From Nostoc sp. LPT (GTDB taxonomy: Bacteria > Cyanobacteriota > Cyanobacteriia > Cyanobacteriales > Nostocaceae), in assembly GCF_017115165.1 (NCBI RefSeq), contig NZ_JABXKF010000161.1, positions 1 to 64,000 of the forward strand: a stretch of DNA of 64,000 bases, read 5' to 3'. Under the pieces are notes generated by a model. That model had not been told where the DNA came from. It saw only the letters and a list, made by a program, of their open reading frames with translations, and did no database searches. Position numbers and translations under genes: made by a program. Of the stretch, positions 1-64,000 are shown one piece after another; position 1 is the first letter of the stretch, and every line of letters begins with the position of its first letter.

Positions 1-240
1 GTTACTTGGCTAATTTAGAGAGTCGTCTTCTCTAGTAAGTTTTACCACACTAGGTTTTAACAAAGGAAAAATTTTGGTTGCTAAACCTGGAAAGCTTATA
101 GCAAGCATACCAGAAGACTAGCCCAAGAGTAAGCGGCTTGCCAAAAATCCCCAGACGCGATCGCATCCTCACAGCCAAAGGTACATCATGACCAACACTA
201 ACAGCAACCGAGACGACGAACTGGAGTTAATCAGGCTGCT

Positions 241-417
241 CAAGTAGAATTTCTGGCGCCAGTCTTTGAAAACAAAGACAAAGTTATATTTGATGATTCT
301 CATACTAGAGAAGTACTTCAACTTCAATGGAAGTATAAAGTCGCTGATGAGATGAAAGGTTGGGTAGAGAGAATAAAAGAGTTAAAAACTTATTTTTTAG
401 AAGCGGTTAAAAGTTAA
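241..417 (+). pseudogene. Decayed open frame, unknown protein remnant
   Basis: A frame open from about 205 ends at TAA 415-417 and reads with protein-like composition (for example FDDSHTREVLQLQWKYK followed by a lysine/glutamate-rich helix). It has no convincing start: the ATG at 188 is in another frame and stops at 243-245, and the only in-frame ATG (352) is late. I read it as the 3' end of a gene that has lost its beginning by frameshift. I do not recognise the family. Confidence 0.3.
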
Positions 418-472
418 GTAACTACTGGAATATTTGTGCAAATCTGATTATCACATCAGCGCTAACTAACGA

Positions 473-500
473 TTAGGGTGGGCACTGTTACCCACCCTAA
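473..500 (-). terminator. Hairpin terminator of the rplU-rpmA operon
   Basis: Perfect 10-bp inverted repeat TTAGGGTGGG / CCCACCCTAA with an 8-nt loop, 5 bp beyond the rpmA stop codon on the minus strand. No long T-run follows on that strand, so it may act as a 3' end stabiliser as well as a terminator. Confidence 0.65.
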
Positions 501-504
501 CACT

Positions 505-801
505 TTAACTTGCTACTGCCTCAGCAGGGGCTGCCTCAGCAGCAGTTGTGGGTGAATAAACACTAACTTTTTTACGGGTTTTGCCCTTTCTCTCAAACGT
601 CACAACACCGTCGATTAAGGCAAACAAAGTGTCATCGCTACCAATACCAACATTGTTACCAGGGTGGAATTTAGTACCACGCTGACGCACAAGAATGTTT
701 CCTGCACGTACAACTTGACCGCCATAACGCTTGACACCCAGACGTTGGGCATTAGAATCACGACCGTTGCGTGTACTACCTGTTCCTTTCTTATGAGCCA
801 T
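505..801 (-). CDS. rpmA: 50S ribosomal protein L27 (bL27)
   Basis: 98 residues with the bL27 hallmark start [20 protein letters not shown], then [19 protein letters not shown] and [16 protein letters not shown]. The basic N-terminus reaches towards the peptidyl transferase centre of the large subunit in bacterial ribosomes. The alanine/glutamate-rich tail after residue 83 is a lineage-specific extension. It lies 29 bp downstream of rplU on the same strand, the usual L21-L27 operon, and is followed by a hairpin. Confidence 0.97.
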
Positions 802-830
802 GATTTCCTCTTGTGTATCTACTTCTTTTA

Positions 831-1238
831 TTATTCAGCAGCGGTTTCAACTTCTTCGGCAGCAGTCTCATTTACAACGGGAGTTTCCTTCTCCGCTTCT
901 CCTTGGGCAGCAAACACTGCACCGTTAAGGGTGATGGAGTCAATCATAAGTCTGGTAATTTCCTGACGATGCCCCCGCTTTTTGCGGGTTTTCTTTTTCG
1001 GCTTCATTTTGTATACCAGAACTTTACGACCTCTGTAATGTCGCAGTACAGTCCCTTCTACAGTCGCACCTGTTACTAATGGCTGTCCAATGGTGACTTC
1101 GCCATCGTGCTGCACGAGTAATACGGAATCTATTGTAACTTTTTCATCTGGTTCGATCGCAAGCAGTTCAATGTCGTAAAACCGCCCTGGCTCTACTCGT
1201 ATTTGTTTGCCGCCAGTTTCAATAATCGCGTAGGTCAT
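831..1238 (-). CDS. rplU: 50S ribosomal protein L21 (bL21)
   Basis: 135 residues. It begins [20 protein letters not shown], the conserved bL21 start, and contains the basic RNA-binding stretch around [16 protein letters not shown] (about residues 77-92). Length exceeds the roughly 103-residue bacterial norm because of an acidic alanine/glutamate/valine tail of about 30 residues, as in other cyanobacteria. First gene of the rplU-rpmA operon. The 500-bp upstream region presumably carries the promoter. Confidence 0.96.
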
Positions 1239-1774
1239 GGAATTGTCCTTGAGGTTGCCGTACAGGTAGCTGGTTTTTATCTCCTATAGAGATGCTTTTG
1301 CCAGCCTTTGTAATATGTCTACCTGATCCGAGCAGGAATTAGACAGACAATCTAACATACTATTTTATTAACAGGTATCAAGTCAAGCTATACGAGGATT
1401 TTTTGGTAATTATCCTTATGAGAATAATTATTAATTTAAGTGTAGACTATGTAAAATTTTCAGATAAAGGTATGGCTTTTGTATCTTGTTAGCAAAGGTT
1501 GGCTCTGCTTATTTTATGACAACCCCGTCAGCAAATTCACTGTCCATACCATCTCTTGTAGAATGTTCAAAAACGGGACAACCCAATATTTCCATGCTGT
1601 AGTTACTCCCGTAATTGTAAGTCAAGGTAATTCTTGTGTTCAGAATCTGTATTATATTTTTAACCAATACATAATACTTATTGATATTACAATATCTGCG
1701 TAATTTTCTCAAAAAAAGAGTGATATAAAACTAAAGCAGAATATCTCTGCTTTAAATGAGCAAGGAGTATTTCT
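1239..1774. other. Intergenic region between divergent rplU and TPR gene
   Basis: Contains the 5' leader of rplU (GC-richer up to about 1345) and then AT-rich sequence with the promoter region of the TPR gene. Two overlapping antiparallel open frames (1479-1712) lack family resemblance and good ribosome binding sites, so I do not call them. No RNA gene is recognisable. Confidence 0.4.
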
Positions 1775-3619
1775 ATGCATTATGTTTTTAGCACTTGGTT
1801 GCAAAATAGACTTCATCGCCAGAGCTTACTGAGTGCGAGTGTGTTAGTTTCTCTAACTTTGATCTCACCATTGTTTGTAACCAATTCAAGAATATTAAGT
1901 GCATCGGCACAGACACAAACAGTCCAGAAGCGCACAGAAGAGGCTTTACGTCTCTACCAACTAGGCGAACAGCAGTATAATCAAGGTCAGTTGAGCCAAG
2001 CCCTAAAGACATTTCAACGGGTTTTAGTTATTTATCAAGAAATTGGCGATCGCTCTCACCAAGCGAAGACCCTTAATAACATTGGGGAAGTTTATAACGA
2101 TATCGGTCAGTACCCCAAAGCTTTAGAGTTCTACCAACAAGCAAATGCCATTACTAAACAAATCGGTGATACACAGGGGTCAGGTGCAACACTTAGAGGT
2201 ATTGGGTCAGTTTACAACAACATCGATCAGTACCCCAAAGCTTTAGAGTTCTACCAACAAGCCTTACCCATTGCCAAACAAATCGGCAACAACAAAGAGG
2301 AAAGTAAGACACTCAATGGTATTGGGGAACTTTACTATAAACAAAGTCAGTACCCCAAAGCTTTAGAGTTCTATCAACAAGCCTTACCCATTGCCAAACA
2401 AAGCGGTGACAACAAAGGGGAAATTCAAACCCTTAATAGTATTGGAGAAGTTTACTCTAGGCAGAGTCAGTATGCCAAAGCTTTAGAGTTCTATCAACAA
2501 GCCTTATCCATTGCCAAACAAAGCGGCGACAAAAAAGAGGAAAGTCAGGCCCTCAATAGTATTGGAAAGTTTTACTCTAGCCAGAGTCAGTACGCCAAAG
2601 CATTAGAGTTTTACCAGCAAGCAAATGGCATTGCCAAACAAATCGGCAACAAGAAAGGGGAAGTTGAGTCCCTCAATAGTATTGGGGCAGTTTATGACGA
2701 CCTCAGTCAGTATGGCATAGCCTTAGAGTATTTTGAGCAAGCAAATACCATTGCCAAACAAATCGGCGACAAAGAGGGAGAAGGTGCAAACCTCAGAGGT
2801 ATTGCGTCAGTTTACTCTAGCCAGCGTCAGTACAAAAAAGCCTTAGAGTTCTACCAACAAGCAAATGCCATTTACCAACAAATCGGCAGCAAAGCCGGAG
2901 AAGGTACAACCTTCAATAATATTGCGGATGCTTACTCCATTCAAGGTCAATACCCCAAAGCCTTAGAGTTTTACCAGCAAGCTTTAGAGATTACCAAACA
3001 AATTGGCGACAAACAGGGGTCAGGTACAAATCTGGCAAGCATGGGGGGATTTTACCACAGCCAGAGTCAGTATCCCAAAGCTTTAGAGTTTTACCAGCAA
3101 GCCTTAGCTATTTACCAACAAATCGGCAGTAAAGCTGAGGAAGCCTCTGCTCTCAACGGTATCGGGTCAGTTTATTATGGACAGAAGCAGTACCCTAAAG
3201 CCTTAGAGGTTATTGAGCAAGCGTTAGCAATTCACAAACAAATTGGTAGCAAAGCAGGGGAAGGTACAACCCTCAATAATATAGGGGCATTTTACTACAG
3301 CCAGAGTCAGTATCCCAAAGCTTTAGAGTTTTTTGGCCAAGCCTTAGCAATTAATAAAGAAATTGGCAACAAGTCAAAAGAAGGTATAACTCTCAACAGT
3401 ATTGGGGCAGTTTACTATAAACAGCGTCAGTACAAAAAAGCCTTAGAGTTTTTTGGGCAAGCTTTAGTCATTTACCAACAAACCGGCTCTGTTAAGAGTG
3501 AATGCATAACCCTGAAAAACATTGGAGCAATCTACACTAACTATAATCAAAATCCCAGATCCTTAAACTTGTATCGGCAAGCTTTAGGAACTTGCAAAAA
3601 AATTGGTATTAGGCTTTGA
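1775..3619 (+). CDS. Secreted tetratricopeptide-repeat (TPR) protein
   Basis: 614 residues. A basic N-terminus and hydrophobic segment (about residues 18-45, ending near SASAQ) look like a signal peptide. The rest is about fourteen 40-residue TPR-12/TPR-10 type units of the form GQYPKALEFYQQAL-x-I-x-KQIGD, many almost identical. ATG 1775 has an AAGGAG site 9 bp upstream. TPR arrays of this type often precede a CHAT protease domain in cyanobacteria; here the frame stops right after the array and no CHAT sequence follows. Probably a protein-interaction scaffold outside the cytoplasm; partner unknown. The 120-bp DNA repeats make it prone to expansion or assembly collapse. Confidence 0.85.
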   Translation: MHYVFSTWLQNRLHRQSLLSASVLVSLTLISPLFVTNSRILSASAQTQTVQKRTEEALRLYQLGEQQYNQGQLSQALKTFQRVLVIYQEIGDRSHQAKTLNNIGEVYNDIGQYPKALEFYQQANAITKQIGDTQGSGATLRGIGSVYNNIDQYPKALEFYQQALPIAKQIGNNKEESKTLNGIGELYYKQSQYPKALEFYQQALPIAKQSGDNKGEIQTLNSIGEVYSRQSQYAKALEFYQQALSIAKQSGDKKEESQALNSIGKFYSSQSQYAKALEFYQQANGIAKQIGNKKGEVESLNSIGAVYDDLSQYGIALEYFEQANTIAKQIGDKEGEGANLRGIASVYSSQRQYKKALEFYQQANAIYQQIGSKAGEGTTFNNIADAYSIQGQYPKALEFYQQALEITKQIGDKQGSGTNLASMGGFYHSQSQYPKALEFYQQALAIYQQIGSKAEEASALNGIGSVYYGQKQYPKALEVIEQALAIHKQIGSKAGEGTTLNNIGAFYYSQSQYPKALEFFGQALAINKEIGNKSKEGITLNSIGAVYYKQRQYKKALEFFGQALVIYQQTGSVKSECITLKNIGAIYTNYNQNPRSLNLYRQALGTCKKIGIRL

Positions 3620-3756
3620 TCTGATACCAATTTCAATGCTATTGAGCGTTGATAGACTAGGAATGACGGAGTTGGAGTGAAAAATACTGAAAATGCAATT
3701 AACACTGTATCGGTCATTAGTATTGCGTCTGGCGGATTTAAAGATGAAAAAACTAG

Positions 3757-4190
3757 CTAATTTATTATATTCTTCGACTTAATTTGCGAAATATTGATTG
3801 TCGTTTCATTGTACTTTGTATCGGGAGCTAGGCTTTGATTACTGTAGGAGATGTTGGTGATGCAAACGCGATCGCCATAGCGAATTGGACCTGCATCGCC
3901 AGAAGCTTTAGTAATCCGCCAGCTCTGTTTATCCTCATCATAGCCATCTTGCCAATAGTAACAATCATGGCTATCCGAAAAAGCCCCAAAATATTATTGT
4001 TGCCTGTCGCTGATTCTGTCGTTCTGATTTTGATGTGGCTGTTGGATTGAACCTCGCCATTGCCGCCCACAAGTTCAAGTTTTACTTTTCCTGTATTGCC
4101 CAACCGCGGCCAGTTGTAGCGTCCTTGATCGACCACAATCAAGTATTTACTGCTCTCGTGTTTAAGATAAAAGTTATCATTCCTTCAGCT
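3757..4190 (-). pseudogene. Frameshifted secreted/lectin-like protein gene remnant
   Basis: On the minus strand one frame reads NDNFYLKHESSKYLIVVDQG, then GRYNWPRLGNTGKVKLELV and onwards to NNNILG. Near 3995 the sense sequence moves into another frame, GAFSDSHDCYYWQDGYDEDK then QSWRITKASGDAGPIRYGDR and VCITNISYSNQSLAPDTK, ending at a TAG at 3757-3759. The two halves join into one sensible beta-rich protein, so a single-base frameshift is inferred. The upstream part meets a stop (near 4190). The short YGD-V-ITN / YLVVDQG units resemble beta-trefoil (fascin/ricin-like) repeats, but family assignment is inference. Confidence 0.55.
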
Positions 4191-4206
4191 TAACTTAGTG
4201 CCATTC

Positions 4207-4336
4207 ATATCGTGTCCGGTGAAAGACTTATCATTAAGACCGCAGTTCTTGCTGGGGGCTCTTAGCTGGGGGAAAGAGGGTTTTCCGGTTTCTGCATAGA
4301 TTACGGGAATTATAACTAATTAACCGGACATGATAT
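4207..4336. mobile_element. MITE-like element, copy 1
   Basis: 130-bp non-coding element bounded by 14-bp terminal inverted repeats ATATCGTGTCCGGT / ACCGGACATGATAT (one mismatch). The inside matches, in reverse orientation, the element at 24421-24541, notably GGGAATTATAACTAATTAA and the GTGAAA-ACTTAT-ATTAAGAC block. It has no transposase and presumably moved in trans. It sits between the pseudogene and the Nif11-type gene. Confidence 0.6.
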
Positions 4337-4646
4337 CAGTATAGGCGTAGCCCGTCGTAGACATCGCCCACTGGCACGAATATAAATTGTATTTACAAGA
4401 AGTCAGAATAAATACTTTTTAGATAAAAATTGCTACTATCTTAGGGCTGAATCTACCAAATATTAACATTAGTTCGTATTAGCTGAAAAGTTATACTTTT
4501 TTATCAAAATCAACACATTTTTCTTCTTTGTTTTAATATCAAAGTATAAGGTGTCTCATCTAGAAATTCTTTACAAAAGTTCGTGAATCCTCAAAAGTTA
4601 AACTATTACGTTCAAACCTGATATTTCAAACAGGAGATTGATTGTC
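4337..4646 (+). other. AT-rich leader/promoter region of the Nif11-type gene
   Basis: Starts with a short dispersed-repeat piece GGCGTAGCCCGTCGTAGACA (4346-4365), related in inverted orientation to sequence near 10334-10352. The rest is AT-rich and without an open frame. An AGGAG ribosome binding site at 4632-4636 fits the start at 4647. Confidence 0.35.
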
Positions 4647-4880
4647 ATGACACAGCAAAATGCTGCCCGACTTTTTCAAGCGGTAAAAGAAGATCAAGCG
4701 TTACAGCAAAGACTCAAAGCAACAGCCGATCCAGAAGCCTTCATCAAAATTGCTCAAGAGCGTGGCTATGATTTCAACGCCGAAGAACTCGACAGTGAAA
4801 TCAGCAAATTATCTGAAGAAGATTTAGCTGCCATTGTCAATCCAGGATGGGGGAATAGACGCCACATTTATCCGAGATAA
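4647..4880 (+). CDS. Nif11-type leader peptide (putative RiPP precursor)
   Basis: 77 residues from ATG 4647 (AGGAG 10 bp upstream); a TTG at 4638 would add three residues but has no better site. The N-terminus (MTQQNAARLFQAVKEDQALQ, then the ADPEAFIKIAQERGYDF block and EELDSEISKLSEEDLAAIV) is the Nif11-like leader fold of the N-terminal leader family used by RiPP precursors such as nitrile hydratase-like and Nif11 leader peptides. After the leader only NPGWGNRRHIYPR remains, a 13-residue glycine/arginine/aromatic core candidate without Cys, Ser or Thr, so not a lanthipeptide substrate. No LanM, radical SAM, YcaO or peptidase-transporter gene is near, making it an orphan precursor or a stand-alone Nif11 protein. 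Confidence 0.75.
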   Translation: MTQQNAARLFQAVKEDQALQQRLKATADPEAFIKIAQERGYDFNAEELDSEISKLSEEDLAAIVNPGWGNRRHIYPR

Positions 4881-4996
4881 TTCCTGTTCATAGGAAATCG
4901 AAAGTATAGGAACAACTGAATTAACAAGTTTTGCTCCTCAAGTGGATACTGTTGTATCATCTCCTTTAAGGGCATTCCTGTTATACCAAGGCTCAG

Positions 4997-5030
4997 ATCC
5001 CTGATTTCTTAGAGAAGTCGGGGATTTTAT
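4997..5030 (+). terminator. Hairpin terminator / dispersed hairpin repeat
   Basis: ATCCCTGATTTCT, 3-nt loop, AGAAGTCGGGGAT followed by TTTTATT: a 13-bp stem allowing G-U pairs with a T-run. It lies 117 bp after the Nif11-type gene. A close relative of the same hairpin is at 22754-22783, so it is also a dispersed repeat. Confidence 0.6.
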
Positions 5031-5092
5031 TGTTCGCAAATGATTCCTTTCTCTACTCTCCGTCTCGCCACCTGCTTAACTGATGAGTTAGG

Positions 5093-6211
5093 ATGACTAT
5101 ATTTTTATCAGGTGATATGAAAAGAATAGAAGTTGAGCAAAGAACTATTTTAATTGGTTTGGCTGGTAGCCACGGCTATGGTTTAAATCGTCCTGATTCC
5201 GACTTTGATTATCGGGGAGTATTTATTGCACCTAAAAGGTACTATTTGGGATTTGATCGGATAGAACAAAAAGATAGTGGTTGGGATGAACCAGGAATAT
5301 TTCCATTCGTTGATGGTAACAAAGATACAGTTATATATGAATTAAGAAAAATCCTCCAGTTATTAGCTGGTGCGAATCCCAATGTTTTAGAATTGCTTTG
5401 GTTGAATAACTATCCTTTTTTAAGCGCAGTCGGACAGCGTTTAATCGATCGTAAACAATTATTTTTGAGCAAGAAGGTAAAACATACTTACACTGGTTAT
5501 GCCTTTGCCCAAATCAAAAAGATGGAAACTCATCGTAAGTGGTTGTTAAAGCCACCACAAAAAAAACCAATACCATCTGACTTCGCTATAGAAGACGAAA
5601 CACCTCTGAGCAAAGATGAGTTAAATGCTTTTCTGGAGTATCTTTATAACTTAATTAGAGGACGGATTGAATTTTTGGAAGAAGCAGAACAATTATATCA
5701 ATTGCTGACAGCAGATATTGATTTTAAAGGAGTTTTAAAACAATATACTTTACCTGATGAAACTTTGGAATATACCCAAAAGTTAACCAATAGCCGTAAA
5801 GATTTTATCCGGCTACTTCAGAAAAGTCAAAGCTATCAAATAGCTTTAAGAGAATGGAAGGCTTACTTATCTTGGCAGGAGAATAGAAATCCGGCTAGAG
5901 CAGAAATGGAAAGAAAGTCGGGTTTTGACCTTAAACATGGAATGCACTGCATTAGATTGTTACGCAGTGGAGTAGAAATATTACGGCAAGGTGAAGTGAT
6001 TGTAGATAGAAGAACAGCTGGTGATGTTGAAGATTTAAAAGCTATTTTAAAAGGTGAGTATTCTTATGAACAGGTGATGAAAATGGCAGAAGATTTAGTA
6101 GCTGAAATGGAAATTGTTTGCGAACAATCTGCCCTACCTCATAAACCTGATTTAGAACAAATTAATGAGTTGTGTATGGAATTGGTGGAAATGCAAAAAT
6201 GGAGTCATTAG
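5093..6211 (+). CDS. Nucleotidyltransferase superfamily protein (COG3541/YcgL-like)
   Basis: 372 residues. N-terminal polymerase-beta-type nucleotidyltransferase signature GSHGYG (25-30) followed by D37-F-D39, the metal-binding D-x-D, then RGVFIAPKRYYLG. The C-terminal two thirds is helical, with HGMHCIRLLRSGVEIL near residues 285-300, as in the predicted nucleotidyltransferase family COG3541. Substrate unknown. ATG 5117, eight residues in, has a nearby GGTGA and may be the true start because the conserved domain begins just after it. Single gene, flanked by repeats on both sides. Confidence 0.75.
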   Translation: MTIFLSGDMKRIEVEQRTILIGLAGSHGYGLNRPDSDFDYRGVFIAPKRYYLGFDRIEQKDSGWDEPGIFPFVDGNKDTVIYELRKILQLLAGANPNVLELLWLNNYPFLSAVGQRLIDRKQLFLSKKVKHTYTGYAFAQIKKMETHRKWLLKPPQKKPIPSDFAIEDETPLSKDELNAFLEYLYNLIRGRIEFLEEAEQLYQLLTADIDFKGVLKQYTLPDETLEYTQKLTNSRKDFIRLLQKSQSYQIALREWKAYLSWQENRNPARAEMERKSGFDLKHGMHCIRLLRSGVEILRQGEVIVDRRTAGDVEDLKAILKGEYSYEQVMKMAEDLVAEMEIVCEQSALPHKPDLEQINELCMELVEMQKWSH

Positions 6212-6237
6212 TCATTGGTGCTTACAACTAACAAAAA

Positions 6238-6271
6238 ACAAATGACAAATGACAAATGACAAATGACAAAT
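6238..6271. repeat. Short tandem heptamer repeat (CAAATGA)n
   Basis: About four perfect copies of the 7-mer CAAATGA directly after the nucleotidyltransferase gene. Heptamer STRR-type repeats are typical of heterocystous cyanobacterial intergenic DNA; shorter runs of the same 7-mer recur near 53815 and 61660. Confidence 0.8.
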
Positions 6272-6272
6272 T

Positions 6273-6569
6273 TTAAAGAGTGTACATTAAGTCAGCAAAG
6301 CCATAGAGGCTGATGATCAGTAATAGGGATGCTGTTAGTTGGGTAATTCGTGTTTGGGGTGAGGGGGCGATCGCTTCCCGCACTAAGATAGAAATAGATG
6401 CCCCAACTACTAAGCTCAAGCCTAAGATTAAATAGGGTATGTCGGGTAAAATACTGGCTATTGCCAGCATAGCGATCGCTAATAAGAGCATCAATAATTC
6501 TACAAACCTGGGCGGGTTGTATTGGCTAGATAGAACAAAGCTGTTGAACCAAAAAGACCAGATTCTCAT
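6273..6569 (-). CDS. Small hypothetical membrane protein
   Basis: 98 residues with three hydrophobic segments (about 21-40, 44-63 and 76-95) separated by short polar loops; the N-terminus is MRIWSFWFNSFVLSSQYNPP. The stop lies right at the heptamer repeat. Family not recognised; the frame is intact and hydrophobicity is regular, which supports a real inner-membrane protein. Neighbours give no functional hint. Confidence 0.55.
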   Translation of the reverse strand: MRIWSFWFNSFVLSSQYNPPRFVELLMLLLAIAMLAIASILPDIPYLILGLSLVVGASISILVREAIAPSPQTRITQLTASLLLIISLYGFADLMYTL

Positions 6570-6575
6570 ATTTTA

Positions 6576-6660
6576 GTGCTGAGTGCTGAGTGCTGTTAGC
6601 GGAAGCGGGGCGTTTAGCCCGTGCTGAGTTAAGAGTTAAGAGTTAGGAGTTGTGAGTTAT
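6576..6660. repeat. TGCTGAG/GAGTTA heptamer repeats with embedded dispersed repeat
   Basis: Tandem TGCTGAG units interrupted by GTTAGCGGAAGCGGGGCG-TTTAGCCC (within 6591-6628), followed by AAGAGTT/AGGAGTT units. The same composite, interruption included, recurs at 26229-26290, showing that the whole block disperses as one unit. Confidence 0.75.
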
Positions 6661-6737
6661 ATACTCAGTCTTGAGTGAGGAATTAAAGTTTTGAGTTATG
6701 AAGCAGTTTTCCATTCAAAACTCCTCACTCCTAACTT

Positions 6738-7862
6738 TTAAGCCCTGGCCCCTAACTTTTGACCTGTGCCGTTTTTTTGTGCAGTATCACTTTCTGGTAG
6801 TTCGACGCCAAAGACGCGGCTAAAAACTTTGGCGACTTTGTAGCCAGAATCAATCGATTCTAAAGGGTCTTTCCGCAGTCTGTGACGCAAGCATAGCGTA
6901 ATTACGCGATGGATATCATCAACTGTAACTTCAGTGCGTCCTTCATAAGCTGTTAAGGCTTTGGCGGCGCGGTTACTAACAATGTCACCCCGCAAACCAT
7001 CCACATCCAATTCTGAACAGACTTCAGAAATTTTCACCCGCAAATCGTAGTCAATTTTCACTTCTGGCAAAAGCTGTTGAGCATTGACAATTTGCTCTTG
7101 CAATGCTTCTTGCTGGGGTTTGTAGCTTTCGAGAAATACTGGCGGATTTTGGTCAAAATCCGCTCGTTGTTCCACTATTTGCACCCGCAAAGCTGGTTCT
7201 TTGACTGTGTGAATTTCTGCGTGCATCCCAAAGCGATCGAGTAATTGGGGGCGGAGTTCGCCTTCTTCGGGATTTCCAGAACCGACAAGCACGAAACGGG
7301 CTGGATGACGGATAGAAATACCTTCTCGTTCTACAGTGTTCCATCCACTGGCAGCGGAGTCGAGTAACACGTCTACAAGGTGGTCGTCTAGTAAGTTGAC
7401 TTCATCCACATAGAGAATACCGCGATTAGCCTTTGCTAGCAGTCCCGGTTCAAAAGCTTTGACACCTTCAGATAAAGCTTTCTCGATGTCGATTGTGCCA
7501 CAAACTCGGTCTTCTGTAGCTCCTAGCGGCAGGTCTACCATTTGGACTTTTTTGTGAGCTACGGGAATTTCTGCCCCTTGTTCTAAAAGTTGGCGGACTT
7601 CATCACTCATCAAGTCGGGGTCGCTAGGATCGCTACTGAAGGGGTCATTAGCAACCACAGAAATTTCTGGTAGCAGATCCGCCAGCGCCCGGATAGTTGT
7701 GGATTTCCCGGTGCCGCGATCGCCCATAATCATTACACCCCCAATTTTGGGGTCAATCACGTTCAATAGCAGCGCCAGTTTCATTTCTTCCTGGCCCACA
7801 ATTGCCGTAAAAGGAAATACTACGCGACGCGCACTTGCCGTGGATTGAGCAGTTGGACTCAC
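6738..7862 (-). CDS. chlI: Magnesium chelatase ATPase subunit I
   Basis: 374 residues, normal length. AAA+ ATPase that, with ChlD and ChlH, inserts Mg2+ into protoporphyrin IX, the first committed step of chlorophyll synthesis. Visible motifs: Walker A GDRGTGKS (47-54), Walker B ILYVDE (149-154), the ChlI insert [20 protein letters not shown] (111-130), and the sensor region [21 protein letters not shown]-terminal lid helices include the conserved region around [15 protein letters not shown]. Single gene; chlD and chlH are not in the window. Confidence 0.97.
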
Positions 7863-8200
7863 TAAATTACCTTAACAATATTTTTCTTATTACAGTTCTT
7901 TATTGTGACACAGGTGGGGTGTGGGGGAATGTGAAGATCGGGGGCAGGGGCAGTAGGGGAGAAATCAATTCAAAATTCACGCATTCAAAATTCAAAATTA
8001 AAGAACTTCTGCTTTCTGCCTCCTCTTTCCCAATGCCCCATTTCCCATACCAAATATCTATTGGGCACAAATGCTTACTAGCTGCGTCAACTATCTTAAT
8101 TTGTCTGCTTTAGTTTTTTTGGTGCAAAACTTCCATAAGCAAGGAACGAATAACTACCAACTCATCAATTCTGTACTAAGCATAAATACTTGTAGACTAT
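7863..8200. other. Divergent promoter region chlI / GHL10-type gene
   Basis: Holds the outward promoters of both flanking genes. It contains short repeats of ATTCAAAATTC (about 7970-8000) and a pyrimidine-rich CTGCCTCC...CCCAATGCCCCATTTCCC stretch of the dispersed type seen elsewhere. No gene or RNA is apparent. Confidence 0.35.
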
Positions 8201-9493
8201 ATGGTTAGTAGATTCAATCGTAAAAGCAAGCAGTGGCTTGTGTGGGTAGCTAATGCATCATTCAAATCCATGAAATCGTCATTTATTGTTCAAAGTTGGC
8301 GGCGACTACTCAAATCTCTTTTTCCGATTCTTATTTTAATATCGTTTGTTACTGTGTTGTTGGTGGACAGTTTCACCCCTGCGATCACTGAAAGTGGGCG
8401 CTTCAGCGCCATCGCACAGATACCCCGTCAGGAAATTCGCGGGGTTTGGATGACCACTAATGATTTTGACACCCTTAAGAATCGAGACAAAGTACAGGAT
8501 GCAGTGAGTCAACTGCGGCGGATGAACTTCAATACAATCTATCCTGTGGTGTGGAATTCTGGCTATGTGATGTATCCTAGTGCCCTAGCACAAAGTGCAG
8601 GTATTCAACCTTTTGTCTACAAAGGTTCAGATGGACATGATATTCTTGCAGACCTGATTACCCAAGCCCATCACCAAGGATTGCTAGTGATTCCCTGGTT
8701 TGAGTTTGGTTTCATGGCTCCCCCAACCTCAGAACTAGCAATGAATTACCCGGATTGGTTCACACAAAAGCGGGATGGTAGCCAAACTTCAAACAGTGCG
8801 GCTGGTGAGGTGATGTGGCTCAATCCGTTCCTTCCACAAGTGCAAGAGTTTATCACCAATCTAGTGCTGGAAACTGTTACTCAATATGATGCCGATGGTA
8901 TTCAGTTTGACGATCATACGAGTTTGCCCCACGAGTTTGGCTACGACCAATATACAGTTGCTTTGTACACCAAAGAAACGAATAATTCTCCCCCAAAAAA
9001 TCCCCAAGATGCGGCATGGGTAAAGTGGCGGGCAGATAAAATTACAGCGTTCATGGTAAAACTTAATCAAGCTGTAAAACAGAGAAAACCCCAGGCGATT
9101 TTCTCTGTTTCTCCTAATTACTATGATTTTGCTTACAAGTTTCACTTGCAAGATTGGCTAGGTTGGATGCGACAAAATATTGTGGACGAGTTAATTGTGC
9201 AAATTTATCGTCCCGATCTAAAAAGTTTTGTGGCAAATATTTCCCGCGCAGAAATTCAAGAAGCACAACAAAAAATTCCAACTGGAGTTGGCATTATCAC
9301 AGGGTTACGAAATAACCCAGTTCCTATGCAGCAAATCAAGTCTCAGGTGCGGGCCGCCCAAGAACGGGGTCTAGGCGTAACCTTCTTTTATTATGAAAGT
9401 CTTTGGAACGATGCTCTAGAATCTTTAAATGAGCGACAAGCTGGATTTGAAAATCTTTTTCCATCTCCTGCACTCCGCGCCAGAGTTGAATAA
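8201..9493 (+). CDS. Glycosyl hydrolase-like 10 (GHL10/DUF187) family protein, exported
   Basis: 430 residues. A hydrophobic segment at about 40-57 suggests a signal anchor or signal peptide with a long basic N-terminus. The domain starts at RQEIRGVWMTTNDFDTL (about 76) and continues NFNTIYPVVWNSGYVMYPS, LVIPWFEFGF, MWLNPFLPQVQEF and DADGIQFDDHTSLP, all typical of the GHL10 TIM-barrel family related to glycoside hydrolases and found on bacterial cell surfaces. The D-D pair in the IQFDDH strand sits where a barrel catalytic acid is expected. Probably acts on a cell-wall or exopolysaccharide glycan; substrate unknown. Confidence 0.85.
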   Translation: MVSRFNRKSKQWLVWVANASFKSMKSSFIVQSWRRLLKSLFPILILISFVTVLLVDSFTPAITESGRFSAIAQIPRQEIRGVWMTTNDFDTLKNRDKVQDAVSQLRRMNFNTIYPVVWNSGYVMYPSALAQSAGIQPFVYKGSDGHDILADLITQAHHQGLLVIPWFEFGFMAPPTSELAMNYPDWFTQKRDGSQTSNSAAGEVMWLNPFLPQVQEFITNLVLETVTQYDADGIQFDDHTSLPHEFGYDQYTVALYTKETNNSPPKNPQDAAWVKWRADKITAFMVKLNQAVKQRKPQAIFSVSPNYYDFAYKFHLQDWLGWMRQNIVDELIVQIYRPDLKSFVANISRAEIQEAQQKIPTGVGIITGLRNNPVPMQQIKSQVRAAQERGLGVTFFYYESLWNDALESLNERQAGFENLFPSPALRARVE

Positions 9494-9524
9494 ATTTTCT
9501 GTTTAAGATGATATTAATGTGTTC

Positions 9525-9573
9525 GTAGTAAGGACTTTAGTCCTTATTTTTTAAGCACTAAAGTCCTTACTAC
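9525..9573 (+). terminator. Long hairpin, terminator-like and dispersed
   Basis: Perfect 17-bp inverted repeat GTAGTAAGGACTTTAGT / ACTAAAGTCCTTACTAC around a loop with a T-run. It follows the GHL10-type gene by about 30 bp and precedes the convergent protease gene. A shorter version, GTAGTAAGGACT-AA-AGTCCTTACTAC, is found at 42559-42584, so the sequence is a dispersed palindrome. Confidence 0.6.
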
Positions 9574-9604
9574 AAACTCTTCACTACTAGCTTGATATAA
9601 CTTC

Positions 9605-10288
9605 CTATTTCCCACCCCCTACTCCTAATTCAGCATGGCAATCTTCGACCGAAGTGCGTTGTCGCATGGCACTAACTAAAGCCTCGTAGCTAGACCAATT
9701 TTCTTCTAGTAGAGTTTTTGCCTGGAGGGTATGAAAACGCAGTTTTTGCTGATAAACTGATTCAGAAAAGCCTAAAATTGTCAAGACTCCTATCAGCTTG
9801 CTTTTATCATCAGTTCCACCCTCAGCATTATTAAAAACCAGGGTTTCAGCAGCAATACCCGCCATCCAAACAGTGCAGTAGCGGTCTAGCATTTGGGCGC
9901 TGATTTTACCTACTTCTAGTTGAGATGCTAATTCGCTATCATCAAAGCTAACGCCGCCTTGCCCAGGTTGCCCCTGTTTCCAGGCTTCCCAAGCGCTGAG
10001 TGTGTAGCCGGTAACGGGAATACCCAATAGGTAAGCAACCAAGAAATGTCCTGCTTCGTGGTGGACGATGCGATCGCGGTGTTCTTTTGAAAAACCAGCA
10101 ATCCAATCTACAAAGATAGTACCACCCTTGCCTTGCAAGCTGAAGCTATCTAATGTCGCTATGCCTAAGATGGTGAAGGTAGCAAGTGCTGGGACTGCCG
10201 GTGATAAGTTGAAGAATGGCCCCACCAGTACCGATAGGGTCATGAGAAAGATAGATATTGCAACTAAATTAAGGCTAGTTTGGCTCAT
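9605..10288 (-). CDS. FtsH-like M41 zinc metallopeptidase domain protein without AAA domain
   Basis: 227 residues. Two hydrophobic N-terminal segments (about 8-25 and 30-48) are followed by HEAGH (77-81), the zinc-binding H-E-x-x-H motif, in the context RIVHHEAGHFLVAYLLGIPV that is characteristic of FtsH/M41 proteases. Further on, MAGIAAETLVFNNAEGGTDD has the FtsH third-ligand region (G-G-x-x-D-D). There is no Walker motif, so the AAA ATPase module is absent. Such stand-alone FtsH-like proteases are found in cyanobacteria and plastids; role unknown, perhaps membrane protein quality control. Confidence 0.8.
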   Translation of the reverse strand: MSQTSLNLVAISIFLMTLSVLVGPFFNLSPAVPALATFTILGIATLDSFSLQGKGGTIFVDWIAGFSKEHRDRIVHHEAGHFLVAYLLGIPVTGYTLSAWEAWKQGQPGQGGVSFDDSELASQLEVGKISAQMLDRYCTVWMAGIAAETLVFNNAEGGTDDKSKLIGVLTILGFSESVYQQKLRFHTLQAKTLLEENWSSYEALVSAMRQRTSVEDCHAELGVGGGK

Positions 10289-10653
10289 TGAGAGTTTTCT
10301 GAGTATCTGCTTAATCTTTATTTATTATGAGGCAATGTCTACGACGGGCGTAGATGCAGCACAGCTTTTGCATCAAGCTAGTTGTAGCGATCGCCTAATT
10401 TTTTCATCTCACACTTAATTAAATTACTGGCTTAACATCAGTCTTCAGAATTTTGAAGTTTTACCCCGATTTATCAAGCCGTTACTGAATAAGTCTTTAA
10501 GCTAAGTAACTGGTTACAAGCGCTATTAATCAGTAGAAAGTGGTGAATTTTACCCACTACTGACTACTTTTTAGTTGTCGCTGAAGACCTCAATAATTAT
10601 GTTGATTTCTATTCAGTTACTTATCTTTATTTTTTATACACATTTCAAAGCTT
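10289..10653. other. Intergenic region upstream of divergent protease and glycosyltransferase genes
   Basis: Includes a short dispersed-repeat piece TGTCTACGACGGGCGTAGAT (10335-10354), inversely related to that at 4346, and a HIP1-like GCGATCGC site near 10387. A small inverted repeat (AGTAG...CCCACTACT, about 10533-10560) is visible. No coding frame is supported. Confidence 0.35.
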
Positions 10654-11712
10654 ATGCGAATCATACATATTTTGAACCATGTTCAAGAAATAGGTAACGG
10701 TATTGTGAATGTGGCTGTGGATCTGGCTTGTCTACAGGCAAAATCTGGTTATGAGGTAGCGGTTGTTTCTGCTGGTGGGGAATACGAGGCTTTACTAGAT
10801 ATTTGTGGTGTCAAACATTACAAATTAGACCAAAGCAGAAAACCGATAAATACGATTAAAGCAGCTATACGTTACCGAGCGATCGCAGCTGAATTTCAGC
10901 CGGATATTGTTCATGCCCACATGATGACGGGAGTAATACTAACACGTATTTTTAAAGGAAACAAATATGCTTTAGTTTCTACAGTCCACAACGAATTTCA
11001 GCGTGCCAGCCTGCTGATGGGTTTAGCTGACAGAGTAATTGCTGTCAGTCAGGCTGTATGTGATTCTATGATTAGGCGTGGTATTGCAGAAAACAAGTTG
11101 CGGGTAGTATGTAACGGAACTTTAGGCAGTCCCCGCACCCGACAGATACAAGATTATCAACCATTACCATTACAGCATCCAGCGATTGCCACTGTAGCCG
11201 GAATGTATCAACGCAAAGGAATTGCTGAGTTAATTGCTGCCTTTGAACAAATCGCCTCAGATTTTCCTCAAGCCCATCTTTATTTAGTAGGAAATGGCCC
11301 TGATAAACAGCTATTTGAGGCACAGGCACAAGCAACTTCTGTAAAAGAACGCATTCATTTTGAAGGCTTCCAACCAGAACCTCAACGCTATCTGATATCT
11401 TGTGACATATTTGTGCTAGCTTCCCACCGCGATCCTTGTCCTTTGGTACTTTCGGAAGCTAGAGAAACTGGAACTGCGATCATCGGCACTCAGGTAGACG
11501 GGATTCCTGAAGCTTTAGACAACGGGCGAGCAGGTCTTTTGGTGCCAGTAAAAGATAGTCATGCTTTAGCTGGGGTTTTAGTGCAATTACTAAGTAATGC
11601 CGAGATGCTGCAAGAGTGGAAACAGCGGGCAAAGAAAAACCTACAGAGGCTGAGTGTTGCCCGCGTTCATCAGCAAACAATGACAGTGTATCGTGAGTTA
11701 ATTACAGAATGA
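10654..11712 (+). CDS. Glycosyltransferase family 4 protein
   Basis: 352 residues with a GT-B layout. The N-terminal domain begins MRIIHILNHVQEIGNGIVNV and includes FQPDIVHAHMMTGVIL; the C-terminal nucleotide-sugar domain has ATVAGMYQRKGIAELIAAFE, YLVGNGP and the E-x7-E-like segment SHRDPCPLVLSEARETGTAI. It transfers a sugar from an activated donor to an unknown acceptor (polysaccharide, lipid or metabolite). ATG 10654 follows AT-rich DNA without a clear Shine-Dalgarno sequence. It stands alone. Confidence 0.85.
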   Translation: MRIIHILNHVQEIGNGIVNVAVDLACLQAKSGYEVAVVSAGGEYEALLDICGVKHYKLDQSRKPINTIKAAIRYRAIAAEFQPDIVHAHMMTGVILTRIFKGNKYALVSTVHNEFQRASLLMGLADRVIAVSQAVCDSMIRRGIAENKLRVVCNGTLGSPRTRQIQDYQPLPLQHPAIATVAGMYQRKGIAELIAAFEQIASDFPQAHLYLVGNGPDKQLFEAQAQATSVKERIHFEGFQPEPQRYLISCDIFVLASHRDPCPLVLSEARETGTAIIGTQVDGIPEALDNGRAGLLVPVKDSHALAGVLVQLLSNAEMLQEWKQRAKKNLQRLSVARVHQQTMTVYRELITE

Positions 11713-11886
11713 GGGCATTGGGCATTGGGCATTGGGCATGGGGCATGGGGCATTGGGCATTGGGCATTGAGTAGTGGACAACTAACTCTTAACTGTTAAC
11801 TGTCCACTCCTTGCTCCTCTGCTCCCTGGCTTCTTCCCCAGTCCCCAGTCCCCAGTCCCCAGTCCCCAGTCCCCAGTCCCCAATCC
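11711..11886. repeat. Heptamer repeat block GGGCATT / CCCCAGT
   Basis: About seven GGGCATT/GGGCATG units at the left and about six CCCCAGT units at the right, with AACTCTTAACTGTTAACTG between. The purine-rich and pyrimidine-rich halves can pair partly, giving a long imperfect hairpin between convergent genes. Related blocks lie at 15508-15616, 18645-18717 and 48803-48910. Confidence 0.8.
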
Positions 11887-11888
11887 CC

Positions 11889-12554
11889 TTAACAGAGCGA
11901 TCGCTTTAATTTTAAAGCTACGCCTAAAGCGCCAAAGACCAGTACACCCAAAATGTTAGTTGATTCAGGAACGGCAGTATAAGCAGTATAATAAGAAGCC
12001 ACCCTGATCGGCCCATCTTTATCTTCTTGCTCTGCTGGAATTGGTGGAATGATTCCAGCACCTGGCGCTAGATTAGGCAGGGTAGCGAATGGATTGTAAA
12101 ACAGGGTTCCGTTTGGAATTATGCCACCACTAAAAGTGATAGTACTACCAGCAATGGTAATGTCTGTAAAAATATCTTTTAGATCGGGGTTAGCAGAGTT
12201 ACCAATCTTCCCATCTCCATTAACATCTCCCCACTGCACTGGTTCATTATCAAATGGTGGAGTAGAATTCAGATTACTATAGGACAGCGTTTTTAAATCA
12301 AAGACTAAACTGTTTATATCGTAACCAGTAGCATTTAGAAAGTTATTAGCTACATCTGGAACACCATATTCTATTACTTGCCCTGGTAGAAACTCTGTAA
12401 GGGTTCTTGGTTTTTTTGCGTCGAGTACATCTTGATTTTTAGTCGTCACAATGGGTTCTACAAAAATGACGGCTCTTGCTGGTGTCCAAGACAAAAAACT
12501 AATTCCTGCTGCTCCGAGAACAGACAAGGCTATTTTTGTGGCAATTCTAGTCAT
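11889..12554 (-). CDS. PEP-CTERM sorting-domain protein
   Basis: 221 residues. The signal peptide MTRIATKIALSVLGAAGISF ends near ARA. The mature part has a Ca-binding-like VNGDGKIGNSANPDLKD stretch resembling a dockerin loop. The C-terminus, VPESTNILGVLVFGALGVAL followed by KLKRS, has the PEP-CTERM layout: short V-P-E motif, a hydrophobic helix and a basic tail for exosortase sorting. Likely a surface or exopolysaccharide-associated protein of unknown role. Confidence 0.75.
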   Translation of the reverse strand: MTRIATKIALSVLGAAGISFLSWTPARAVIFVEPIVTTKNQDVLDAKKPRTLTEFLPGQVIEYGVPDVANNFLNATGYDINSLVFDLKTLSYSNLNSTPPFDNEPVQWGDVNGDGKIGNSANPDLKDIFTDITIAGSTITFSGGIIPNGTLFYNPFATLPNLAPGAGIIPPIPAEQEDKDGPIRVASYYTAYTAVPESTNILGVLVFGALGVALKLKRSLC

Positions 12555-12899
12555 ATTTGTGTCCTTTGGATATTGATTTGCAGAATGCTATACCAGATGA
12601 TTTAGATCAAACAGCAAAAACTCACTTTTTAACTGCTATCTACCTGCTAGATAAATAGTGGTTAATGTGTGCTTGCTCACTGAGTTGATATTTACTCATA
12701 GGTTGATTTATAAAGCAATTCTTGTAATGCTTTATCATGATAACTAGTAATTTCACGCAATCTTTATCAAAAATCTAAATTAGAACTTATATATTGACAG
12801 ATTAGACAATATGTGAAGCATAAATAATTATCCTGACTCCTAATGAACTGTGGTTTATTGCTGTCTTAACGGTACGCTACATATCAGGTTTGAGATGAA
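12555..12899. other. Divergent promoter region, PEP-CTERM gene / zinc-ribbon gene
   Basis: AT-rich spacer without an open frame or repeat block; it must hold the promoters of both flanking genes. I see no distinct operator. Confidence 0.35.
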
Positions 12900-13409
12900 A
12901 TGGTTATAAGATTTAGAGACTATGGCAAACGGCTTGCTGATTTTGAGCAAGAAATTTTAGTACGTTGTCCCCAATGTGATCGCATTGCCAAGATATTGAC
13001 TGTAAACTCTGAGCAATCAAGTCTCAGTTCCATCAAAAGAATTACCTGTCAGCACTGTAGCTATACAAAACAACAGTCAAAGGATGGCAATCGAAAAGCC
13101 GCATTATTACTGTGGCAGAACAATTACAGGGATAAAAGAAATTCTCGCTATGGAATATTAGACCATTTTTTTGGCTTACCCTTGTGGCTACAAACTTCTT
13201 GTTGCGGTCAGGTACTATGGGCATTTAATGAAGCTCATTTGAACTTCCTGGAAAGCTATGTTCAATCAAGGTTGCGAGAACGCTTGCCAGACGATTCATT
13301 AGGCTGGCATAATGGCAGTCTTGCCAGTCGCCTACCCAGATGGATCAAGCTGACACAGCATCGGGAAAAAGTTTTACAGAAAATTCAACAGTTAAAGCAT
13401 AGATTATAA
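12900..13409 (+). CDS. Hypothetical zinc-ribbon protein
   Basis: 169 residues. Two cysteine pairs, CPQC (about 23-26) and CQHC (about 50-53), form a likely zinc ribbon near the N-terminus, followed by W-x-N and the LPLWLQTSCCGQVLWAFNEA segment and a basic helical C-terminus. Similar small proteins are annotated as TFIIB-type zinc-ribbon proteins in bacteria; function unknown. It ends 8 bp before the convergent permease gene. Confidence 0.6.
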   Translation: MVIRFRDYGKRLADFEQEILVRCPQCDRIAKILTVNSEQSSLSSIKRITCQHCSYTKQQSKDGNRKAALLLWQNNYRDKRNSRYGILDHFFGLPLWLQTSCCGQVLWAFNEAHLNFLESYVQSRLRERLPDDSLGWHNGSLASRLPRWIKLTQHREKVLQKIQQLKHRL

Positions 13410-13417
13410 TCAACGCT

Positions 13418-14245
13418 TTAATCTTGTTGATGAGCAAATTTATAACCACCCCATAAAGATAGAGCGATCGCAACTACCAGCAAAATGGGTATGCTGTACC
13501 AAGGAAACTGAGACAAGGGTAGATGAGCAACTGCACGCAATCCAATACTGGCGTAGGTTAGTGGCAGCAGGTAAACTAAAACTTTCAGAGCCGCTGGTAA
13601 TGTAGCAGGGTCAAAGAAGGTCGCTCCTAAGAATGACATGGGGATAATGATAAAGTTGTTGTAGAGTCCGACTGATTCGAGCGATCGCACACTCAACCCT
13701 ACAATCACCCCTAATCCAGCAAATACCGCACAATTCAGCGCCACTAACAGTAAAAACAGTGGGTTGAGAAAATTCCAGTTTCCTGTCAACAGCAGCGCTA
13801 CCAAAATCACGGAACCGGAAGTCATCAAACCCCGCACGACTCCCGCCAGCATTTTACCGATATACAACGCTAACGGATGTACGGGAGTCAACAATAATTC
13901 CTCAAAGGTTTTGGTAAATAGTCTGTCTCCACAAATTGAAAATGTCGTTCCAGCAAAGCTAACCGTCATCGATGACAGCGCCACCATTCCCGGTAATATA
14001 AATTCTAAATAGTTGTCATAGTTACCACTAATTCCTGAACCGGGTTTGATGGAACTACCCAAACCCAAGCCAAAAGCTAAAATATATATCAGTGGGGATA
14101 TTAAACCTGATGCAGCAACTGGTAGGATTCTCACGCGTAAATCTAACCAATCTCCCCAAAAAATAGTCAGACTATCAGCTAAGAAGATTTGAAGTTGCGA
14201 AGTTTTGAACCTCTTGCCCGAAGGTAGCGCTCTTTGAGATGTCAC
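13418..14245 (-). CDS. ABC-2 type transporter permease
   Basis: 275 residues with six hydrophobic segments. Typical ABC-2 permease features: FWGDWLDLRVRILPVAASGL at the N-terminus, YLEFILPGMVALSSM, the conserved TKTFEELLLTPVHPLALYIG loop, and LVYLLPLTYASIGLR before the last helix. Similar to NodJ/DrrB-type permeases exporting lipids, glycans or drugs. No ATP-binding partner gene is next to it, so the ATPase must be encoded elsewhere. Confidence 0.85.
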   Translation of the reverse strand: MTSQRALPSGKRFKTSQLQIFLADSLTIFWGDWLDLRVRILPVAASGLISPLIYILAFGLGLGSSIKPGSGISGNYDNYLEFILPGMVALSSMTVSFAGTTFSICGDRLFTKTFEELLLTPVHPLALYIGKMLAGVVRGLMTSGSVILVALLLTGNWNFLNPLFLLLVALNCAVFAGLGVIVGLSVRSLESVGLYNNFIIIPMSFLGATFFDPATLPAALKVLVYLLPLTYASIGLRAVAHLPLSQFPWYSIPILLVVAIALSLWGGYKFAHQQD

Positions 14246-14965
14246 GTGCTTTCAATTACTTATTAAAATTTCATTAAGTGTTAATTTACATTATTTTACA
14301 CATCAATTGCTAGGGGTAACAAAAATATCTCATCCTAAAAAGTGGAAATTAACAACAAAAATTAGATAGTTTAAGCATTCTGACTAGACTAATTGTGAAA
14401 ACTAAATCAGCTATAGCAATCCTATCTGAGTTGTGAAAAATACTCTTTTTAACGAACCGCAAAGGGCGCATACTCCTACGGAGAAGCAAGCTACGCGCAG
14501 CATCTCGTAAGAGTTGGACGCGAAAAAGGAGAAAAGAAAGAATTTATATATGATAACAATTAAAAATATGGTATAATTATTAAACTAAATTCATAAATTA
14601 ATTGGTAAAATCAAGCAACACAAAAAAATGCAAAGGTTATAATTAATAATTAATTAATCTTAAAATAAATATACTTACTAACAAATGAAAAAAATAAGCA
14701 ATTAGTATAGCTTGACATAAATTCAGCTATTATTTTAATTAGCCATACAAGTTCTGGAGCAACTTGTCTAAGGTAGGCAAACTTTCGCCACAGTAACCAT
14801 ATTAAATTTTTGTCCTGATATCTAGATAAGCTCCTATTTTTCTCATTTAACAAGAAGATCGCAGAGAAAGTCATAGGCAATTACAGTCAAGAATAGGCAT
14901 ACTGAAAGAAGGAGAAAACTTTAGACCACTCCCTCCCAAATCGGCGTGAAGGTGATTAAGCAACA
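14246..14965. other. 720-bp intergenic region with dispersed repeats
   Basis: Contains one end (ATAGCAATCCTAT, 14413-14425) of the palindromic element seen complete at 22713-22814. This is followed by a known-style Nostoc repeat (AACCGCAAAGGGCGCATACT...CTACGGAGAAGCAAGCTACG, 14455-14522). The remainder is very AT-rich. A 76-codon minus-strand frame at 14650-14880 is not convincing. AAGGTGA at 14946-14952 is the ribosome binding site for the next gene. Confidence 0.4.
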
Positions 14966-15505
14966 ATGAGACGTAAATCTACTGGTAGATCGGCTACTAC
15001 TTCTAAACCCTCTATTTTCCAATCCCCTCTATTTAACTTCACCACCATCGCAATTATGGGAGGAGTGTTGATTTTGGGAATTGGGATTGGCATTGCTTTT
15101 AGTTCTACAACCACATTGACTCCATCAAATGTAGCTTCCCGTGAATTCATTGATACCAAAGCACCAAACCCGGAAATTTGTGTGCAGTATGGAGCCAGCG
15201 CGATGGTGATGGACGCTAGATTGTTCGTCACTCTCAACCCTTTCAATGTCTATGTTGCCCAACCCAGTATGCGTCCTGGATGTGTGATCCGACAAAATAA
15301 CTGGGCGCTTTTAGAGAACCGCAAGTTGGTGACATCTGATCAGGTTAGAGATTGCAAAAATCGCCTAAACACCTTTGGTTTCACAGGTAACTTGGACAGT
15401 GACAAACCTGATATTAGATGTATATATCAGAATGAAGCTGCTCAAAACTTCTTTACGGCTCAACCCGGAGCAGTTGGAACACCTCAGGAAACTGACAGAT
15501 TTTAG
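14966..15505 (+). CDS. DUF3172 family membrane-anchored protein
   Basis: 179 residues. Serine/threonine/basic N-terminus, one transmembrane helix (about 29-47, IAIMGGVLILGIGIGIAFSS), then a conserved domain with APNPEICVQYGASAMVMDAR, VTLNPFNVYVAQPSMRPGCV and IRCIYQNEAAQN, as in the DUF3172 family of cyanobacteria and plastid-bearing eukaryotes. Three or four cysteines in the outside domain may form disulphides. Function unknown. Confidence 0.8.
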   Translation: MRRKSTGRSATTSKPSIFQSPLFNFTTIAIMGGVLILGIGIGIAFSSTTTLTPSNVASREFIDTKAPNPEICVQYGASAMVMDARLFVTLNPFNVYVAQPSMRPGCVIRQNNWALLENRKLVTSDQVRDCKNRLNTFGFTGNLDSDKPDIRCIYQNEAAQNFFTAQPGAVGTPQETDRF

Positions 15506-15507
15506 AT

Positions 15508-15616
15508 TGGGGCATTGGGGACTGGGGACTGGGGATTGGTTATTGGTTATTAATTCTTCTCCCTCATCTCCCCCTGCTCCCTCATCTCCCCCATCTCCCC
15601 CTGCTCCCCAGTCCCC
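15508..15616. repeat. Heptamer repeat block GGGGACT / CCCCCTGCTCC-CTCATCT
   Basis: GGGGACT units followed by TTGGTTATT and then pyrimidine-rich CTCATCTCCCC / CTGCTCC units. The ends GGGGACTGGGGACTGGGG and CCCCAGTCCCC are complementary, giving a large hairpin between convergent genes that could act as a bidirectional terminator. Confidence 0.7.
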
Positions 15617-15641
15617 CGCGATCGCATCTGCCTTCATCAGC

Positions 15642-16406
15642 TCACTCATACTCATCACGTATAATGGTCAAACCTAAAGCTTTATAGGCACTCAGCATAT
15701 TATTAGATACTGTCGGTGCAGTTACTAGATAAGTCAGGGCATGAATAGACTCCACTAGATAAGGAGCAGCTGTATCCAATTTTTCTGCTGTCACTAATCC
15801 GACTACCTCAGCCGATCCCGCAATCATGGCTCGTTTGACGTGGGCTTCGTCTAGGTTAGGTACACTAATCCCAACTTCTGGATGCAAACTGCAAACCCCC
15901 AACATACACAAATCTGCACGAATCATCCGTAATGTCTCAATTGTGACAGTACCCACGTTCACCAAGGCTTTTTTGTAGAGTTGTCCACCTAACATCACAA
16001 CCTCTATATGGGGATGTTCTGCTAAAGCAACGGCAATTGGCGGACTATTTGTGATCACTGTTGCGTGCAAATCTAGGGGCAAATGACGGGTTACTTGGAG
16101 AGTTGTCGTACCTCCATCTAAAATTACCACCTGTCCTGTACAAACTAATTTTGCTGCTGTGCGAGCGATCGCTTCTTTTTCTTTTGGCGCTTGCTTTTGG
16201 CGATCGGCATAACTAGCGGTGGCTGGAGATTTAAGGAGCGCTCCCCCATGAACGCGTTGCAATAGTCCCGTTTCTGCCAGTTCTCGCAAGTCTCGCCGAA
16301 TCGTATCCTCAGAAACTTTGAGAACAGCACTAAGTTCTGTCGAAAGTACCTTTTTATCACGACGCAGAATTTCTAAGATAAATTGTCGTCGTTCAGCAGT
16401 TAGCAT
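15642..16406 (-). CDS. DeoR/GlpR-family transcriptional regulator
   Basis: 254 residues from ATG 16406, preceded by AGGA; the frame runs open to 16523, but the conserved start is MLTAERRQFILEILRRDKKV. The N-terminal winged helix includes ELSAVLKVSEDTIRRDLREL. The C-terminal sugar-phosphate sensing domain includes VILDGGTTTLQVTRHLP, VITNSPPIAVALAEHP and VMLGGQLYKKALVNVG. Family members are usually repressors released by phosphorylated sugars. It is divergent from a transketolase gene, the likely target. Confidence 0.9.
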   Translation of the reverse strand: MLTAERRQFILEILRRDKKVLSTELSAVLKVSEDTIRRDLRELAETGLLQRVHGGALLKSPATASYADRQKQAPKEKEAIARTAAKLVCTGQVVILDGGTTTLQVTRHLPLDLHATVITNSPPIAVALAEHPHIEVVMLGGQLYKKALVNVGTVTIETLRMIRADLCMLGVCSLHPEVGISVPNLDEAHVKRAMIAGSAEVVGLVTAEKLDTAAPYLVESIHALTYLVTAPTVSNNMLSAYKALGLTIIRDEYE

Positions 16407-16712
16407 AATTAATTTTCCTGAAAATGCGCTTTTGGGCTTTAAATTGCACGTTTGTGAGTTTATACTTATTGATATGCAAGTCTTTGTACGGTAATCCGTA
16501 ACTTCAATTGAATTCAAGCACATTCATGCACAATTGAATGTATTGATTTTGGCATTTGATGAAACTACATGGTTCCATAATGGTTCCAAGTGGTTGACTT
16601 GAGCTTGGGAAATGTTTGGATAATTGTTGCCCATCGGGGTTTTAACAATTTTTTTTGTAGTGCGATCACGCCTCCCGTCTGTTCAAATTGTTTTTTATTC
16701 AATCAAGAAACC
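16407..16712. promoter_or_regulatory. Divergent control region deoR-type regulator / transketolase
   Basis: 306 bp between the two start codons. It includes CAATTGAATTCAAGCACATT and CACAATTGAATGTATTG (about 16503-16545), near-direct repeats of the CAATTGAA(T) core that could be the DeoR operator, and ATGGTTCCATAATGGTTCCA (16569-16588), a perfect direct repeat of ATGGTTCCA. These are inferences from sequence pattern only. Confidence 0.4.
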
Positions 16713-18632
16713 ATGACTATTATGAACACCCAATTTCCAATTGATCTCGGTGCCTACAAACCTTTAGCGCTCAATCCCGCAAATTCCAGCCTCACCGTCG
16801 AACAACGAGATACTCTCAAAGCGAATATTCAACTTTGCCGAGATGCGATCGTCTTTTTTACAGCGACTGGCGCTGCTAGCGGAGTCGGCGGTCATACTGG
16901 CGGGCCATACGATACAGTGCCAGAGGTGATGATCCTTGATGCCTTTTTCCGGGGAGCATCGGAGCAATTTGTACCGATTTTCTTTGATGAGGCAGGACAT
17001 CGAGTTGCCACTCAATATCTGATGGCAACATTGCATGGTGATTTACCTGCCGAGCAACTTTTACGTTATCGGCAAGCACATTCCAATTTACCGGGACACC
17101 CGGAACTAAAACTAACTCCTGGTGTGAAATTTAGTTCTGGCCGCCTGGGTCATATTTGGCCTTACATCAATGGTGTGGCAATGGCGAATCCAGGCAAGGC
17201 TGTTTTTTGTCTCGGTTCTGATGGTTCGCAGCAAGAAGGCAATGATGCTGAAGCTGCTCGCTTGGCTGTTGCTCAACATCTCAACGTCAAGCTGCTCATT
17301 GATGATAATGATGTCACGATCGCCGGACATCCTTCTAAATATTTACCTGGTTTTAGTGTCGCCAAAACCTTAGAAGGCCACGGGTTAAAAGTACTTCAGG
17401 GAGACGGGGAAGACTTAGACGATTTATACCGTCGCCTGAGCGAAGCTGTGAATACTCCCGGAGCGATCGCTCTAATCAATAAACGCCCGATGTGTCCTGG
17501 TATTGAAGGTTTAGAAGGTTCCATTCATGGCCATGATGTAATTCCTGTGGATTTAGCAGTTAAGTATCTAGAATCTCGCGGACAAACTGCGGCTGTCGAA
17601 TACCTTAAAAGTATTGAGAAACCCAAACAAACATATACGTTTCTGGGTTCGGGTGACAAATGGGGCGCTAACCGTAGTGTGTTTGGTGAAGCCGTGGTGG
17701 GTGTCCTCAGTCGCATGAGTGAAGCGGAGCGTAAAGAAAAAGTCAAGGTTATTGATAGCGACTTAGAAGGCTCCTGCGGTTTGAAGATAATTCATGAAAC
17801 ATACCCAGAAATTTTTATTTCCTCCGGCATTATGGAACGGAGCAACTTCTCTGCTATGGCCGGATTCGGGATGGACGAGGGCAAGCAAGGTATTTTTGCG
17901 ACCTTCAGCGCCTTCTTAGAAATGTGTATCTCAGAAATCACGATGGCACGGCTGAACTATTCCAATGTTCTGTGTCATTTTTCCCATGCGGGTATAGATG
18001 ACATGGCAGATAACAGCTGCCACTTTGGTATAAATAATATGTTTGCTGACAATGGCTTGGATGATGGCTACCCAACACAGTTGTACTTCCCGGCAGATAA
18101 TAATCAAATGACAGCTTGTGTAGAAGCTGTGTTCTTTGAGCCGGGACTGCGGTTTATTTTCTCCACCCGTTCCAAAGTGCCCAATATTCAGGACAGCAAC
18201 GGCAATGACTTCTTTGGAAGTGGCTACAAATTTGTTCCTGGTAAAGATGAGGTTATACGAGAAGGGACGCAAGGCTACATTATCAGTTTTGGCGATGCTC
18301 TCTATCGTGCCGTTGATGCTGTAGAGCGTCTGAAGCAAGAAGGGTTAGACGTTGGTTTGATTAGCAAAACAACTTTAAACACCATTGATGAAGAAATAAT
18401 TACCAAAGTTGGTAATGCTCCTTTCGTGCTTGTAGTAGAACCCTTCAACCGTCGCACTGGCTTAGGTAGTCGTTTTGGTTCCTGGCTGCTAGAGCGGGGG
18501 TTGACTCCCAAATATGCCCATCTTGGAACTTATAAAGAAGGTTGCGGCGGTTTGTGGGAACAGTACCCATATCAAGGTATCGATCCAGTCGGCATCATCA
18601 ACAAGGTAAAGGAATTAGTTGGAAAAAAATAA
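16713..18632 (+). CDS. Transketolase-like thiamine-diphosphate enzyme
   Basis: 640 residues from ATG 16713; an in-frame upstream ATG at 16590 would add 41 residues of unlikely sequence. Features: TGAASGVGGHTGGPYDTVPE at the N-terminus, RLGHIWPYINGVAMANPGKA, and the ThDP signature GSDGSQQEGNDAEAARLAVA ending in LLIDDND. The pyrimidine domain has DLEGSCGLK and ERSNFSAMAGFGMDEGKQGI; the C-terminal domain has VVEPFNRRTGLGSRFG. It moves two-carbon ketol units between sugar phosphates. It diverges from the usual Calvin-cycle TktA sequence. With the DeoR regulator it suggests an inducible pentose or other sugar route rather than housekeeping. Confidence 0.8.
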   Translation: MTIMNTQFPIDLGAYKPLALNPANSSLTVEQRDTLKANIQLCRDAIVFFTATGAASGVGGHTGGPYDTVPEVMILDAFFRGASEQFVPIFFDEAGHRVATQYLMATLHGDLPAEQLLRYRQAHSNLPGHPELKLTPGVKFSSGRLGHIWPYINGVAMANPGKAVFCLGSDGSQQEGNDAEAARLAVAQHLNVKLLIDDNDVTIAGHPSKYLPGFSVAKTLEGHGLKVLQGDGEDLDDLYRRLSEAVNTPGAIALINKRPMCPGIEGLEGSIHGHDVIPVDLAVKYLESRGQTAAVEYLKSIEKPKQTYTFLGSGDKWGANRSVFGEAVVGVLSRMSEAERKEKVKVIDSDLEGSCGLKIIHETYPEIFISSGIMERSNFSAMAGFGMDEGKQGIFATFSAFLEMCISEITMARLNYSNVLCHFSHAGIDDMADNSCHFGINNMFADNGLDDGYPTQLYFPADNNQMTACVEAVFFEPGLRFIFSTRSKVPNIQDSNGNDFFGSGYKFVPGKDEVIREGTQGYIISFGDALYRAVDAVERLKQEGLDVGLISKTTLNTIDEEIITKVGNAPFVLVVEPFNRRTGLGSRFGSWLLERGLTPKYAHLGTYKEGCGGLWEQYPYQGIDPVGIINKVKELVGKK

Positions 18633-18644
18633 TTCATTGTATTA

Positions 18645-18717
18645 GGGCATAGCGCATAGCAAATGGGGCATTGGTTCGATTTCCCATGCCCCATGCCCCA
18701 TTCCCAATTCCCAATTT
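18645..18717. repeat. Purine/pyrimidine heptamer block
   Basis: GCATAGC units, AATGGGGCATTGG, and then CCCATGCCCCATGCCCCATTCCCAATTCCCAA. The two arms are self-complementary (GGGGCATTGG with CCCATGCCCC/CCAATTCCC) between convergent genes. Same type as the blocks at 11711 and 48803. Confidence 0.65.
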
Positions 18718-19575
18718 TTATTTAGTTTTAGGTAAAGGTTGACCAAACTCAATGATCGGGGGATTGGGAGCATTGGGGATTGTTGGAACTGGAAATTCTG
18801 ACATTCCCAAAGGAGGAATGTTATTTAAATTATCGGGTTGATTTGGGAAAGAAGCAGGGGGAAGAATCGAAGCAGGTTGTTGAGAGGATGTATTTGGATT
18901 TAAAGGAGGTACGGTGACAAAAGGCTGCCCTGAGTTAGTAGTAGTTGAGGGCAGTTGATTGGATGGAGTCGGAACTGTGAGTGAGGGCGATTGCGGATTA
19001 GTAGTTACAGGTGGGTTACTAGGCGGCTTTTGGAGTGTTTGAGGTTGTTTCTTGGCTGAAGGTGCAGACTTTCCTGGTTTTACGGCAGTAGTTTTTTTAC
19101 CAGAAATAACCGGACGTAATACCCAGCGAGTGGGGTTTTTTCGGGAAATGGGTTGCAGTTGTACCTGTTTGGGATTAAAAACAGTCCCTGCTGCTAAATC
19201 TAGGACAATGCGTGTATCGTTTGCGTTCAGTTGAGAAATACGAATGCTTTTGATGGCTCCAGAATAATTTTGTTGCGTGGTAATTTTGCCCAACTTAGTA
19301 TTCGGTAAATCTACAACTAGACGAGAGGGTTGTGCCAAGTAGAAATAACGAGGGGTTGTGCCTGCTGAGAGGGTGATTTCGAGTTGCTGTGTCTTGGGAG
19401 AAAAACGCCAATTATTTAGCTTTGCCCCTGGTGTAGCAGCAGTAGTGCAAGTTTCGAGGGCGATCGCTGCATAAAAGCCTAATATACTGATGCTAAATAG
19501 CTGCTTGCCCCATTGATAAAATGGCTTAGTCTTTAGTCCTCGATCCATTCTGTTTATTTGCTCCATAAAACCCAT
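18718..19575 (-). CDS. AMIN-domain protein with proline-rich tail
   Basis: 285 residues. N-terminal hydrophobic segment (about 26-45) serving as signal peptide or anchor, then an AMIN domain (about 54-160): LNNWRFSPKTQQLEITLSAG, YFYLAQPSRLVVDLPNTKLG, IRISQLNANDTRIVLDLAAG. AMIN domains bind peptidoglycan or periplasmic partners in amidases and secretins. The remaining 120 residues are proline/serine/asparagine-rich low complexity, with no amidase catalytic domain. Probably a cell-envelope protein. It is last in a minus-strand run after the antiporter and a small exported protein. Confidence 0.8.
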   Translation of the reverse strand: MGFMEQINRMDRGLKTKPFYQWGKQLFSISILGFYAAIALETCTTAATPGAKLNNWRFSPKTQQLEITLSAGTTPRYFYLAQPSRLVVDLPNTKLGKITTQQNYSGAIKSIRISQLNANDTRIVLDLAAGTVFNPKQVQLQPISRKNPTRWVLRPVISGKKTTAVKPGKSAPSAKKQPQTLQKPPSNPPVTTNPQSPSLTVPTPSNQLPSTTTNSGQPFVTVPPLNPNTSSQQPASILPPASFPNQPDNLNNIPPLGMSEFPVPTIPNAPNPPIIEFGQPLPKTK

Positions 19576-19655
19576 ACAATGCGCTCACATTGCTGTTTAC
19601 TTCGCGCTGACAATCCCGTAGACGCGATTCATCGCGTCTCTACCTACTCCCCAAT

Positions 19656-20138
19656 TCAATTAGCTTTTTGAGGCACAGCAGTAAATTTCAGAGTTTGTGG
19701 AATACTATTTACGGTTAATTGACCTGTCATCTTATCTTTATCCACAAGTTGCATTTGAATTGTGACTGAGGTTAGAGGATCGTTTTGGGGGCGAGGAATA
19801 TTACAAAGGATTGATTTACCAACTTTTCCAGATAAATTTAATTGTTGATTTTTGAAGATGCCTGCCAGAGAGTGCTTTTCGTCAGTGTCGGCGTTAGCGT
19901 TTGTCGGTAATACAGAGGCATTTAAGTAAATACCTGACTGCTCAATGTTTAACGTCAGAGTATCCGATTTTTCACAGTTAGGCAAATTCTCCGCTAGGGT
20001 TAGACGATACCGACCATTAACTGGAGGAGGAGCCTTGAGTTTGTTTTCTCCGTAAACACTGACAGTTTTAAACAACAGTAGCACTGAAATTATTGCTACT
20101 CCGTAAAAAGCTAAAGATTTGAAGTTGAAATGATTCAT
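19656..20138 (-). CDS. Hypothetical exported protein
   Basis: 160 residues. One hydrophobic segment (about 9-28) acts as signal peptide or anchor. The mature part has two cysteines (in NLPNCEKSD and ILCNIPRP) and alternates polar and hydrophobic residues as in a small beta barrel or sandwich (GRYRLTLAENLPNC, LTLNIEQSGIYLNASVL, QQLNLSGKVG, MTGQLTVNSIPQTLKFTAVP). The start codon is 5 bp past the antiporter stop, so the two are very likely co-transcribed. Family not recognised. Confidence 0.6.
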   Translation of the reverse strand: MNHFNFKSLAFYGVAIISVLLLFKTVSVYGENKLKAPPPVNGRYRLTLAENLPNCEKSDTLTLNIEQSGIYLNASVLPTNANADTDEKHSLAGIFKNQQLNLSGKVGKSILCNIPRPQNDPLTSVTIQMQLVDKDKMTGQLTVNSIPQTLKFTAVPQKAN

Positions 20139-20142
20139 GTTC

Positions 20143-22332
20143 TCAGTTCCTCAATGTTGGCTCTTGACTACTAACATCAGGAAGCATGGAAGCCAGATGA
20201 GCAGTGACTTGACTGTAACGGCGGGTAATCAGCAGGGAAGAGGAACATTGAATGGCTAGTTGATCTGTATATCTTCCCAAGGTTTGACGCTCGATACCCC
20301 AAGTGCGGCTAGTGCCTGCAATTGTTAGGTCTACATTTTTTGAGGCTTCGACTACAGCTTGGATTGGATCTGGAGCTTGGACAATTTTGATTTCGATGCG
20401 ATCGCGTACACTACTCGGTAATTGCTCCATCATCGTATTTAATTCGTAACTCAATTCATCCTTGAGCTGATTTTCGGGTACAACCTGCAAAACCTGTAAC
20501 ACACAAGTCTCACGGTTAATTAGCAGTCTTAAAGCTATTATTAACGCTAAATCATCATGAATATTTGCCGAATAAGGCACTAACAAGCTTTCTAAGCGAT
20601 CGCTTCCCTTGTCCACAAACACTGCAACATCAACTGGCGCAGTAGTGAGCATTTGACCAACTCTTCCACCTAAACGGTTGCTACTAAAAGCTGGGCGATG
20701 CCATCCCACAAGAATTAAATCAGCTTGTTTGAGGGCGGCAATCTGTGCGGTTTCCCGTGCCACATTACTAGATATGCGAACGATCGGACGCACGTGAGAG
20801 CGTATTTCTACTGGTTCAAGAGTATTAATCAATTCTTCTAGCTGCTGCCGACGCTGGGCAATTAATCGGTCTGCTTCAACTGGCGTACTTTCAAAGGCAT
20901 AATCTTCTTCAAATTCAATCAAGCTCAGAGGGTTAACAACGGCGGGATGTCGGGAGTTGAGAGCGATGCTTGCTGCCAACTGTAACAAGCCTTTTTGGGT
21001 ACTTGGATTCGCCACGGGCACCAAAATTCGGTAGGGACGAATGTAAGTTTCGGCATCAGTAGCGCTGGTAGCCGTTTCTGCTTCTAACTCCGGTTCCACC
21101 ACATCTAACCTAATCAGCTTCTTCGGATATGTCCATTCCAGAAGTGGCGAGGTCATGAAGGTAGTTACCAATGCCATAATTACCAGCATGGTAAATATTA
21201 AGGGGGAAATTACCTTTAACTCTAGACCAATGTTTAGTACTATCAGTTCGGTTAAACCGCGAGTATTCATTAACCAACCGAGTGCCGAGGCTTCCCGTTT
21301 ACGAATGCCACTGACACGCGCAGCTACATAAGTACCAACATATTTGCCTGCGATCGCCACTCCTAAAACCAACGCACACAAAAGCCACAATTCGGGACGG
21401 TTGAGCAAACCTATCTGCGTTTTTAAACCACTGTAGGCAAAAAATATGGGCAGCAAGAATATCAGGACAAAATCTTCGGTTTTTACTGCCAATTCCCGCA
21501 CTAAATCTTCATTTTTAGGCATGGCTGCTCCCAGCAAAAATGCCCCAAAAATTAAGTGAATCCCAATTAGTTCGGTGATTAGTGCCGACGCAACCACTGC
21601 CATATAAATCCCAGCTAGCAGCACCTGGCTGAGTCGTCCTGCACGGAGGTAGTGTTTGGCAAGGCGTTGCAGGAACCAACGACCTGCTGTCAACATCAAG
21701 CCGATGTAAACTATACTGGCAATAATTGTAGGTACAGCACCAGCAAAATCACCAGTCCGAGCAACTGCGATCGCTACTGCCAAGAGACACCAAGCTGTGA
21801 CATCATCCACTGCTGCACAAGTTAACGCCAAAGTTCCTAAACGCGTTCCTTGTAAATTGTTTTCAGTAATGATTCGCGCCAACACTGGAAAGGCAGTAAT
21901 CGACATCGCCGCCCCTAAAAATAAAGCAAAGGCGGTGAATGATACACTTGCATTGGAAACTAGGGGATAAAGTATCACCGCTAGCAATGTTCCTAGAGAA
22001 AACGGCACCAAAATGCTGACATGAGAAGTTAAAACTGCTACTTCTAATTGACCGCCGAGGTATTTAGGATTTAGTTCTAGCCCAATCAGAAACATGAAAA
22101 ATATTAGTCCCACCTGAGACAAAACATTTAGAAAAGGAAAAGTTTCTGGTGGAAACAAGGTAACTGCTAGATGGGGAGCAATTAAACCAAATAAAGATGG
22201 GCCGAGCATAATCCCGGCGACAATCTCACCAATTACCAGAGGTTGCTTAATGGAACGGAATGCTAGCCCTACTAGCCGTGAAAGCCCAATAACAATCAGC
22301 ACCTCAACCAGAACGAGAATAACTATGTGCAT
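20143..22332 (-). CDS. CPA2-family cation:proton antiporter with C-terminal USP-like domains
   Basis: 729 residues. Residues about 1-410 form a 12-13 helix Na+/H+ or K+/H+ exchanger of the KefB/NapA type: GEIVAGIMLGPSLFGLIAPH, GLIFFMFLIGLELNP, ALTCAAVDDVTAWCLLAVAI (with the D-D ion-binding pair), FLLPIFFAYSGLKTQIG and LGWLMNTRGLTELIVLNIGL. Residues about 430-715 hold two universal-stress-protein-like cytoplasmic domains (RILVPVANPSTQKGLLQLAA and SLLVPYSANIHDDLALIIAL ... DLTIAGTSRTWG), which in related transporters bind nucleotides and regulate transport. First gene of a run with the small exported protein and perhaps the AMIN protein. Confidence 0.9.
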   Translation of the reverse strand: MHIVILVLVEVLIVIGLSRLVGLAFRSIKQPLVIGEIVAGIMLGPSLFGLIAPHLAVTLFPPETFPFLNVLSQVGLIFFMFLIGLELNPKYLGGQLEVAVLTSHVSILVPFSLGTLLAVILYPLVSNASVSFTAFALFLGAAMSITAFPVLARIITENNLQGTRLGTLALTCAAVDDVTAWCLLAVAIAVARTGDFAGAVPTIIASIVYIGLMLTAGRWFLQRLAKHYLRAGRLSQVLLAGIYMAVVASALITELIGIHLIFGAFLLGAAMPKNEDLVRELAVKTEDFVLIFLLPIFFAYSGLKTQIGLLNRPELWLLCALVLGVAIAGKYVGTYVAARVSGIRKREASALGWLMNTRGLTELIVLNIGLELKVISPLIFTMLVIMALVTTFMTSPLLEWTYPKKLIRLDVVEPELEAETATSATDAETYIRPYRILVPVANPSTQKGLLQLAASIALNSRHPAVVNPLSLIEFEEDYAFESTPVEADRLIAQRRQQLEELINTLEPVEIRSHVRPIVRISSNVARETAQIAALKQADLILVGWHRPAFSSNRLGGRVGQMLTTAPVDVAVFVDKGSDRLESLLVPYSANIHDDLALIIALRLLINRETCVLQVLQVVPENQLKDELSYELNTMMEQLPSSVRDRIEIKIVQAPDPIQAVVEASKNVDLTIAGTSRTWGIERQTLGRYTDQLAIQCSSSLLITRRYSQVTAHLASMLPDVSSQEPTLRN

Positions 22333-22712
22333 GGTTTCCTCAAAATTAACTATCTGGTTTCCCTAAGATAATTCTTTAAAAGACTGGGAAATGTCAAGCT
22401 TGTTAGATATAGCCGTAGCCACATAGGTTAGGACAATGTTGATTGCCAAAAGCCTTGATTTAACTGGGTTTCTACTCAGCACTCAGCACTCAGTACTCAG
22501 CACTTTGCTATACAACCAAGAGTAATTTGTGCTTCGTTGTTATATGAATTATTGTTACGATGCAGTTGCAGCCGTGAAACATGAATTCTGATGATTTTAG
22601 GAGCTACATCTCGAATAACTTCCGAATTAACAATAGCAAAAAAACTAGTTAATAGGTAGGTAGTTAGTTTGTAGTAGTACTTAAACACGACTACAAACAA
22701 ATTAACGTTTAT
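22333..22712. other. Intergenic region upstream of the first antiporter
   Basis: Holds the promoter region of the CPA2/USP antiporter and a short (CACTCAG)n/TACTCAG heptamer run at 22474-22503. The 67-codon minus-strand frame at 22497-22700 begins in AT-rich sequence and has no recognisable family, so it is not called. Confidence 0.35.
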
Positions 22713-22814
22713 ATAGCAATCCTATTTGATTTACTTTCCACCAAGTGGCTCAGATCCCCGACTTTTTAAAGAAGTCAGGGATATTTTTATTCATAAATTA
22801 TTTAGGATTGCTAT
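22713..22814. mobile_element. Palindromic MITE-like element (ATAGCAATCCTA ends)
   Basis: 102 bp with perfect 12-bp terminal inverted repeats ATAGCAATCCTA / TAGGATTGCTAT. Inside is the hairpin ATCCCCGACTTTTTAAAGAAGTCAGGGAT plus a T-run, closely related to the hairpin at 4997-5030. One terminus occurs alone at 14413. It lies just past the stop of the second antiporter gene and can act as its terminator region. Confidence 0.6.
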
Positions 22815-22879
22815 AACCAGATGTTAAAGCAGAAAATTTTACCCAATTACTAAGTAATTAATTTTATATTTAAATTTAT

Positions 22880-24166
22880 TTAAGTAGAAGATTTTTCATA
22901 GCTTGTATTGTGTAATAAAAAGGCAATCAGTGGTGATGCCATTAGGGTAGTAATAACTGCCATAATAACCATGATAGTGAATAAAGTTGGGGTAATTATA
23001 CCTTGTTCTAGACCAATGTTGAGGATGATTAACTCCATCAAACCACGAGCATTCATTAAAGCGCCGATAGTTGCAGATTCGCGCCAATTTTCCCCAGCTA
23101 ATTTTGCAGCTAACATACAAGCAACACCTTTACCGAGAATTGCGATCGCAATAATTAACAGCGTTACTCCCCATAAAGTAGGTGTGTTTACCAATGCAAT
23201 TTGAGTGTTTAGTCCAGAGAAGACAAAAAATATTGGTAACAAAAAAGAAGTAGTTAAAAACTCCGTATATTGGCGAATTTGTTGGGCAAATTCTCCCCGT
23301 GGTGTCACTGCCCCCAGCACAAAAGCACCGAATATTGCATAGATACCTGTAACATCGGTAAACCATGCACAAAACATCAAAATTATCAACATTAAAGTCA
23401 GGGTTTGTCTGTTCACACCTTCGCGTTTTGTCATGCGTGTGAATGCTTTGAGTAGAGGTTGTCCGAGAAAAATCGCAAATAGCACATAGCAAATGCCACC
23501 ACCAATTGCTAATATGGCAATACTCAAAGAATTTTTCACGCTAGCAAGTACAATCGCCAGCAAACACCAGGCAACTCCATCATCTACCGATGCTGCACCT
23601 AAAGCCAAAGTACCAAAGCGGGTTTGTGCAAGACCGCGTTCGTAAAGAATACGAGCTAACATTGGAAAAGCCGTAATTGTCATCGATGCACCCAGATACA
23701 AAGCGGCTGACCAAGGCATAACTTTTGGTTGAAAGAAATCACCATTGTGATAAAACCAAAAAGATGCGATCGCTCCTAAAATAAAGGGAGTAATAATCCC
23801 AGCCGCAGATAGCAAACTTGCACTTTTAATATGATGTTTTAAGAGTTTGGTATTAAACTCTAAACCAATCAAAAACATATAAATTACCAGCCCAATCTGG
23901 CTGATAGCATATAAAATCGACATTGAGGGATTGGGTATTTTGAGTCCGACAGCAGTGATGATCGGAAGCTTAGGAAACAACCATTGCTGAAAATCTGGTG
24001 CAATCAATCCTAAAAGTGATGGCCCTAGCATGACACCTGCAATCATTTCGCAAACAACATCGGTTTGACCAAGATAGCGGCGTCCTAAAATTGTGACAAT
24101 GCGACAAGTGGTTAAAATAACTGTGAGTTGTAAAAATAGCCGAATAACCAGATCAAAATTCGTCAT
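22880..24166 (-). CDS. CPA2-family cation:proton antiporter
   Basis: 428 residues, about 12 membrane helices. Signature segments: GVMLGPSLLGLIAPDFQQWL, SQIGLVIYMFLIGLEFNTKL, LGAASVDDGVAWCLLAIVLA (D-D ion-binding pair), TSFLLPIFFVFSGLNTQIAL and IGALMNARGLMELIILNIGL. It lacks the C-terminal USP-like extension of its neighbour, so the two are separate paralogues of the KefB/NapA type, exchanging Na+ or K+ for H+ across the plasma or thylakoid membrane. Separated from the first antiporter by a 547-bp repeat-bearing spacer, so probably its own transcription unit. Confidence 0.9.
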   Translation of the reverse strand: MTNFDLVIRLFLQLTVILTTCRIVTILGRRYLGQTDVVCEMIAGVMLGPSLLGLIAPDFQQWLFPKLPIITAVGLKIPNPSMSILYAISQIGLVIYMFLIGLEFNTKLLKHHIKSASLLSAAGIITPFILGAIASFWFYHNGDFFQPKVMPWSAALYLGASMTITAFPMLARILYERGLAQTRFGTLALGAASVDDGVAWCLLAIVLASVKNSLSIAILAIGGGICYVLFAIFLGQPLLKAFTRMTKREGVNRQTLTLMLIILMFCAWFTDVTGIYAIFGAFVLGAVTPRGEFAQQIRQYTEFLTTSFLLPIFFVFSGLNTQIALVNTPTLWGVTLLIIAIAILGKGVACMLAAKLAGENWRESATIGALMNARGLMELIILNIGLEQGIITPTLFTIMVIMAVITTLMASPLIAFLLHNTSYEKSST

Positions 24167-24420
24167 TGCACTTCCTTAATTTGCGTCTTTGCATTGAACA
24201 ATCTCCCCATACTCCAAAGCTTGTCCTGTTTTTTTATAGATGATTAATACATCAGTACAAGTGCCAATTTTGGAAACACAATATATAGCGGTTCTCAATT
24301 GGGTTAAATACAGGTTCAGGGTCAGGACGTATTAAACGCCTGCACCGGACGGATTGGCAACCTCTAGCTTCGTTTGAAGGTGTCTGCCGCCTGTGATGCT
24401 TACCGTTAAACCGTGAAGTT
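24167..24420. other. Upstream region of the second antiporter
   Basis: Promoter region of the antiporter. The stretch 24300-24420 is GC-richer, without an open frame, and directly abuts the MITE-like copy. No RNA gene recognised. Confidence 0.3.
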
Positions 24421-24541
24421 ATATCATGCCCATTTAATTAGTTATAATTCCCATATCTGTGGAAAAACCTGAAAACTCTTTCTCCCCGTGCTCCCTGCTC
24501 CCTTGCAGTCTTAATCATAAGTATTTCACCGGACATGATAT
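24421..24541. mobile_element. MITE-like element, copy 2
   Basis: Inverted copy of the element at 4207-4336: its reverse complement shares the terminus ATATCATGTCCGGT, the block GTGAAA-ACTTAT-ATTAAGAC and GGGAATTATAACTAATTAA. The middle has been replaced by or drifted into a CTCCCTGCTCCC repeat, and the left terminus (ATATCATGCCCAT) is degraded. An isolated terminus-like CCACGGACATGATAT also occurs near 27461. Confidence 0.55.
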
Positions 24542-24610
24542 TATCTGTGGGATACGACAGTCTAAGTAACTGTGAATTCTTAATTGGGTGCGATCGCAGA
24601 TCGTTATTTA

Positions 24611-25690
24611 TCATTTAAGTTTTAGCCAGCCCTTGCGGTAGAAGTAAAACAGCATACAGCCAGCAATACTCAACATAATCAGCCAAAGGAGAGGGTATCC
24701 CCAGTCCCACTCCAACTCAGGCATGGATTTAAAGTTCATCCCATAGACACCAGCAATAAATGTCAGGGGTAAAAAGATTGTTGAAAATACAGTCAGGAAG
24801 CGCATATTCTCATTCATGTGGTTGCTCATTGAGGAGAGATAAACCTCCATTAAGCTAGAAGCAAGCTCCCGATAAGTCTCTACCATATCGACCACCTGCA
24901 CTGCGTGGTTATAACAATCGCGCAAGCAGACTCGCACCTCATTCCCAATCAGATCTGAATCTTCTCGCATCAGCCGATCAATAGCATCGCGCTGAGGCCA
25001 AATTGATCGCCGCAGCATGAGCAACTCGCGCTTCATCTCGTAAATTCTCTCTAGGGTGTAGCGATTAGGAGAACGAACGACCTCATGTTCGAGTTCTTCG
25101 AGTCGTTCGCCATAGTCTTCCAGTACTGGGAAAAAACCAGTAATTATCACATCAATTAGACAATAGAGCAGGTAGTCTGATCCCTGTTTACGGATAGCCC
25201 CTTTGTCACGGCAGATGCGATCGCGTAATGGATTAAAGCAACTATCGTGGTCAAACCCTTCCTGAATTGTGAGTACATAGTTTGATCCTAAGACAAGGCT
25301 CACCTGTTGACGGTCAAAGCCCTTACCCTGATCATCCGCTTTGACCATGCGACAAATTATTAATAGCTGGTCATCATAATCCTCAAATCTAGGACGCTGA
25401 GGCACGTTCATGATATCTTCGAGAAGCGAAAGATGAAGGTTAAATCTTTCTCCAAATTGTTGTAGGATATCTTCGCGCCCCAACCCCTGTATATCGACCC
25501 AACTCACCGATTCTGCCGTTAGATAAGGCATACATTCCTCTGGTGTATTGGGTCTATGGCGAACCGCTTCTTCCGACTGACTGTAGTTAATCAGCCCAAT
25601 CTCTGTCGTCAATGAGCATGTTAATGGGCGATTCTGCGTCCTCAGTAATCTTGAGGGGTTCGGATGAACCAACCGATTGACTCTAACCAT
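24611..25690 (-). CDS. corA: CorA-type magnesium/cobalt transporter
   Basis: 359 residues. The large N-terminal cytoplasmic domain contains SVSWVDIQGLGREDILQQFG, NLHLSLLEDIMNVPQRPRFE and the long-helix region with LRRSIWPQRDAIDRLMRED. Two C-terminal transmembrane helices follow, the first ending in the channel signature YGMNF (Y316-G-M-N319), then a short MPE-containing loop. CorA pentamers carry Mg2+ into the cell. The first 30 residues before SLTTEIGLINYSQ are variable. Single gene; no M-box-like structure was evident in the 100-bp leader. Confidence 0.93.
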   Translation of the reverse strand: MVRVNRLVHPNPSRLLRTQNRPLTCSLTTEIGLINYSQSEEAVRHRPNTPEECMPYLTAESVSWVDIQGLGREDILQQFGERFNLHLSLLEDIMNVPQRPRFEDYDDQLLIICRMVKADDQGKGFDRQQVSLVLGSNYVLTIQEGFDHDSCFNPLRDRICRDKGAIRKQGSDYLLYCLIDVIITGFFPVLEDYGERLEELEHEVVRSPNRYTLERIYEMKRELLMLRRSIWPQRDAIDRLMREDSDLIGNEVRVCLRDCYNHAVQVVDMVETYRELASSLMEVYLSSMSNHMNENMRFLTVFSTIFLPLTFIAGVYGMNFKSMPELEWDWGYPLLWLIMLSIAGCMLFYFYRKGWLKLK

Positions 25691-25791
25691 AGCTGTTTAA
25701 GTAATTCTTTTTATTTATTATTTCTTAACTTAAGTATTACTCACTACTTTATTTTTTAAAATCTATTTATTGAGGTTCCTTCTTTGCTTTT

Positions 25792-26226
25792 TCATAACCA
25801 CTCCCCACCCCGGAAACGCCAACGGGGAAAGATAACTCGCATCAGGCTTTGTGAACTAATAAAAATTGCTAGCCACACGACACTATAGTGTAACAAAAAA
25901 ACTGCTAACGGTAGTTTTTCTTTCGGTAAAGGTATTGGTAAAAAGCCAAACAGTTTGACTCCACAAAACAAAAATACTAATTCCCATATACCAGCTAATA
26001 ATTGATAGGCTGCGGGCCAATCCCTGTCCCAGCGGGATTTTTGGAGATAGTTATAAAGTACATCCCAACCTAAGCCAAAGACGGCGACATAACCAAGTAT
26101 CCAAAAATAAACCGAGTTAGCACTAGAACCAATCAAACCAATTGCAAAAGGCAAAGATACGAGTACGCCGACAGTTGCCAGTAATAATAATCGAGTTTGC
26201 CAGCGACCAAATAAAGTTGGTGTCAT
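25792..26226 (-). CDS. Hypothetical four-helix membrane protein
   Basis: 144 residues with four hydrophobic segments (about 12-30, 38-55, 74-92 and 106-125) and the conserved-looking tryptophan-rich loop NYLQKSRWDRDWPAAYQLLA between the second and third. Ends in RVIFPRWRFRGGEWL. Probably an inner-membrane protein conserved among cyanobacteria; no function can be given. It lies between CorA and the SGNH hydrolase on the same strand with spacers above 100 bp. Confidence 0.6.
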   Translation of the reverse strand: MTPTLFGRWQTRLLLLATVGVLVSLPFAIGLIGSSANSVYFWILGYVAVFGLGWDVLYNYLQKSRWDRDWPAAYQLLAGIWELVFLFCGVKLFGFLPIPLPKEKLPLAVFLLHYSVVWLAIFISSQSLMRVIFPRWRFRGGEWL

Positions 26227-26228
26227 AG

Positions 26229-26290
26229 GAGTGCTGAGTACTGTTAGCGGAAGCGGGGCGTTTAGCCCGTGCTGAGTGCTGAGTTAGGAG
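26229..26290. repeat. TGCTGAG heptamer block with embedded dispersed repeat, second copy
   Basis: GTGCTGAGTACTGTTAGCGG-AAGCGGGGCGTTTAGCCCGT-GCTGAGTGCTGAGTTAGGAG, virtually identical to 6585-6650. It sits immediately upstream of the start codon of the four-helix protein. Confidence 0.75.
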
Positions 26291-26435
26291 TTATGAATAA
26301 TATAGAGAAATTAGAGTTTTTATAGATATATTTTGACTCGCTTCATTAAAAAGTTAGGAAGATTGTAGTGCTTTTTGCGAGGATGGCAAATACGAGAATA
26401 TCGGCTACCCCCAAAGCACCAACACATCTATATTA

Positions 26436-27182
26436 TTAGGATGGTTTAAGGTGATAATCAAATTTAGAATGGTAAGCTGCATTGGCAAAGTCCATTGAAG
26501 GTATGGCATCCCAATTGATTACATCTTCTAACAAAGCTTGATAACCTAGTGTATTGGGATGAAGTCCATCTTCACTCAAGCGTTTGAGTCGCCAACTTTC
26601 ACCGCGTCCCATCCATTGCTCAAAAATATCCAAATAGGGAATCTGCCGTTTGCTGCAAGCAATTCGAGTTGCTTCTTTGTAGCGGTACTGGTCGGCATGA
26701 TTATAGTAAAAACAATCTAAAAATGGCATCTTGGCTTCATCTACTGGCACCATGCCTACAAATAACACAGGACAGAGTTGCTGGGCTAAATCTAGCAGAG
26801 AAGCAATTTCCTTTTCAAATAAGGTAAAATCTGTGTAACTTCGGCCATCGGGACGCGCCAACCGGGCTGAGTCATTCACGCCTACTGATAAAATAATCAA
26901 GTCGGGAACACGATTTCGCAGTTCACCCCGGTGGCGAAATTCAACTTCTAGCCTTTGTGCTACTTGTTGCGTGCGATCGCCTCTTACCCCTAAATTATAA
27001 AGAACATGACCGGCACTATCCGGCAACATCCACCATCGCCGTAGTTGCTCAATCCAACCTCCTTTTTCCGGGTCGCCGAATCCATAAATTAAGCTGTCCC
27101 CAAGTGCGACAATCTTCATAGGCTGAAAGTGATTTGGTGGTACAGACAGCTGCATTGAGGAAGAAGCGAGAAATGTGTGCAT
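26436..27182 (-). CDS. SGNH/GDSL-type hydrolase
   Basis: 248 residues. Block I IVALGDSLIYGFGDPEKGGW with nucleophile Ser (GDS), block II GVRGDRTQQ with Gly, block III LSVGVNDSARL with Asn, and block V SEDGLHPNTLGYQAL with the catalytic D-x-x-H: all four SGNH residues are present. These esterases act on acyl groups of lipids, glycans or other small esters; substrate unknown. The conserved fold starts at MKIVALGDS, so ATG 27119 is an alternative start; the longer frame from 27182 adds 21 residues of unclear value. Confidence 0.85.
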   Translation of the reverse strand: MHTFLASSSMQLSVPPNHFQPMKIVALGDSLIYGFGDPEKGGWIEQLRRWWMLPDSAGHVLYNLGVRGDRTQQVAQRLEVEFRHRGELRNRVPDLIILSVGVNDSARLARPDGRSYTDFTLFEKEIASLLDLAQQLCPVLFVGMVPVDEAKMPFLDCFYYNHADQYRYKEATRIACSKRQIPYLDIFEQWMGRGESWRLKRLSEDGLHPNTLGYQALLEDVINWDAIPSMDFANAAYHSKFDYHLKPS

Positions 27183-27875
27183 TTAACGACTATATTTTAT
27201 ATCTTTACAAGATTCTATACATTTCTATACCATAGATGGCTATCTTTAGTGTTCAAGCATCTATGGAGTTTTACTTGTTGATATAGTTCTAAGGTTAATA
27301 TTGCCGCAGTTGAGACTTTGTATGATGGGCTACTGCACTTTCACAATCAACATGAGAATCGAACCGCAGAGGCGCTGAGGACGCAGAGGAAGAGAAAAAA
27401 GGCAGATCCCCGCAAAATTAATTTTATTTCTGGGATGTAGGGAATTTTGCTGGGCAATTCCACGGACATGATATACAGCAGAATTCAGGAGTCAGAATTC
27501 AGAATGGGCTACGCCCCGCTGCGCTAACAGAAATAAAACAAGCTTTTTACAAGGCTTTCAGACTAGCTTGTATACTTCATCAACTTGAAATCTGCTGTAA
27601 GTCCTCATCTACAGACGGATAAGTTGTGTAGATAAATCAATCGCTAAAAGTAAACACTCACTTACCAATTGGTTTGTTAAAAGAGTTGACACAAGTAGTT
27701 GTTTAGTAATACAGTGTACTACATAAGTAATGAGTTAGATTAAAAAGACTTCCTCGCCAGTACAGTGAAAATAAAATTACCATTTGCACGCAATTAGTTG
27801 ATATTACGAGAAAAAATTTTCAAAACTTCCTACTTAACACAAAATAACTTAATTAACGCTGCATAACTTATAAAT
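27183..27875. other. 693-bp intergenic region with dispersed repeats
   Basis: Contains AATCGAACCGCAGAGGCGCT-GAGGACGCAGAGG (27358-27390), a repeat type common in Nostoc; a MITE-terminus-like ACGGACATGATAT (about 27463); and a segment bounded by ACAGCAGAATT / AAATCTGCTGT (about 27475-27598) enclosing GGGCTACGCCCCGCTGCGCT. No open frame. The right 250 bp is AT-rich promoter DNA for the AAA ATPase gene. Confidence 0.4.
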
Positions 27876-29078
27876 ATGGATTTTGACTATTTTAGAAGCA
27901 ATGAAGGCACTCCTACAAATAATACTCGGCAAAGCTTACTTGCTTGCGGTTGGCGACCGTTTAACCGAGAATTAGATTGGGGATTTTTATGGCAACTGTT
28001 GTACAGTGACTCCCGCGAATTAAGTCAAAAAAGTTTGAATTTGGCGAGTAATATTGCTGATGTTTTAGGACGAAATAATTATGCTTGGTGGGCGAATTTA
28101 TTAAGTGTTGTATCTGATAATACCCGCTACGAAGTTGAAAAATTTTGGAATTACATTACACCAGATCCTCAATCACCAGATCATCGCTACAAAGATGTTT
28201 TGAGTACGGAAACGCCTATTGTCCAATTTGTCAGTCGTAGTAGTATTCCTATTGATTATGTTCTTAATCGACTGCAAGAAATTACTGTACTGCGAGTTTT
28301 AGGTGTATTGGGTAATCCTGATATTATTACCCAGTATTACTCAGAAAGAGATTTTTATTTTCCCATAGATAAATTTGTTAGCTGGGAACGCTTAGACGTT
28401 ATTAATACTGTTTACGCTTACTGGTCTAAGTATGACATTTGGTTGCAAATTGATCCTTACGATCGCGGGCGACGACAATATAGTTTAATGGCGAAAAATC
28501 TCGCGCCACTAATTAACAAAGCGACTTACGACTTAGCAGTAATGCTGAGTGGATATCAAAGTCGTGTAGGCAAAGTTCATAGTCAGTTTCCCATTCGGAC
28601 ATTTCCCGCAGATATCCAAAGCTTTACTGACTCTGTACAGCAAGCGATTTTAAATCAAAACCAGTTAGCGGTTGTTGTACATGGGCAACCAGGTACTGGT
28701 AAAACAGTCTGGACACAGGCAGTAGCAAAAGAAATTCTTGTACCTTTAGGGTATGTAATTTTTATTTTAGATCATGATGCGATCGCTAATTTTGTCCCAC
28801 CGACTTACATAGAGCGTATTTGTATCGTTATTAACGAAGCTGATAATCTAGCGCAAAATCGTGCTTCCGAGGTAGCGCAATACAATAACAAAACCGAACA
28901 CATTCTGAGTTTGCTGGATGGGACTTTATATCAGAGTGTAATTGATGACTCTGGTATTCAAATGCAGCAACGGTTAGTTGTCTTGATGACTTGCAACACT
29001 ACCGAAAGATTAGATCCAGCCATGTTACGTAAGGGTAGGGTGGATTTAATATATGAGTTTACACAACTATTTATTTGA
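27876..29078 (+). CDS. AAA-family ATPase
   Basis: 400 residues. An N-terminal region of about 250 residues without a recognised domain (WGFLWQLLYSDSRELSQKSL, NYAWWANLLSVVSDNTRYEV) precedes a classical AAA module: Walker A GQPGTGKT (270-277), Walker B ICIVINEADN with Glu in the usual place, sensor-1 VVLMTCNTTERLD, and an arginine-finger-like PAMLRKGRVD. The C-terminal lid is short, ending soon after. Probably a remodelling ATPase of unknown target. Intact, single gene beside but convergent with the scytonemin response-regulator gene. Confidence 0.8.
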   Translation: MDFDYFRSNEGTPTNNTRQSLLACGWRPFNRELDWGFLWQLLYSDSRELSQKSLNLASNIADVLGRNNYAWWANLLSVVSDNTRYEVEKFWNYITPDPQSPDHRYKDVLSTETPIVQFVSRSSIPIDYVLNRLQEITVLRVLGVLGNPDIITQYYSERDFYFPIDKFVSWERLDVINTVYAYWSKYDIWLQIDPYDRGRRQYSLMAKNLAPLINKATYDLAVMLSGYQSRVGKVHSQFPIRTFPADIQSFTDSVQQAILNQNQLAVVVHGQPGTGKTVWTQAVAKEILVPLGYVIFILDHDAIANFVPPTYIERICIVINEADNLAQNRASEVAQYNNKTEHILSLLDGTLYQSVIDDSGIQMQQRLVVLMTCNTTERLDPAMLRKGRVDLIYEFTQLFI

Positions 29079-29241
29079 ATTGGGTAACTCGGTAGTCTTC
29101 TGAGGAGAAGGGACAATGGGGATGGATATACTGCCTGAAGCCCTTTTTCCTCTTTTTCCATATTTGGTAGATGCAATCGTAAATCCTGTTTCGACGATTC
29201 CTTTTTTGCTAACACAACAGTCAAATCTGCTTTCAGCACTT

Positions 29242-30129
29242 TTAGCAGAGTTGCACCTGTTTTTGCGATACAAGCTGATGCTCTTTGCGCCAAGCCTGGG
29301 GAGGTAAACCGTGATGTTGGCGAAACTGACGGGAGAAATGAGACACATCCTGATAGCCCAATGCTTTTGCTATCTTCTCGACTGTCTCATTATTATTTTG
29401 GAGTAAAAAACGAGCTCCCGCCATCCGGCGTTTGACAATCCAGCAGTTTACAGTCTCTCCTGTCTGCTTTGCTACTCGGTTAGTTAAGTAAGCAGGTGAG
29501 TAACCAACAGCAACAGCCACATCACACAAAGTAATTCCTTGATCGTAATGAGCTTCGATGAAGTCGAACACTTCTTTTAATTGGGGAATGGAGGGAAAGA
29601 TTGACGAATCAGTGATCATGGCTTCTCTACCAGAGGCTTCGGCAACGGCAAGGGCAACGGCAACATCTACAGTGGTCACTGGAGTATCATCTGTAAATAC
29701 TGATTTTGGAGTTTTCTCAGACTTAATAGTACACCAGTACTGAAAATTAGCTTGTTTTTGTAAGCGAGTAGCGATCGCTCTGAGCAATTCGTCTAGTGTA
29801 GAGGGTTTGCTAAGATAGTCGTCTGCTCCCAATTCCATAGCTTTGCGAACATCTGCTCTGGTACTACTGCCAGTCAGAAAAATGAAAGGAATAATTGCTG
29901 TAACAGGATCTTGGCGTAGCGTAGTTAAAACGTTATAACCATCCATATCGGGCATTGTGATATCGCAAATCACTAAGTCGGGTATATGCTTTTGTGCTTG
30001 CCGAATACCAGCAAAACCGTTGTCAGCACCTATCGTATCAAAACCTTTAACCTCAAGACCCTTTAAATAAAGATTGCGGGTAACGTTATCATCTTCAATG
30101 ACGAGAATTTTCTTTGACGATTCAGACAT
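29242..30129 (-). CDS. Response regulator with AraC-type DNA-binding domain (scytonemin two-component system)
   Basis: 295 residues. REC domain (about 6-122) with acidic pocket E12-D13-D14, phosphoacceptor D56 in DLVICDITMPDMDGY, T86 and K108. The C-terminal AraC double helix-turn-helix (about 190-290) contains GITLCDVAVAVGYSPAYLTN and VEKIAKALGYQDVSHFSRQF. By position and make-up it matches my memory of Npun_F1278, reported as needed for scytonemin production in N. punctiforme. It lies 141 bp after its kinase on the same strand. It is the best candidate to bind the repeated sites upstream of scyA and trpEG (inference). Confidence 0.9.
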   Translation of the reverse strand: MSESSKKILVIEDDNVTRNLYLKGLEVKGFDTIGADNGFAGIRQAQKHIPDLVICDITMPDMDGYNVLTTLRQDPVTAIIPFIFLTGSSTRADVRKAMELGADDYLSKPSTLDELLRAIATRLQKQANFQYWCTIKSEKTPKSVFTDDTPVTTVDVAVALAVAEASGREAMITDSSIFPSIPQLKEVFDFIEAHYDQGITLCDVAVAVGYSPAYLTNRVAKQTGETVNCWIVKRRMAGARFLLQNNNETVEKIAKALGYQDVSHFSRQFRQHHGLPPQAWRKEHQLVSQKQVQLC

Positions 30130-30270
30130 AATTTTCTATTACCATAACTTTTTGCAGAAGCTGCTTACTAGACTCTTTGGTGAGTATGTAAATAGGCATG
30201 AGATTAATTACTTCGTTTGGATAGTTATGATTGTTAATTTGTTAATTAACAACTATCTTCATTTCAACAC

Positions 30271-32250
30271 TCATAACTCGGTACTGGTAAACTCTGATTG
30301 GATTAATGGCAATATCACAGTAAATGTAGTGCCCACACAAATTTGACTTTCTACAGAAACTTGACCGTGATGTAAATCTACAAGGGTTTTAAGAATCGAT
30401 AGTCCTAGTCCAGTACCAGGTATATGCTCAATATTACTACCACGGTAAAATGGCTCAAATATTCGTTGCTGATCTGCTACTGAAATACCGATACCCATAT
30501 CTTTAACCTGGAAAATTAATTTTTCATTTTTGCAATATAGTTTCAAATCAATTGGCATCTGGGAGGGGGAATACTTTATTGCATTGTCGAGCAAATTGTT
30601 CAAAATAGGCTCTAACAATTTTTTATCTATGCAGGCTGTTAAGGACTTATCTTCAGTTACAAAATGAATCGGATTTTGGCTAATTCTCATCTGCATTTGT
30701 GTTACTAAATCATTACCAAACTGAACTAAATCAAGCGGTTTTGGAGCAAAGTTGATTTTTGCTGATTCTGTCTTAGAGAAGAACAAAATATCATCCAACA
30801 TTTGGCTGAGTTGTTCGGTAGCTTTTTGAATGTGATCGAGTAATGGTTGTATTTTCTTCTGTGTACGTTTGTCTACTTCTTCCTTTAGTAAACTATTAGA
30901 AAATGAAACAATATTCAGCGGAGTCCGAAATTGATGGCAAACCATAGAAAGAAAACGCGCTCTAAGTTCGCTAAGTTGTTTTGCTTGTTCTAAAGCTTGG
31001 TTTAGACCTAATTCTGCATATTTGTAATCGGTAATATCGATGCCTGCAATCAGTTCGACTGGCTTTCCTCCAAAATCCAAAACTCCATCCAGCATGGCAA
31101 CCGCGCAAGCTAGCCAGCGCTCCGTGCCGTTTTTTGTCAAAATATTTATCTCCTGGTATTCAAAGTTAGATGCTTCAGCCTGGTTGCGTACCTGCCTACG
31201 TTTTTTGCTTTTAATCAGTCGACGCAGTTCAAAGCCTATTGTCAGTTCTTCGTTTGTGTAGCCAGTGAGTTTCTCCACTGCTGGATTTACATAGCAAAGC
31301 CGCGTACCTTGAATCAGAAAAGTGCTGGCATCTGTCGTTTCTGCTAAAGTCCGAAATCTAGTTGCGTTCAGTCGTAATGCTTCTTCAGTCTGTTTCGATT
31401 CGGTAATGTCCCAAATACTCCACACTCTTCCAATAATTTTACCCTCAAGCAACTGAGGTTTAGAATAGTGTGCAAAAACTCTTCCATCTTTTAACTCTAG
31501 AATATCATAGCTCTCAAAATCAGCTTGGCTAGACACTTCCCAAATCAGCCGACTAAAGGCTTGTGGATCTTTAAGTTGGCTCTCAAAAAAGGCTTTGCAT
31601 CGAGGACATTTCTTAGATAGAATTAGGGACTCTGGAATCTGCCACATATCCACAAATTTCTGATTCAAGCTCAGAATATCTCCCTCAAAGTTAACTGCAA
31701 CAACACCAATGGCAGTAGATTCGAGAGTAGAACGAAGTAAAGATAGGGATGTTTCTAGTTCTAATTCTTTTACCTTGAGTTGAGAAAGCTCCTGTTGCAA
31801 ATTGTCTTTGACATCCCTTAATTCATCAGTCCACTTTTGCACGCTCAGTTCTACTATTTCATCAGTTTTCTCACGAGCAAAGGCACAGCCAAATTCCATA
31901 TTTTGGTCTTTTACATAGCTAATGGATATTTCAACCAGAAAGATCCGACCTCTTTTTGTCCTGTAGCGAGATTTAAAGGTAAGGGAACCCTGTGAAATAA
32001 TATCTGACCAATTGTGTAGAGAAAAGTCTACATCTATATCATGCAGCCTCATGGATAGTAATTCCTCACGGGAATACTCAGTCATCAGGCAAGTGGCATC
32101 ATTAACATAAAGAAACTGCGCGTTTGCTCCTAAACAGAAGGCAGCATCTACAGCATGATTTATTAGAAAGTGAGCAAACTTCATCTCTATTTCTGGTTGT
32201 AGTGCCCATTGATTGTTTGATTGAGCTAGTGTATATTCGCCAGAATTCAT
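30271..32250 (-). CDS. PAS-domain sensor histidine kinase (scytonemin two-component system)
   Basis: 659 residues, no transmembrane segment. Three PAS domains (about 25-130, 175-285 and 295-410) precede the DHp H-box SMVCHQFRTPLNIVSFSNSL with phosphorylated H439, then HATPase with NNLLDNAIKYSP (551-562), DMGIGI (584-589) and GTGLGLSI (612-619). The second PAS carries an unusual CPRC pair (215-218). ATG 32250 has AGGAGGAAG upstream. Divergent from scyA and followed by the AraC-type regulator, as for Npun_F1277 in N. punctiforme (memory). Soluble PAS sensing suggests an intracellular light, redox or oxidative signal. Confidence 0.9.
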   Translation of the reverse strand: MNSGEYTLAQSNNQWALQPEIEMKFAHFLINHAVDAAFCLGANAQFLYVNDATCLMTEYSREELLSMRLHDIDVDFSLHNWSDIISQGSLTFKSRYRTKRGRIFLVEISISYVKDQNMEFGCAFAREKTDEIVELSVQKWTDELRDVKDNLQQELSQLKVKELELETSLSLLRSTLESTAIGVVAVNFEGDILSLNQKFVDMWQIPESLILSKKCPRCKAFFESQLKDPQAFSRLIWEVSSQADFESYDILELKDGRVFAHYSKPQLLEGKIIGRVWSIWDITESKQTEEALRLNATRFRTLAETTDASTFLIQGTRLCYVNPAVEKLTGYTNEELTIGFELRRLIKSKKRRQVRNQAEASNFEYQEINILTKNGTERWLACAVAMLDGVLDFGGKPVELIAGIDITDYKYAELGLNQALEQAKQLSELRARFLSMVCHQFRTPLNIVSFSNSLLKEEVDKRTQKKIQPLLDHIQKATEQLSQMLDDILFFSKTESAKINFAPKPLDLVQFGNDLVTQMQMRISQNPIHFVTEDKSLTACIDKKLLEPILNNLLDNAIKYSPSQMPIDLKLYCKNEKLIFQVKDMGIGISVADQQRIFEPFYRGSNIEHIPGTGLGLSILKTLVDLHHGQVSVESQICVGTTFTVILPLIQSEFTSTEL

Positions 32251-33280
32251 ATTCCCACTTCCTCCTGGTAATCAATCAGCACTATAGCCATTAATGAGTT
32301 AATAGTCATAACTTACTAAGATTTTTGGTGTACTGTTCGGCTGTTAAAAAGTAAAACTAGTTAGTTATTAGAAAATATTACTAATTATCTTAACAAAACT
32401 TATCATACCAGGAAAATGTGAATTATTAAAGCGAATTTTCTTAAAAAAAACTAAATATTTCAAAAAATTATTTATTATTGACTTAAACAGCTTTTTATAG
32501 CAACACAAAATTTAGACAAATCAAATCTAGATTAGCCAATCAACCTTATTAGATAAGAGTTCAAAACTCTTAATCTATAAGTAGAAAAAATATTTTAAAT
32601 CTAAACTAGCCCTGCGTCAGAACTAACTAATAGACATCTGGTGAAATTAATTATGCGTTATCAATAACCCTTGTAGAGATGTAGGAGTGCTACCCCTCTA
32701 CAAGAGTTCACCAACCTAAAATTCCTGGGTTTCCACTGGAGAAAGGTTAAAAAATAAAAATTTTTATCCTTTAACCTTTTCCCTAGCAAGGACTTTGGCG
32801 AACTACTCGTGTAGAGTCGTTTGATTTTCAACATAAATCAATTTGCAGTTCTGGACCTGACTTAAATGAATAAACTTCCACTCATCAACCACTGATCAAC
32901 TTATTTTCTTAATTTATCTTAACTTATTCTCTCAGCGATTTAACTATAGAAGAATATGCTTAGTCATCTGTCGTAAGAAGTACATTCGTATCAAAAAAAA
33001 ATACGTATATTTTTAGGTATAGTGTTGCGTTTGTTTTATCATAAAGAAACACTGCATTCGTATACTAAGTATATATTCATATTTTAGGCATGATAAAACA
33101 CATTTTTTTAATTTATTTACATACTGAATATTTTGTCATCTCTCAAAAGAAGTATAAAAGGTTAAAAAAATAATGTCTTTATCGTTACAAATAATTGACT
33201 CAAAGAGTTTTTGCTGGCAATATAAAAACCGCTAAATAGCCTGATGCCTAAATTCGGATAAAAAGTTGTGTAAGTTCTAA

Positions 33281-33324
33281 AGCAAAAGAATTGACAACCA
33301 GATCAAAAGATTTTCTATTGTAAA
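33281..33324 (+). promoter_or_regulatory. Repeated candidate control site, copy 1 (scyA upstream)
   Basis: AGCAAAAGAATTGACAACCA followed by GATCAAAAGATTTTCTATTG. It shares TTGACA-N5-ATCAAAA-ATTTT-ATTG with the copies at 33404 and 33655 and, with one base less spacing, the site at 46361 upstream of trpEG. Confidence 0.6.
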
Positions 33325-33403
33325 TTTGGTAATGTGCCGCCCCTACATCGCAGAAGATCAATCTTTCAGAATGACTAAGTTAGAAATGTCACAATTACGA
33401 TAA

Positions 33404-33480
33404 AAGCGAAAAAATTGACACCCTGATCAAAATATTTTTCATTGCAAATAGGTTTTTATCATAGTATCTATCATTAAGTT
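33404..33480 (+). promoter_or_regulatory. Repeated candidate control site, copy 2 (scyA upstream)
   Basis: AGCGAAAAAATTGACACCCT followed by GATCAAAATATTTTTCATTG. Similarity to copy 3 continues to ATCATTAAG at the right end, giving an imperfect direct repeat of about 77 bp. Confidence 0.6.
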
Positions 33481-33654
33481 AAGAATTTCCCTAGGCGGTT
33501 AAATAAGTAAATGGGTGCAATTAAAGGTAACTATGTAAAGCTTTGTAAAGATTATGAGATGTGTTTGAGTTAAGCTTAGTTGCTCGTTTACATACCTTTA
33601 GATGATTTGGTTTATTCCTGCCAACCTACTTAAGCACTGCAATCATCACACTAG

Positions 33655-33733
33655 AAGCGAAAAATTTGACACCTCCATCAAAAGATTTTTGATTGCCCAA
33701 CGGTCTTTATCTCCTTTATTGTGATCATTAAGA
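33655..33733 (+). promoter_or_regulatory. Repeated candidate control site, copy 3 (scyA upstream)
   Basis: AGCGAAAAATTTGACACCTC followed by CATCAAAAGATTTTTGATTG, then diverged sequence ending again in ATCATTAAG. It is the copy nearest to scyA, about 210-290 bp upstream of ATG 33943. Confidence 0.6.
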
Positions 33734-33942
33734 AGCACAGCCTCAACTGTTGTATGCTTTTGGTAAAAATTTTTTGGTACTGCGCTCATAAGCATCAATC
33801 AGCAGTGACTAATCATTTCTACTATTGTCCAAGCTAGGTCATAGCTGTAAGAAACAACAGAGTTGTTTGTATTAAATATTTCTAGCGCTGTGATTGTAAA
33901 CTAAAAAGCCTTTGTGTAACTTTCTGTAATTACGTGAAACTA

Positions 33943-35826
33943 ATGAGTCAAAACTATACTGGTTCAAACTCTCCTCTGATCACCACTGAGCCATACAAGG
34001 AACTTCCAGCAAACAGATATGTAGAATCTGTGTCTGATGTTTCTGGTCAGCTTGATGAATCGGAGAATAACGGGGGAATTCAGGCTTTTTTAAAGGACGA
34101 GACAGCCCCAACGCTCTCCGTTGCTGATGCGATCGCTCAGATGTTGGAAAATTTGGGAGTAAGCTACGCTTTTGGTGTCGCCGGTGGTGCAATGGCCAGC
34201 CTTTGGGGTGCGCTATCCAATAGCAGCATAGAAGTGTTGAACTTCCGCCATGAAGCCGGAGCCGCATTTGCAGCCACCGAAGCTTACTTTGCGAATAATC
34301 GCCCCACTGTAGTTTTTACCACAGCAGGGCCGGGGATCACCAACGCCCTCACCGGATTATTTGCGGCTCGTGGTGAAGGTGCCAAGGTAATTTTACTGTC
34401 AGCTTGCACCTCAGCACCGCAGCGTGGACGCTGGGCAATTCAAGAAACCAGCACTTATACATTGCCAAGTGGAGGGATTTTTACCACAGGAGCGCTATTC
34501 AACTATGCAATCACGATTGAATCTGCGGCTCAACTACCGCAGATTTTTCGTAAACTGGCTTTGGCTATGGCGCAACCAGGCGGATTTGTTGCCCATTTGA
34601 GCATTCCTACCGCAGTGCAAACAAGTTTAGTTGAGAATATAGCCTTACCCCAACTAGATGTTTCTCCGTTTGCGATGACTGCTTCAAAAGAAGCGATCGC
34701 GAAATCTGTAGAGTTACTATCATCTGGCCTCTTTGCCATCTGGGTTGGTTTCGGTGCGCGTGACGCAGCAGACAAAATCCGCCAACTCGCAGAGAAAACT
34801 GGAGCAGCCGTCATGTGTTCACCCCGTGGTAAAGGTATCTTCCCTGAAGATCATCCCCAGTTTGTGGGTGTCACAGGTTTAGGCGGTCATGCTTCCGTCT
34901 TAACTTATATGGAACAGCAACCTCCACTACGCACACTCGTATTAGGAACCCGCCTTGGCGAACCGACTTCCTTCTGGAGTTCGGCGCTAGTTCCAAAAGC
35001 AGGCTTTGTCCATGTCGATATTGACCCAGAAGTACCAGGTGTAGCCTATCCACACGTTGAAACTTTCGGGGTTCGTTCTGACATCAAAGCTTTTGTGGAA
35101 GAGTTGTTGCAGCAATTACCAGATGCTCCTCGTTCCACAATCTCCCTACCTCGTCCAGAACACAAAGCAATTGAACCTGCTCCAGACGTAGACTATCCAG
35201 TGCGACCAGAAGTATTGATGGCAGCAATTCAAAAGATCGTTGTTGAGGGTAGCGATGCCGTAGTCATGGCAGAATGCGGTAACTCTTTTACTTGGTCAAC
35301 ACATCTACTGCAATTTTCCGAAGCCAATCGTTACCGAGTCAGTACCGGAGTTGGCGCAATGGGTCACGCCGTCACTGGAGTGTTGGGTGCAGCGTTGGCA
35401 AACAATGGTAAGGCTGTAGGGATTGTAGGTGATGGAGCAATGCTGATGAATAACGAAATCAGCACAGCCGTGAAATACAAAATTCCCGCAATCTGGATCG
35501 TACTCAACGATGCGCGTTACAACATGTGTCATCAAGGGATGAAAATCTTGGGATTAAAGGGCGCAGATGCAACAATTCCACCAACAAACTTTGCGATGAT
35601 TGCTCGTGGGATGGGAGCAGAAGCGATCGTCGTTGTCAGAGAGTCGGATATCGAACTAGCATTAGAACAAGCGATCGCATCAACTGTTCCCTTTCTCATC
35701 GATGTAGTGATTGACGCCGATCGACCAGCACCTTCTGGTGGACGTAATAAAAGTTTGGCAGCCCAAGGAATTAAATCAACTCCCGCGAAAAATGCAGTCA
35801 AGCAAGTTTCATTTCCAATGATTTGA
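33943..35826 (+). CDS. scyA: ScyA, thiamine-diphosphate acyloin synthase of scytonemin biosynthesis
   Basis: 627 residues from ATG 33943 (a GTG three codons earlier is also in frame). Acetolactate-synthase fold: N-terminal PYR domain with AIAQMLENLGVSYAFGVAGG and catalytic E104 in NFRHEAGAAFAATEAYF; central domain; C-terminal PP domain with GDG (496-498) and NN (503-504) of the ThDP/Mg2+ motif. In N. punctiforme, ScyA joins indole-3-pyruvate and p-hydroxyphenylpyruvate into the beta-keto acid precursor of the scytonemin monomer. The first 55 residues are a family-specific extension. First gene of the scy block, behind the 1.69-kb control region. Confidence 0.96.
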   Translation: MSQNYTGSNSPLITTEPYKELPANRYVESVSDVSGQLDESENNGGIQAFLKDETAPTLSVADAIAQMLENLGVSYAFGVAGGAMASLWGALSNSSIEVLNFRHEAGAAFAATEAYFANNRPTVVFTTAGPGITNALTGLFAARGEGAKVILLSACTSAPQRGRWAIQETSTYTLPSGGIFTTGALFNYAITIESAAQLPQIFRKLALAMAQPGGFVAHLSIPTAVQTSLVENIALPQLDVSPFAMTASKEAIAKSVELLSSGLFAIWVGFGARDAADKIRQLAEKTGAAVMCSPRGKGIFPEDHPQFVGVTGLGGHASVLTYMEQQPPLRTLVLGTRLGEPTSFWSSALVPKAGFVHVDIDPEVPGVAYPHVETFGVRSDIKAFVEELLQQLPDAPRSTISLPRPEHKAIEPAPDVDYPVRPEVLMAAIQKIVVEGSDAVVMAECGNSFTWSTHLLQFSEANRYRVSTGVGAMGHAVTGVLGAALANNGKAVGIVGDGAMLMNNEISTAVKYKIPAIWIVLNDARYNMCHQGMKILGLKGADATIPPTNFAMIARGMGAEAIVVVRESDIELALEQAIASTVPFLIDVVIDADRPAPSGGRNKSLAAQGIKSTPAKNAVKQVSFPMI

Positions 35827-36129
35827 TTTAAAAAGCTTGCAATCTCATTCAATTCTTATAGACACTAAGACACTCCAAGAAAGCGGAATTTACAACGCAG
35901 TTTGGATGAGTCCATTCAGCAAAACATAAAGGATGAATTTAGAAGCGGCAAAAATTTTATTCCAGGCAACAACTACGCCCACCAAGCTGGAATGTTTTAT
36001 TTTTGAAGATTACTCTTTTCTAACTTCATCTTATCTTAATATTCCAGAGTGTTTTTGTGTCTATATCTTTACATTTCGTAATGGTCATTACTTTCTCTAA
36101 ACAATTCCAACCAATATCAAGAGGTGAAA
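35827..36129. other. scyA-scyB spacer
   Basis: 303 bp, long for neighbouring operon genes. No open frame and no repeat block. AAGAGGTGA at 36119-36127 is the ribosome binding site for scyB. A secondary promoter or an mRNA processing site is possible but not visible as a motif. Confidence 0.3.
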
Positions 36130-37191
36130 ATGCTGCTATTTGAAACTGTTAGAGAAATGGGTCACGAACAAGTTCTCTTTTGTCATGGTAAAAATCCCGA
36201 AATTAAGGCAATAATCGCCATTCATGATACGAGCTTGGGCCCAGCAATGGGAGCTACAAGACTTATGCCTTATGTCAACGAAGAAGCTGCTTTAAAAGAT
36301 GCACTTCGTCTGAGTCGGGGAATGACATATAAAGCAGCCTGTGCGAACATTCCGGCTGGTGGGGGAAAAGCAGTCATTATTGCTAATCCTGAAAATAAAA
36401 CAGACGATCTGTTGAGAGCTTACGGACGTTTTGTTAATAGCCTAAATGGACGTTTTATTACCGGACAAGATGTCAATATTACTCCTGATGATGTGCGGAC
36501 AATTAGTCAAGAAACGAAATATGTTGTTGGGGTATCAGAAAAGTCCGGTGGCCCTGCTCCCATAACATCACTAGGAGTTTTTCTCGGAATTCAAGCTGCT
36601 GTAGAATCTCGTTGGCAGAGCAAAAGACTTGATGGCATGAAAGTTGCAGTTCAAGGCTTAGGAAATGTTGGTAAAAATCTCTGTCGGCATTTACATGAGC
36701 ATGATGTCCAGCTTTTTGTTAGCGATGTAGATCCAGTAAAAGCGGAAGAGGTAAAACGGCTTTTTGGCGCAACTGTTGTAGAACCAACCGAAATTTACTC
36801 ACTTGATGTAGATATCTTTTCTCCTTGCGCGTTAGGAGGAATTCTTAATAGTCATACAATTCCTTTCCTCCAAGCGAAAATTATTGCTGGTGCAGCTAAT
36901 AATCAATTGGACAATGAGCAATTACATAGTCAAATGCTTGCCAAAAAAGGGATTCTTTACAGCCCTGATTATGTAATTAATGCCGGAGGGCTAATTAATG
37001 TTTACAACGAAATGATTGGTTATGACGAAGAAAAAGCTTTCAAGCAAGTGCATAACATTTATGACACGCTATTAGCAATTTTTGATATTGCTAAACAGCA
37101 GGGAGTAACTACCAACGATGCTGCTAGACGATTAGCAGAAGACCGAATCAACAATAGTAAGCGAACCAAGACTACAGCGATCGCAGCCTAA
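36130..37191 (+). CDS. scyB: ScyB, leucine dehydrogenase-like tryptophan dehydrogenase
   Basis: 353 residues from ATG 36130 with AGAGG 5 bp upstream (GTG 36124 is a weaker option). Glu/Leu/Phe dehydrogenase fold: catalytic lysines K68 in MTYKAACANIPAGGGK and K80 at its end, and NAD-binding GLGNVG (176-181). ScyB oxidatively deaminates tryptophan to indole-3-pyruvate, feeding ScyA. It is 303 bp after scyA and 25 bp before scyC. Confidence 0.95.
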   Translation: MLLFETVREMGHEQVLFCHGKNPEIKAIIAIHDTSLGPAMGATRLMPYVNEEAALKDALRLSRGMTYKAACANIPAGGGKAVIIANPENKTDDLLRAYGRFVNSLNGRFITGQDVNITPDDVRTISQETKYVVGVSEKSGGPAPITSLGVFLGIQAAVESRWQSKRLDGMKVAVQGLGNVGKNLCRHLHEHDVQLFVSDVDPVKAEEVKRLFGATVVEPTEIYSLDVDIFSPCALGGILNSHTIPFLQAKIIAGAANNQLDNEQLHSQMLAKKGILYSPDYVINAGGLINVYNEMIGYDEEKAFKQVHNIYDTLLAIFDIAKQQGVTTNDAARRLAEDRINNSKRTKTTAIAA

Positions 37192-37216
37192 TTGTTATTA
37201 TCTTAAGGAGTGAACA

Positions 37217-38188
37217 ATGGAAAAAAATACCTTTGCTACATCAGCTTATATTGCAACTTCACCAGAGAGCGCCTTTGACTACCTTTGTAGTTTAAAAAAC
37301 TTGGATGAATGGACGCTTTATAGTCGGATGAAAGAGCAAATTGACGAAGATACCTGGCTTGGAACTGCATCCGGTTATCACAAAAATCTCTATTATCACG
37401 TTAAAAAACTAGAAAATCCACTTTTCTACGGCATTGAATGGCACTGTGGATTAGAGTATCAGAAATATTTTCAGGTTTACCCTGTCTTGCTATTTCCTAC
37501 AGACTATATCGAGCCAGGAACAGATGAAAAAGGTGTGTATTTTCACTGGTTGAGCTTTGTCGATCCCAAACGGCAGACTCAGATGATTATGCAGGGAATT
37601 CACACAGTACACACTTCCGAGTGTCGTTCTCTCAAAGGTAATTTGGAACGTAAAGCTGGTCTGACCGCAGCAGCTAAAGGAAGCCACTTTATCGATACAG
37701 ATACCATTTATGTTGATGCCCCAATTGAAATTGGCATTGAATACTTAAAGGACTTAAAAAATGTAGATGAGTGGGCACATTTACTGCGACCAAATGGTGA
37801 TATTACTTCTGATTCCGGTGAATTCAAAGATGAATATGACCAAAAAGTAAAAGTGTCTGTGCGAGTTCATAGTCTGAGTAAATACTACTTACTTGAACAA
37901 GAACATTTTTATCCAGACTACGAATATTATCAGCGTTCTGTAGCCTTACTTATCCCAACTGCATACTCTTTCGCCGATCCCGAAGCTTCAGGTTTCATCC
38001 TGCATCGAATTACATTCTGGAAAACAGATGGAACAGTTAGTCACGGCAAACTTCAAATTGAAGACTTTGGTGCTGAGAGCATGAACATCAAACGTTTACT
38101 CGAAGCCAAAGCAGGCAACCTCAAATCATTTGACCGAGGAATGAGCTATCTACCAAAAACTCCAGAATCACTAGTTACCAACTACTAA
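37217..38188 (+). CDS. scyC: ScyC, scytonemin cyclase
   Basis: 323 residues; ATG 37217 follows AAGGAG. ScyC cyclises and decarboxylates the ScyA product to the tricyclic ketone in the N. punctiforme pathway. It looks internally duplicated: TSAYIATSPESAFDYLCSLK-NLDEW at about 8-32 matches DTIYVDAPIEIGIEYLKDLK-NVDEW at about 161-185, and each half ends with a lysine/leucine helix (NLERKAGL and RLLEAKAGNLKSF). The pattern is that of two SRPBCC/START-like helix-grip domains in tandem. No signal peptide, so cytoplasmic, as expected for an early step. Confidence 0.93.
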   Translation: MEKNTFATSAYIATSPESAFDYLCSLKNLDEWTLYSRMKEQIDEDTWLGTASGYHKNLYYHVKKLENPLFYGIEWHCGLEYQKYFQVYPVLLFPTDYIEPGTDEKGVYFHWLSFVDPKRQTQMIMQGIHTVHTSECRSLKGNLERKAGLTAAAKGSHFIDTDTIYVDAPIEIGIEYLKDLKNVDEWAHLLRPNGDITSDSGEFKDEYDQKVKVSVRVHSLSKYYLLEQEHFYPDYEYYQRSVALLIPTAYSFADPEASGFILHRITFWKTDGTVSHGKLQIEDFGAESMNIKRLLEAKAGNLKSFDRGMSYLPKTPESLVTNY

Positions 38189-38280
38189 AATCTCGGCGTT
38201 ACTCTGCGCTTCCCTCAGCGTTCTCTGCATTTAAAATTCACCCCTCAATTCCCCACGATTGATTACTTGTATTGCAACAC

Positions 38281-39615
38281 ATGAAACTCAAGTCACTTAC
38301 TATTACTATCCTCACTTTTTGTGTTGCCGCTTTTTCGGGAATGAAAGCTGCGTCAGCCGCATCCTTTTCAGTAATCGCCGACGGTCTATATAATGCCGGT
38401 GGTCTGAGCTTTGGCCCTGATGGCGATCTCTATGTTACAGAAGCAGGAATCGGGGGAAGTGGAGCTTGTGTTCCACCAGCAAGCGGTCAAGGTGATTCTT
38501 TATGCTATGGCACAAGTGGGGCAGTTACCAAAATTGAGAATGGTAAAACCGAGCGCATACTTACAGGACTTCCTTCTATAGCATTACCAGATGGTACTGG
38601 AGCCGGTGGCCCTCGTGATATCCAATTTGATCCCAAAGGTAAACCTTATGTTCTGATTGGGTATGGGGCTAATCCAGCCTTTCGCGATCGCAATTTAGGT
38701 TACACTGACCTCGGTAAAATCATTGCTCCCGACTTTAAGACCAATTCCTGGACGAGTGTTGCAGATTTAGCTAACTATGAACTCGCCAATAATCCCGATG
38801 GTGGTGATGTCGGTAGCAATCCCTTGGGTTTTGTAATAGATGGTAATAAATTGGTTGCAGCTGATGCAGGCGCAAACGACTTACTCCGTTTTAATACTGT
38901 TAGTAATAATTTGCAGGCGATAGTTGCGTTTCCCCAAGACATATTAACTAATCCCATCTTTCCACCTTCTGATACCCCATCCAATGAACCTGCACAAGTG
39001 CCATCTCAAGATGAAGTAGTGCGATCGCCTACGGCGGGGCTTCTCCTGTCGGAGACGCTCCGCGAACGCCCATCGCAGTTTGCAACTCAACCAGTACCCT
39101 CAAGTGCGGCAAAAGGGCCTGATGGCGCTTATTACGTCAGCCAATTTACCGGGTTTCCTTTCGCTGAAGGTGGGGCAAAAATCTATCGAGTCGGTGCTGA
39201 TGGAACACCAACAGTCTTTGCCGATGGTTTTACCCAACTCACAGACTTGCAATTTGATTCTGCGGGCAATTTATATGCTTTGCAGTACGCCAATCAGTCA
39301 GCGTGGAAGGGTAATTTTGATGGTTCTGTAATCAAAATAGCTCCCAATGGCACACGCACAATTCTTCTGAGTGGCAATGGATTAGAGTCGCCTAGCGCCC
39401 TGACTATTGGTTCTGATGGTGCAGTATACGTCACCAACCGAGGCGATCGCCCAGGACTTGGACAAGTTCTCAAAATTGAGAATACCAAGTCTATTCCTGA
39501 ACCTGATTCTGCTTTAGGCGTATTAGCGATCGCTGCCTTGGGCGTTGGTTGGTTGCACAAGAAGAAAGAGCTAGCTACCAAACCTCCCATAAATACAGTC
39601 GTGGCGCTCAAATAA
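38281..39615 (+). CDS. scyD: ScyD, exported PEP-CTERM beta-propeller protein
   Basis: 444 residues from ATG 38281 (a TTG three codons earlier is also in frame). Signal peptide MKLKSLTITILTFCVAAFSG ... ASA, then a propeller-like ScyD/ScyE family domain with repeated GPDG-LYVTE/YV strands, ending in a PEP-CTERM tail IPEPDSALGVLAIAALGVGW with a K-rich end. Likely periplasmic or surface; its exact chemical role in scytonemin maturation is not settled. A 51-bp dispersed repeat (39021-39071) is inserted in frame, adding about 17 residues including RSPTAGLLLSETLRERP; the ScyE paralogue lacks them. Confidence 0.93.
   Translation: MKLKSLTITILTFCVAAFSGMKAASAASFSVIADGLYNAGGLSFGPDGDLYVTEAGIGGSGACVPPASGQGDSLCYGTSGAVTKIENGKTERILTGLPSIALPDGTGAGGPRDIQFDPKGKPYVLIGYGANPAFRDRNLGYTDLGKIIAPDFKTNSWTSVADLANYELANNPDGGDVGSNPLGFVIDGNKLVAADAGANDLLRFNTVSNNLQAIVAFPQDILTNPIFPPSDTPSNEPAQVPSQDEVVRSPTAGLLLSETLRERPSQFATQPVPSSAAKGPDGAYYVSQFTGFPFAEGGAKIYRVGADGTPTVFADGFTQLTDLQFDSAGNLYALQYANQSAWKGNFDGSVIKIAPNGTRTILLSGNGLESPSALTIGSDGAVYVTNRGDRPGLGQVLKIENTKSIPEPDSALGVLAIAALGVGWLHKKKELATKPPINTVVALK
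39021..39071 (+). repeat. Dispersed repeat inserted in frame inside scyD
   Basis: 51 bp reading GCGATCGCCTACGGCGGGGC-TTCTCCTGTCGGAGACGCTC-CGCGAACGCCC, a repeat type I know as common between Nostoc genes. Its length is a multiple of three and the scyD frame reads through without a stop. It sits in a surface loop region that is also variable in ScyE. Confidence 0.7.
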
Positions 39616-39750
39616 AGAGTTTCAAACCAATATCAGTGCCTCTCAATAAAGGCATTATTTACCCTGCGTTTTTTAAGGACTAAGATTCTTTGTCTTTAAA
39701 ACCATAAAAGTTTCCACAAACAAATTACTTAACTCTCAATCTCCAAAGGT

Positions 39751-41127
39751 ATGAAACTCAAGTCATTTGCTCTTACATCTGTTACATTTTGTTTTACCGC
39801 TATTTGTGGAACACTATCTGCACAAGCTGCAACATTAACAACTATTGTCGATGGAATCAGTAATGCACGGGGTGCTAGCTTTGGCCCTGACCGCAGTCTC
39901 TACGTAGCAGAGCCAGGTATCGGCGGAAACGGAAATTGCCAACCATCTCCGAGTACGCTGTTTCAGCCTATCTGTGCTGGTAATAGCGGTTCATTGGTCA
40001 AAGTTTCACCAAACGGTACCAAACAGCGTCTACTTAATAACTTTCAGTCTCTAGCAGAACAACCTAGTGGCAACCAAGGCGCTGGTATTCAAGACATACA
40101 ATTCGACTCTAAAGGGAATGCTTATCTGCTGACTGGCTTTGCTGGTTATCCAGGAAACCGCGATCTAGCAACACTTAACCTTGGTTCGCAATCCGCACTC
40201 CCACCACAGCAACTTGCGACTTTCCCGCCATCAACACCCGATAAAGTTTTGAATACACCGCTTTTAGCACAACTTTACCAAGTTGACTTGAACACAGGAT
40301 CTCTCAACAGTATTTTTGACTTTGCCAAAAATGAAATCACCAAAAATCCAGACAAAGGGGATGTAGTTACCAATCCCTATGACCTGACTGTTAGTGGTGA
40401 TAGTGCTTATGTCGTTGACGGGGGCGGGAACACTGCTTACAAAATTAAACTTGATGGAAGCAAGTCAGAGGCGATCCCAATTCCTAAAAACATCATTAGT
40501 GACTCCGACTTGCCACCAGGATTACAATTACCTCCTGGGCTATTAGAGCAGCTTCCAGGAGGAAAAACAGCAATTCAATCAGTACCCACAGGTGGCGCAA
40601 TTGGCCCCGATGGAGCTTTATACGTTGGTGAATATACAGGTTTTCCTTATCCAGAAGGTAAATCACGGATTTTCCGCATTGGTGACGATCTCAAACCAGA
40701 AGTTTTTCTGGATGGCTTTACGCACATCACCGACCTAACCTTTGATGACAAAGGCGATTTGCTGGTTTTACAGTTCAGCGACACCTCCCAATTAGGCGGT
40801 GACATCACAAATCTACCTGGTTCTCTTATCCAAGTTGCTCCTGACGGCACTCGTACAACACTCGTTGCAGCAGGTCAAGGGCTAGATTCGGCTGATGGAA
40901 TTGATATTGGTCCTGATGGCAAGATTTATATTACAAATCGCGGTGTTGGCCCAGGACTAGGAGAGGTTGTTCGGGTGGATGGTATCGTTACAGAAAAAAT
41001 CCCCGAACCTGGTTCAGTAGTTGGCTTATTAGCACTTGCTGGTGTAGGCGCAACTACTGCTTTCGCCAAGCGCAAACGCCAAGAAAAGTTGGGCGAAGAG
41101 TTGCTAACCAAAGCAGAGACTGTCTAA
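39751..41127 (+). CDS. scyE: ScyE, exported PEP-CTERM beta-propeller protein
   Basis: 458 residues. Signal peptide MKLKSFALTSVTFCFTAICG ... AQA; about 40% of strands line up with ScyD (ARGASFGPDRSLYVAEPGIG, VPTGGAIGPDGALYVGEYTG, GIDIGPDGKIYITNRGVGPG). The C-terminus IPEPGSVVGLLALAGVGATT followed by a basic end is a PEP-CTERM anchor. Periplasmic/surface partner of scytonemin assembly in N. punctiforme. 135 bp separate it from scyD, with a small hairpin TGCCT / AGGCA plus ATTATTT (about 39636-39661). Confidence 0.94.
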   Translation: MKLKSFALTSVTFCFTAICGTLSAQAATLTTIVDGISNARGASFGPDRSLYVAEPGIGGNGNCQPSPSTLFQPICAGNSGSLVKVSPNGTKQRLLNNFQSLAEQPSGNQGAGIQDIQFDSKGNAYLLTGFAGYPGNRDLATLNLGSQSALPPQQLATFPPSTPDKVLNTPLLAQLYQVDLNTGSLNSIFDFAKNEITKNPDKGDVVTNPYDLTVSGDSAYVVDGGGNTAYKIKLDGSKSEAIPIPKNIISDSDLPPGLQLPPGLLEQLPGGKTAIQSVPTGGAIGPDGALYVGEYTGFPYPEGKSRIFRIGDDLKPEVFLDGFTHITDLTFDDKGDLLVLQFSDTSQLGGDITNLPGSLIQVAPDGTRTTLVAAGQGLDSADGIDIGPDGKIYITNRGVGPGLGEVVRVDGIVTEKIPEPGSVVGLLALAGVGATTAFAKRKRQEKLGEELLTKAETV

Positions 41128-41165
41128 TTTCTGTTTACCTGGTGTCAGGTAAAGTTTATAGAATA

Positions 41166-41214
41166 GGCTGCTGCCTCATAGAGAAAGTTGCATTTCCAAC
41201 AAGAGGCAGCAGCC
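41166..41214 (+). terminator. Hairpin between scyE and scyF
   Basis: Perfect 12-bp inverted repeat GGCTGCTGCCTC / GAGGCAGCAGCC with a 25-nt loop. No T-run follows, so it may be a processing or mRNA-stabilising structure rather than a full terminator. Confidence 0.5.
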
Positions 41215-41298
41215 CAAATTTCAGAGTTCCCGAACTGGGACTGGGAACAAAATTAGTCTAGGAACGAGTATACCTCATACAACCAGGACTTCAAACTC

Positions 41299-42495
41299 AT
41301 GGGATTAGTCAAAAATTTATCAATCGGCATTCTCGGTACTGGATTCATGGTGTTGGCAACAGCAGCCCAAGCCAAGGCTGTAACATTAACTTACGACAGA
41401 AGTATCGGCGAACCTGGCTTCGGTTCTGGGCAACTGTTTGTTCCCCAAGGCATAGCGGTGGATAGCCAAGGGAATACCCTTATATCTAACGGACGCGGTG
41501 TTAACCCGGATGGTACTCCTAACTACAACCTCGGTGACAAAATTGAAAAATTTAGTCCAAGCGGTCAGTATATTGGAGCAATTGGCTCAGGCGGCACAGG
41601 ACCCGGACAGTTTGACGAGCCAACAACTGTAGACTTTAATCCCATAACAGGGGATTTGTATGCAGGTGATGTTTACAACAACCGTATCAATCAATTCGAT
41701 TCTCAGGGTAACTTTATTAGATCCTTTGCAAACGGAGATTTTACCCCTCGCGTAAATGATAGGATTTTCTTTGGACCATCTGGTGTAACATTTGACAAAA
41801 CTGGCAACGTTTACGTAGGTGATTTTAACGGCGAAAGAATCCTTAAATTCACACCTGACGGACAGCAAATTGGTGTCATTGGTGGCACTCTGGGCACTGC
41901 ACTTGGAGAAACTCAAGGTGTAGCAGGTGTAAGAATTTCCCCAGTCAGTGGAAATATCTTTCTAGCTGACCAGTATAACAACCGCGTTCAAGTACTCGAT
42001 CCAAATGGTAAACCTCTGTACGCATTTGGTTCAGCAGGTAGCGGGCCTGGACAGCTTCTTCAGCCAATTGGCATCGAAGTGGACGACCAAGAGAATGTTT
42101 ATGTAGCTGATTCTATCAACAGCCGCGTTCAGGTATTTGATAAAAACGGTAACTTCTTGACTTCCTACGGTCAACCAGCCCTAGATGCATCAGGCAACCC
42201 AGTTCCGCCTCCAGGATTAACTGACCCCCCATTTGGCAATCCCCTCGACCTTACACCAGGCAGATTTAACTGGACGGGTGGCACAGCCCTCAAAGATGGC
42301 AAGCTTTATGTGGGCGATTTCTTCCAAGGTCGCGTTCAAGTGTTAAACGTAGAAGGCACAAGGAAAGTACCGGAACCTAGTTCAGCATTGGGTTTAGCAT
42401 TGCTTGGATTTGGGGCTGCTACCGTTAGATTGCGGAAACGTGGGCAACAAAAGCCAGTCTTCAGTTTAGAGAAAGAACTGCAAAAACAGTGCTGA
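41299..42495 (+). CDS. scyF: ScyF, exported NHL-repeat PEP-CTERM protein
   Basis: 398 residues. Signal peptide up to AAQAKA, then about six NHL blades such as GQFDEPTTVDFNPITGDLYA-GD-YNNRINQFD and VYVADSINSRVQVFDKNGNF, forming a beta-propeller. C-terminal PEP-CTERM sequence VPEPSSALGLALLGFGAATV with RLRKR end. NHL propellers bind proteins or ligands; in the scytonemin cluster ScyF is the third exported protein next to ScyD and ScyE. A 171-bp gap with the hairpin separates it from scyE. Confidence 0.93.
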   Translation: MGLVKNLSIGILGTGFMVLATAAQAKAVTLTYDRSIGEPGFGSGQLFVPQGIAVDSQGNTLISNGRGVNPDGTPNYNLGDKIEKFSPSGQYIGAIGSGGTGPGQFDEPTTVDFNPITGDLYAGDVYNNRINQFDSQGNFIRSFANGDFTPRVNDRIFFGPSGVTFDKTGNVYVGDFNGERILKFTPDGQQIGVIGGTLGTALGETQGVAGVRISPVSGNIFLADQYNNRVQVLDPNGKPLYAFGSAGSGPGQLLQPIGIEVDDQENVYVADSINSRVQVFDKNGNFLTSYGQPALDASGNPVPPPGLTDPPFGNPLDLTPGRFNWTGGTALKDGKLYVGDFFQGRVQVLNVEGTRKVPEPSSALGLALLGFGAATVRLRKRGQQKPVFSLEKELQKQC

Positions 42496-42558
42496 GTTCT
42501 GATGCTTGAGTAACAGTGCAGTAGTGTGTCAAGTTGAAATTAATAGGTAAACAAGTTC

Positions 42559-42584
42559 GTAGTAAGGACTAAAGTCCTTACTAC
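42559..42584. repeat. Dispersed palindrome GTAGTAAGGACT
   Basis: GTAGTAAGGACT-AA-AGTCCTTACTAC, perfect 12-bp stem with only two bases between. A relative with a longer stem lies at 9525-9573. It lies 25 bp before the glycosyltransferase start within the scy block. Confidence 0.65.
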
Positions 42585-42608
42585 AAATCTTCAAAACATT
42601 AACGGTTA

Positions 42609-43898
42609 ATGCACATTCTGATTTATTCATACAACTATCATCCAGAACCAATTGGTATTGCACCTTTGATGACTGAACTAGCAGAAGGGCTGGTGAAGCG
42701 AGGGCACCAAGTGCGGGTAATCACAGGTATGCCTAACTATCCTCAGCGTCAGATTTACGATCGCTATCGGGGTAAGTTATACGTTACTGAAAAGAAAAAT
42801 GGTGTCAAAATTCAGCGTAGTTACCTGCGGATTAAGTCTAAACCTAACCTTGTAGATCGGCTACTGCTAGAGTTGAGCTTTGTCTTTACAAGTTTGCCAC
42901 AAGCTCTCAAGGGTGAGCGACCTGATTTAATTCTCTTAACAGTGCCACCGTTACTCGTTTGCTTACCTGCAACCTTAATAAGTTGGCTATACAACTGTCC
43001 AGTAGTCCTGAATGTGCAAGATATCCTCCCAGAAGCTGCTGTGCGTGTTGGGCTAATTAAAAATAAGTTGATGATTCTCGCTTTAGAAGCTTTAGAAAAA
43101 TTTGCCTACCGAAATGCACATACCATTAGTGTGATTGCTGATGGCTTTGTGGATAATTTAATAAATAAAGGTGTACCTGTTAATAAAATTGCCTGCATTC
43201 CAAATTGGGTAAATCTAAATTTTATCCGCCCTTTACCAAAAAAGAATAACTATTGGAGAGCTACCCATCAACTCGATGGTAAATTTGTAGTGCTTTATTC
43301 AGGTAATATTGCTCTCACGCAAGGTTTGGAGACAGTAATAGAAGCAGCAGCTTGCTTGCGCCATATTAATGATATTGTCTTTGTCGTAGCCGGCGAATCC
43401 CAAGCTCTCGAAAGGTTGCAAAAACATTGTCTTGCTTGTGGTGCAGATAACGTATTGCTTTTACCATTGCAACCGCGAGAAAAACTACCGCAAATGTTAG
43501 CAGCTGCTGACGTCGGGTTGATTGTGCAAAAGTGCAATGTGATTTCTTTCAATATGCCTTCTAAAATACCATTGTTGTTAGCCAGTGGTCGCCCAATTGT
43601 AGGTTCAGTTCCCGCCACTGGTACTGCTGCCAAAGCTATTCGAGAAAGTGGCGGCGGTATTATCGTTAAGCCAGAGTCAGCAGATGCTTTAGCCACTGCG
43701 GTATTGGATTTATATAATCAGCCGGAACTAGCAGCAAAATTAGGGCGTGAAGGAAGAAAGTTTGCGGTAGAAAACTATTCCTTTGAGCAAACGCTAGATC
43801 GGTATGAAGAGTTATTTTCTAATATGATTGCCAAAAGAGCAACAACTTTGGATATGTTGCCAAAATTGAGTTCTCAGGAATCAATTGTTGATATTTGA
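42609..43898 (+). CDS. WcaI-type GT4 glycosyltransferase of the scytonemin cluster
   Basis: 429 residues, GT-B fold. MHILIYSYNYHPEPIGIAPL at the start and MPNYPQRQIYDRYRGKLYVT are WcaI-type features; the donor domain has VVLYSGNIALTQGLETVIEA and FNMPSKIPLLLASGRPIVGS. It occupies the place of Npun_R1270, downstream of scyF. Glycosylated forms of scytonemin or attachment to sheath polysaccharide are possible roles; the acceptor is unknown. Its end overlaps the longest tyrA frame by 4 bp and lies 15 bp before the preferred tyrA ATG, so the two are probably translated together. Confidence 0.88.
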   Translation: MHILIYSYNYHPEPIGIAPLMTELAEGLVKRGHQVRVITGMPNYPQRQIYDRYRGKLYVTEKKNGVKIQRSYLRIKSKPNLVDRLLLELSFVFTSLPQALKGERPDLILLTVPPLLVCLPATLISWLYNCPVVLNVQDILPEAAVRVGLIKNKLMILALEALEKFAYRNAHTISVIADGFVDNLINKGVPVNKIACIPNWVNLNFIRPLPKKNNYWRATHQLDGKFVVLYSGNIALTQGLETVIEAAACLRHINDIVFVVAGESQALERLQKHCLACGADNVLLLPLQPREKLPQMLAAADVGLIVQKCNVISFNMPSKIPLLLASGRPIVGSVPATGTAAKAIRESGGGIIVKPESADALATAVLDLYNQPELAAKLGREGRKFAVENYSFEQTLDRYEELFSNMIAKRATTLDMLPKLSSQESIVDI

Positions 43899-43912
43899 AA
43901 ATTGGAAGAAAA

Positions 43913-44971
43913 ATGCCTTTGAAATCCTCTTATTCAGATCGGCTGAAAAAAACTGATGAAAGGTTGATTGCCTTATTGAGCGATCGCATATCATTATTAG
44001 CAGCATCAGAACAACCTTCTTTAGATGAACAATTGGCTGATGTCGCTCCCCTACTCGCCCAAGCTGGTATTCCTGAGTCTGTTTGGACAGGTGTAGTAAA
44101 TAGTTGTTATACTACTCTAATTCCTAAATCTGCAACAAATCATGTCAGTCCCCGAAAAATTACGATCGTCGGTGGATGCGGCAGGATGGGAAGATTATTT
44201 AAAGAGCAACTTTCGTTAGTTGGTAACAATGTTAGCGTTCTAGAACATGAAGATTGGAAATACGCAGATCAACTGTTAAGTCAGGCAGAATTAGTATTAG
44301 TAAGTGTTCCTATTGAACATACAGTTGATGTTATCAAGCGTGCAGCTAAATACCTCGCCCCAACCACCGCTTTGTGTGACATCACGAGTATTAAAGTACA
44401 GCCAACTCAGGCGATGCTCGAACACCATTCCGGGCCAGTCATGGGTTTACATCCAATGTTTGGGCCAAATATAAAATCGTTTTTTGGACAAAAAGTAGTG
44501 GTGTGTCCAGGTCGAAACGATGATTCATTTCAATGGTTTTTAGACATTTTTAAAATCCAAGGAGCCGAGTTAGTTGCTTGCACGCCTGAAGAACACGATC
44601 GGATGATGGTGATTATTCAAGCAACCCAACATTTCTGTAGATTTAGTCTTGGCGTTTTCTTAGCAGAAGCAAAAATTGACATAGAGCAGAGTTTAACAAT
44701 GTCAACTCCTAACTATCGTCAAGAAATTGATATTGTTAAACGTTTGTTTTACCAAAACCCTCACTTATGTGTGGATATTATGCTAGCTACAGAAGAAAGG
44801 TGTGATGCAATTAGCTTTTTAGCTGATACTTACAGCAGTTTGGCAAGACTGGTAGCGATGAAAGATAGAGACGCATTAATTCAAGAATTTGAAAAGGCTC
44901 AAAGCTTTTTTGAAGATAAAATCAACACTTTTCTACAACCTTTAAACACAACTGCTAAAGCGGCTATTTAA
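43913..44971 (+). CDS. tyrA: Prephenate dehydrogenase with N-terminal chorismate-mutase-like domain
   Basis: 352 residues from ATG 43913 (GGAAGAA upstream); a TTG at 43895 is possible. The N-terminal 75 residues resemble an AroQ chorismate mutase helix bundle (DRLKKTDERLIALLSDRISL). The dehydrogenase follows with the NAD loop GGCGRMG (87-93), CDITSIKV and LHPMFGP, very like the bifunctional E. coli T-protein rather than the short cyanobacterial arogenate dehydrogenase. It would make p-hydroxyphenylpyruvate, the second ScyA substrate. Confidence 0.92.
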   Translation: MPLKSSYSDRLKKTDERLIALLSDRISLLAASEQPSLDEQLADVAPLLAQAGIPESVWTGVVNSCYTTLIPKSATNHVSPRKITIVGGCGRMGRLFKEQLSLVGNNVSVLEHEDWKYADQLLSQAELVLVSVPIEHTVDVIKRAAKYLAPTTALCDITSIKVQPTQAMLEHHSGPVMGLHPMFGPNIKSFFGQKVVVCPGRNDDSFQWFLDIFKIQGAELVACTPEEHDRMMVIIQATQHFCRFSLGVFLAEAKIDIEQSLTMSTPNYRQEIDIVKRLFYQNPHLCVDIMLATEERCDAISFLADTYSSLARLVAMKDRDALIQEFEKAQSFFEDKINTFLQPLNTTAKAAI

Positions 44972-45008
44972 CGAGATTTTCAACCAAAGATGCACATAAA
45001 TAAAAAAT

Positions 45009-46205
45009 ATGATAGTTGACATCAAGCAAAAAAGTAGATTAATTCATCAACGTGTTTCGGTTACTTTCGACTACGAAGTTTACTTCACCCAAAATTTATT
45101 TGAGTTGAAAAATCCCACACTAGCGCAAGTGATTGCAGCAGATGGGGAGACTAAGCCGAAAAAAGTAGTTGCAGTGGTAGACGCAGGAATATTAAAGTAT
45201 CAACCTGAATTGGTGAAGCAATTAGTCGCGTATACCAAGTTTTATGGAGAGGTACTAGCGATCGCAGCCCAACCGATGATAATTTCGGGAGGAGAAGCTG
45301 CTAAAAACGATCACACTTTAGTAGAGCAAATCCAGCAACTAATTGAAGCTGCCGGATTATGTCGTCACTCCTACATATTAGCGATCGGGGGCGGGGCGGT
45401 GTTGGATTTGGTAGGATATGCAGCTGCAACTGCTCACCGAGGAATTCGCCTAATTCGGGTGCCAACAACAGTGTTAGCGCAAAATGATTCTGGGGTTGGC
45501 GTCAAAAACGGCATCAACGCTTTTGGTAAAAAGAATTTTCTCGGCACATTTGCGCCACCTTATGCAGTTATAAATGACTCTGCGTTCTTGACAACTCTAG
45601 ACGCTCGCGATTGGCGTTCTGGAATCGCAGAAGCAATCAAAGTGGCGTTGATTAAGGATGCTAGCTTTTTTGATTTTATCCACTCTCACACCGCAGCTTT
45701 GAGGCGGCGAGATATGGATACTATGCAACAGGTTATCTATCGTTGCGCTCAGTTGCATTTAGAACATATTGCCAATGGCGGCGATCCTTTTGAAATGGGT
45801 TCGTCTCGTCCCCTGGATTTTGGACATTGGGCGGCTCATAAGCTGGAGCATTTGACAAATTATCGCTTGCGTCATGGCGAAGCAGTTGCGATCGGTATTG
45901 CTTTGGATAGCACTTACTCTTATTTAGCAGGATTGCTAGATTGTTCGGAGTGGCAACGGATATTAAATACTTTATTGGCTTTGGGTTTTACGTTGTATGT
46001 GTCAGAACTAGCTAAGAAATTATCACAATTGGAAGATCCTCATTGTTTGTTTTGGGGTTTGACTGAATTTCGCGAACATTTGGGGGGAGAGTTAACTTTA
46101 ACACTCTTACAAAGGATTGGAAAAAGTATTGAGGTTCATGAGGTGAATTTGTCTTTGTATAAGCAAGCAATTTCGCTGTTGCAAGAGGCGAAGGGGAATT
46201 TTTAA
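45009..46205 (+). CDS. aroB: Dehydroquinate-synthase-family sugar phosphate cyclase
   Basis: 398 residues. NAD-dependent cyclase fold: ILAIGGGAVLDLVGYAAATA, RGIRLIRVPTTVLAQNDSGV, KNFLGTFAPPYAVINDSAFL. In scytonemin clusters this gene is called aroB and placed in the supply of chorismate. The usual AroB stretch near NLGHTFGHAIE is replaced by DFGHWAAHKLEHLTNYRLRH, although HGEAVAIG is kept. The gene could therefore be a divergent 3-dehydroquinate synthase or a related cyclase such as the EboD type (inference). It starts 37 bp after tyrA with no dsbA between. Confidence 0.85.
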   Translation: MIVDIKQKSRLIHQRVSVTFDYEVYFTQNLFELKNPTLAQVIAADGETKPKKVVAVVDAGILKYQPELVKQLVAYTKFYGEVLAIAAQPMIISGGEAAKNDHTLVEQIQQLIEAAGLCRHSYILAIGGGAVLDLVGYAAATAHRGIRLIRVPTTVLAQNDSGVGVKNGINAFGKKNFLGTFAPPYAVINDSAFLTTLDARDWRSGIAEAIKVALIKDASFFDFIHSHTAALRRRDMDTMQQVIYRCAQLHLEHIANGGDPFEMGSSRPLDFGHWAAHKLEHLTNYRLRHGEAVAIGIALDSTYSYLAGLLDCSEWQRILNTLLALGFTLYVSELAKKLSQLEDPHCLFWGLTEFREHLGGELTLTLLQRIGKSIEVHEVNLSLYKQAISLLQEAKGNF

Positions 46206-46599
46206 ATCCATAGGCGCTTCCTTCGCCTTCCCGTAGGGTAGGTACGCTGAGGGAAGCGCAAAAAAACGCAGAGGTTTTATCAGATTATTTATTACTTTTG
46301 GGGGAGGTAGAGATTTTTAAATCGGATTGTTGGTAAATGTATTAAAAAAGCAGTATAAAAAGCGAATAAATTGACATCCAATCGAAAAATTATTCAATGT
46401 ATTGTTTGCTTGACATCTAGTATTCTTAAATAAGAAGCAAAAAGTTTTTTATTACATTTTTTAGAAATCATACAATAATTAAAATAAGTTGACTTAGATT
46501 GACAGCATATTATCTAATGCTACTACTTTAAAAATAACTACTAATAATCAATTGCTGCTTATTGATGATTGACTAATAACTATTTCAGAGAAATTACTC
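46206..46599 (+). promoter_or_regulatory. trpEG upstream region with dispersed repeat and shared control site
   Basis: 394 bp. The left part (46210-46272) is a dispersed repeat with GGCGCTTCC ... GGAAGCGC complementarity that can end transcription of the scy block. The remainder is AT-rich and holds the site at 46361-46404. The gap marks a second transcription unit beginning with trpEG. Confidence 0.6.
46361..46404 (+). promoter_or_regulatory. Repeated candidate control site, copy 4 (trpEG upstream)
   Basis: AGCGAATAAATTGACATCCA followed by ATCGAAAAATTATTCAATGT. It matches the scyA-upstream copies in AGCGAA-AAATTGACA, ATC-AAAA and the following T-rich/ATTG-like part, with one base less between TTGACA and ATC. 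About 195 bp upstream of the trpEG ATG. Confidence 0.5.
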
Positions 46600-48804
46600 A
46601 TGATTTTTGATTCCCGTTCTTACAAAACTCTTAGCGGTGTAAGTGTTTCTCGCTCCATCACTGAAGTTAAGATGGACACTGCCCTCGAAGATATTCTGTT
46701 CCATTTAAATTCTCAGCGTGGAGGGTTGCTAAGGAGTAGCTACGAATATCCAGGCAGATATAAAAGATGGGCGATCGGATTTGTTAATCCACCGCTAGAA
46801 TTGACTACGCAGGATAATGCTTTCACTTTGATAGCATTGAATGAACGCGGTCAAGTGCTTTTGCCATTCCTTTTAGAGAGACTATCCCAGTCAGAACAGC
46901 TCGAGAACGTCACCCAAGAAAATAACAATATCGTCGGCTTTATTAAAGCTACAAAAGAATTATTTCCTGAAGAAGAACGTAGTAAACAGCCTTCATCATT
47001 TACAGTTGTCCGCGAAATTCTATATACTTTCTCTAGTCAAGAAGATGAGCATTTAGGCTTGTATGGTGCGTTTGGTTATGACTTAGTTTTTCAGTTTGAA
47101 CCAATTGCCCAACACTTGGAGCGTCCTACAGATCAACGCGATTTGGTGCTTTATTTGCCAGATGAATTGATTGTTGTTGACTACTATCAGCAACGTGCAT
47201 TTCGTCTACAATATGATTTTCAAACAGCGCACGGCAGCACCAAGAATCTTCCTAGAACAGGTGAGTCTGTTGATTATCGCGGTAAACATCTTCTACCAAA
47301 TCAAACTGCTGACCACAAAGTAGGCGAATATGCCAAAAAAGTTGAGATTGCACTCGATTATTTCCGCAGAGGCGATTTATTTGAAGTTGTTCCTAGTCAA
47401 AACTTTTTTGAAGGCTATGAAGATGAACCCAGCAAACTATTTAACACTTTAAAGGAAATAAATCCTAGTCCTTATGGGTTTATTTTTAATTTAGGTGGCG
47501 AATATCTGATTGGTGCATCTCCAGAAATGTTTGTGCGGGTTGAAGGTAGGCGGGTAGAAACTTGTCCCATTAGTGGCACTATTAGCCGGGGACAAGATGC
47601 TCTTGACGATGCGGTGCAAATTCGTCAGTTACTCAACTCTCATAAAGATGAAGCTGAGTTGACCATGTGTACTGATGTCGATCGCAATGACAAATCCCGA
47701 ATTTGCGAACCTGGTTCAGTACGAGTCATTGGTCGTCGCCAAATTGAATTATACAGCCACCTGATACATACAGTAGATCATGTTGAGGGTACTCTGCGAT
47801 CGCAATTTGATGCCTTAGATGCCTTTCTTTCGCATACATGGGCAGTTACAGTCACCGGCGCACCCAAAAGGGCAGCAATAGACTTTATTGAACGGCACGA
47901 AAAGAGCGCCCGACGTTGGTATGGTGGAGCAGTCGGCTATTTAAATTTCAACGGTAATTTAAATACTGGCTTAATTCTGCGGACAATCCGCTTAAAAGAT
48001 TGCATCGCCGAAGTGCGAGTCGGGGCTACTGTCCTTTATGACTCCATACCCCAAGCAGAAGAACAAGAAACAATTACTAAAGGCGCTGCGTTATTTGAAA
48101 CGATTCGGCGTGTAAAGCAAACGAGTCAGAAAATTGATGAGTCCGGTTCTCTGAAATTAAGTAAACACGTCCCAGGTGTAAAATCTGGCAAGCGCATCTT
48201 ATTAATAGACTACGAAGACTCATTTGTTCATACCTTAGCCAATTACATTCGCCAAACTGGTGCAAGCGTTACCACACTGCGTCATGGTTTCTCAGAATCG
48301 CTATTCGATACAGAACGCCCTGACTTAGTTGTTTTATCTCCTGGGCCTGGTAGACCAAGTGATTTTAGGGTTTCCGAGACTGTCGGCGCCCTTCTGCATC
48401 GCCAAATTCCTATTTTCGGAGTTTGTTTAGGATTGCAAGGCATTGTTGAAGCTTTTGATGGCGAGTTGGGAGTTCTCAACTATCCTCAACATGGTAAATC
48501 TTCACGGATTTTCGTCACCGATTCCAATTCTGTCACCTTCAAAAACTTACCCGAATCCTTTGCAGTCGGTAGATATCACTCATTGTTTGCCCTACCGCAA
48601 CGTTTGCCAAAAGAACTGAAAGTAACAGCAATTTCTGATGACGACGTAATTATGGGCATTGAACATCAGACACTTCCCATCGCCGCCGTTCAGTTTCATC
48701 CAGAATCAATCATGACTTTAGGTGGAGAAGTCGGTTTGGAAATCATTAAAAATGTGGTGCGTGCATATACGCAGGTCGAAGATTCATTAGTCATTAGTCA
48801 TTGA
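46600..48804 (+). CDS. trpE: Fused anthranilate synthase TrpE-TrpG
   Basis: 734 residues. Component I (about 1-520): LLRSSYEYPGRYKRWAIGF, the feedback-site region, and GASPEMFVRVEGRRVETCPI-SGT, TMCTDVDRNDKSRICEPGSV, TVTGAPKRAAIDFIE. Component II glutamine amidotransferase (about 535-725): VVLSPGPGRPSDF, nucleophile C609 in FGVCLGLQG, and H700/E702 in QFHPESIMT. One protein supplies ammonia and makes anthranilate from chorismate, as in other fused TrpEG. First gene of the second scytonemin block, dedicated to tryptophan supply. Confidence 0.95.
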   Translation: MIFDSRSYKTLSGVSVSRSITEVKMDTALEDILFHLNSQRGGLLRSSYEYPGRYKRWAIGFVNPPLELTTQDNAFTLIALNERGQVLLPFLLERLSQSEQLENVTQENNNIVGFIKATKELFPEEERSKQPSSFTVVREILYTFSSQEDEHLGLYGAFGYDLVFQFEPIAQHLERPTDQRDLVLYLPDELIVVDYYQQRAFRLQYDFQTAHGSTKNLPRTGESVDYRGKHLLPNQTADHKVGEYAKKVEIALDYFRRGDLFEVVPSQNFFEGYEDEPSKLFNTLKEINPSPYGFIFNLGGEYLIGASPEMFVRVEGRRVETCPISGTISRGQDALDDAVQIRQLLNSHKDEAELTMCTDVDRNDKSRICEPGSVRVIGRRQIELYSHLIHTVDHVEGTLRSQFDALDAFLSHTWAVTVTGAPKRAAIDFIERHEKSARRWYGGAVGYLNFNGNLNTGLILRTIRLKDCIAEVRVGATVLYDSIPQAEEQETITKGAALFETIRRVKQTSQKIDESGSLKLSKHVPGVKSGKRILLIDYEDSFVHTLANYIRQTGASVTTLRHGFSESLFDTERPDLVVLSPGPGRPSDFRVSETVGALLHRQIPIFGVCLGLQGIVEAFDGELGVLNYPQHGKSSRIFVTDSNSVTFKNLPESFAVGRYHSLFALPQRLPKELKVTAISDDDVIMGIEHQTLPIAAVQFHPESIMTLGGEVGLEIIKNVVRAYTQVEDSLVISH

Positions 48805-48910
48805 GCATTGGGCATTGGGCATTGGGCATTGGGCATTGGTTATTAATTATTCTCCTCTGCTCCCCCTGCTCCCCTTGCTCCCTGCTCCCTGCTCCCCCTG
48901 CTCCTATTCC
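48803..48910. repeat. Heptamer repeat block GGGCATT / CTCCCCCTGCTCC
   Basis: Four GGGCATT units directly after trpEG, TTGGTTATTAATTATT in the middle, then pyrimidine-rich CCCTGCTCC-type units. The layout matches the blocks at 11711 and 15508. It fills most of the trpEG-trpC spacer (123 bp). Confidence 0.8.
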
Positions 48911-48927
48911 CTGCTACCTAACAGCTT

Positions 48928-49755
48928 ATGACTAATCAAGTTGTCACTTCCCGCCATATTCTTGAAGACATTGTGTCGCACAAAAAGCAAGAAGTTGCAA
49001 AAATGCAGCAAGAACTGCCTTTAGCCTCCTTGCGACAACAGTTAAATGTAGCCCCAACTGTGCGAAATTTCTTGACTGCTTTGCAGAAAAATGCCAACCA
49101 ACCTAGTTTAATTGCCGAGGTAAAAAAAGCATCACCTAGCCGGGGGATTATCCGCGCAGATTTTGACCCAGTAGCTGTTGCTCAAGCTTATGAACGAGGC
49201 GGTGCAGCTTGTTTATCAGTGCTGACTGACGAAAAGTTCTTTCAGGGCGGTTTTGATAATCTGCGGAATGTACGTCAACAAGTTGCATTACCCTTACTGT
49301 GCAAGGAGTTTATCATTGACCGCTATCAAATTTATTTAGCACGGACAGCAGGCGCAGATGCGGTATTGTTAATTGCGGCTATTTTATCAGATCGAGAACT
49401 CCAAGATTTTTTGCGAGTAATTCACGATTTGGGCATGATTGCACTAGTAGAAGTCCATACCTTGGCTGAACTGGATCGAGTGCTAAAGCTTGATAACCTA
49501 AGTTTAGTAGGAATCAACAATCGCAATTTAGAAGATTTTACTCTTGATTTAGGAACAACACAGCAACTCTTGGCAGAGCGTCAACAACAATTACAAAGTT
49601 TAGATATCACCGTCGTCAGCGAGTCTGGACTATATACACCTGCTGATTTATCTCTTGTCGCTGAGGCTGGTGCGCGTGCGGTTTTGATTGGAGAGTCTTT
49701 AGTTAAACAAAGCGATGTAGAACAAGCTGTGCGTGAGATTTTGAGCCTTTCTTAA
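48928..49755 (+). CDS. trpC: Indole-3-glycerol-phosphate synthase
   Basis: 275 residues. (beta-alpha)8 barrel with [20 protein letters not shown] (catalytic E64 and K66), [65 protein letters not shown] and [20 protein letters not shown], all hallmarks of TrpC. Normal length. It cyclises CdRP to indole-3-glycerol phosphate for TrpA. A cluster-specific copy besides the presumed housekeeping one elsewhere. Confidence 0.95.
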
Positions 49756-49811
49756 ATCTGTTACCTAATTACTAAAATCTGTAATCTAAAAAAATGAAGC
49801 TCTGATACTCG

Positions 49812-50140
49812 TTAATGGAGTTCAAAGACTCATTAATGGAGATAAAAGCCTCATTCACGAGTATCAAAGACTCGTTAATGGAGATAAAAGCCTCATTCAC
49901 GAGTATCAAAGACTCATTAATGGAGCTAAAAGCCTCATTCACGAGTATCAAAGACTCATTAATGGAGCTAAAAGACTTATTCACAAGTATCAAAGACTCA
50001 TTAATGGAGCTAAAAGCCTCATTCACGAGTATCAAAGACTCATTAATGGAGCTAAAAGACTTATTCACAAGTATCAAAGACTCATTAATGGAGCTAAAAG
50101 CCTCATTCACGAGTATCAAAGACTCATTAACAAAAAATTT
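49812..50140. repeat. 42-bp tandem repeat array between trpC and trpA
   Basis: About seven to eight units of GACTCATTAATGGAGCTAAA-AGCCTCATTCACGAGTATCAAA. Each unit is two diverged 21-bp halves (CTCATTAATGGAGCTAAAAG and CTCATTCACGAGTATCAAAG). Two variants alternate (AGCCTCATTCACGAG and AGACTTATTCACAAG). Unit length is a multiple of three and stop-free, so both strands are open (110 codons plus, 115 codons minus). On the plus strand the product would be a 14-residue heptad-like repeat SLMELKASFTSIKD. ATG 49815 has no good ribosome site. Confidence 0.9.
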
Positions 50141-50212
50141 AGCATAGGCATCACTAATTGCTAAGTGTTAATTATTCCAAAACTATTAACCAATCATTAA
50201 CTATTTTTCAGC

Positions 50213-51046
50213 ATGATTTCTATCTCCGATTCCTTTCAAACTTTACGCGATCGCCAACAGTGTGCTTTAATCCCTTTTATCACAGCAGGCGATCCTAACT
50301 TAGAAACCACCGCCGAAGCTTTACGTATCTTAGATCGCAACGGTGCTGACTTCATCGAGTTGGGCATTCCCTACTCCGATCCTCTCGCAGATGGGCCTGT
50401 GATTCAAGCAGCAGCAACCCGCGCTTTGCAAAAAGGCACGAAATTAGAGCAAGTGCTAGAGATGTTGCACATAGTGATTCCTAGCTTAAAAGCGCCGATA
50501 ATTTTATTTACTTATTACAATCCCATTTTGTACCGGGGTATTAAGTCGTTTTTGGCGCAAATTGCCGTTGCTGGGGTGCAAGGGTTAGTAGTACCAGACT
50601 TACCCTTAGAAGAAGCAGAAGAATTAATCCAAACTGCTGCATCTTTCGGAATTGAGGTAATTTTACTCGTAGCTCCTACCAGTTCTCAAGATAGAATTGA
50701 AGCGATCGCTCGTCAATCTCAGGGTTTTATCTACTTGGTAAGTGTTACAGGCGTTACAGGTATCCGCACTCAAATCCAAAACCGCGTAGAACATTTAATT
50801 ACAGATTTGCGAAGCGTCACCAATAAACCCATCGGCGTTGGTTTTGGCATCTCCGCACCAGAACAAGCACATCAAGTCATGGAATGGGGAGCAGACGCAG
50901 TGATTGTTGGTAGCGCCTTTGTCAAACGTTTAGCTGAAGGTAGCCCAACTGAAGGATTGCAAGCTGTAGAAGAATTTTGTCGAGAACTTAAAACAGCCAT
51001 TACAGAAAGTCGGCGCGAAAGTCCATCTCTTCAAGAGGTGCGATAA
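50213..51046 (+). CDS. trpA: Tryptophan synthase alpha subunit
   Basis: 277 residues. TIM barrel with [20 protein letters not shown], catalytic E49 and D60 in [70 protein letters not shown] and [20 protein letters not shown]. It splits indole-3-glycerol phosphate and passes indole to TrpB. Follows the 42-bp repeat array. Confidence 0.96.
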
Positions 51047-51149
51047 ATTTACTTGCAAATTTAGGGAGTAGGGAATAAGCAATCAGTATCAATTATTTCT
51101 CTTTCTTTCCCCCGCCCCCTGCCCCCTGCCCTCTGCCTCGATTAAGACA

Positions 51150-52376
51150 ATGAAATCTCTGCTGAAATTTGTCAAAATATTAATCTATAGCGTACTTCTA
51201 GTTAGTACCTGTGCGCTTACAGTCTTCGCTCACGATCGCATTGACCATAGACAATACAAATACCATTGGAATCATAATTTTCCAGGACAATACGCTCACT
51301 TAGCTGTAAGGAAGAACGTAACTGACCTGACACCAGCAGAGAAAACAGCCTTCGTAAAGGCTATCAAAACCTTAAAAACTGTCATACCCGCAGGTAGCAA
51401 GCTCAGTATTTACGACCAATTCGTTGCCATACATCTAGGGGCAACACGGTTAATTCATAACCATAAAGGACATTCCGATGGTTCCGTCCAAGAACTTGCT
51501 CATGAAAATGCCGCATTTTTCCCTTGGCATCGAGAATATATCCGCAGATTTGAACAAGCTTTGCAAGCAGTAGACCCAACTGTGACTCTGCCATACTGGG
51601 ATTGGACAGATGCCAAAGCACTTGATGTAATTTTTAACGATGACTTTCTTGGTTCTAACGGTCAAGGAATAACCATCAAAATTCCAAATCAGGGGAATTT
51701 TACAGGTGGCGCTGTGCCTGGGGCTTTCTCTGCTGCAAATGGCTGGGTTATGAATCCAGCATTAAATATTGACCCAGATACCCAAACATCATTAGGCACA
51801 TCACTTGTCCGCTTTCTAAAACTACCTCCGGCCAGTGATTATCCTGTGCCCAAAAAAGATGTTGAGCGTGCCCTGAGTCTTAATAACTATTCTCTATTTC
51901 GCCCTGCTTTGGAAGGATTTATCTCTGTAGATGAGCAGGGTAAAGTCACCCCTGGAGGATTCATCCACAACTACATTCATGGTTTAGTCGGTGGGGTACA
52001 GATAGACGCAAGCACAAAACCCATAAAGTTTAAGGGTCTGGGTACTATGAGCAATATACCAAGTTCGCCTTATGACCCAGTATTTTGGTTGCATCATGCC
52101 AACGCAGACCGCCTCTGGGCTGAATGGCAAGAGAACGGTCATCAAGGTAGCGATTTTTATCCTGCTGATGGTGGTCAGCCTTATGGACACAATCTTAAAG
52201 ACTTTATGTGGCCTTGGGACGGCGGTATGTCTACCCCCAAAGCTACGGCGTTAGGAGATTTATTATCCCTATTACCAAATTTTAACTCTGACGATTTGGT
52301 GCGCCCTATAGACGTTTTAGATCACCGGAAACTGGGCTATACCTACCAAACCTGGGAATGGAAAACGCAAAGATAA
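51150..52376 (+). CDS. tyrP: Exported tyrosinase-like copper protein (TyrP)
   Basis: 408 residues. Signal peptide MKSLLKFVKILIYSVLLVST ... VFA. Type-3 copper centre: CuA H95, H118 and H127 (AHENAAFFPWHREYIRRFE), CuB H273, H277 and the H315-H316 pair in DPVFWLHHANADRLWAEWQ. Tyrosinases oxidise phenols with O2. In scytonemin clusters tyrP is proposed to oxidise or couple monomers after export, which agrees with the signal peptide; direct proof is lacking as far as I know. It interrupts the trp genes between trpA and trpB. Confidence 0.93.
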   Translation: MKSLLKFVKILIYSVLLVSTCALTVFAHDRIDHRQYKYHWNHNFPGQYAHLAVRKNVTDLTPAEKTAFVKAIKTLKTVIPAGSKLSIYDQFVAIHLGATRLIHNHKGHSDGSVQELAHENAAFFPWHREYIRRFEQALQAVDPTVTLPYWDWTDAKALDVIFNDDFLGSNGQGITIKIPNQGNFTGGAVPGAFSAANGWVMNPALNIDPDTQTSLGTSLVRFLKLPPASDYPVPKKDVERALSLNNYSLFRPALEGFISVDEQGKVTPGGFIHNYIHGLVGGVQIDASTKPIKFKGLGTMSNIPSSPYDPVFWLHHANADRLWAEWQENGHQGSDFYPADGGQPYGHNLKDFMWPWDGGMSTPKATALGDLLSLLPNFNSDDLVRPIDVLDHRKLGYTYQTWEWKTQR

Positions 52377-52390
52377 TTCAACAGTGGCAT

Positions 52391-52407
52391 AAGTTCTAAA
52401 AAGTTAG
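52391..52407. repeat. Small palindrome upstream of trpB
   Basis: GTTCTAAAAAGTTAGAAC-type inverted repeat (GTTCTAA / TTAGAAC) in the 73-bp spacer between the tyrosinase gene and trpB. May be an operator or a weak hairpin; no T-run follows. Confidence 0.35.
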
Positions 52408-52449
52408 AACGAAAGTAAAAAATACTTGAACATAAAAGGATTTTAACCT

Positions 52450-53679
52450 GTGGTAAGCATACAAAACATCAAAACTGCAACTGTGCAACCAGATTCTTTG
52501 GGCAGGTTTGGAAAATTCGGCGGTAAATATGTCCCGGAAACCTTAATGCCTGCATTAAGTGAATTGGAAGCGGCGTATAAACAATATTGCAATGAGCCGG
52601 GTTTTCAAGCAGAACTGCAAAACTTAATGCGTGATTATGTAGGACGACCCAGCCCATTATATTTTGCTGAACGCCTGACAGCAAATTACGCTAGACCAGA
52701 TGGCACGGGAGTGCAAATTTATTTAAAGCGCGAAGATTTAAATCATACAGGCGCTCACAAAATTAATAATGCTTTGGCTCAAGTGTTACTCGCTAAACGC
52801 ATGGGTAAGCAACGCGTTATTGCCGAGACAGGTGCAGGACAACACGGCGTAGCGACTGCAACTGTATGTGCGCGATTTGGTTTGAAATGTGTGATTTACA
52901 TGGGCGTCCAGGATATGGAACGCCAAGCCCTGAATGTGTTTCGCATGAAATTAATGGGTGCAGAAGTTCGACCAGTGGAAGCAGGTACAGGAACTCTCAA
53001 AGATGCGACTTCGGAAGCAATTCGGGATTGGGTGACGAATGTAGAAACAACTCATTACATCCTGGGTTCTGTTGCTGGGCCTCATCCCTACCCGATGATT
53101 GTGCGTGACTTCCACGCGGTAATTGGTGTAGAAACTCGCGCTCAATGCCAAGAAAAATGGGGAGGACTACCAGATATTTTACTGGCTTGCGTAGGTGGAG
53201 GTTCCAACGCGATCGGCTTATTCAATGAGTTTGTGCATGAACCTTCGGTGCGCCTAATCGGAGTGGAAGCTGCGGGTGAAGGTGTAAACACAGAAAAACA
53301 CGCTGCTACCTTGACAAAAGGAAAAATAGGTGTATTGCACGGTGCAATGAGCTATTTACTGCAAGATGATGACGGTCAAGTAATCGAAGCCCATTCAATT
53401 AGTGCCGGATTGGATTATCCCGGTGTTGGGCCTGAGCATAGTTATTTAATGGATCTTGGTCGCGCTGAGTATTACAGTGTTACCGATAAACAGGCTTTAG
53501 ATGCATTTCAAAGACTTTCGCAACTAGAAGGGATTATCCCAGCCTTAGAAACGGCTCATGCGATCGCTTATCTAGATACTCTTTGTCCCCAGTTAACAGG
53601 CAATCTCCGCATCGTCATCAATTGTTCTGGCAGAGGTGACAAAGATGTGCAAACTGTCGCCAAAGTCCTTCTTCCTTAA
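52450..53679 (+). CDS. trpB: Tryptophan synthase beta subunit
   Basis: 409 residues with GTG start 52450. [20 protein letters not shown] at the start, PLP lysine K104 in [39 protein letters not shown], the phosphate loop [12 protein letters not shown] and [23 protein letters not shown] enzyme joining indole and serine. No ATG exists near the conserved start, so GTG is likely real; AGGA at 52437-52440 fits. Intact cluster copy. Confidence 0.95.
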
Positions 53680-53867
53680 TTTTCTCTTTTTGTCATTTGT
53701 CATTTGTCCTTCGTAAATGACCAATGACCAATACAACTTTTGGAGAGGCTGCACCAACGGCTTCTGTACGAGGGGCTGTTCGCGTTCTCTCAGTACAAGT
53801 AACCGATAACCAATGACAAATGACCAATGACTTTTGACTTTTGACTTCCCCGAAGGGGCTGACCAAT
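53680..53867. repeat. trpB-trpD spacer with heptamer repeats
   Basis: TGTCATTTGTCATTTGTCC, CAAATGACCAATGAC and TTTTGACTTTTGACTT units of the ATGACCA/TGTCATT family, with a central piece CTTTTGGAGAGGCTGCACCA-ACGGCTTCTGTACGAGG of dispersed-repeat character. The two TGTCATT/AATGACA arms are complementary. Confidence 0.6.
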
Positions 53868-55031
53868 ATGATAGCTGTAACTCAAACTCCACCTGAAAAC
53901 ATCTCCACCCCTCCTGATCTCTACAACTGGCCAGCTTTATTGCAACAGTTGCTGAATCGGCAATCGTTGACGGTTTCCCAAGCTGCGGATTTGATGCAGG
54001 GTTGGCTCACAGATGCCATTCCCCAAGCGCTATCAGGAGCGATTTTAGCTGCAATTCAAGCTAAAAGCGTATCTGCACAAGAATTAGTTGGCATGGCCAC
54101 CGTCTTACAATCCCAAAGGATAGGGACTAGGGACTGGGGATTAGGGACTGGGCAAGAGTTTTCCCAATCCCCAGTACCCAGTACCCAATCCCCAATACCC
54201 AGTACCCAGTCCCCAGTCCCCCTAATTGACACCTGTGGAACTGGTGGAGATGGCGCTTCAACTTTTAATATTTCTACTGCTGTCGCCTTTGTTGCCGCAG
54301 CCGCAGGGGTAAAGGTTGCCAAACATGGCAATCGTTCGGCATCTAGCAAGACTGGTTCGGCTGATGTGTTGGAAGCTTTGGGTATAAACCTCAACGCCAC
54401 TCCTGAAAAAGTACAAGCCGCAGTTGGCGAAGTTGGAATCACCTTTTTGTTTGCTCCTGGCTGGCATCCTGCACTAAAAGCGATCGCTACTTTGCGAAAA
54501 ACTTTGAAAGTGCGGACTGTTTTTAACTTGCTCGGCCCGCTAGTAAATCCGATGCGACCGACGGGGCAAATTATTGGTGTGAATGACCCGCTTTTACTAG
54601 AAGAGATTGCTCAAGCCTTATCCCAACTGGGATGTCAGCAAGCGATCGCCCTCCACGGACGGGAACGTTTAGATGAAGCTGGTTTGGCAGATGTCACTGA
54701 CTTGGCTGTACTCCAGGATAAAAAAGTGCGTTCTCTAACCCTCAATCCTCAAGAACTTGGTTTGAGTTTTGCACCAACTGCGGCGTTGTGCGGTGGAGAT
54801 GTCCAAGAAAATGCCCAAATCTTGAAGGCAGTTTTGCAAGGTAAAGGCACGCAAGCGCAGCAGGATGTAGTCGCTTTAAATACAGCCTTGGCCCTGCAAG
54901 TTGGTGAAGCAATTCATGGAGAAACTGATGTTTTAGCAGGTTGTGTTAAAGGTATTGCCCTTGCCAAGGAAATTCTGCAAAGCGGCGCAGCTTGGACAAA
55001 ACTAGAACAACTCGCAGAATTTTTGCGCTAG
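53868..55031 (+). CDS. trpD: Anthranilate phosphoribosyltransferase with in-frame repeat insertion
   Basis: 387 residues from ATG 53868; an upstream TTG would add nine residues encoded by repeat DNA. Features: [20 protein letters not shown] at the N-terminus, PRPP-binding GTGGDG (124-129), [40 protein letters not shown], and [19 protein letters not shown]. Transfers phosphoribose to anthranilate. Between about residues 85 and 118 lies a tail of about 34 residues rich in GT-DWGLGTG and SP-PSTQ that TrpD normally lacks; it is encoded by GGGACT/CCCAGT heptamer DNA (54119-54222). The core motifs on both sides are intact. Confidence 0.92.
54119..54222. repeat. Heptamer inverted-repeat element inside trpD
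   Basis: Left arm TAGGGACTAGGGACTGGGGA-TTAGGGACTGGG, right arm CCCCAGTACCCAGTACCCAA-TCCCCA...CCCAGTCCCC. The arms are complementary and match intergenic blocks such as 11830-11886. It stays in frame inside a conserved enzyme gene. Confidence 0.8.
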
Positions 55032-55078
55032 ACGAACCTCTCCTACGAGGAGCTACGGTGTACACGCAAGTCTTCTAA

Positions 55079-55285
55079 TGCCTTACACCTTAACCTGCAA
55101 TCTTAATGCATCGACCTGCAATCTTAATGCATCAACCCGCAATCTTAATGCATCGACCTGCAATGTAAATGCATCGACCTGCAATCTTAATGCATCAACC
55201 CGCAATCTTAATGCATCGACCTGCAATGTAAATGCATCGACCTGCAATCTTAATGCATCAACCCGCAATCTTAATGCATCGACCT
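55079..55285. repeat. 21-bp tandem repeat array between trpD and the DAHP synthase gene
   Basis: Nine units of CAATCTTAATGCATCGACCTG with variants CAATCTTAATGCATCAACCCG and CAATGTAAATGCATCGACCTG, arranged as a higher-order period of three units (63 bp). No stops in two frames, giving open frames of 72 codons (plus, repeat CNLNAST) and 61 codons (minus). Repeat, not a supported gene. Each unit contains ATGCAT. Confidence 0.9.
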
Positions 55286-55327
55286 GTAAAGATTAGCCCA
55301 CCCAAACTTATACACAAGGAAAAATAG

Positions 55328-56428
55328 ATGATTATCATACTTAAGAGCGGTACACCTGTTGAAGAAATTACTCGCATCAGCCAAGAACTGAGTGAAACTT
55401 GGGGAGTGACAGTAGAAAAAAGTGTTGGCACTCATAAAGTTGTGCTGGGGCTAATTGGTGATACCACTAGCATCGATAAATTACAGGTTCAAGAGTTCAG
55501 CCCTTGGATTGAGCAAGTATTACGAGTGCAACAACCTTTCAAGCGGGTAAGCCGAGAATTCCGACATGGAGAAGCCAGCGAGGTTGTTGTACCGACACCT
55601 AACGGTGATGTCTATTTTGGCGAACATCATCCGATTGTGGTGGTAGCTGGACCTTGTTCTGTGGAAAATGAAGCGATGATTGTCGAAACGGCAAAGCGCG
55701 TGAAGGCAGCTGGAGCGCAGTTTCTGCGTGGCGGAGCCTACAAACCTCGTACTTCACCCTATGCGTTTCAAGGTTATGGTGAAAGCGCTTTAGATTTGTT
55801 AGCAGCAGCGCGGGAAGCTACTGGTTTGGGTATCGTCACAGAACTGATGGATGCTGCCGATTTATCAGCAGTAGCGAGAACAGCTGACATCATCCAAATC
55901 GGAGCTAGGAATATGCACAACTTTTCGTTGCTGAAAAAGGTAGGCGCTCAAGATAAACCAGTGCTGCTGAAGCGGGGGATGTCTGCCACAATTGACGAAT
56001 GGCTGATGGCAGCAGAATATATTTTGGCATCTGGAAATCCGAATGTAATTCTTTGTGAGCGGGGAATCAGAACCTTTGATGGTAAATATGCCCGCAATAC
56101 TTTAGATTTATCGGTGCTTCCTGTATTGCGATCGCTGACCCATTTACCAATTATGATTGATCCCAGTCATGGTACGGGTAGGTCTGAATATGTTCCATCG
56201 ATGGCAATGGCTGCGATCGCCGCTGGTACAGATTCTTTGATGATTGAAGTTCACCCCAATCCAGCAAAAGCTTTATCTGACGGTCCCCAATCTCTTACCC
56301 CTGATAAATTTGACCGCTTGGTTCAAGAAATGTCAATTCTGGGCAAAGTAGTCGATCGTTGGCCTACACCTGCATTTGATCGCATTGGTGAAAGCCAAAT
56401 TCTCCTCACACCAGAACTTTCAAAGTAG
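55328..56428 (+). CDS. aroG: 3-deoxy-7-phosphoheptulonate (DAHP) synthase, type I-beta
   Basis: 366 residues. An N-terminal ferredoxin-like domain (about 1-70, MIIILKSGTPVEEITRISQE) is followed by the DAHP synthase barrel: VVVAGPCSVENEAMIVETAK, AQFLRGGAYKPRTSPYAFQG, QIGARNMHNFSLLKKVG, KPVLLKRGMSATIDEWLMAA, ILCERGIRTFD and IMIDPSHGTGR. This is the form with the N-terminal regulatory domain as in Thermotoga, not E. coli AroG itself; the name follows scytonemin cluster usage. Condenses PEP and erythrose 4-phosphate, first step of the shikimate pathway. Last gene of the second block, ATG preceded by AAGGAAAAATAG. Confidence 0.94.
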   Translation: MIIILKSGTPVEEITRISQELSETWGVTVEKSVGTHKVVLGLIGDTTSIDKLQVQEFSPWIEQVLRVQQPFKRVSREFRHGEASEVVVPTPNGDVYFGEHHPIVVVAGPCSVENEAMIVETAKRVKAAGAQFLRGGAYKPRTSPYAFQGYGESALDLLAAAREATGLGIVTELMDAADLSAVARTADIIQIGARNMHNFSLLKKVGAQDKPVLLKRGMSATIDEWLMAAEYILASGNPNVILCERGIRTFDGKYARNTLDLSVLPVLRSLTHLPIMIDPSHGTGRSEYVPSMAMAAIAAGTDSLMIEVHPNPAKALSDGPQSLTPDKFDRLVQEMSILGKVVDRWPTPAFDRIGESQILLTPELSK

Positions 56429-56562
56429 ATAGACTATAAACCAATACAGTTCAGAATGAGCAACAAAACCCTGATTGTAGAGACCCGATTTATCGCGTCT
56501 TAAAAGACCAATTATCTACACCCAAGCGTATTGGACTATAAACCGATTTTTTGCAAATGGTT

Positions 56563-56614
56563 AAACCCGATCGACAGATTCTTTCATCTGAAAAATCCGT
56601 TGGTCGGGTTTTCT
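56563..56614 (+). terminator. Terminator-like hairpin after the scytonemin block
   Basis: AAACCCGATCGAC and GTTGGTCGGGTTTT form an imperfect stem (AAACCCGA / TCGGGTTT perfect) with a T-run, 135 bp beyond the DAHP synthase stop. It lies just before the convergent SDR gene and probably serves both. Confidence 0.55.
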
Positions 56615-56637
56615 TGAAAAGAGTATAAAATCTCGAA

Positions 56638-57450
56638 CTACCTATTTCTTTTAAGTTCGTGCATACTTCTGACAACCTTTGTGACTAAATTTCTGGGCGT
56701 AAATCTAACGCTTTCAGTCAATATCTTATTTCTCATTCCAGGAACAACAACAGTTTTGTTTTTCATTAAGCTCCGATAACCAATCCTAGCGACGGTTTCT
56801 GTATCCATCATTCTGTTAACGCTAGCAATCTTTGAATCTTCCATTGCAGCATTTTGTTGGAATTTTGATGCTGTTGGCCCTGGACAAAGAACAGTCACGC
56901 TAACACCTGTACCCTCTAATTCATTAGCGATCGCTTCTGAAAATGATAATACATAGGCTTTAGTAGCAAAATAAACTGCCATTAAAGGCCCTGGTTGAAA
57001 AGCAGCCGCTGAGGCCACATTTAATATTTTTCCATAGTTTTGTTCGACCATATCTTTGAGGAACAATTTAGTTAAATGAGTCAGGCTGACCATATTTACC
57101 TGAAGCATTTTCAGTTCAATGTTGAGGTCTGTTTCGCTAAATACTCCATAAGTACCAAAGCCAGCATTGTTAACTAGCACATCAATCTTGATGGATGCTT
57201 GCTGTAGTTCTGTAAAAATTTCTTCTGGAGATGTAGCAATAGATAAATCCTTAACAAAAATTTTGACGGAAATGCCAAATTTTTGCGGAAATTCATCTAT
57301 AATTTCAGTAAGTTTTTGTTCATTTTTATCTACTAACACAAGATTATAACTATGACGAGCAAAAATCTGGGTTAATTGATAGCCTATCCCACTAGCCGCT
57401 CCTGTAATTAGGGCAGTTTTTTTTTGCCGACTTTCAGATGTTTTATTCAT
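56638..57450 (-). CDS. Short-chain dehydrogenase/reductase
   Basis: 270 residues, classical SDR: cofactor loop GAASGIG (17-23), NNAG (94-97), catalytic S147, Y160 and K164 (Y-x3-K in MAVYFATKAYVLS), followed by GTGVSVTVLCPGPTASKFQQ. Acidic residue after the second strand (VLVDKNEQKL) suggests NAD(H). Substrate unknown; members of this DltE-like subgroup act on lipids or keto compounds. Convergent with the scytonemin block, so not co-transcribed. Confidence 0.88.
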   Translation of the reverse strand: MNKTSESRQKKTALITGAASGIGYQLTQIFARHSYNLVLVDKNEQKLTEIIDEFPQKFGISVKIFVKDLSIATSPEEIFTELQQASIKIDVLVNNAGFGTYGVFSETDLNIELKMLQVNMVSLTHLTKLFLKDMVEQNYGKILNVASAAAFQPGPLMAVYFATKAYVLSFSEAIANELEGTGVSVTVLCPGPTASKFQQNAAMEDSKIASVNRMMDTETVARIGYRSLMKNKTVVVPGMRNKILTESVRFTPRNLVTKVVRSMHELKRNR

Positions 57451-57658
57451 GCTAAAAAAATGGCGAACGTGAATTAATTAATTTAAGTTTTATAAATTTA
57501 GCTACAGCAATATATAATGTTCGCTGTAGCTATTTCTATGCAGACAAGAAATGATGCTATCCACCTGAAAGGAGTATGCTGCAATCAAGCATAGTAAACG
57601 CAAATATAAAAAACTGTATCTATATAAACAAGAGCAAGAATATTTAATATCGTCATCA

Positions 57659-58627
57659 ATGGCACAATATCATTCCGTTAATATAACTGACGTGCAAGCA
57701 GCACAAGAACGAATTTTGGGGATTGCCCACCGCACACCCGTGCTGACTTCTAAAATCGTTAACGATCGCACCCATAGCCAAGTATTCTTTAAATGCGAAA
57801 ACTTTCAACGCACGGGGGCATTTAAATTTAGAGGCGCGTACAATGCCCTAGCCCAACTATCGATAGCAGAAAAACAAACAGGTGTTCTCACCTATTCATC
57901 GGGTAATCATGCCCAAGCGATCGCTTTAGCTGGACAATTACTAAATATTCCTACCACTATTGTCATGCCTGATGATGCACCTGTTGTCAAACAAACTGCT
58001 ACTCGTGGTTATGGCGCAGAGATAATTTTGTACAATCGCCAAGAAACAAACCGGGAAGAATTAGCTCAAAATTTAGCATATAATCGCTCTTTGACACTCA
58101 TTCCCCCTTACGATCATCCCCATGTAATCGCCGGACAGGGAACAACTGCTTTAGAACTGATCCAAGAAGTTGGTGAATTGGACAAATTATTAGTTTGTTG
58201 TGGCGGTGGCGGATTACTTTCAGGGTGTGCGATCGCAGCCAAAGCACTTTTACCCAATTGTAAAGTAATCGGGGTAGAACCAGCCCTTGCCGACGATGCT
58301 ACCCGCTCCTTTCACACCAAAACCCTACAAACTGTTAAAAATCCTCATACCATCGCCGATGGTGCGCGGACTCCTAGCCTTGGTAAAATTACTTTCCCTT
58401 TAGTGCTGGATTACGTTGATGATATGGTGACAGTATCGGAAGAAGCGATTCTTCGCACCATGTTTTTCTTGTGGGAACGTCTGAAAATTGTCGTTGAACC
58501 CACTGGGGTATTAGCTGCTGCTGCTTTACTCGAAGGTGTGGTGACAGCACCAGAGGCAAGAATTGGTATCATCATTAGTGGTGGAAATGTAGATTTGGCG
58601 CAAGTTGGTAAATTATTTTCTCTGTAG
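57659..58627 (+). CDS. Threonine dehydratase-like PLP enzyme
   Basis: 322 residues, fold type II PLP enzyme. PLP lysine K56 in FKCENFQRTGAFKFRGAYNA, SSGNHAQAIALAGQLL, phosphate-binding CCGGGGLLSGCAIAAKAL and late IGIIISGGNVDLAQVG. The length matches serine/threonine dehydratases without an ACT regulatory domain, or serine racemase. Such enzymes turn threonine to 2-oxobutyrate or serine to pyruvate. No second regulatory domain, so it is the catabolic or racemase-like form; the exact substrate cannot be told. Confidence 0.85.
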   Translation: MAQYHSVNITDVQAAQERILGIAHRTPVLTSKIVNDRTHSQVFFKCENFQRTGAFKFRGAYNALAQLSIAEKQTGVLTYSSGNHAQAIALAGQLLNIPTTIVMPDDAPVVKQTATRGYGAEIILYNRQETNREELAQNLAYNRSLTLIPPYDHPHVIAGQGTTALELIQEVGELDKLLVCCGGGGLLSGCAIAAKALLPNCKVIGVEPALADDATRSFHTKTLQTVKNPHTIADGARTPSLGKITFPLVLDYVDDMVTVSEEAILRTMFFLWERLKIVVEPTGVLAAAALLEGVVTAPEARIGIIISGGNVDLAQVGKLFSL

Positions 58628-58714
58628 GATTGTAATTAAAAACATTGTTTCCAGGTTCATTATGTATAGTTCTGTCGTGAATTTGATAGGCGGGGCTTCT
58701 AAATAGTCCCATAT

Positions 58715-59404
58715 TTAATTGATTATCCTGGATAAAGAACTTTTTTTATAGCGTCGGCTAATTACTAAACTTGCTCCAATTAAACCGATACCAATTAAAC
58801 TTGTAGTCGCCGTTGGTTCTGGAACCTTTTGAGGAGTTTGCAAGGTGAAATTCAGTTTAGCTAAACCTTGAGAAGGGGTTCCAGAGGTATTAAGTTGGTC
58901 TTGTTCAGTAAAAGTGATTGTGCCTGTAGCATTTTGGAATAAACCTGTTCCCCCAAAGATGGTAATAGTACCACCACCTTTGATAAAGCCTTCGGCAAAA
59001 TTAACTTCAGCACTGTCACTTGCTTTGCCAAATAATTCATTAGCACCACCATAATACCTGTCAGAAAATGCAAGTTCGTCCTCTAAACCAAACACGCTTG
59101 GGTTGGAGTTAAAGGTATATTTATTAATTGATGGATTTTCAATAGGCTCAAGTTTGCCATAGTCATCACTAAGAAAGAAATCCAACCCATAAGGAGCAGG
59201 TTTGGTACTTTCACCTTTGATAGTTGCTCTAATAATTCCTAAGTCTGGTCTGAAGGTTGGGTCAAAAGTGACAAATGTATTGTAGTCAACACTAAACGTA
59301 TAATTATTATAATTATCTTGTGCTTTTGCACTTTGCATATTTGAGCCTAAACTGACTATAGTTAAGGTCGCAGTAATCAGCCAACCTATACGTGAACCAA
59401 ACAT
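58715..59404 (-). CDS. PEP-CTERM sorting-domain protein
   Basis: 229 residues. Signal peptide MFGSRIGWLITATLTIVSLG ... SAKA; beta-rich middle (YTFSVDYNTFVTFDPTFRPD, GGTITIFGGTGLFQNATGTI); C-terminal VPEPTATTSLIGIGLIGASL with VISRRYKKS, a PEP-CTERM exosortase sorting signal. The GGTGLFQNATGT segment resembles cyanobacterial exported proteins of unknown role. Fifth PEP-CTERM protein of the window together with ScyD, ScyE, ScyF and the one at 11889. Confidence 0.8.
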   Translation of the reverse strand: MFGSRIGWLITATLTIVSLGSNMQSAKAQDNYNNYTFSVDYNTFVTFDPTFRPDLGIIRATIKGESTKPAPYGLDFFLSDDYGKLEPIENPSINKYTFNSNPSVFGLEDELAFSDRYYGGANELFGKASDSAEVNFAEGFIKGGGTITIFGGTGLFQNATGTITFTEQDQLNTSGTPSQGLAKLNFTLQTPQKVPEPTATTSLIGIGLIGASLVISRRYKKSSLSRIIN

Positions 59405-59785
59405 AGTTGTCCTTTTTTGACTAAAATAACAAAGTTAGCTAATGTAAAAATTAGGTTTAACTTTTAAAAAAATATAAGTATTTTATGGTGGGTAATACCC
59501 TGAAAACCTTGAGATGGTGGGTATTGCCACCCTACGAGCAAGTTACAAAGTATAGATTTACTTGATAAATAGCCTTTAATATTGATTAAACAAATTTTAT
59601 ACAATGTTAGTTAATACACTTTGTTAATAACTCTTAAAAAGAAGTATAAATTTATTTATTTACGACTTCAATGATTTATTTGTTGATCTTGAATGAATTA
59701 TTTTTATATTTAGTTGCATAAAATATTAGATAAATGGTGATAAGAGGGTGTTTGAAAAGTTTTGAGGAGTCAACTTTTATGCCAG
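59405..59785. other. Intergenic region, PEP-CTERM gene / IS remnant
   Basis: AT-rich. Contains GGTGGGTATTGCCACCC (59517-59533), a small hairpin, and GGTGGGTAATACCC (59486-59499), a related inverted motif. Promoter region of the PEP-CTERM gene on the left. No gene seen. Confidence 0.3.
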
Positions 59786-60053
59786 TCACCTCACTATAAG
59801 ACGAATCATGGGAAGGCAGATAAAGGTTTCTGATGTTTCGGGCAATAACTTATAGTCTCTGACGAATCGACGACACTCCATCAGCTTTCTCATAAGTGTG
59901 CTCGACTACAAGGGAGTTTTTTTTTGAGCAACACAAATACCTTGGTTTGCTCTGGTCGCAGAACCACTGTACAATCCAACGGCACTCATTCTATCACCCA
60001 CTGCATGAACGGCTCACAGTCATTGCCGCCATCAACGAGCGAGGGTTTTAAAA
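59786..60053 (-). pseudogene. IS5-type transposase C-terminal remnant
   Basis: On the minus strand LKPSLVDGGNDCEPFMQWVI, then TVVLRPEQTKVFVLLKKK, VVEHTYE and, in another frame, MECRRFVRDYKLLPETSETF with ICLPMIRLIVR and a stop at 59786-59788. These match the end of IS5-family transposases (D-x-G-x-x-GEPFMQWV, RWVVERTFGWL, RRLVRDYELLPETSETFIY). At least one stop and two frameshifts. Only the last third of a transposase remains; ends of the element are not recognisable. Confidence 0.75.
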
Positions 60054-60144
60054 CGAGATACCGATCAGGGTTTTCGTAAAGAATATTTACATATTATTGA
60101 CATGTGTTAATATTAACTTTTTAGTTTAAGTGCGGATATTCACT

Positions 60145-61452
60145 ATGGTTCCCATAAAGACTGTTCTCAAAGATTCAGAGCAAGTCACTCGGTTGTTTTC
60201 TCATCTCGAATTTGATGGAAAAAAACTCAATCATCAACCAGGTAGTGTATTGGGAAGTACTGCATTGATTGCAGGAACCACTGTTGGGGCTGGGATTCTC
60301 GCTCTACCAGCCGTTACCCTGCCATCTGGTATTGTGCCATCCACATCTGGACTAATTGCTGTTTGGCTCTACGCTTTGGTGTCAGGGTTATTGGTTGCAG
60401 AAGTTACTTTAAACACGATGCGAACCCAAGGGCATCCGAGTATAGGTTTTTTGGGAGTTGTTGAGAAAATCCTTGGTAAGCTGGGAGCGCGAATTGCTGG
60501 TGGTGTATATTTATTCATGCACTATGCTCTGTTGGTGGCATACATCACCGAAGGCGGAGAGATTCTAAGAGCGGCGGCGGCAAAAGTCTGGGGTATGCAG
60601 ATATTGCCTACATGGGTGGGTACAATGGCTTTCACGCTTTTATTTGGTGGGATTATGTATCTTGGGCGAGAAAAATTTATTGAGAAATTAAACAGCGCCT
60701 TTGTCGGAATTGTAATTGTTTCCTTTTTAGGACTATTATTTCTGGGAGGAAGGCATATTCAGAGTACCCAACTATTATTTCAAAACTGGAGTGCACTCGG
60801 CAGTGCCATTTCAGTGATGTCTGTAGCGCTGTTTTTCCAAAACGTTGTGCCGCTAATTGTGACACAACTCGAAGGGGATACCCGCAAAATTCGTCAGTCC
60901 ATCTTTATTGGTTCTGTGATTCCTCTAATTATGTTCTTGGCGTGGAATGCCGTAATTTTAGGAAGTGTCAGTCCCGATATGCTACATAGCACTTCTGATG
61001 GTACAAGTGTTTTCGATCCACTACAAATTCTCCGAGGAGGTGGTGCGGGGCAATGGTTAGGAGTTTTAGTATCCATTTTTTCAGAGTTTGCGATCGTCAC
61101 ATCATTCATTGGGTTTGTGTACGGGTTGCTGGATTTGTTTAAAGATATTTTCCTGCCTACACAGTGGCGACTTTCTAGCCGCTTACCTCTCTATTCGCTG
61201 GTTCTTTTCCCTCCCATGACTCTCGGAACGCTCAACCCCAGCATCTTTTTTACTGCCCTAGATTACACTGGAACATTTAGTATTTCAGTTCTAGGTGGAA
61301 TTATTCCGGCATTAATGAGTTGGAAGCAACGTCAAGAACAAGAAAACTCAGATAGCACATATCAAACACTTGTTCCTGGCAAAAAGGTGACACTCATTGC
61401 GATCGTTGGAGTGGCATTAGCCATTATGGGAAGACAAATTCTGTCAATTTAG
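60145..61452 (+). CDS. Aromatic amino acid permease (HAAAP family)
   Basis: 435 residues from ATG 60145 (GTG 60130 five codons earlier also in frame). Eleven membrane helices; N-terminal GSTALIAGTTVGAGILALPA is the unwound helix-1 signature of the HAAAP/APC transporters for tryptophan and tyrosine, and FFQNVVPLIVTQLEGDTRKI is the corresponding helix-6 region. Proton symport of aromatic amino acids into the cell is the family function. Its location 3.7 kb from the scytonemin block, whose substrates are Trp and Tyr derivatives, is suggestive but they are not co-transcribed. Confidence 0.85.
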   Translation: MVPIKTVLKDSEQVTRLFSHLEFDGKKLNHQPGSVLGSTALIAGTTVGAGILALPAVTLPSGIVPSTSGLIAVWLYALVSGLLVAEVTLNTMRTQGHPSIGFLGVVEKILGKLGARIAGGVYLFMHYALLVAYITEGGEILRAAAAKVWGMQILPTWVGTMAFTLLFGGIMYLGREKFIEKLNSAFVGIVIVSFLGLLFLGGRHIQSTQLLFQNWSALGSAISVMSVALFFQNVVPLIVTQLEGDTRKIRQSIFIGSVIPLIMFLAWNAVILGSVSPDMLHSTSDGTSVFDPLQILRGGGAGQWLGVLVSIFSEFAIVTSFIGFVYGLLDLFKDIFLPTQWRLSSRLPLYSLVLFPPMTLGTLNPSIFFTALDYTGTFSISVLGGIIPALMSWKQRQEQENSDSTYQTLVPGKKVTLIAIVGVALAIMGRQILSI

Positions 61453-61702
61453 ACAAAGTCAAGCCAACTATAAAAGTTTGGATGTATTATAAAATAATGT
61501 ATTTGTAGTATAAACATGCCAACTACAATCAAACCGCAACGCGAGAGTCATTAGTTATTGAGAGACCACCCCACTCTTTAACATGGTTTGAATTAGCCCT
61601 TAGTAAGATAAGAAAGTTTATTCACCCACTTTAAAAGCGGGATGTGTACCAATGAAAAATAACAAATGACCAATGACAAATGACCAATGACTACTTCATC
61701 AA
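61453..61702. other. Permease-kptA spacer with heptamer repeats
   Basis: Ends in AATAACAAATGACCAATGAC-AAATGACCAATGAC (61658-61691), the CAAATGA/CCAATGA heptamers. The remainder is AT-rich; no gene. Confidence 0.4.
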
Positions 61703-62248
61703 ATGAGTGATTCTCGCCTCGTCAAAATCAGCAAATATCTCAGCAAATATCTGCGACATACACCGGATGCCATTGGAATTAAACTTGCTCCTAGTGGTTG
61801 GGTTGCTGTTGAGGACTTACTTAGGGCTTGTACTCAAAACAAGTTTCCGATTACCCGCCAGGAATTACAAGTGGTAGTTGAATTCAACGAGAAACAGCGC
61901 TTTTCTTTTGATTCTACAGGTAATTTTATTCGTGCAAACCAAGGACATAGTGTAAAAGTCGATTTACAATTAGAAGCTTTTGTTCCTCCAGATGAGCTTT
62001 ATCACGGCACAGGACGCAAATCTGTAGAGTTAATTTTGCAAACAGGACTTTACAAAATGTCGCGACATCATGTCCATTTATCAAAGGATATAGAAACAGC
62101 ACAAACTGTTGGTGCCAGGCATGGAAAACCAGTGGTTTTTGCTGTAAATACTGCGGCAATGCATCAAGCAGGTTACATCTTCTATTGTTCTGCTAATGGT
62201 GTTTGGTTAGTCGATCGCGTGCCACCTGAATATCTACAAAAAATTTGA
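61703..62248 (+). CDS. kptA: RNA 2'-phosphotransferase (Tpt1/KptA)
   Basis: 181 residues, normal bacterial length. R18-H19 in YLSKYLRHTPDAIGIKLAPS, then GWVAVEDLLRACTQNKFPIT, LYHGTGRKSVELILQTGLYK with the second active-site H/R set RHHVHLSKDIETAQTVGARH, and YIFYCSANGVWLVDRVPPEYL. Uses NAD+ to remove an internal 2'-phosphate from RNA, a step of tRNA splicing in eukaryotes; its bacterial role is unclear. Start ATG 61703; a single gene after a repeat-rich spacer. Confidence 0.94.
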   Translation: MSDSRLVKISKYLSKYLRHTPDAIGIKLAPSGWVAVEDLLRACTQNKFPITRQELQVVVEFNEKQRFSFDSTGNFIRANQGHSVKVDLQLEAFVPPDELYHGTGRKSVELILQTGLYKMSRHHVHLSKDIETAQTVGARHGKPVVFAVNTAAMHQAGYIFYCSANGVWLVDRVPPEYLQKI

Positions 62249-62300
62249 ATTTTAATAAATAGAATTCAGGATTCAGCGTCAAAGCCATTGCGGACTGCGC

Positions 62301-62592
62301 CTGTATTCATGCGGTTATAAACGTCATGTCTTACGAGATTTAGACAATGGGCTGGTTCGCGCTGTTGGAGTCACAAGAGCGAATATTCCTGAAGCATCTG
62401 TTACCGACGCAATTGCCATCGACTTAAAATGCCAGAAAGTGAACCTGGTTGAGTTACACATCGACCGCGCTTACCTGAGTAGTTCTTTGGTTCAAAACAG
62501 AACCCAGGAACTAACTGTTTACTGTAAAGCTTGGCAAGTGAAAAACGGCAAGCGATTTACCAAGCCCCGTTGGACTTGGAGACTGCACTAGC
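62301..62592 (+). pseudogene. IS1182-type transposase fragment
   Basis: Frame CGYKRHVLRDLDNGLVRAVG, ANIPEASVTDAIAIDLKCQK, VNLVELHIDRAYLSSSLVQN, ELTVYCKAWQVKNGKRFTKP to a TAG at 62590-62592. The VTDSIAIDL / LHIDRAYLSS / CKAWPVRNGK order is that of the middle of IS1182-family transposases. Both ends are missing. Its right edge meets the receptor remnant in inverted orientation. Confidence 0.65.
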
Positions 62593-62813
62593 ATTTGGGC
62601 GCTAGTGCTAGGACGCTCTATCTGACTGAGTTGAGGAATTTTTGCAATATTCCACGAAGATGTTTTTTCCCCTTCGTTAATTGATGAAAGATTTACCTTT
62701 CTTCGTTCTCTATAATCTCTTCTGTCTTCCTGCGCTCCTACTGGTTGATTAGCTACAACACTCAAACATCCCAAAAGACTCATCAACACCCACAATTGCC
62801 AAGGCTTCATCAC
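62577..62813 (-). pseudogene. TonB-dependent siderophore receptor, truncated N-terminal fragment
   Basis: From ATG 62813: signal peptide MMKPWQLWVLMSLLGCLSVV ... VGA, then a linker and IPQLSQIERPSTSAQMLVQS-PSPT, the characteristic start of cyanobacterial TonB-dependent siderophore receptors before the AMIN, plug and barrel domains. The frame then enters the antisense of the IS1182-type fragment (GLGKSLAVFHLPSFTVNS) and stops at 62511. The plug and 22-strand barrel are absent, so the gene is dead. An AraC-type (PchR-like) regulator gene stands upstream, as usual for such receptors. Confidence 0.75.
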
Positions 62814-63036
62814 AACTCCTCTTACCCCAATTTCTTTAATTACCTTTGATAGCAGTTCTCTATTTAGATACTTCCAATCCCCAAAACAGGATTCACTTGA
62901 CTACTCCTTGAAAAAGAAGTAGCCATGAGTGAGAAGAGGAAGCACAAGAACTGTTATTGCAAACAGTTATTAATATCAATAAACCTGAGTTTAAAAGAGA
63001 GTTACTAGTTTCGTCTATCTAAATGCGGCATCACTA

Positions 63037-64000
63037 TCACGATACGGACTTTTTACCCAAGAAACATTGACTAGGTGTGATACCAAATTTGCGTCTAAAA
63101 ACTCCGGCAAATTGACTCAGATGGGAATAACCAACGAGGTTAGCAACTTCAGCAACGCTGAGATCGCCTTCCCGCAAGAGTTCCTGGGCGTGTTGCATAC
63201 GTTTTTCAATTAAGTAGTTAAGTACTGTAGTGCCAAAGAGTTCTTTAAATCCGCGTCGGAGAGTGCGATCGCTCACCCCTACCATCTGCGCCAACTCCAA
63301 CAATGATGGCGGATTCTCCAGACGGGAGAGTAAAAGTTCCCTTGCATAATCAATTCGGGCGATGGTTTCTGCTTTCAGTCGTGGCGATCGTTGCAGTTGA
63401 TCCCGCTCCGCTAAAATGGGGAATAATTGCAACCTAATCAGTTCCAAAACCTTGGTTTGCAAATACATTCTGCTTTGTTATCGCCTGGTAGGGACAGTTG
63501 ATGATTTGCTGTGCTACACCTTGAACATCTGTCGTGATTTCCGGGTAAAGTAATGTCTGCCAATCGTTACCCTTTGCCAAAAAACGCAACTCCTTGGGAA
63601 TTTCTCTTTCTTCACCAGAGAAAAAATTTGCTAGCAAATCAGGGGACGTATTAATGTCAATGCCTATATTTCGGGATTTGGGATACTCTACCATCACTTT
63701 TCGTTGAACACCGCTACCAGCGATATGCATATATCCGTCCCCTATCTGCATTCCTCCTTCTATAACTCTGCCTGAAAGCCAGACGGAAAATTCCAGTGGG
63801 TGATCCCAATCTGGGATTTTCAACAACACATCATTGTGATATTCACAGTTGAAAATTGTCAGCCAGAGATGGGGATGCACTTCAATATCTTGTGCATACC
63901 CTGTGCCAAATTGCTTAGGCATTTCACAAAAAAGCTCTGTTCGCAGTTTTTGTGGGCTGTTTTGGCAACTTTCCGCCCACAGTTCATTATACTCTCTTTG
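63037..64000 (-). pseudogene. PchR-like AraC-family regulator, frameshifted and cut by the window edge
   Basis: N-terminal part on the minus strand from the window end: QREYNELWAESCQNSPQKLR, TELFCEMPKQFGTGYAQDIE, VHPHLWLTIF, to CPYQAITKQ near 63470. The sequence then shifts one base into MYLQTKVLELIRLQLFPILA and the AraC HTH (LAQMVGVSDRTLRRGFKELF, VAEVANLVGYSHLSQFAGVF, RRKFGITPSQCF). Joined, they form a complete PchR-type regulator of siderophore genes; the split needs one inserted base around 63469 or is a sequencing error. The first residues are outside the window. Confidence 0.8.

Follow-up and report, generated by a model that had tools for sequence, protein, structure and literature searches.

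Three copies of a shared element upstream of scyA and one upstream of trpE, in the 64,000-nucleotide stretch of the Nostoc sp. LPT genome analysed here (the window), are most probably (at a probability of roughly 0.77) operators of the sensor kinase and AraC-type response regulator pair of the same cluster, with the regulator recruiting RNA polymerase at the promoter-proximal copy. The regulator gene (29242-30129, minus strand) encodes a REC domain and an AraC-type double helix-turn-helix, proposed to bind the operators, and the Pfam matches (HTH_18, 5.6e-20; HTH_AraC, 9.3e-16) confirm an earlier suggestion that the sites lie beside a regulator of this class. Its presumed partner is a PAS-containing sensor histidine kinase (30271-32250, minus strand; Pfam). 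On the plus strand, the scy unit begins with scyA, a TPP enzyme (33943-35826; Pfam), for which the ATG at 33943 was preferred over the GTG at 33934; scyC lies at 37217-38188. The aromatic supply unit starts with trpEG, which has chorismate-binding and glutamine amidotransferase domains (46600-48804, plus strand; Pfam).

All four sites given in a preliminary description of this DNA are present in the sequence, in the same orientation as the gene downstream (scyA and trpE both lie on the plus strand). The starts at 33281 and 46361 were correct, and the other two had been placed one base early. Copy 1 (33281-33325, 46.9 bits in the genome scan) reads AGCAAAAGAATTGACA-ACCAG-ATCAAAAGATTTTCTATTG and copy 2 (33405-33449, 48.5 bits in the same scan) reads AGCGAAAAAATTGACA-CCCTG-ATCAAAATATTTTTCATTG, both being distal to scyA. 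The promoter-proximal copy 3 (33656-33700, 45.3 bits), AGCGAAAAATTTGACA-CCTCC-ATCAAAAGATTTTTGATTG, starts 287 bp 5' of the scyA ATG. The trpE operator (46361-46404, plus strand like the others, 37.7 bits in the genome scan), AGCGAATAAATTGACA-TCCA-ATCGAAAAATTATTCAATG, is the most diverged of the four: it is identical to copy 2 at 26 of 40 positions without gaps, has a spacer of 4 rather than 5, and carries ATG at 46397-46399 where the other window copies have TTG. With a matrix made from the sites of other genomes, the scyA copies scored 54.5, 53.7 and 51.7 and the trpE copy 33.4; of 30 Markov sequences, each 64 kb long, the best reached 11.2. No further copy had been noticed by eye in the window, and the scan added one weak candidate, a tentative operator at 59663-59707 (minus strand) upstream of the gene at 58715-59404; it has TATACT at spacer 17 and a score of 8.8, below the best random one.

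Loci for comparison were collected with scyC as bait. The element is kept upstream of scyA in 32/32 loci in which an AraC-type response regulator adjoins scyA, and upstream of trpE a site is present in 32 of 34 regions. Among 51 scyA upstream regions, 34 scored at least 40, including all 32 with the adjacent regulator; the best of 255 shuffled controls for these regions reached 5.0, the matrix having been refined on the same regions. A second matrix was built from the three scyA copies of the window only and scored against 200 shuffles. Upstream of scyA it beat all of them in the 10 loci of the same genus (10/10). Where the regulator adjoins scyA in other genera it did so in 21 of 22 loci, as against 1/15 loci without the regulator in that place. 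One to three operator copies precede scyA in 77/77 usable loci. The motif is thus not absent from the upstream regions of scyA and trpE orthologues. As a good scyA site is missing from 14 of the 15 loci without the adjacent regulator, either the operator has diverged there or the wiring is different; several of these loci have weaker sites near trpE, and on 8 of the contigs a regulator homologue lies about 13-18 kb from scyC.

The element is also rare. Across the 8.6 Mb of the genome the matrix scan yielded seven sites at E<1e-5, four of them those of the window, so the motif is not common. A dispersed repeat, the remnant of a mobile element or a functionless local duplication would be suggested by copies 2 and 3, which do form an imperfect direct repeat, of about 60 bp at 80% identity rather than the 77 bp first proposed (past position 45 only 15/32 positions are identical). 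Such an origin is nonetheless close to negligible in our estimation, given so few sites in the genome, the same promoter position across genera, the sense orientation, and half-sites that are conserved while the spacer between them is free. We regard as supported the reading of the element as a control site for the units headed by scyA and trpE, one that is specific, rare, conserved and in sense orientation.

The shared element spans about 40 bp and ends in a TTG. Its half-sites, AGCGAAAGAATTGACA and ATCAAAAGATTTTTCA, are 16 bp long each and recur at a distance of 21 bp. The direct repeat is seen as an identity of 0.54 at a shift of 21, all other shifts from 8 to 31 giving 0.44 or less; half-sites in direct orientation about two helical turns apart are a trait of AraC/XylS-type operators. 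OmpR/PhoB-type operators have direct repeats of about 11 bp. That type was rejected, since identity at shift 11 is 0.33 as against 0.54 at 21, and the effector domain is AraC-type.

A way to locate the promoter is to follow the terminal TTG, whose T, T and G are kept in 79, 89 and 89 of 90 sites. A TAnnnT lies at spacer 17/18 from it in 77/77 promoter-proximal copies against 1/75 distal scyA copies, a geometry that was not part of the site matrix. It also occurs in 34 of 44 sites outside the model, the expected -10 box being missing in the other 10/44. The TTG closing the element is accordingly the predicted -35, with a TAnnnT -10 box 17-18 bp downstream, and the second half-site would abut the -35 in all 77 proximal copies, as judged from sequence only. 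In the window, the -35 element closing copy 3 is predicted at 33693-33698, from the conservation of the TTG and its fixed distance to the -10, and the -10 box (TATTGT, spacer 18) at 33717-33722, which would put the scyA transcription start at about 33729 and leave an mRNA 5' leader of about 210 nt (33729-33942); the predicted -10 box of the trpE unit is TATTCT at 46421-46426, with a predicted start near 46433 (all on the plus strand). In the related scyA locus on contig G298:C1 the predicted start falls near 5345785 (minus strand), about 207 nt ahead of scyA and slightly outside the 200 nt that a published start-site map of Nodularia spumigena CCY9414 allows for gene start sites (PMC3610870). 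Because the -10 box accompanies the proximal copies and almost never the distal ones, the copy at 33656 has the look of a full promoter that depends on an activator, and those at 33281 and 33405 look auxiliary. Copy 2 is without a TAnnnT at spacer 17/18.

TTGACA, present in every window copy, had been put forward as a possible -35 element, and the sites could then be ordinary sigma-70 promoters, three in tandem for scyA and one for trpE. However, TAnnnT at 17/18 bp follows TTGACA in 0/90 sites, as against 62/90 for the terminal TTG, and some 35 bases conserved over many genera are more than plain -35 boxes demand. After TTGACA a TAnnnT is found at spacer 16 in 3 and at spacer 19 in 9 of the 90 sites, and these nine are all the farthest Nostoc copy; copy 1 of the window is among them, with no -10 at the usual place and a TATTGT 19 bp past its TTGACA, which could be a weak second promoter. 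We consider the sigma-70 explanation very improbable; TTGACA belongs to a half-site and is not the main -35 box.

The proposed mechanism builds on what can be read in the DNA itself, that is the element, its conservation and rarity, the 21-bp period, the promoter geometry and the link to the regulator subfamily described below. We infer that each site serves as an operator for the kinase and regulator pair encoded at 29242-32250 and that, under phosphorylation control, a regulator dimer would bind the two direct-repeat half-sites, two helical turns apart. At the proximal copy the second half-site abuts the predicted -35, so the bound regulator would recruit RNA polymerase in the manner of AraC and XylS. 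Both scyA and trpE would need the regulator for their transcription, which would couple pigment synthesis with the supply of aromatic precursors. The distal scyA copies would probably be occupied by additional dimers, which would lie on the same helix face and cooperate with the proximal one. Along these lines, the distances between copies in related genomes cluster at 124-126, 146 and 250-252 bp, and their helical phasing (R 0.42, p about 0.009, for 27 distinct distances from related genomes, 10.5 bp being the best of five helical periods tried) is suggestive only.

The main protein on the operators might instead be a different regulator, such as the AraC-domain protein encoded on contig C63 or some factor that responds to UV or redox state, with the cluster regulator acting indirectly or sharing the sites. 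The C63 protein lacks a receiver, belongs to the same genome and has a DNA-binding domain 57% identical over residues 176-285; besides, the 15 loci described above keep the scy genes, yet a good scyA site is found in only one of them, even though the contig also encodes a regulator homologue in 8 cases. We hold this to be unlikely, since the operator accompanies the subfamily of the cluster regulator in three settings: the scy clusters (32 loci); relatives without scyC, in which an operator of related sequence is found close to trpC and a regulator paralogue (7/8 fetched loci); and loci L144 and L149, where it lies 25-50 bp past a third regulator gene. Moreover, no other protein of the genome matched the cluster regulator over its full length at E<=1e-25 (150 scored of 171 candidates), and a 21-bp direct repeat abutting the -35 is typical of AraC-family activators. 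No Rfam RNA coincided with the trpC-type sites in four loci (L139, L142, L146 and L158); in these loci taken together with L112 and L113, the Rfam matches were limited to three tRNAs and a CRISPR repeat.

Returning to the cluster regulator as the binder, its reach may be wider than the preliminary description held. There the sites were said to precede exactly the two scytonemin units, a claim that does not stand: sites occur at two more places at E<1e-5 and, more weakly, at another two. Genes for low-complexity repeat proteins and PEP-CTERM proteins are among those preceded by a site, and the candidate targets include repeat-protein genes at C121, a PEP-CTERM gene at C29 and genes behind a site at C58. 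The neighbouring regulator would probably switch on several little-known protein genes along with the scytonemin genes. The weak window candidate lies before the gene of a PEP-CTERM-like protein, P0006 (58715-59404, minus strand), a distant paralogue of P0004, whose gene has an operator in this genome.

The published scytonemin regulon comprises the scy-trp cluster and the ebo cluster. The ebo genes had been named as a place to look for the motif, and in this genome no operator stands directly upstream of them. The site in the ebo region (contig C109) is separated from eboA, further downstream, by about 3.4 kb; nearer to it are a truncated PEP-CTERM gene, 201 bp downstream, and an acyl-CoA dehydrogenase gene, 516 bp downstream. 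The ebo genes were rejected as its direct targets; the first ORF after the site is instead a 90-aa remnant of a PEP-CTERM family of 214-218 aa, and hence the nearest target has decayed.

A single-sequence structure model of P0006 was too poor for use (mean pLDDT 31), and a profile of 26 members of the PEP-CTERM family compared with the PDB gave only allene oxide cyclases at E about 0.5, which is not significant. Pfam AOC_like matches 7 of the 26 members (best 1.7e-5) and Dirigent 2 of the 26 (best 0.0095). A tentative reading, to which we give somewhat less than even odds, is a sunscreen-sheath regulon in which one two-component system would control the pigment, its aromatic precursors and dedicated extracellular-matrix proteins, which would keep the pigment in place within the sheath. 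The candidate matrix set comprises Gly/Pro/Ser-rich repeat, GNGNW-repeat and allene-oxide-cyclase/dirigent-like PEP-CTERM proteins. At the boldest, these proteins might steer the oxidative dimerisation of the pigment, as plant dirigent proteins do. The whole regulon may descend from an older module of kinase, regulator and operator beside trpC in relatives without scyC.

No published scy promoter motif was found in the literature, the papers reached mostly not mentioning scytonemin. In Nostoc punctiforme the regulator Npun_F1278 and the kinase Npun_F1277 have the same position beside scyA and the same domain make-up as here (PMC2726228, PMC7997468). Deletion of Npun_F1278 abolished scytonemin and strongly lowered transcription (PMC7997468, citing Naurin 2016); the regulator is needed for the pigment, and the accessible portions of these sources give no operator for it (PMC2726228, PMC7997468). 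According to a review, the contact of the regulator with scy control elements awaits elucidation, and finding the UV-specific cis element is crucial to engineered scytonemin production (PMC7997468). A candidate for this element and for the contact site can now be given as exact coordinates (half-sites, -35, -10 and predicted start). The element makes regulon membership searchable in any cyanobacterial genome, and the unannotated candidate co-regulated proteins named above could shed light on the incorporation of an extracellular pigment into the sheath.

A comparable pair is XydS/XydR of Clostridium cellulolyticum, a histidine kinase and REC-AraC regulator beside their target cluster, which activate that adjacent cluster and a further gene, XydR binding a few hundred bases upstream of start codons (PMC3572039). 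The lineage and function are unrelated to those of the scy pair, and the available text gives no operator consensus (PMC3572039).

In its predicted layout the element matches AraC/XylS-activated promoters. At araI1-araI2 of araBAD, the half-sites of AraC are direct repeats with a period of about 21 bp, and the second one reaches the -35 region; the repeat period of the Pm promoter is likewise 21 bp. The half-site spacing and a second half-site at the -35, predicted in the scy case, are thus shared between araBAD and the scy operator, but AraC is sugar-responsive and has a DNA-looping repression state, while the scy operator gives no sign of repression. XylS, an AraC-family dimer, binds at Pm two 15-bp direct repeats of two boxes each, contacted by two helix-turn-helix motifs, and the title of a reference cited there describes overlapping activator and polymerase sites (PMC5481539). 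XylS answers benzoate-type inducers rather than phosphorylation, its half-site (TGCA/GGTA) differs from the scy operator, and phased distal copies like those of the scyA region are not described for Pm in the available part of that paper (PMC5481539). What XylS/Pm and the scy operators have in common is an AraC-family activator acting, or proposed to act, on paired direct repeats.

All four sites of the preliminary description were found on the + strand of the window, three of them before scyA (33281-33325, 33405-33449 and 33656-33700) and one before trpE (46361-46404). They are built of a left, AGCGAAAAAATTGACA-like half-site of 16 bp, a spacer (5 bp in the scyA copies, 4 bp in the trpE site) and a right, ATCAAAAGATTTTTCA-like half-site ending in TTG, or in ATG in the trpE site. 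With a matrix built on 66 sites from other genomes (ungapped rows of A1, an alignment with no window site) the scyA copies scored 54.5, 53.7 and 51.7 and the trpE site 33.4, while the top score in 30 Markov sequences of 64 kb each was 11.2. Half-site identity is highest at a shift of 21 bp (0.54; at most 0.44 at every other shift from 8 to 31), a period that would represent two helical turns. The 77-bp direct repeat described for the second and third copies turned out to be shorter, about 60 bp at 80%.

The surrounding genes were assigned to the scytonemin cluster because of their domain matches and the gene order in the accessible part of PMC2726228, from which the names scyA-E are taken. Pfam identified a TPP enzyme (scyA), an ELFV dehydrogenase (scyB), trpEG, TrpC and a tyrosinase, and NCBIfam ScyF, a glycosyltransferase, a TyrA-like dehydrogenase, TrpB, TrpD, DAHP synthase and an aromatic amino acid transporter. 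The AraC-type response regulator beside the scy genes was confirmed by its REC and AraC-type domains in Pfam (29242-30129, - strand), and a PAS histidine kinase lies at 30271-32250 (- strand). Among the 150 of 171 candidates scored in this genome, the cluster regulator is the sole full-length match at E<=1e-25, three other proteins matching over one domain only. One of these three, a receiver-less protein on another contig (C63:19115-19444, L289) whose AraC domain shares 57% identity with the scytonemin regulator's over residues 176-285, is a candidate rival binder of the operators.

A scan of other scytonemin producers, proposed as a check, found the element present, not absent, at orthologous scyA and trpE. 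Among 388 genomes of the order, 52 (one of them the window's) have ScyC, and stretches from all 51 others were taken and their genes mapped. We compared the best score of an unrefined matrix, made from the three window scyA copies alone, in the region before scyA (800 bp at most) with 200 shuffles. Excluding L051, L057, L059 and L071 (contigs too short), it was above all shuffles at 10/10 same-genus loci, at 21/22 other-genus loci with the regulator adjoining scyA and at 1/15 loci without it; the single miss among the 22 (L065) has a 4-bp spacer, which an ungapped matrix cannot fit. A refined variable-spacer matrix, trained on the same scyA regions, scored at least 40 in 34 of the 51, and none of the 32 with an adjacent regulator fell short of that (shuffles <=5.0, reverse strand <=9.4). 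Loci without an adjacent regulator have weaker sites, mainly near trpE, and eight of the 15 carry a homologue (47-55% identity) on the same contig, ~13-18 kb from scyC. Very probably the operator belongs to the neighbouring response regulator. In a second set of 80 related loci, 76 plus the window were usable (four lacked 300 bp before a forward scyA match) and none was without a copy: 35 had one, nine two and 33 three, a count that is not independent because some genomes (e.g. L161/G383) are also behind the matrix. Here, a site was present upstream of trpE in 32 of 34 regions, and the proximal scyA site starts a median of 284 bp before scyA.

A TAnnnT starting 23/24 bp downstream of the element-end TTG (spacer 17/18) was found at 77/77 proximal scyA copies vs 1/75 distal ones, and this count is independent since the matrix contains no -10 box. 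Among 90 sites (scyA, trpE and other sites in the 51 loci and the window) 62 have it, any other offset giving at most 18. TTGACA, considered earlier as a possible -35, has TAnnnT at spacer 17/18 in 0/90 sites (at 16 in three, at 19 in nine) and is better read as part of the left half-site. All nine sites with a spacer of 19 are the farthest Nostoc copy, window 33281 among them, which might be a weak second promoter. Of 44 further sites that had no part in the model (from 38 of the 40 off-cluster loci described below, with six of the own genome; 41 distinct, some near-identical), 34 also had the box 23/24 bp from TTG. Six of the 10 misses (L119, L125, L132, L137, L113, L143) precede repeat-protein genes, and a second site lies ~115 bp closer to the repeat-protein gene at contig C121 and at least L132, L137 and L143. 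From this geometry, the proximal copy resembles a promoter whose -35 is the TTG. The predicted -10 boxes are TATTGT for scyA (33717-33722, +), which would place the start at ~33729 with a leader of ~210 nt, and TATTCT for trpE (46421-46426, +). Just past the predicted scyA start (33729-33790), a stretch AGAAGCACAG...TGCTT is kept in Nostoc leaders and might fold into a short 5' hairpin. The scyA copies tend to be spaced 124-126, 146 or 250-252 bp apart; with a period of 10.5 bp, the best of five tried, R was 0.68 (75 distances) or 0.42 (27 distinct, p ~0.009). Because the genomes are related, this is no more than suggestive of helical phasing.

The motif is rare: across the 8.6-Mb genome seven sites reach E<1e-5, four of them those already reported. 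The others (C109:12497-12535, C121:26114 and C121:26001) show that the sites do not precede exactly two transcription units, as had been stated. Contig C109 carries the ebo genes; NCBIfam recognised EboA, EboC and EboE, and EboB was assigned from its resemblance to a gene named from gene order. The site there, ~3.4 kb before eboA and with what is left of a PEP-CTERM gene (90 aa) 201 bp after it, speaks against the ebo genes as direct targets. This agrees with the absence of significant change of eboE under UV-A in N. punctiforme, as given in the accessible part of PMC8879130. Downstream of the C121 sites are genes for two repeat proteins, one rich in Gly/Pro (P0002) and one with GNGNW repeats (P0003). 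A further repeat protein (P0005) is encoded behind the C58 site (E 0.003), which has three half-sites in series, 21 bp apart by eye, and then a TACACT at 23 bp from the -35 position; a C37 match is inside an ORF of the opposite strand. At C29 a site (E 7e-4) with a correctly placed TAAACT precedes an intact 216-aa PEP-CTERM-like protein (P0004, C29:39682-40329; TIGR04155 and PF07589 scores just under cut-offs), of the same family as P0006 in the window (58715-59404, - strand). This family has weak Pfam matches to AOC_like (7/26 members) and Dirigent (2/26), of interest if a secreted allene-oxide-cyclase/dirigent-like barrel were co-regulated with a dimeric pigment. Truncated P0004-family copies with the operator still ahead lie near ebo genes at L112:8025-8297 (- strand) and G240:C1:5854189-5854398; an isolated Rfam match to CRISPR-DR33 (L112:8561-8597, 41.9 bits) is ~25 bp upstream of the ebo-region operator.

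With stricter filters, 43 of the 51 other scyC genomes had sites at E<=1e-3 (1-9 each). In a selection of 40 outside the scy loci, the downstream genes were low-complexity repeat proteins in 21 (six P0002-like, six P0003-like, as the second gene in L133 and L134, and nine read by eye, L147 being so classed solely since its site is that of L145), matches that may partly reflect composition; several show no signal peptide by eye. The remainder were P0004-type PEP-CTERM (5, one a remnant), ScyD-like (1), trpE (3), a second trpC (5), the L144 type (3) and two left unassigned. The regulon would appear to reach into low-complexity and PEP-CTERM proteins. The L144 type (L144:2001-10322, L149, L150) is a third type of operator, which in L144 and L149 lies 25-50 bp downstream of a gene for an AraC-type regulator. 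In L144 it is followed by carrier-protein-like, AurF-like (weak) and polyketide-synthase-like ORFs, the last, a large one, so taken from its start, and in L149 and L150 the sites have genes of 460-465 aa; perhaps these loci represent another metabolite cluster that is controlled in a like manner.

As a control, 80 genomes of the order in which ScyC had given no match were scanned with the same filters; 17 contained matches at E<=1e-3, and no score exceeded 34.3 bits. Of 12 matches (out of 20) taken with their surroundings, eight precede trpC, seven of these with a regulator homologue (50-63% identity) and five with the kinase (45-58%) in the stretch taken. The other four comprise an eroded scy cluster (L243), one site after a regulator gene (L245) and two without such a neighbour. 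The eroded cluster (G292) has a partial scyA and no ScyC match, and retains kinase, regulator and partial operator. Operators of the trpC type near a regulator homologue (L142:2001-2160; L139, L239-L242, L247, L249, L250) are followed, shortly after the -10 box, by a hairpin stretch resembling GAAGCTGCTTC that is kept in most of them, and some loci have a GC-rich stem and then T-rich sequence, possibly a small RNA or attenuated leader; no Rfam match was found at these sites in L139, L142, L146 and L158. Given the regulator and kinase homologues at trpC-type sites, the scytonemin system may have taken over a kinase/regulator/operator module that is older than itself, or recruitment may have gone the other way.

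These observations taken together indicate, at the sequence level, that the scytonemin system has a genuine operator-promoter, of which the searches made gave no earlier description. No operator is described in the accessible parts of PMC2726228, PMC6282210, PMC8879130 and PMC12188702, and no published motif was found in the literature searched, which left out three key subscription papers. For the orthologue of the regulator in N. punctiforme, regulator dependence is reported in the part of PMC7997468 available. The sequence-testable defining features of an AraC/XylS-type activated promoter are present. The REC-AraC regulator would act through 21-bp direct repeats abutting the -35, a mode comparable to that of AraC at araI, where direct repeats abut the -35. 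The proposed action likewise resembles that of XylS at Pm, as described in the accessible part of PMC5481539.
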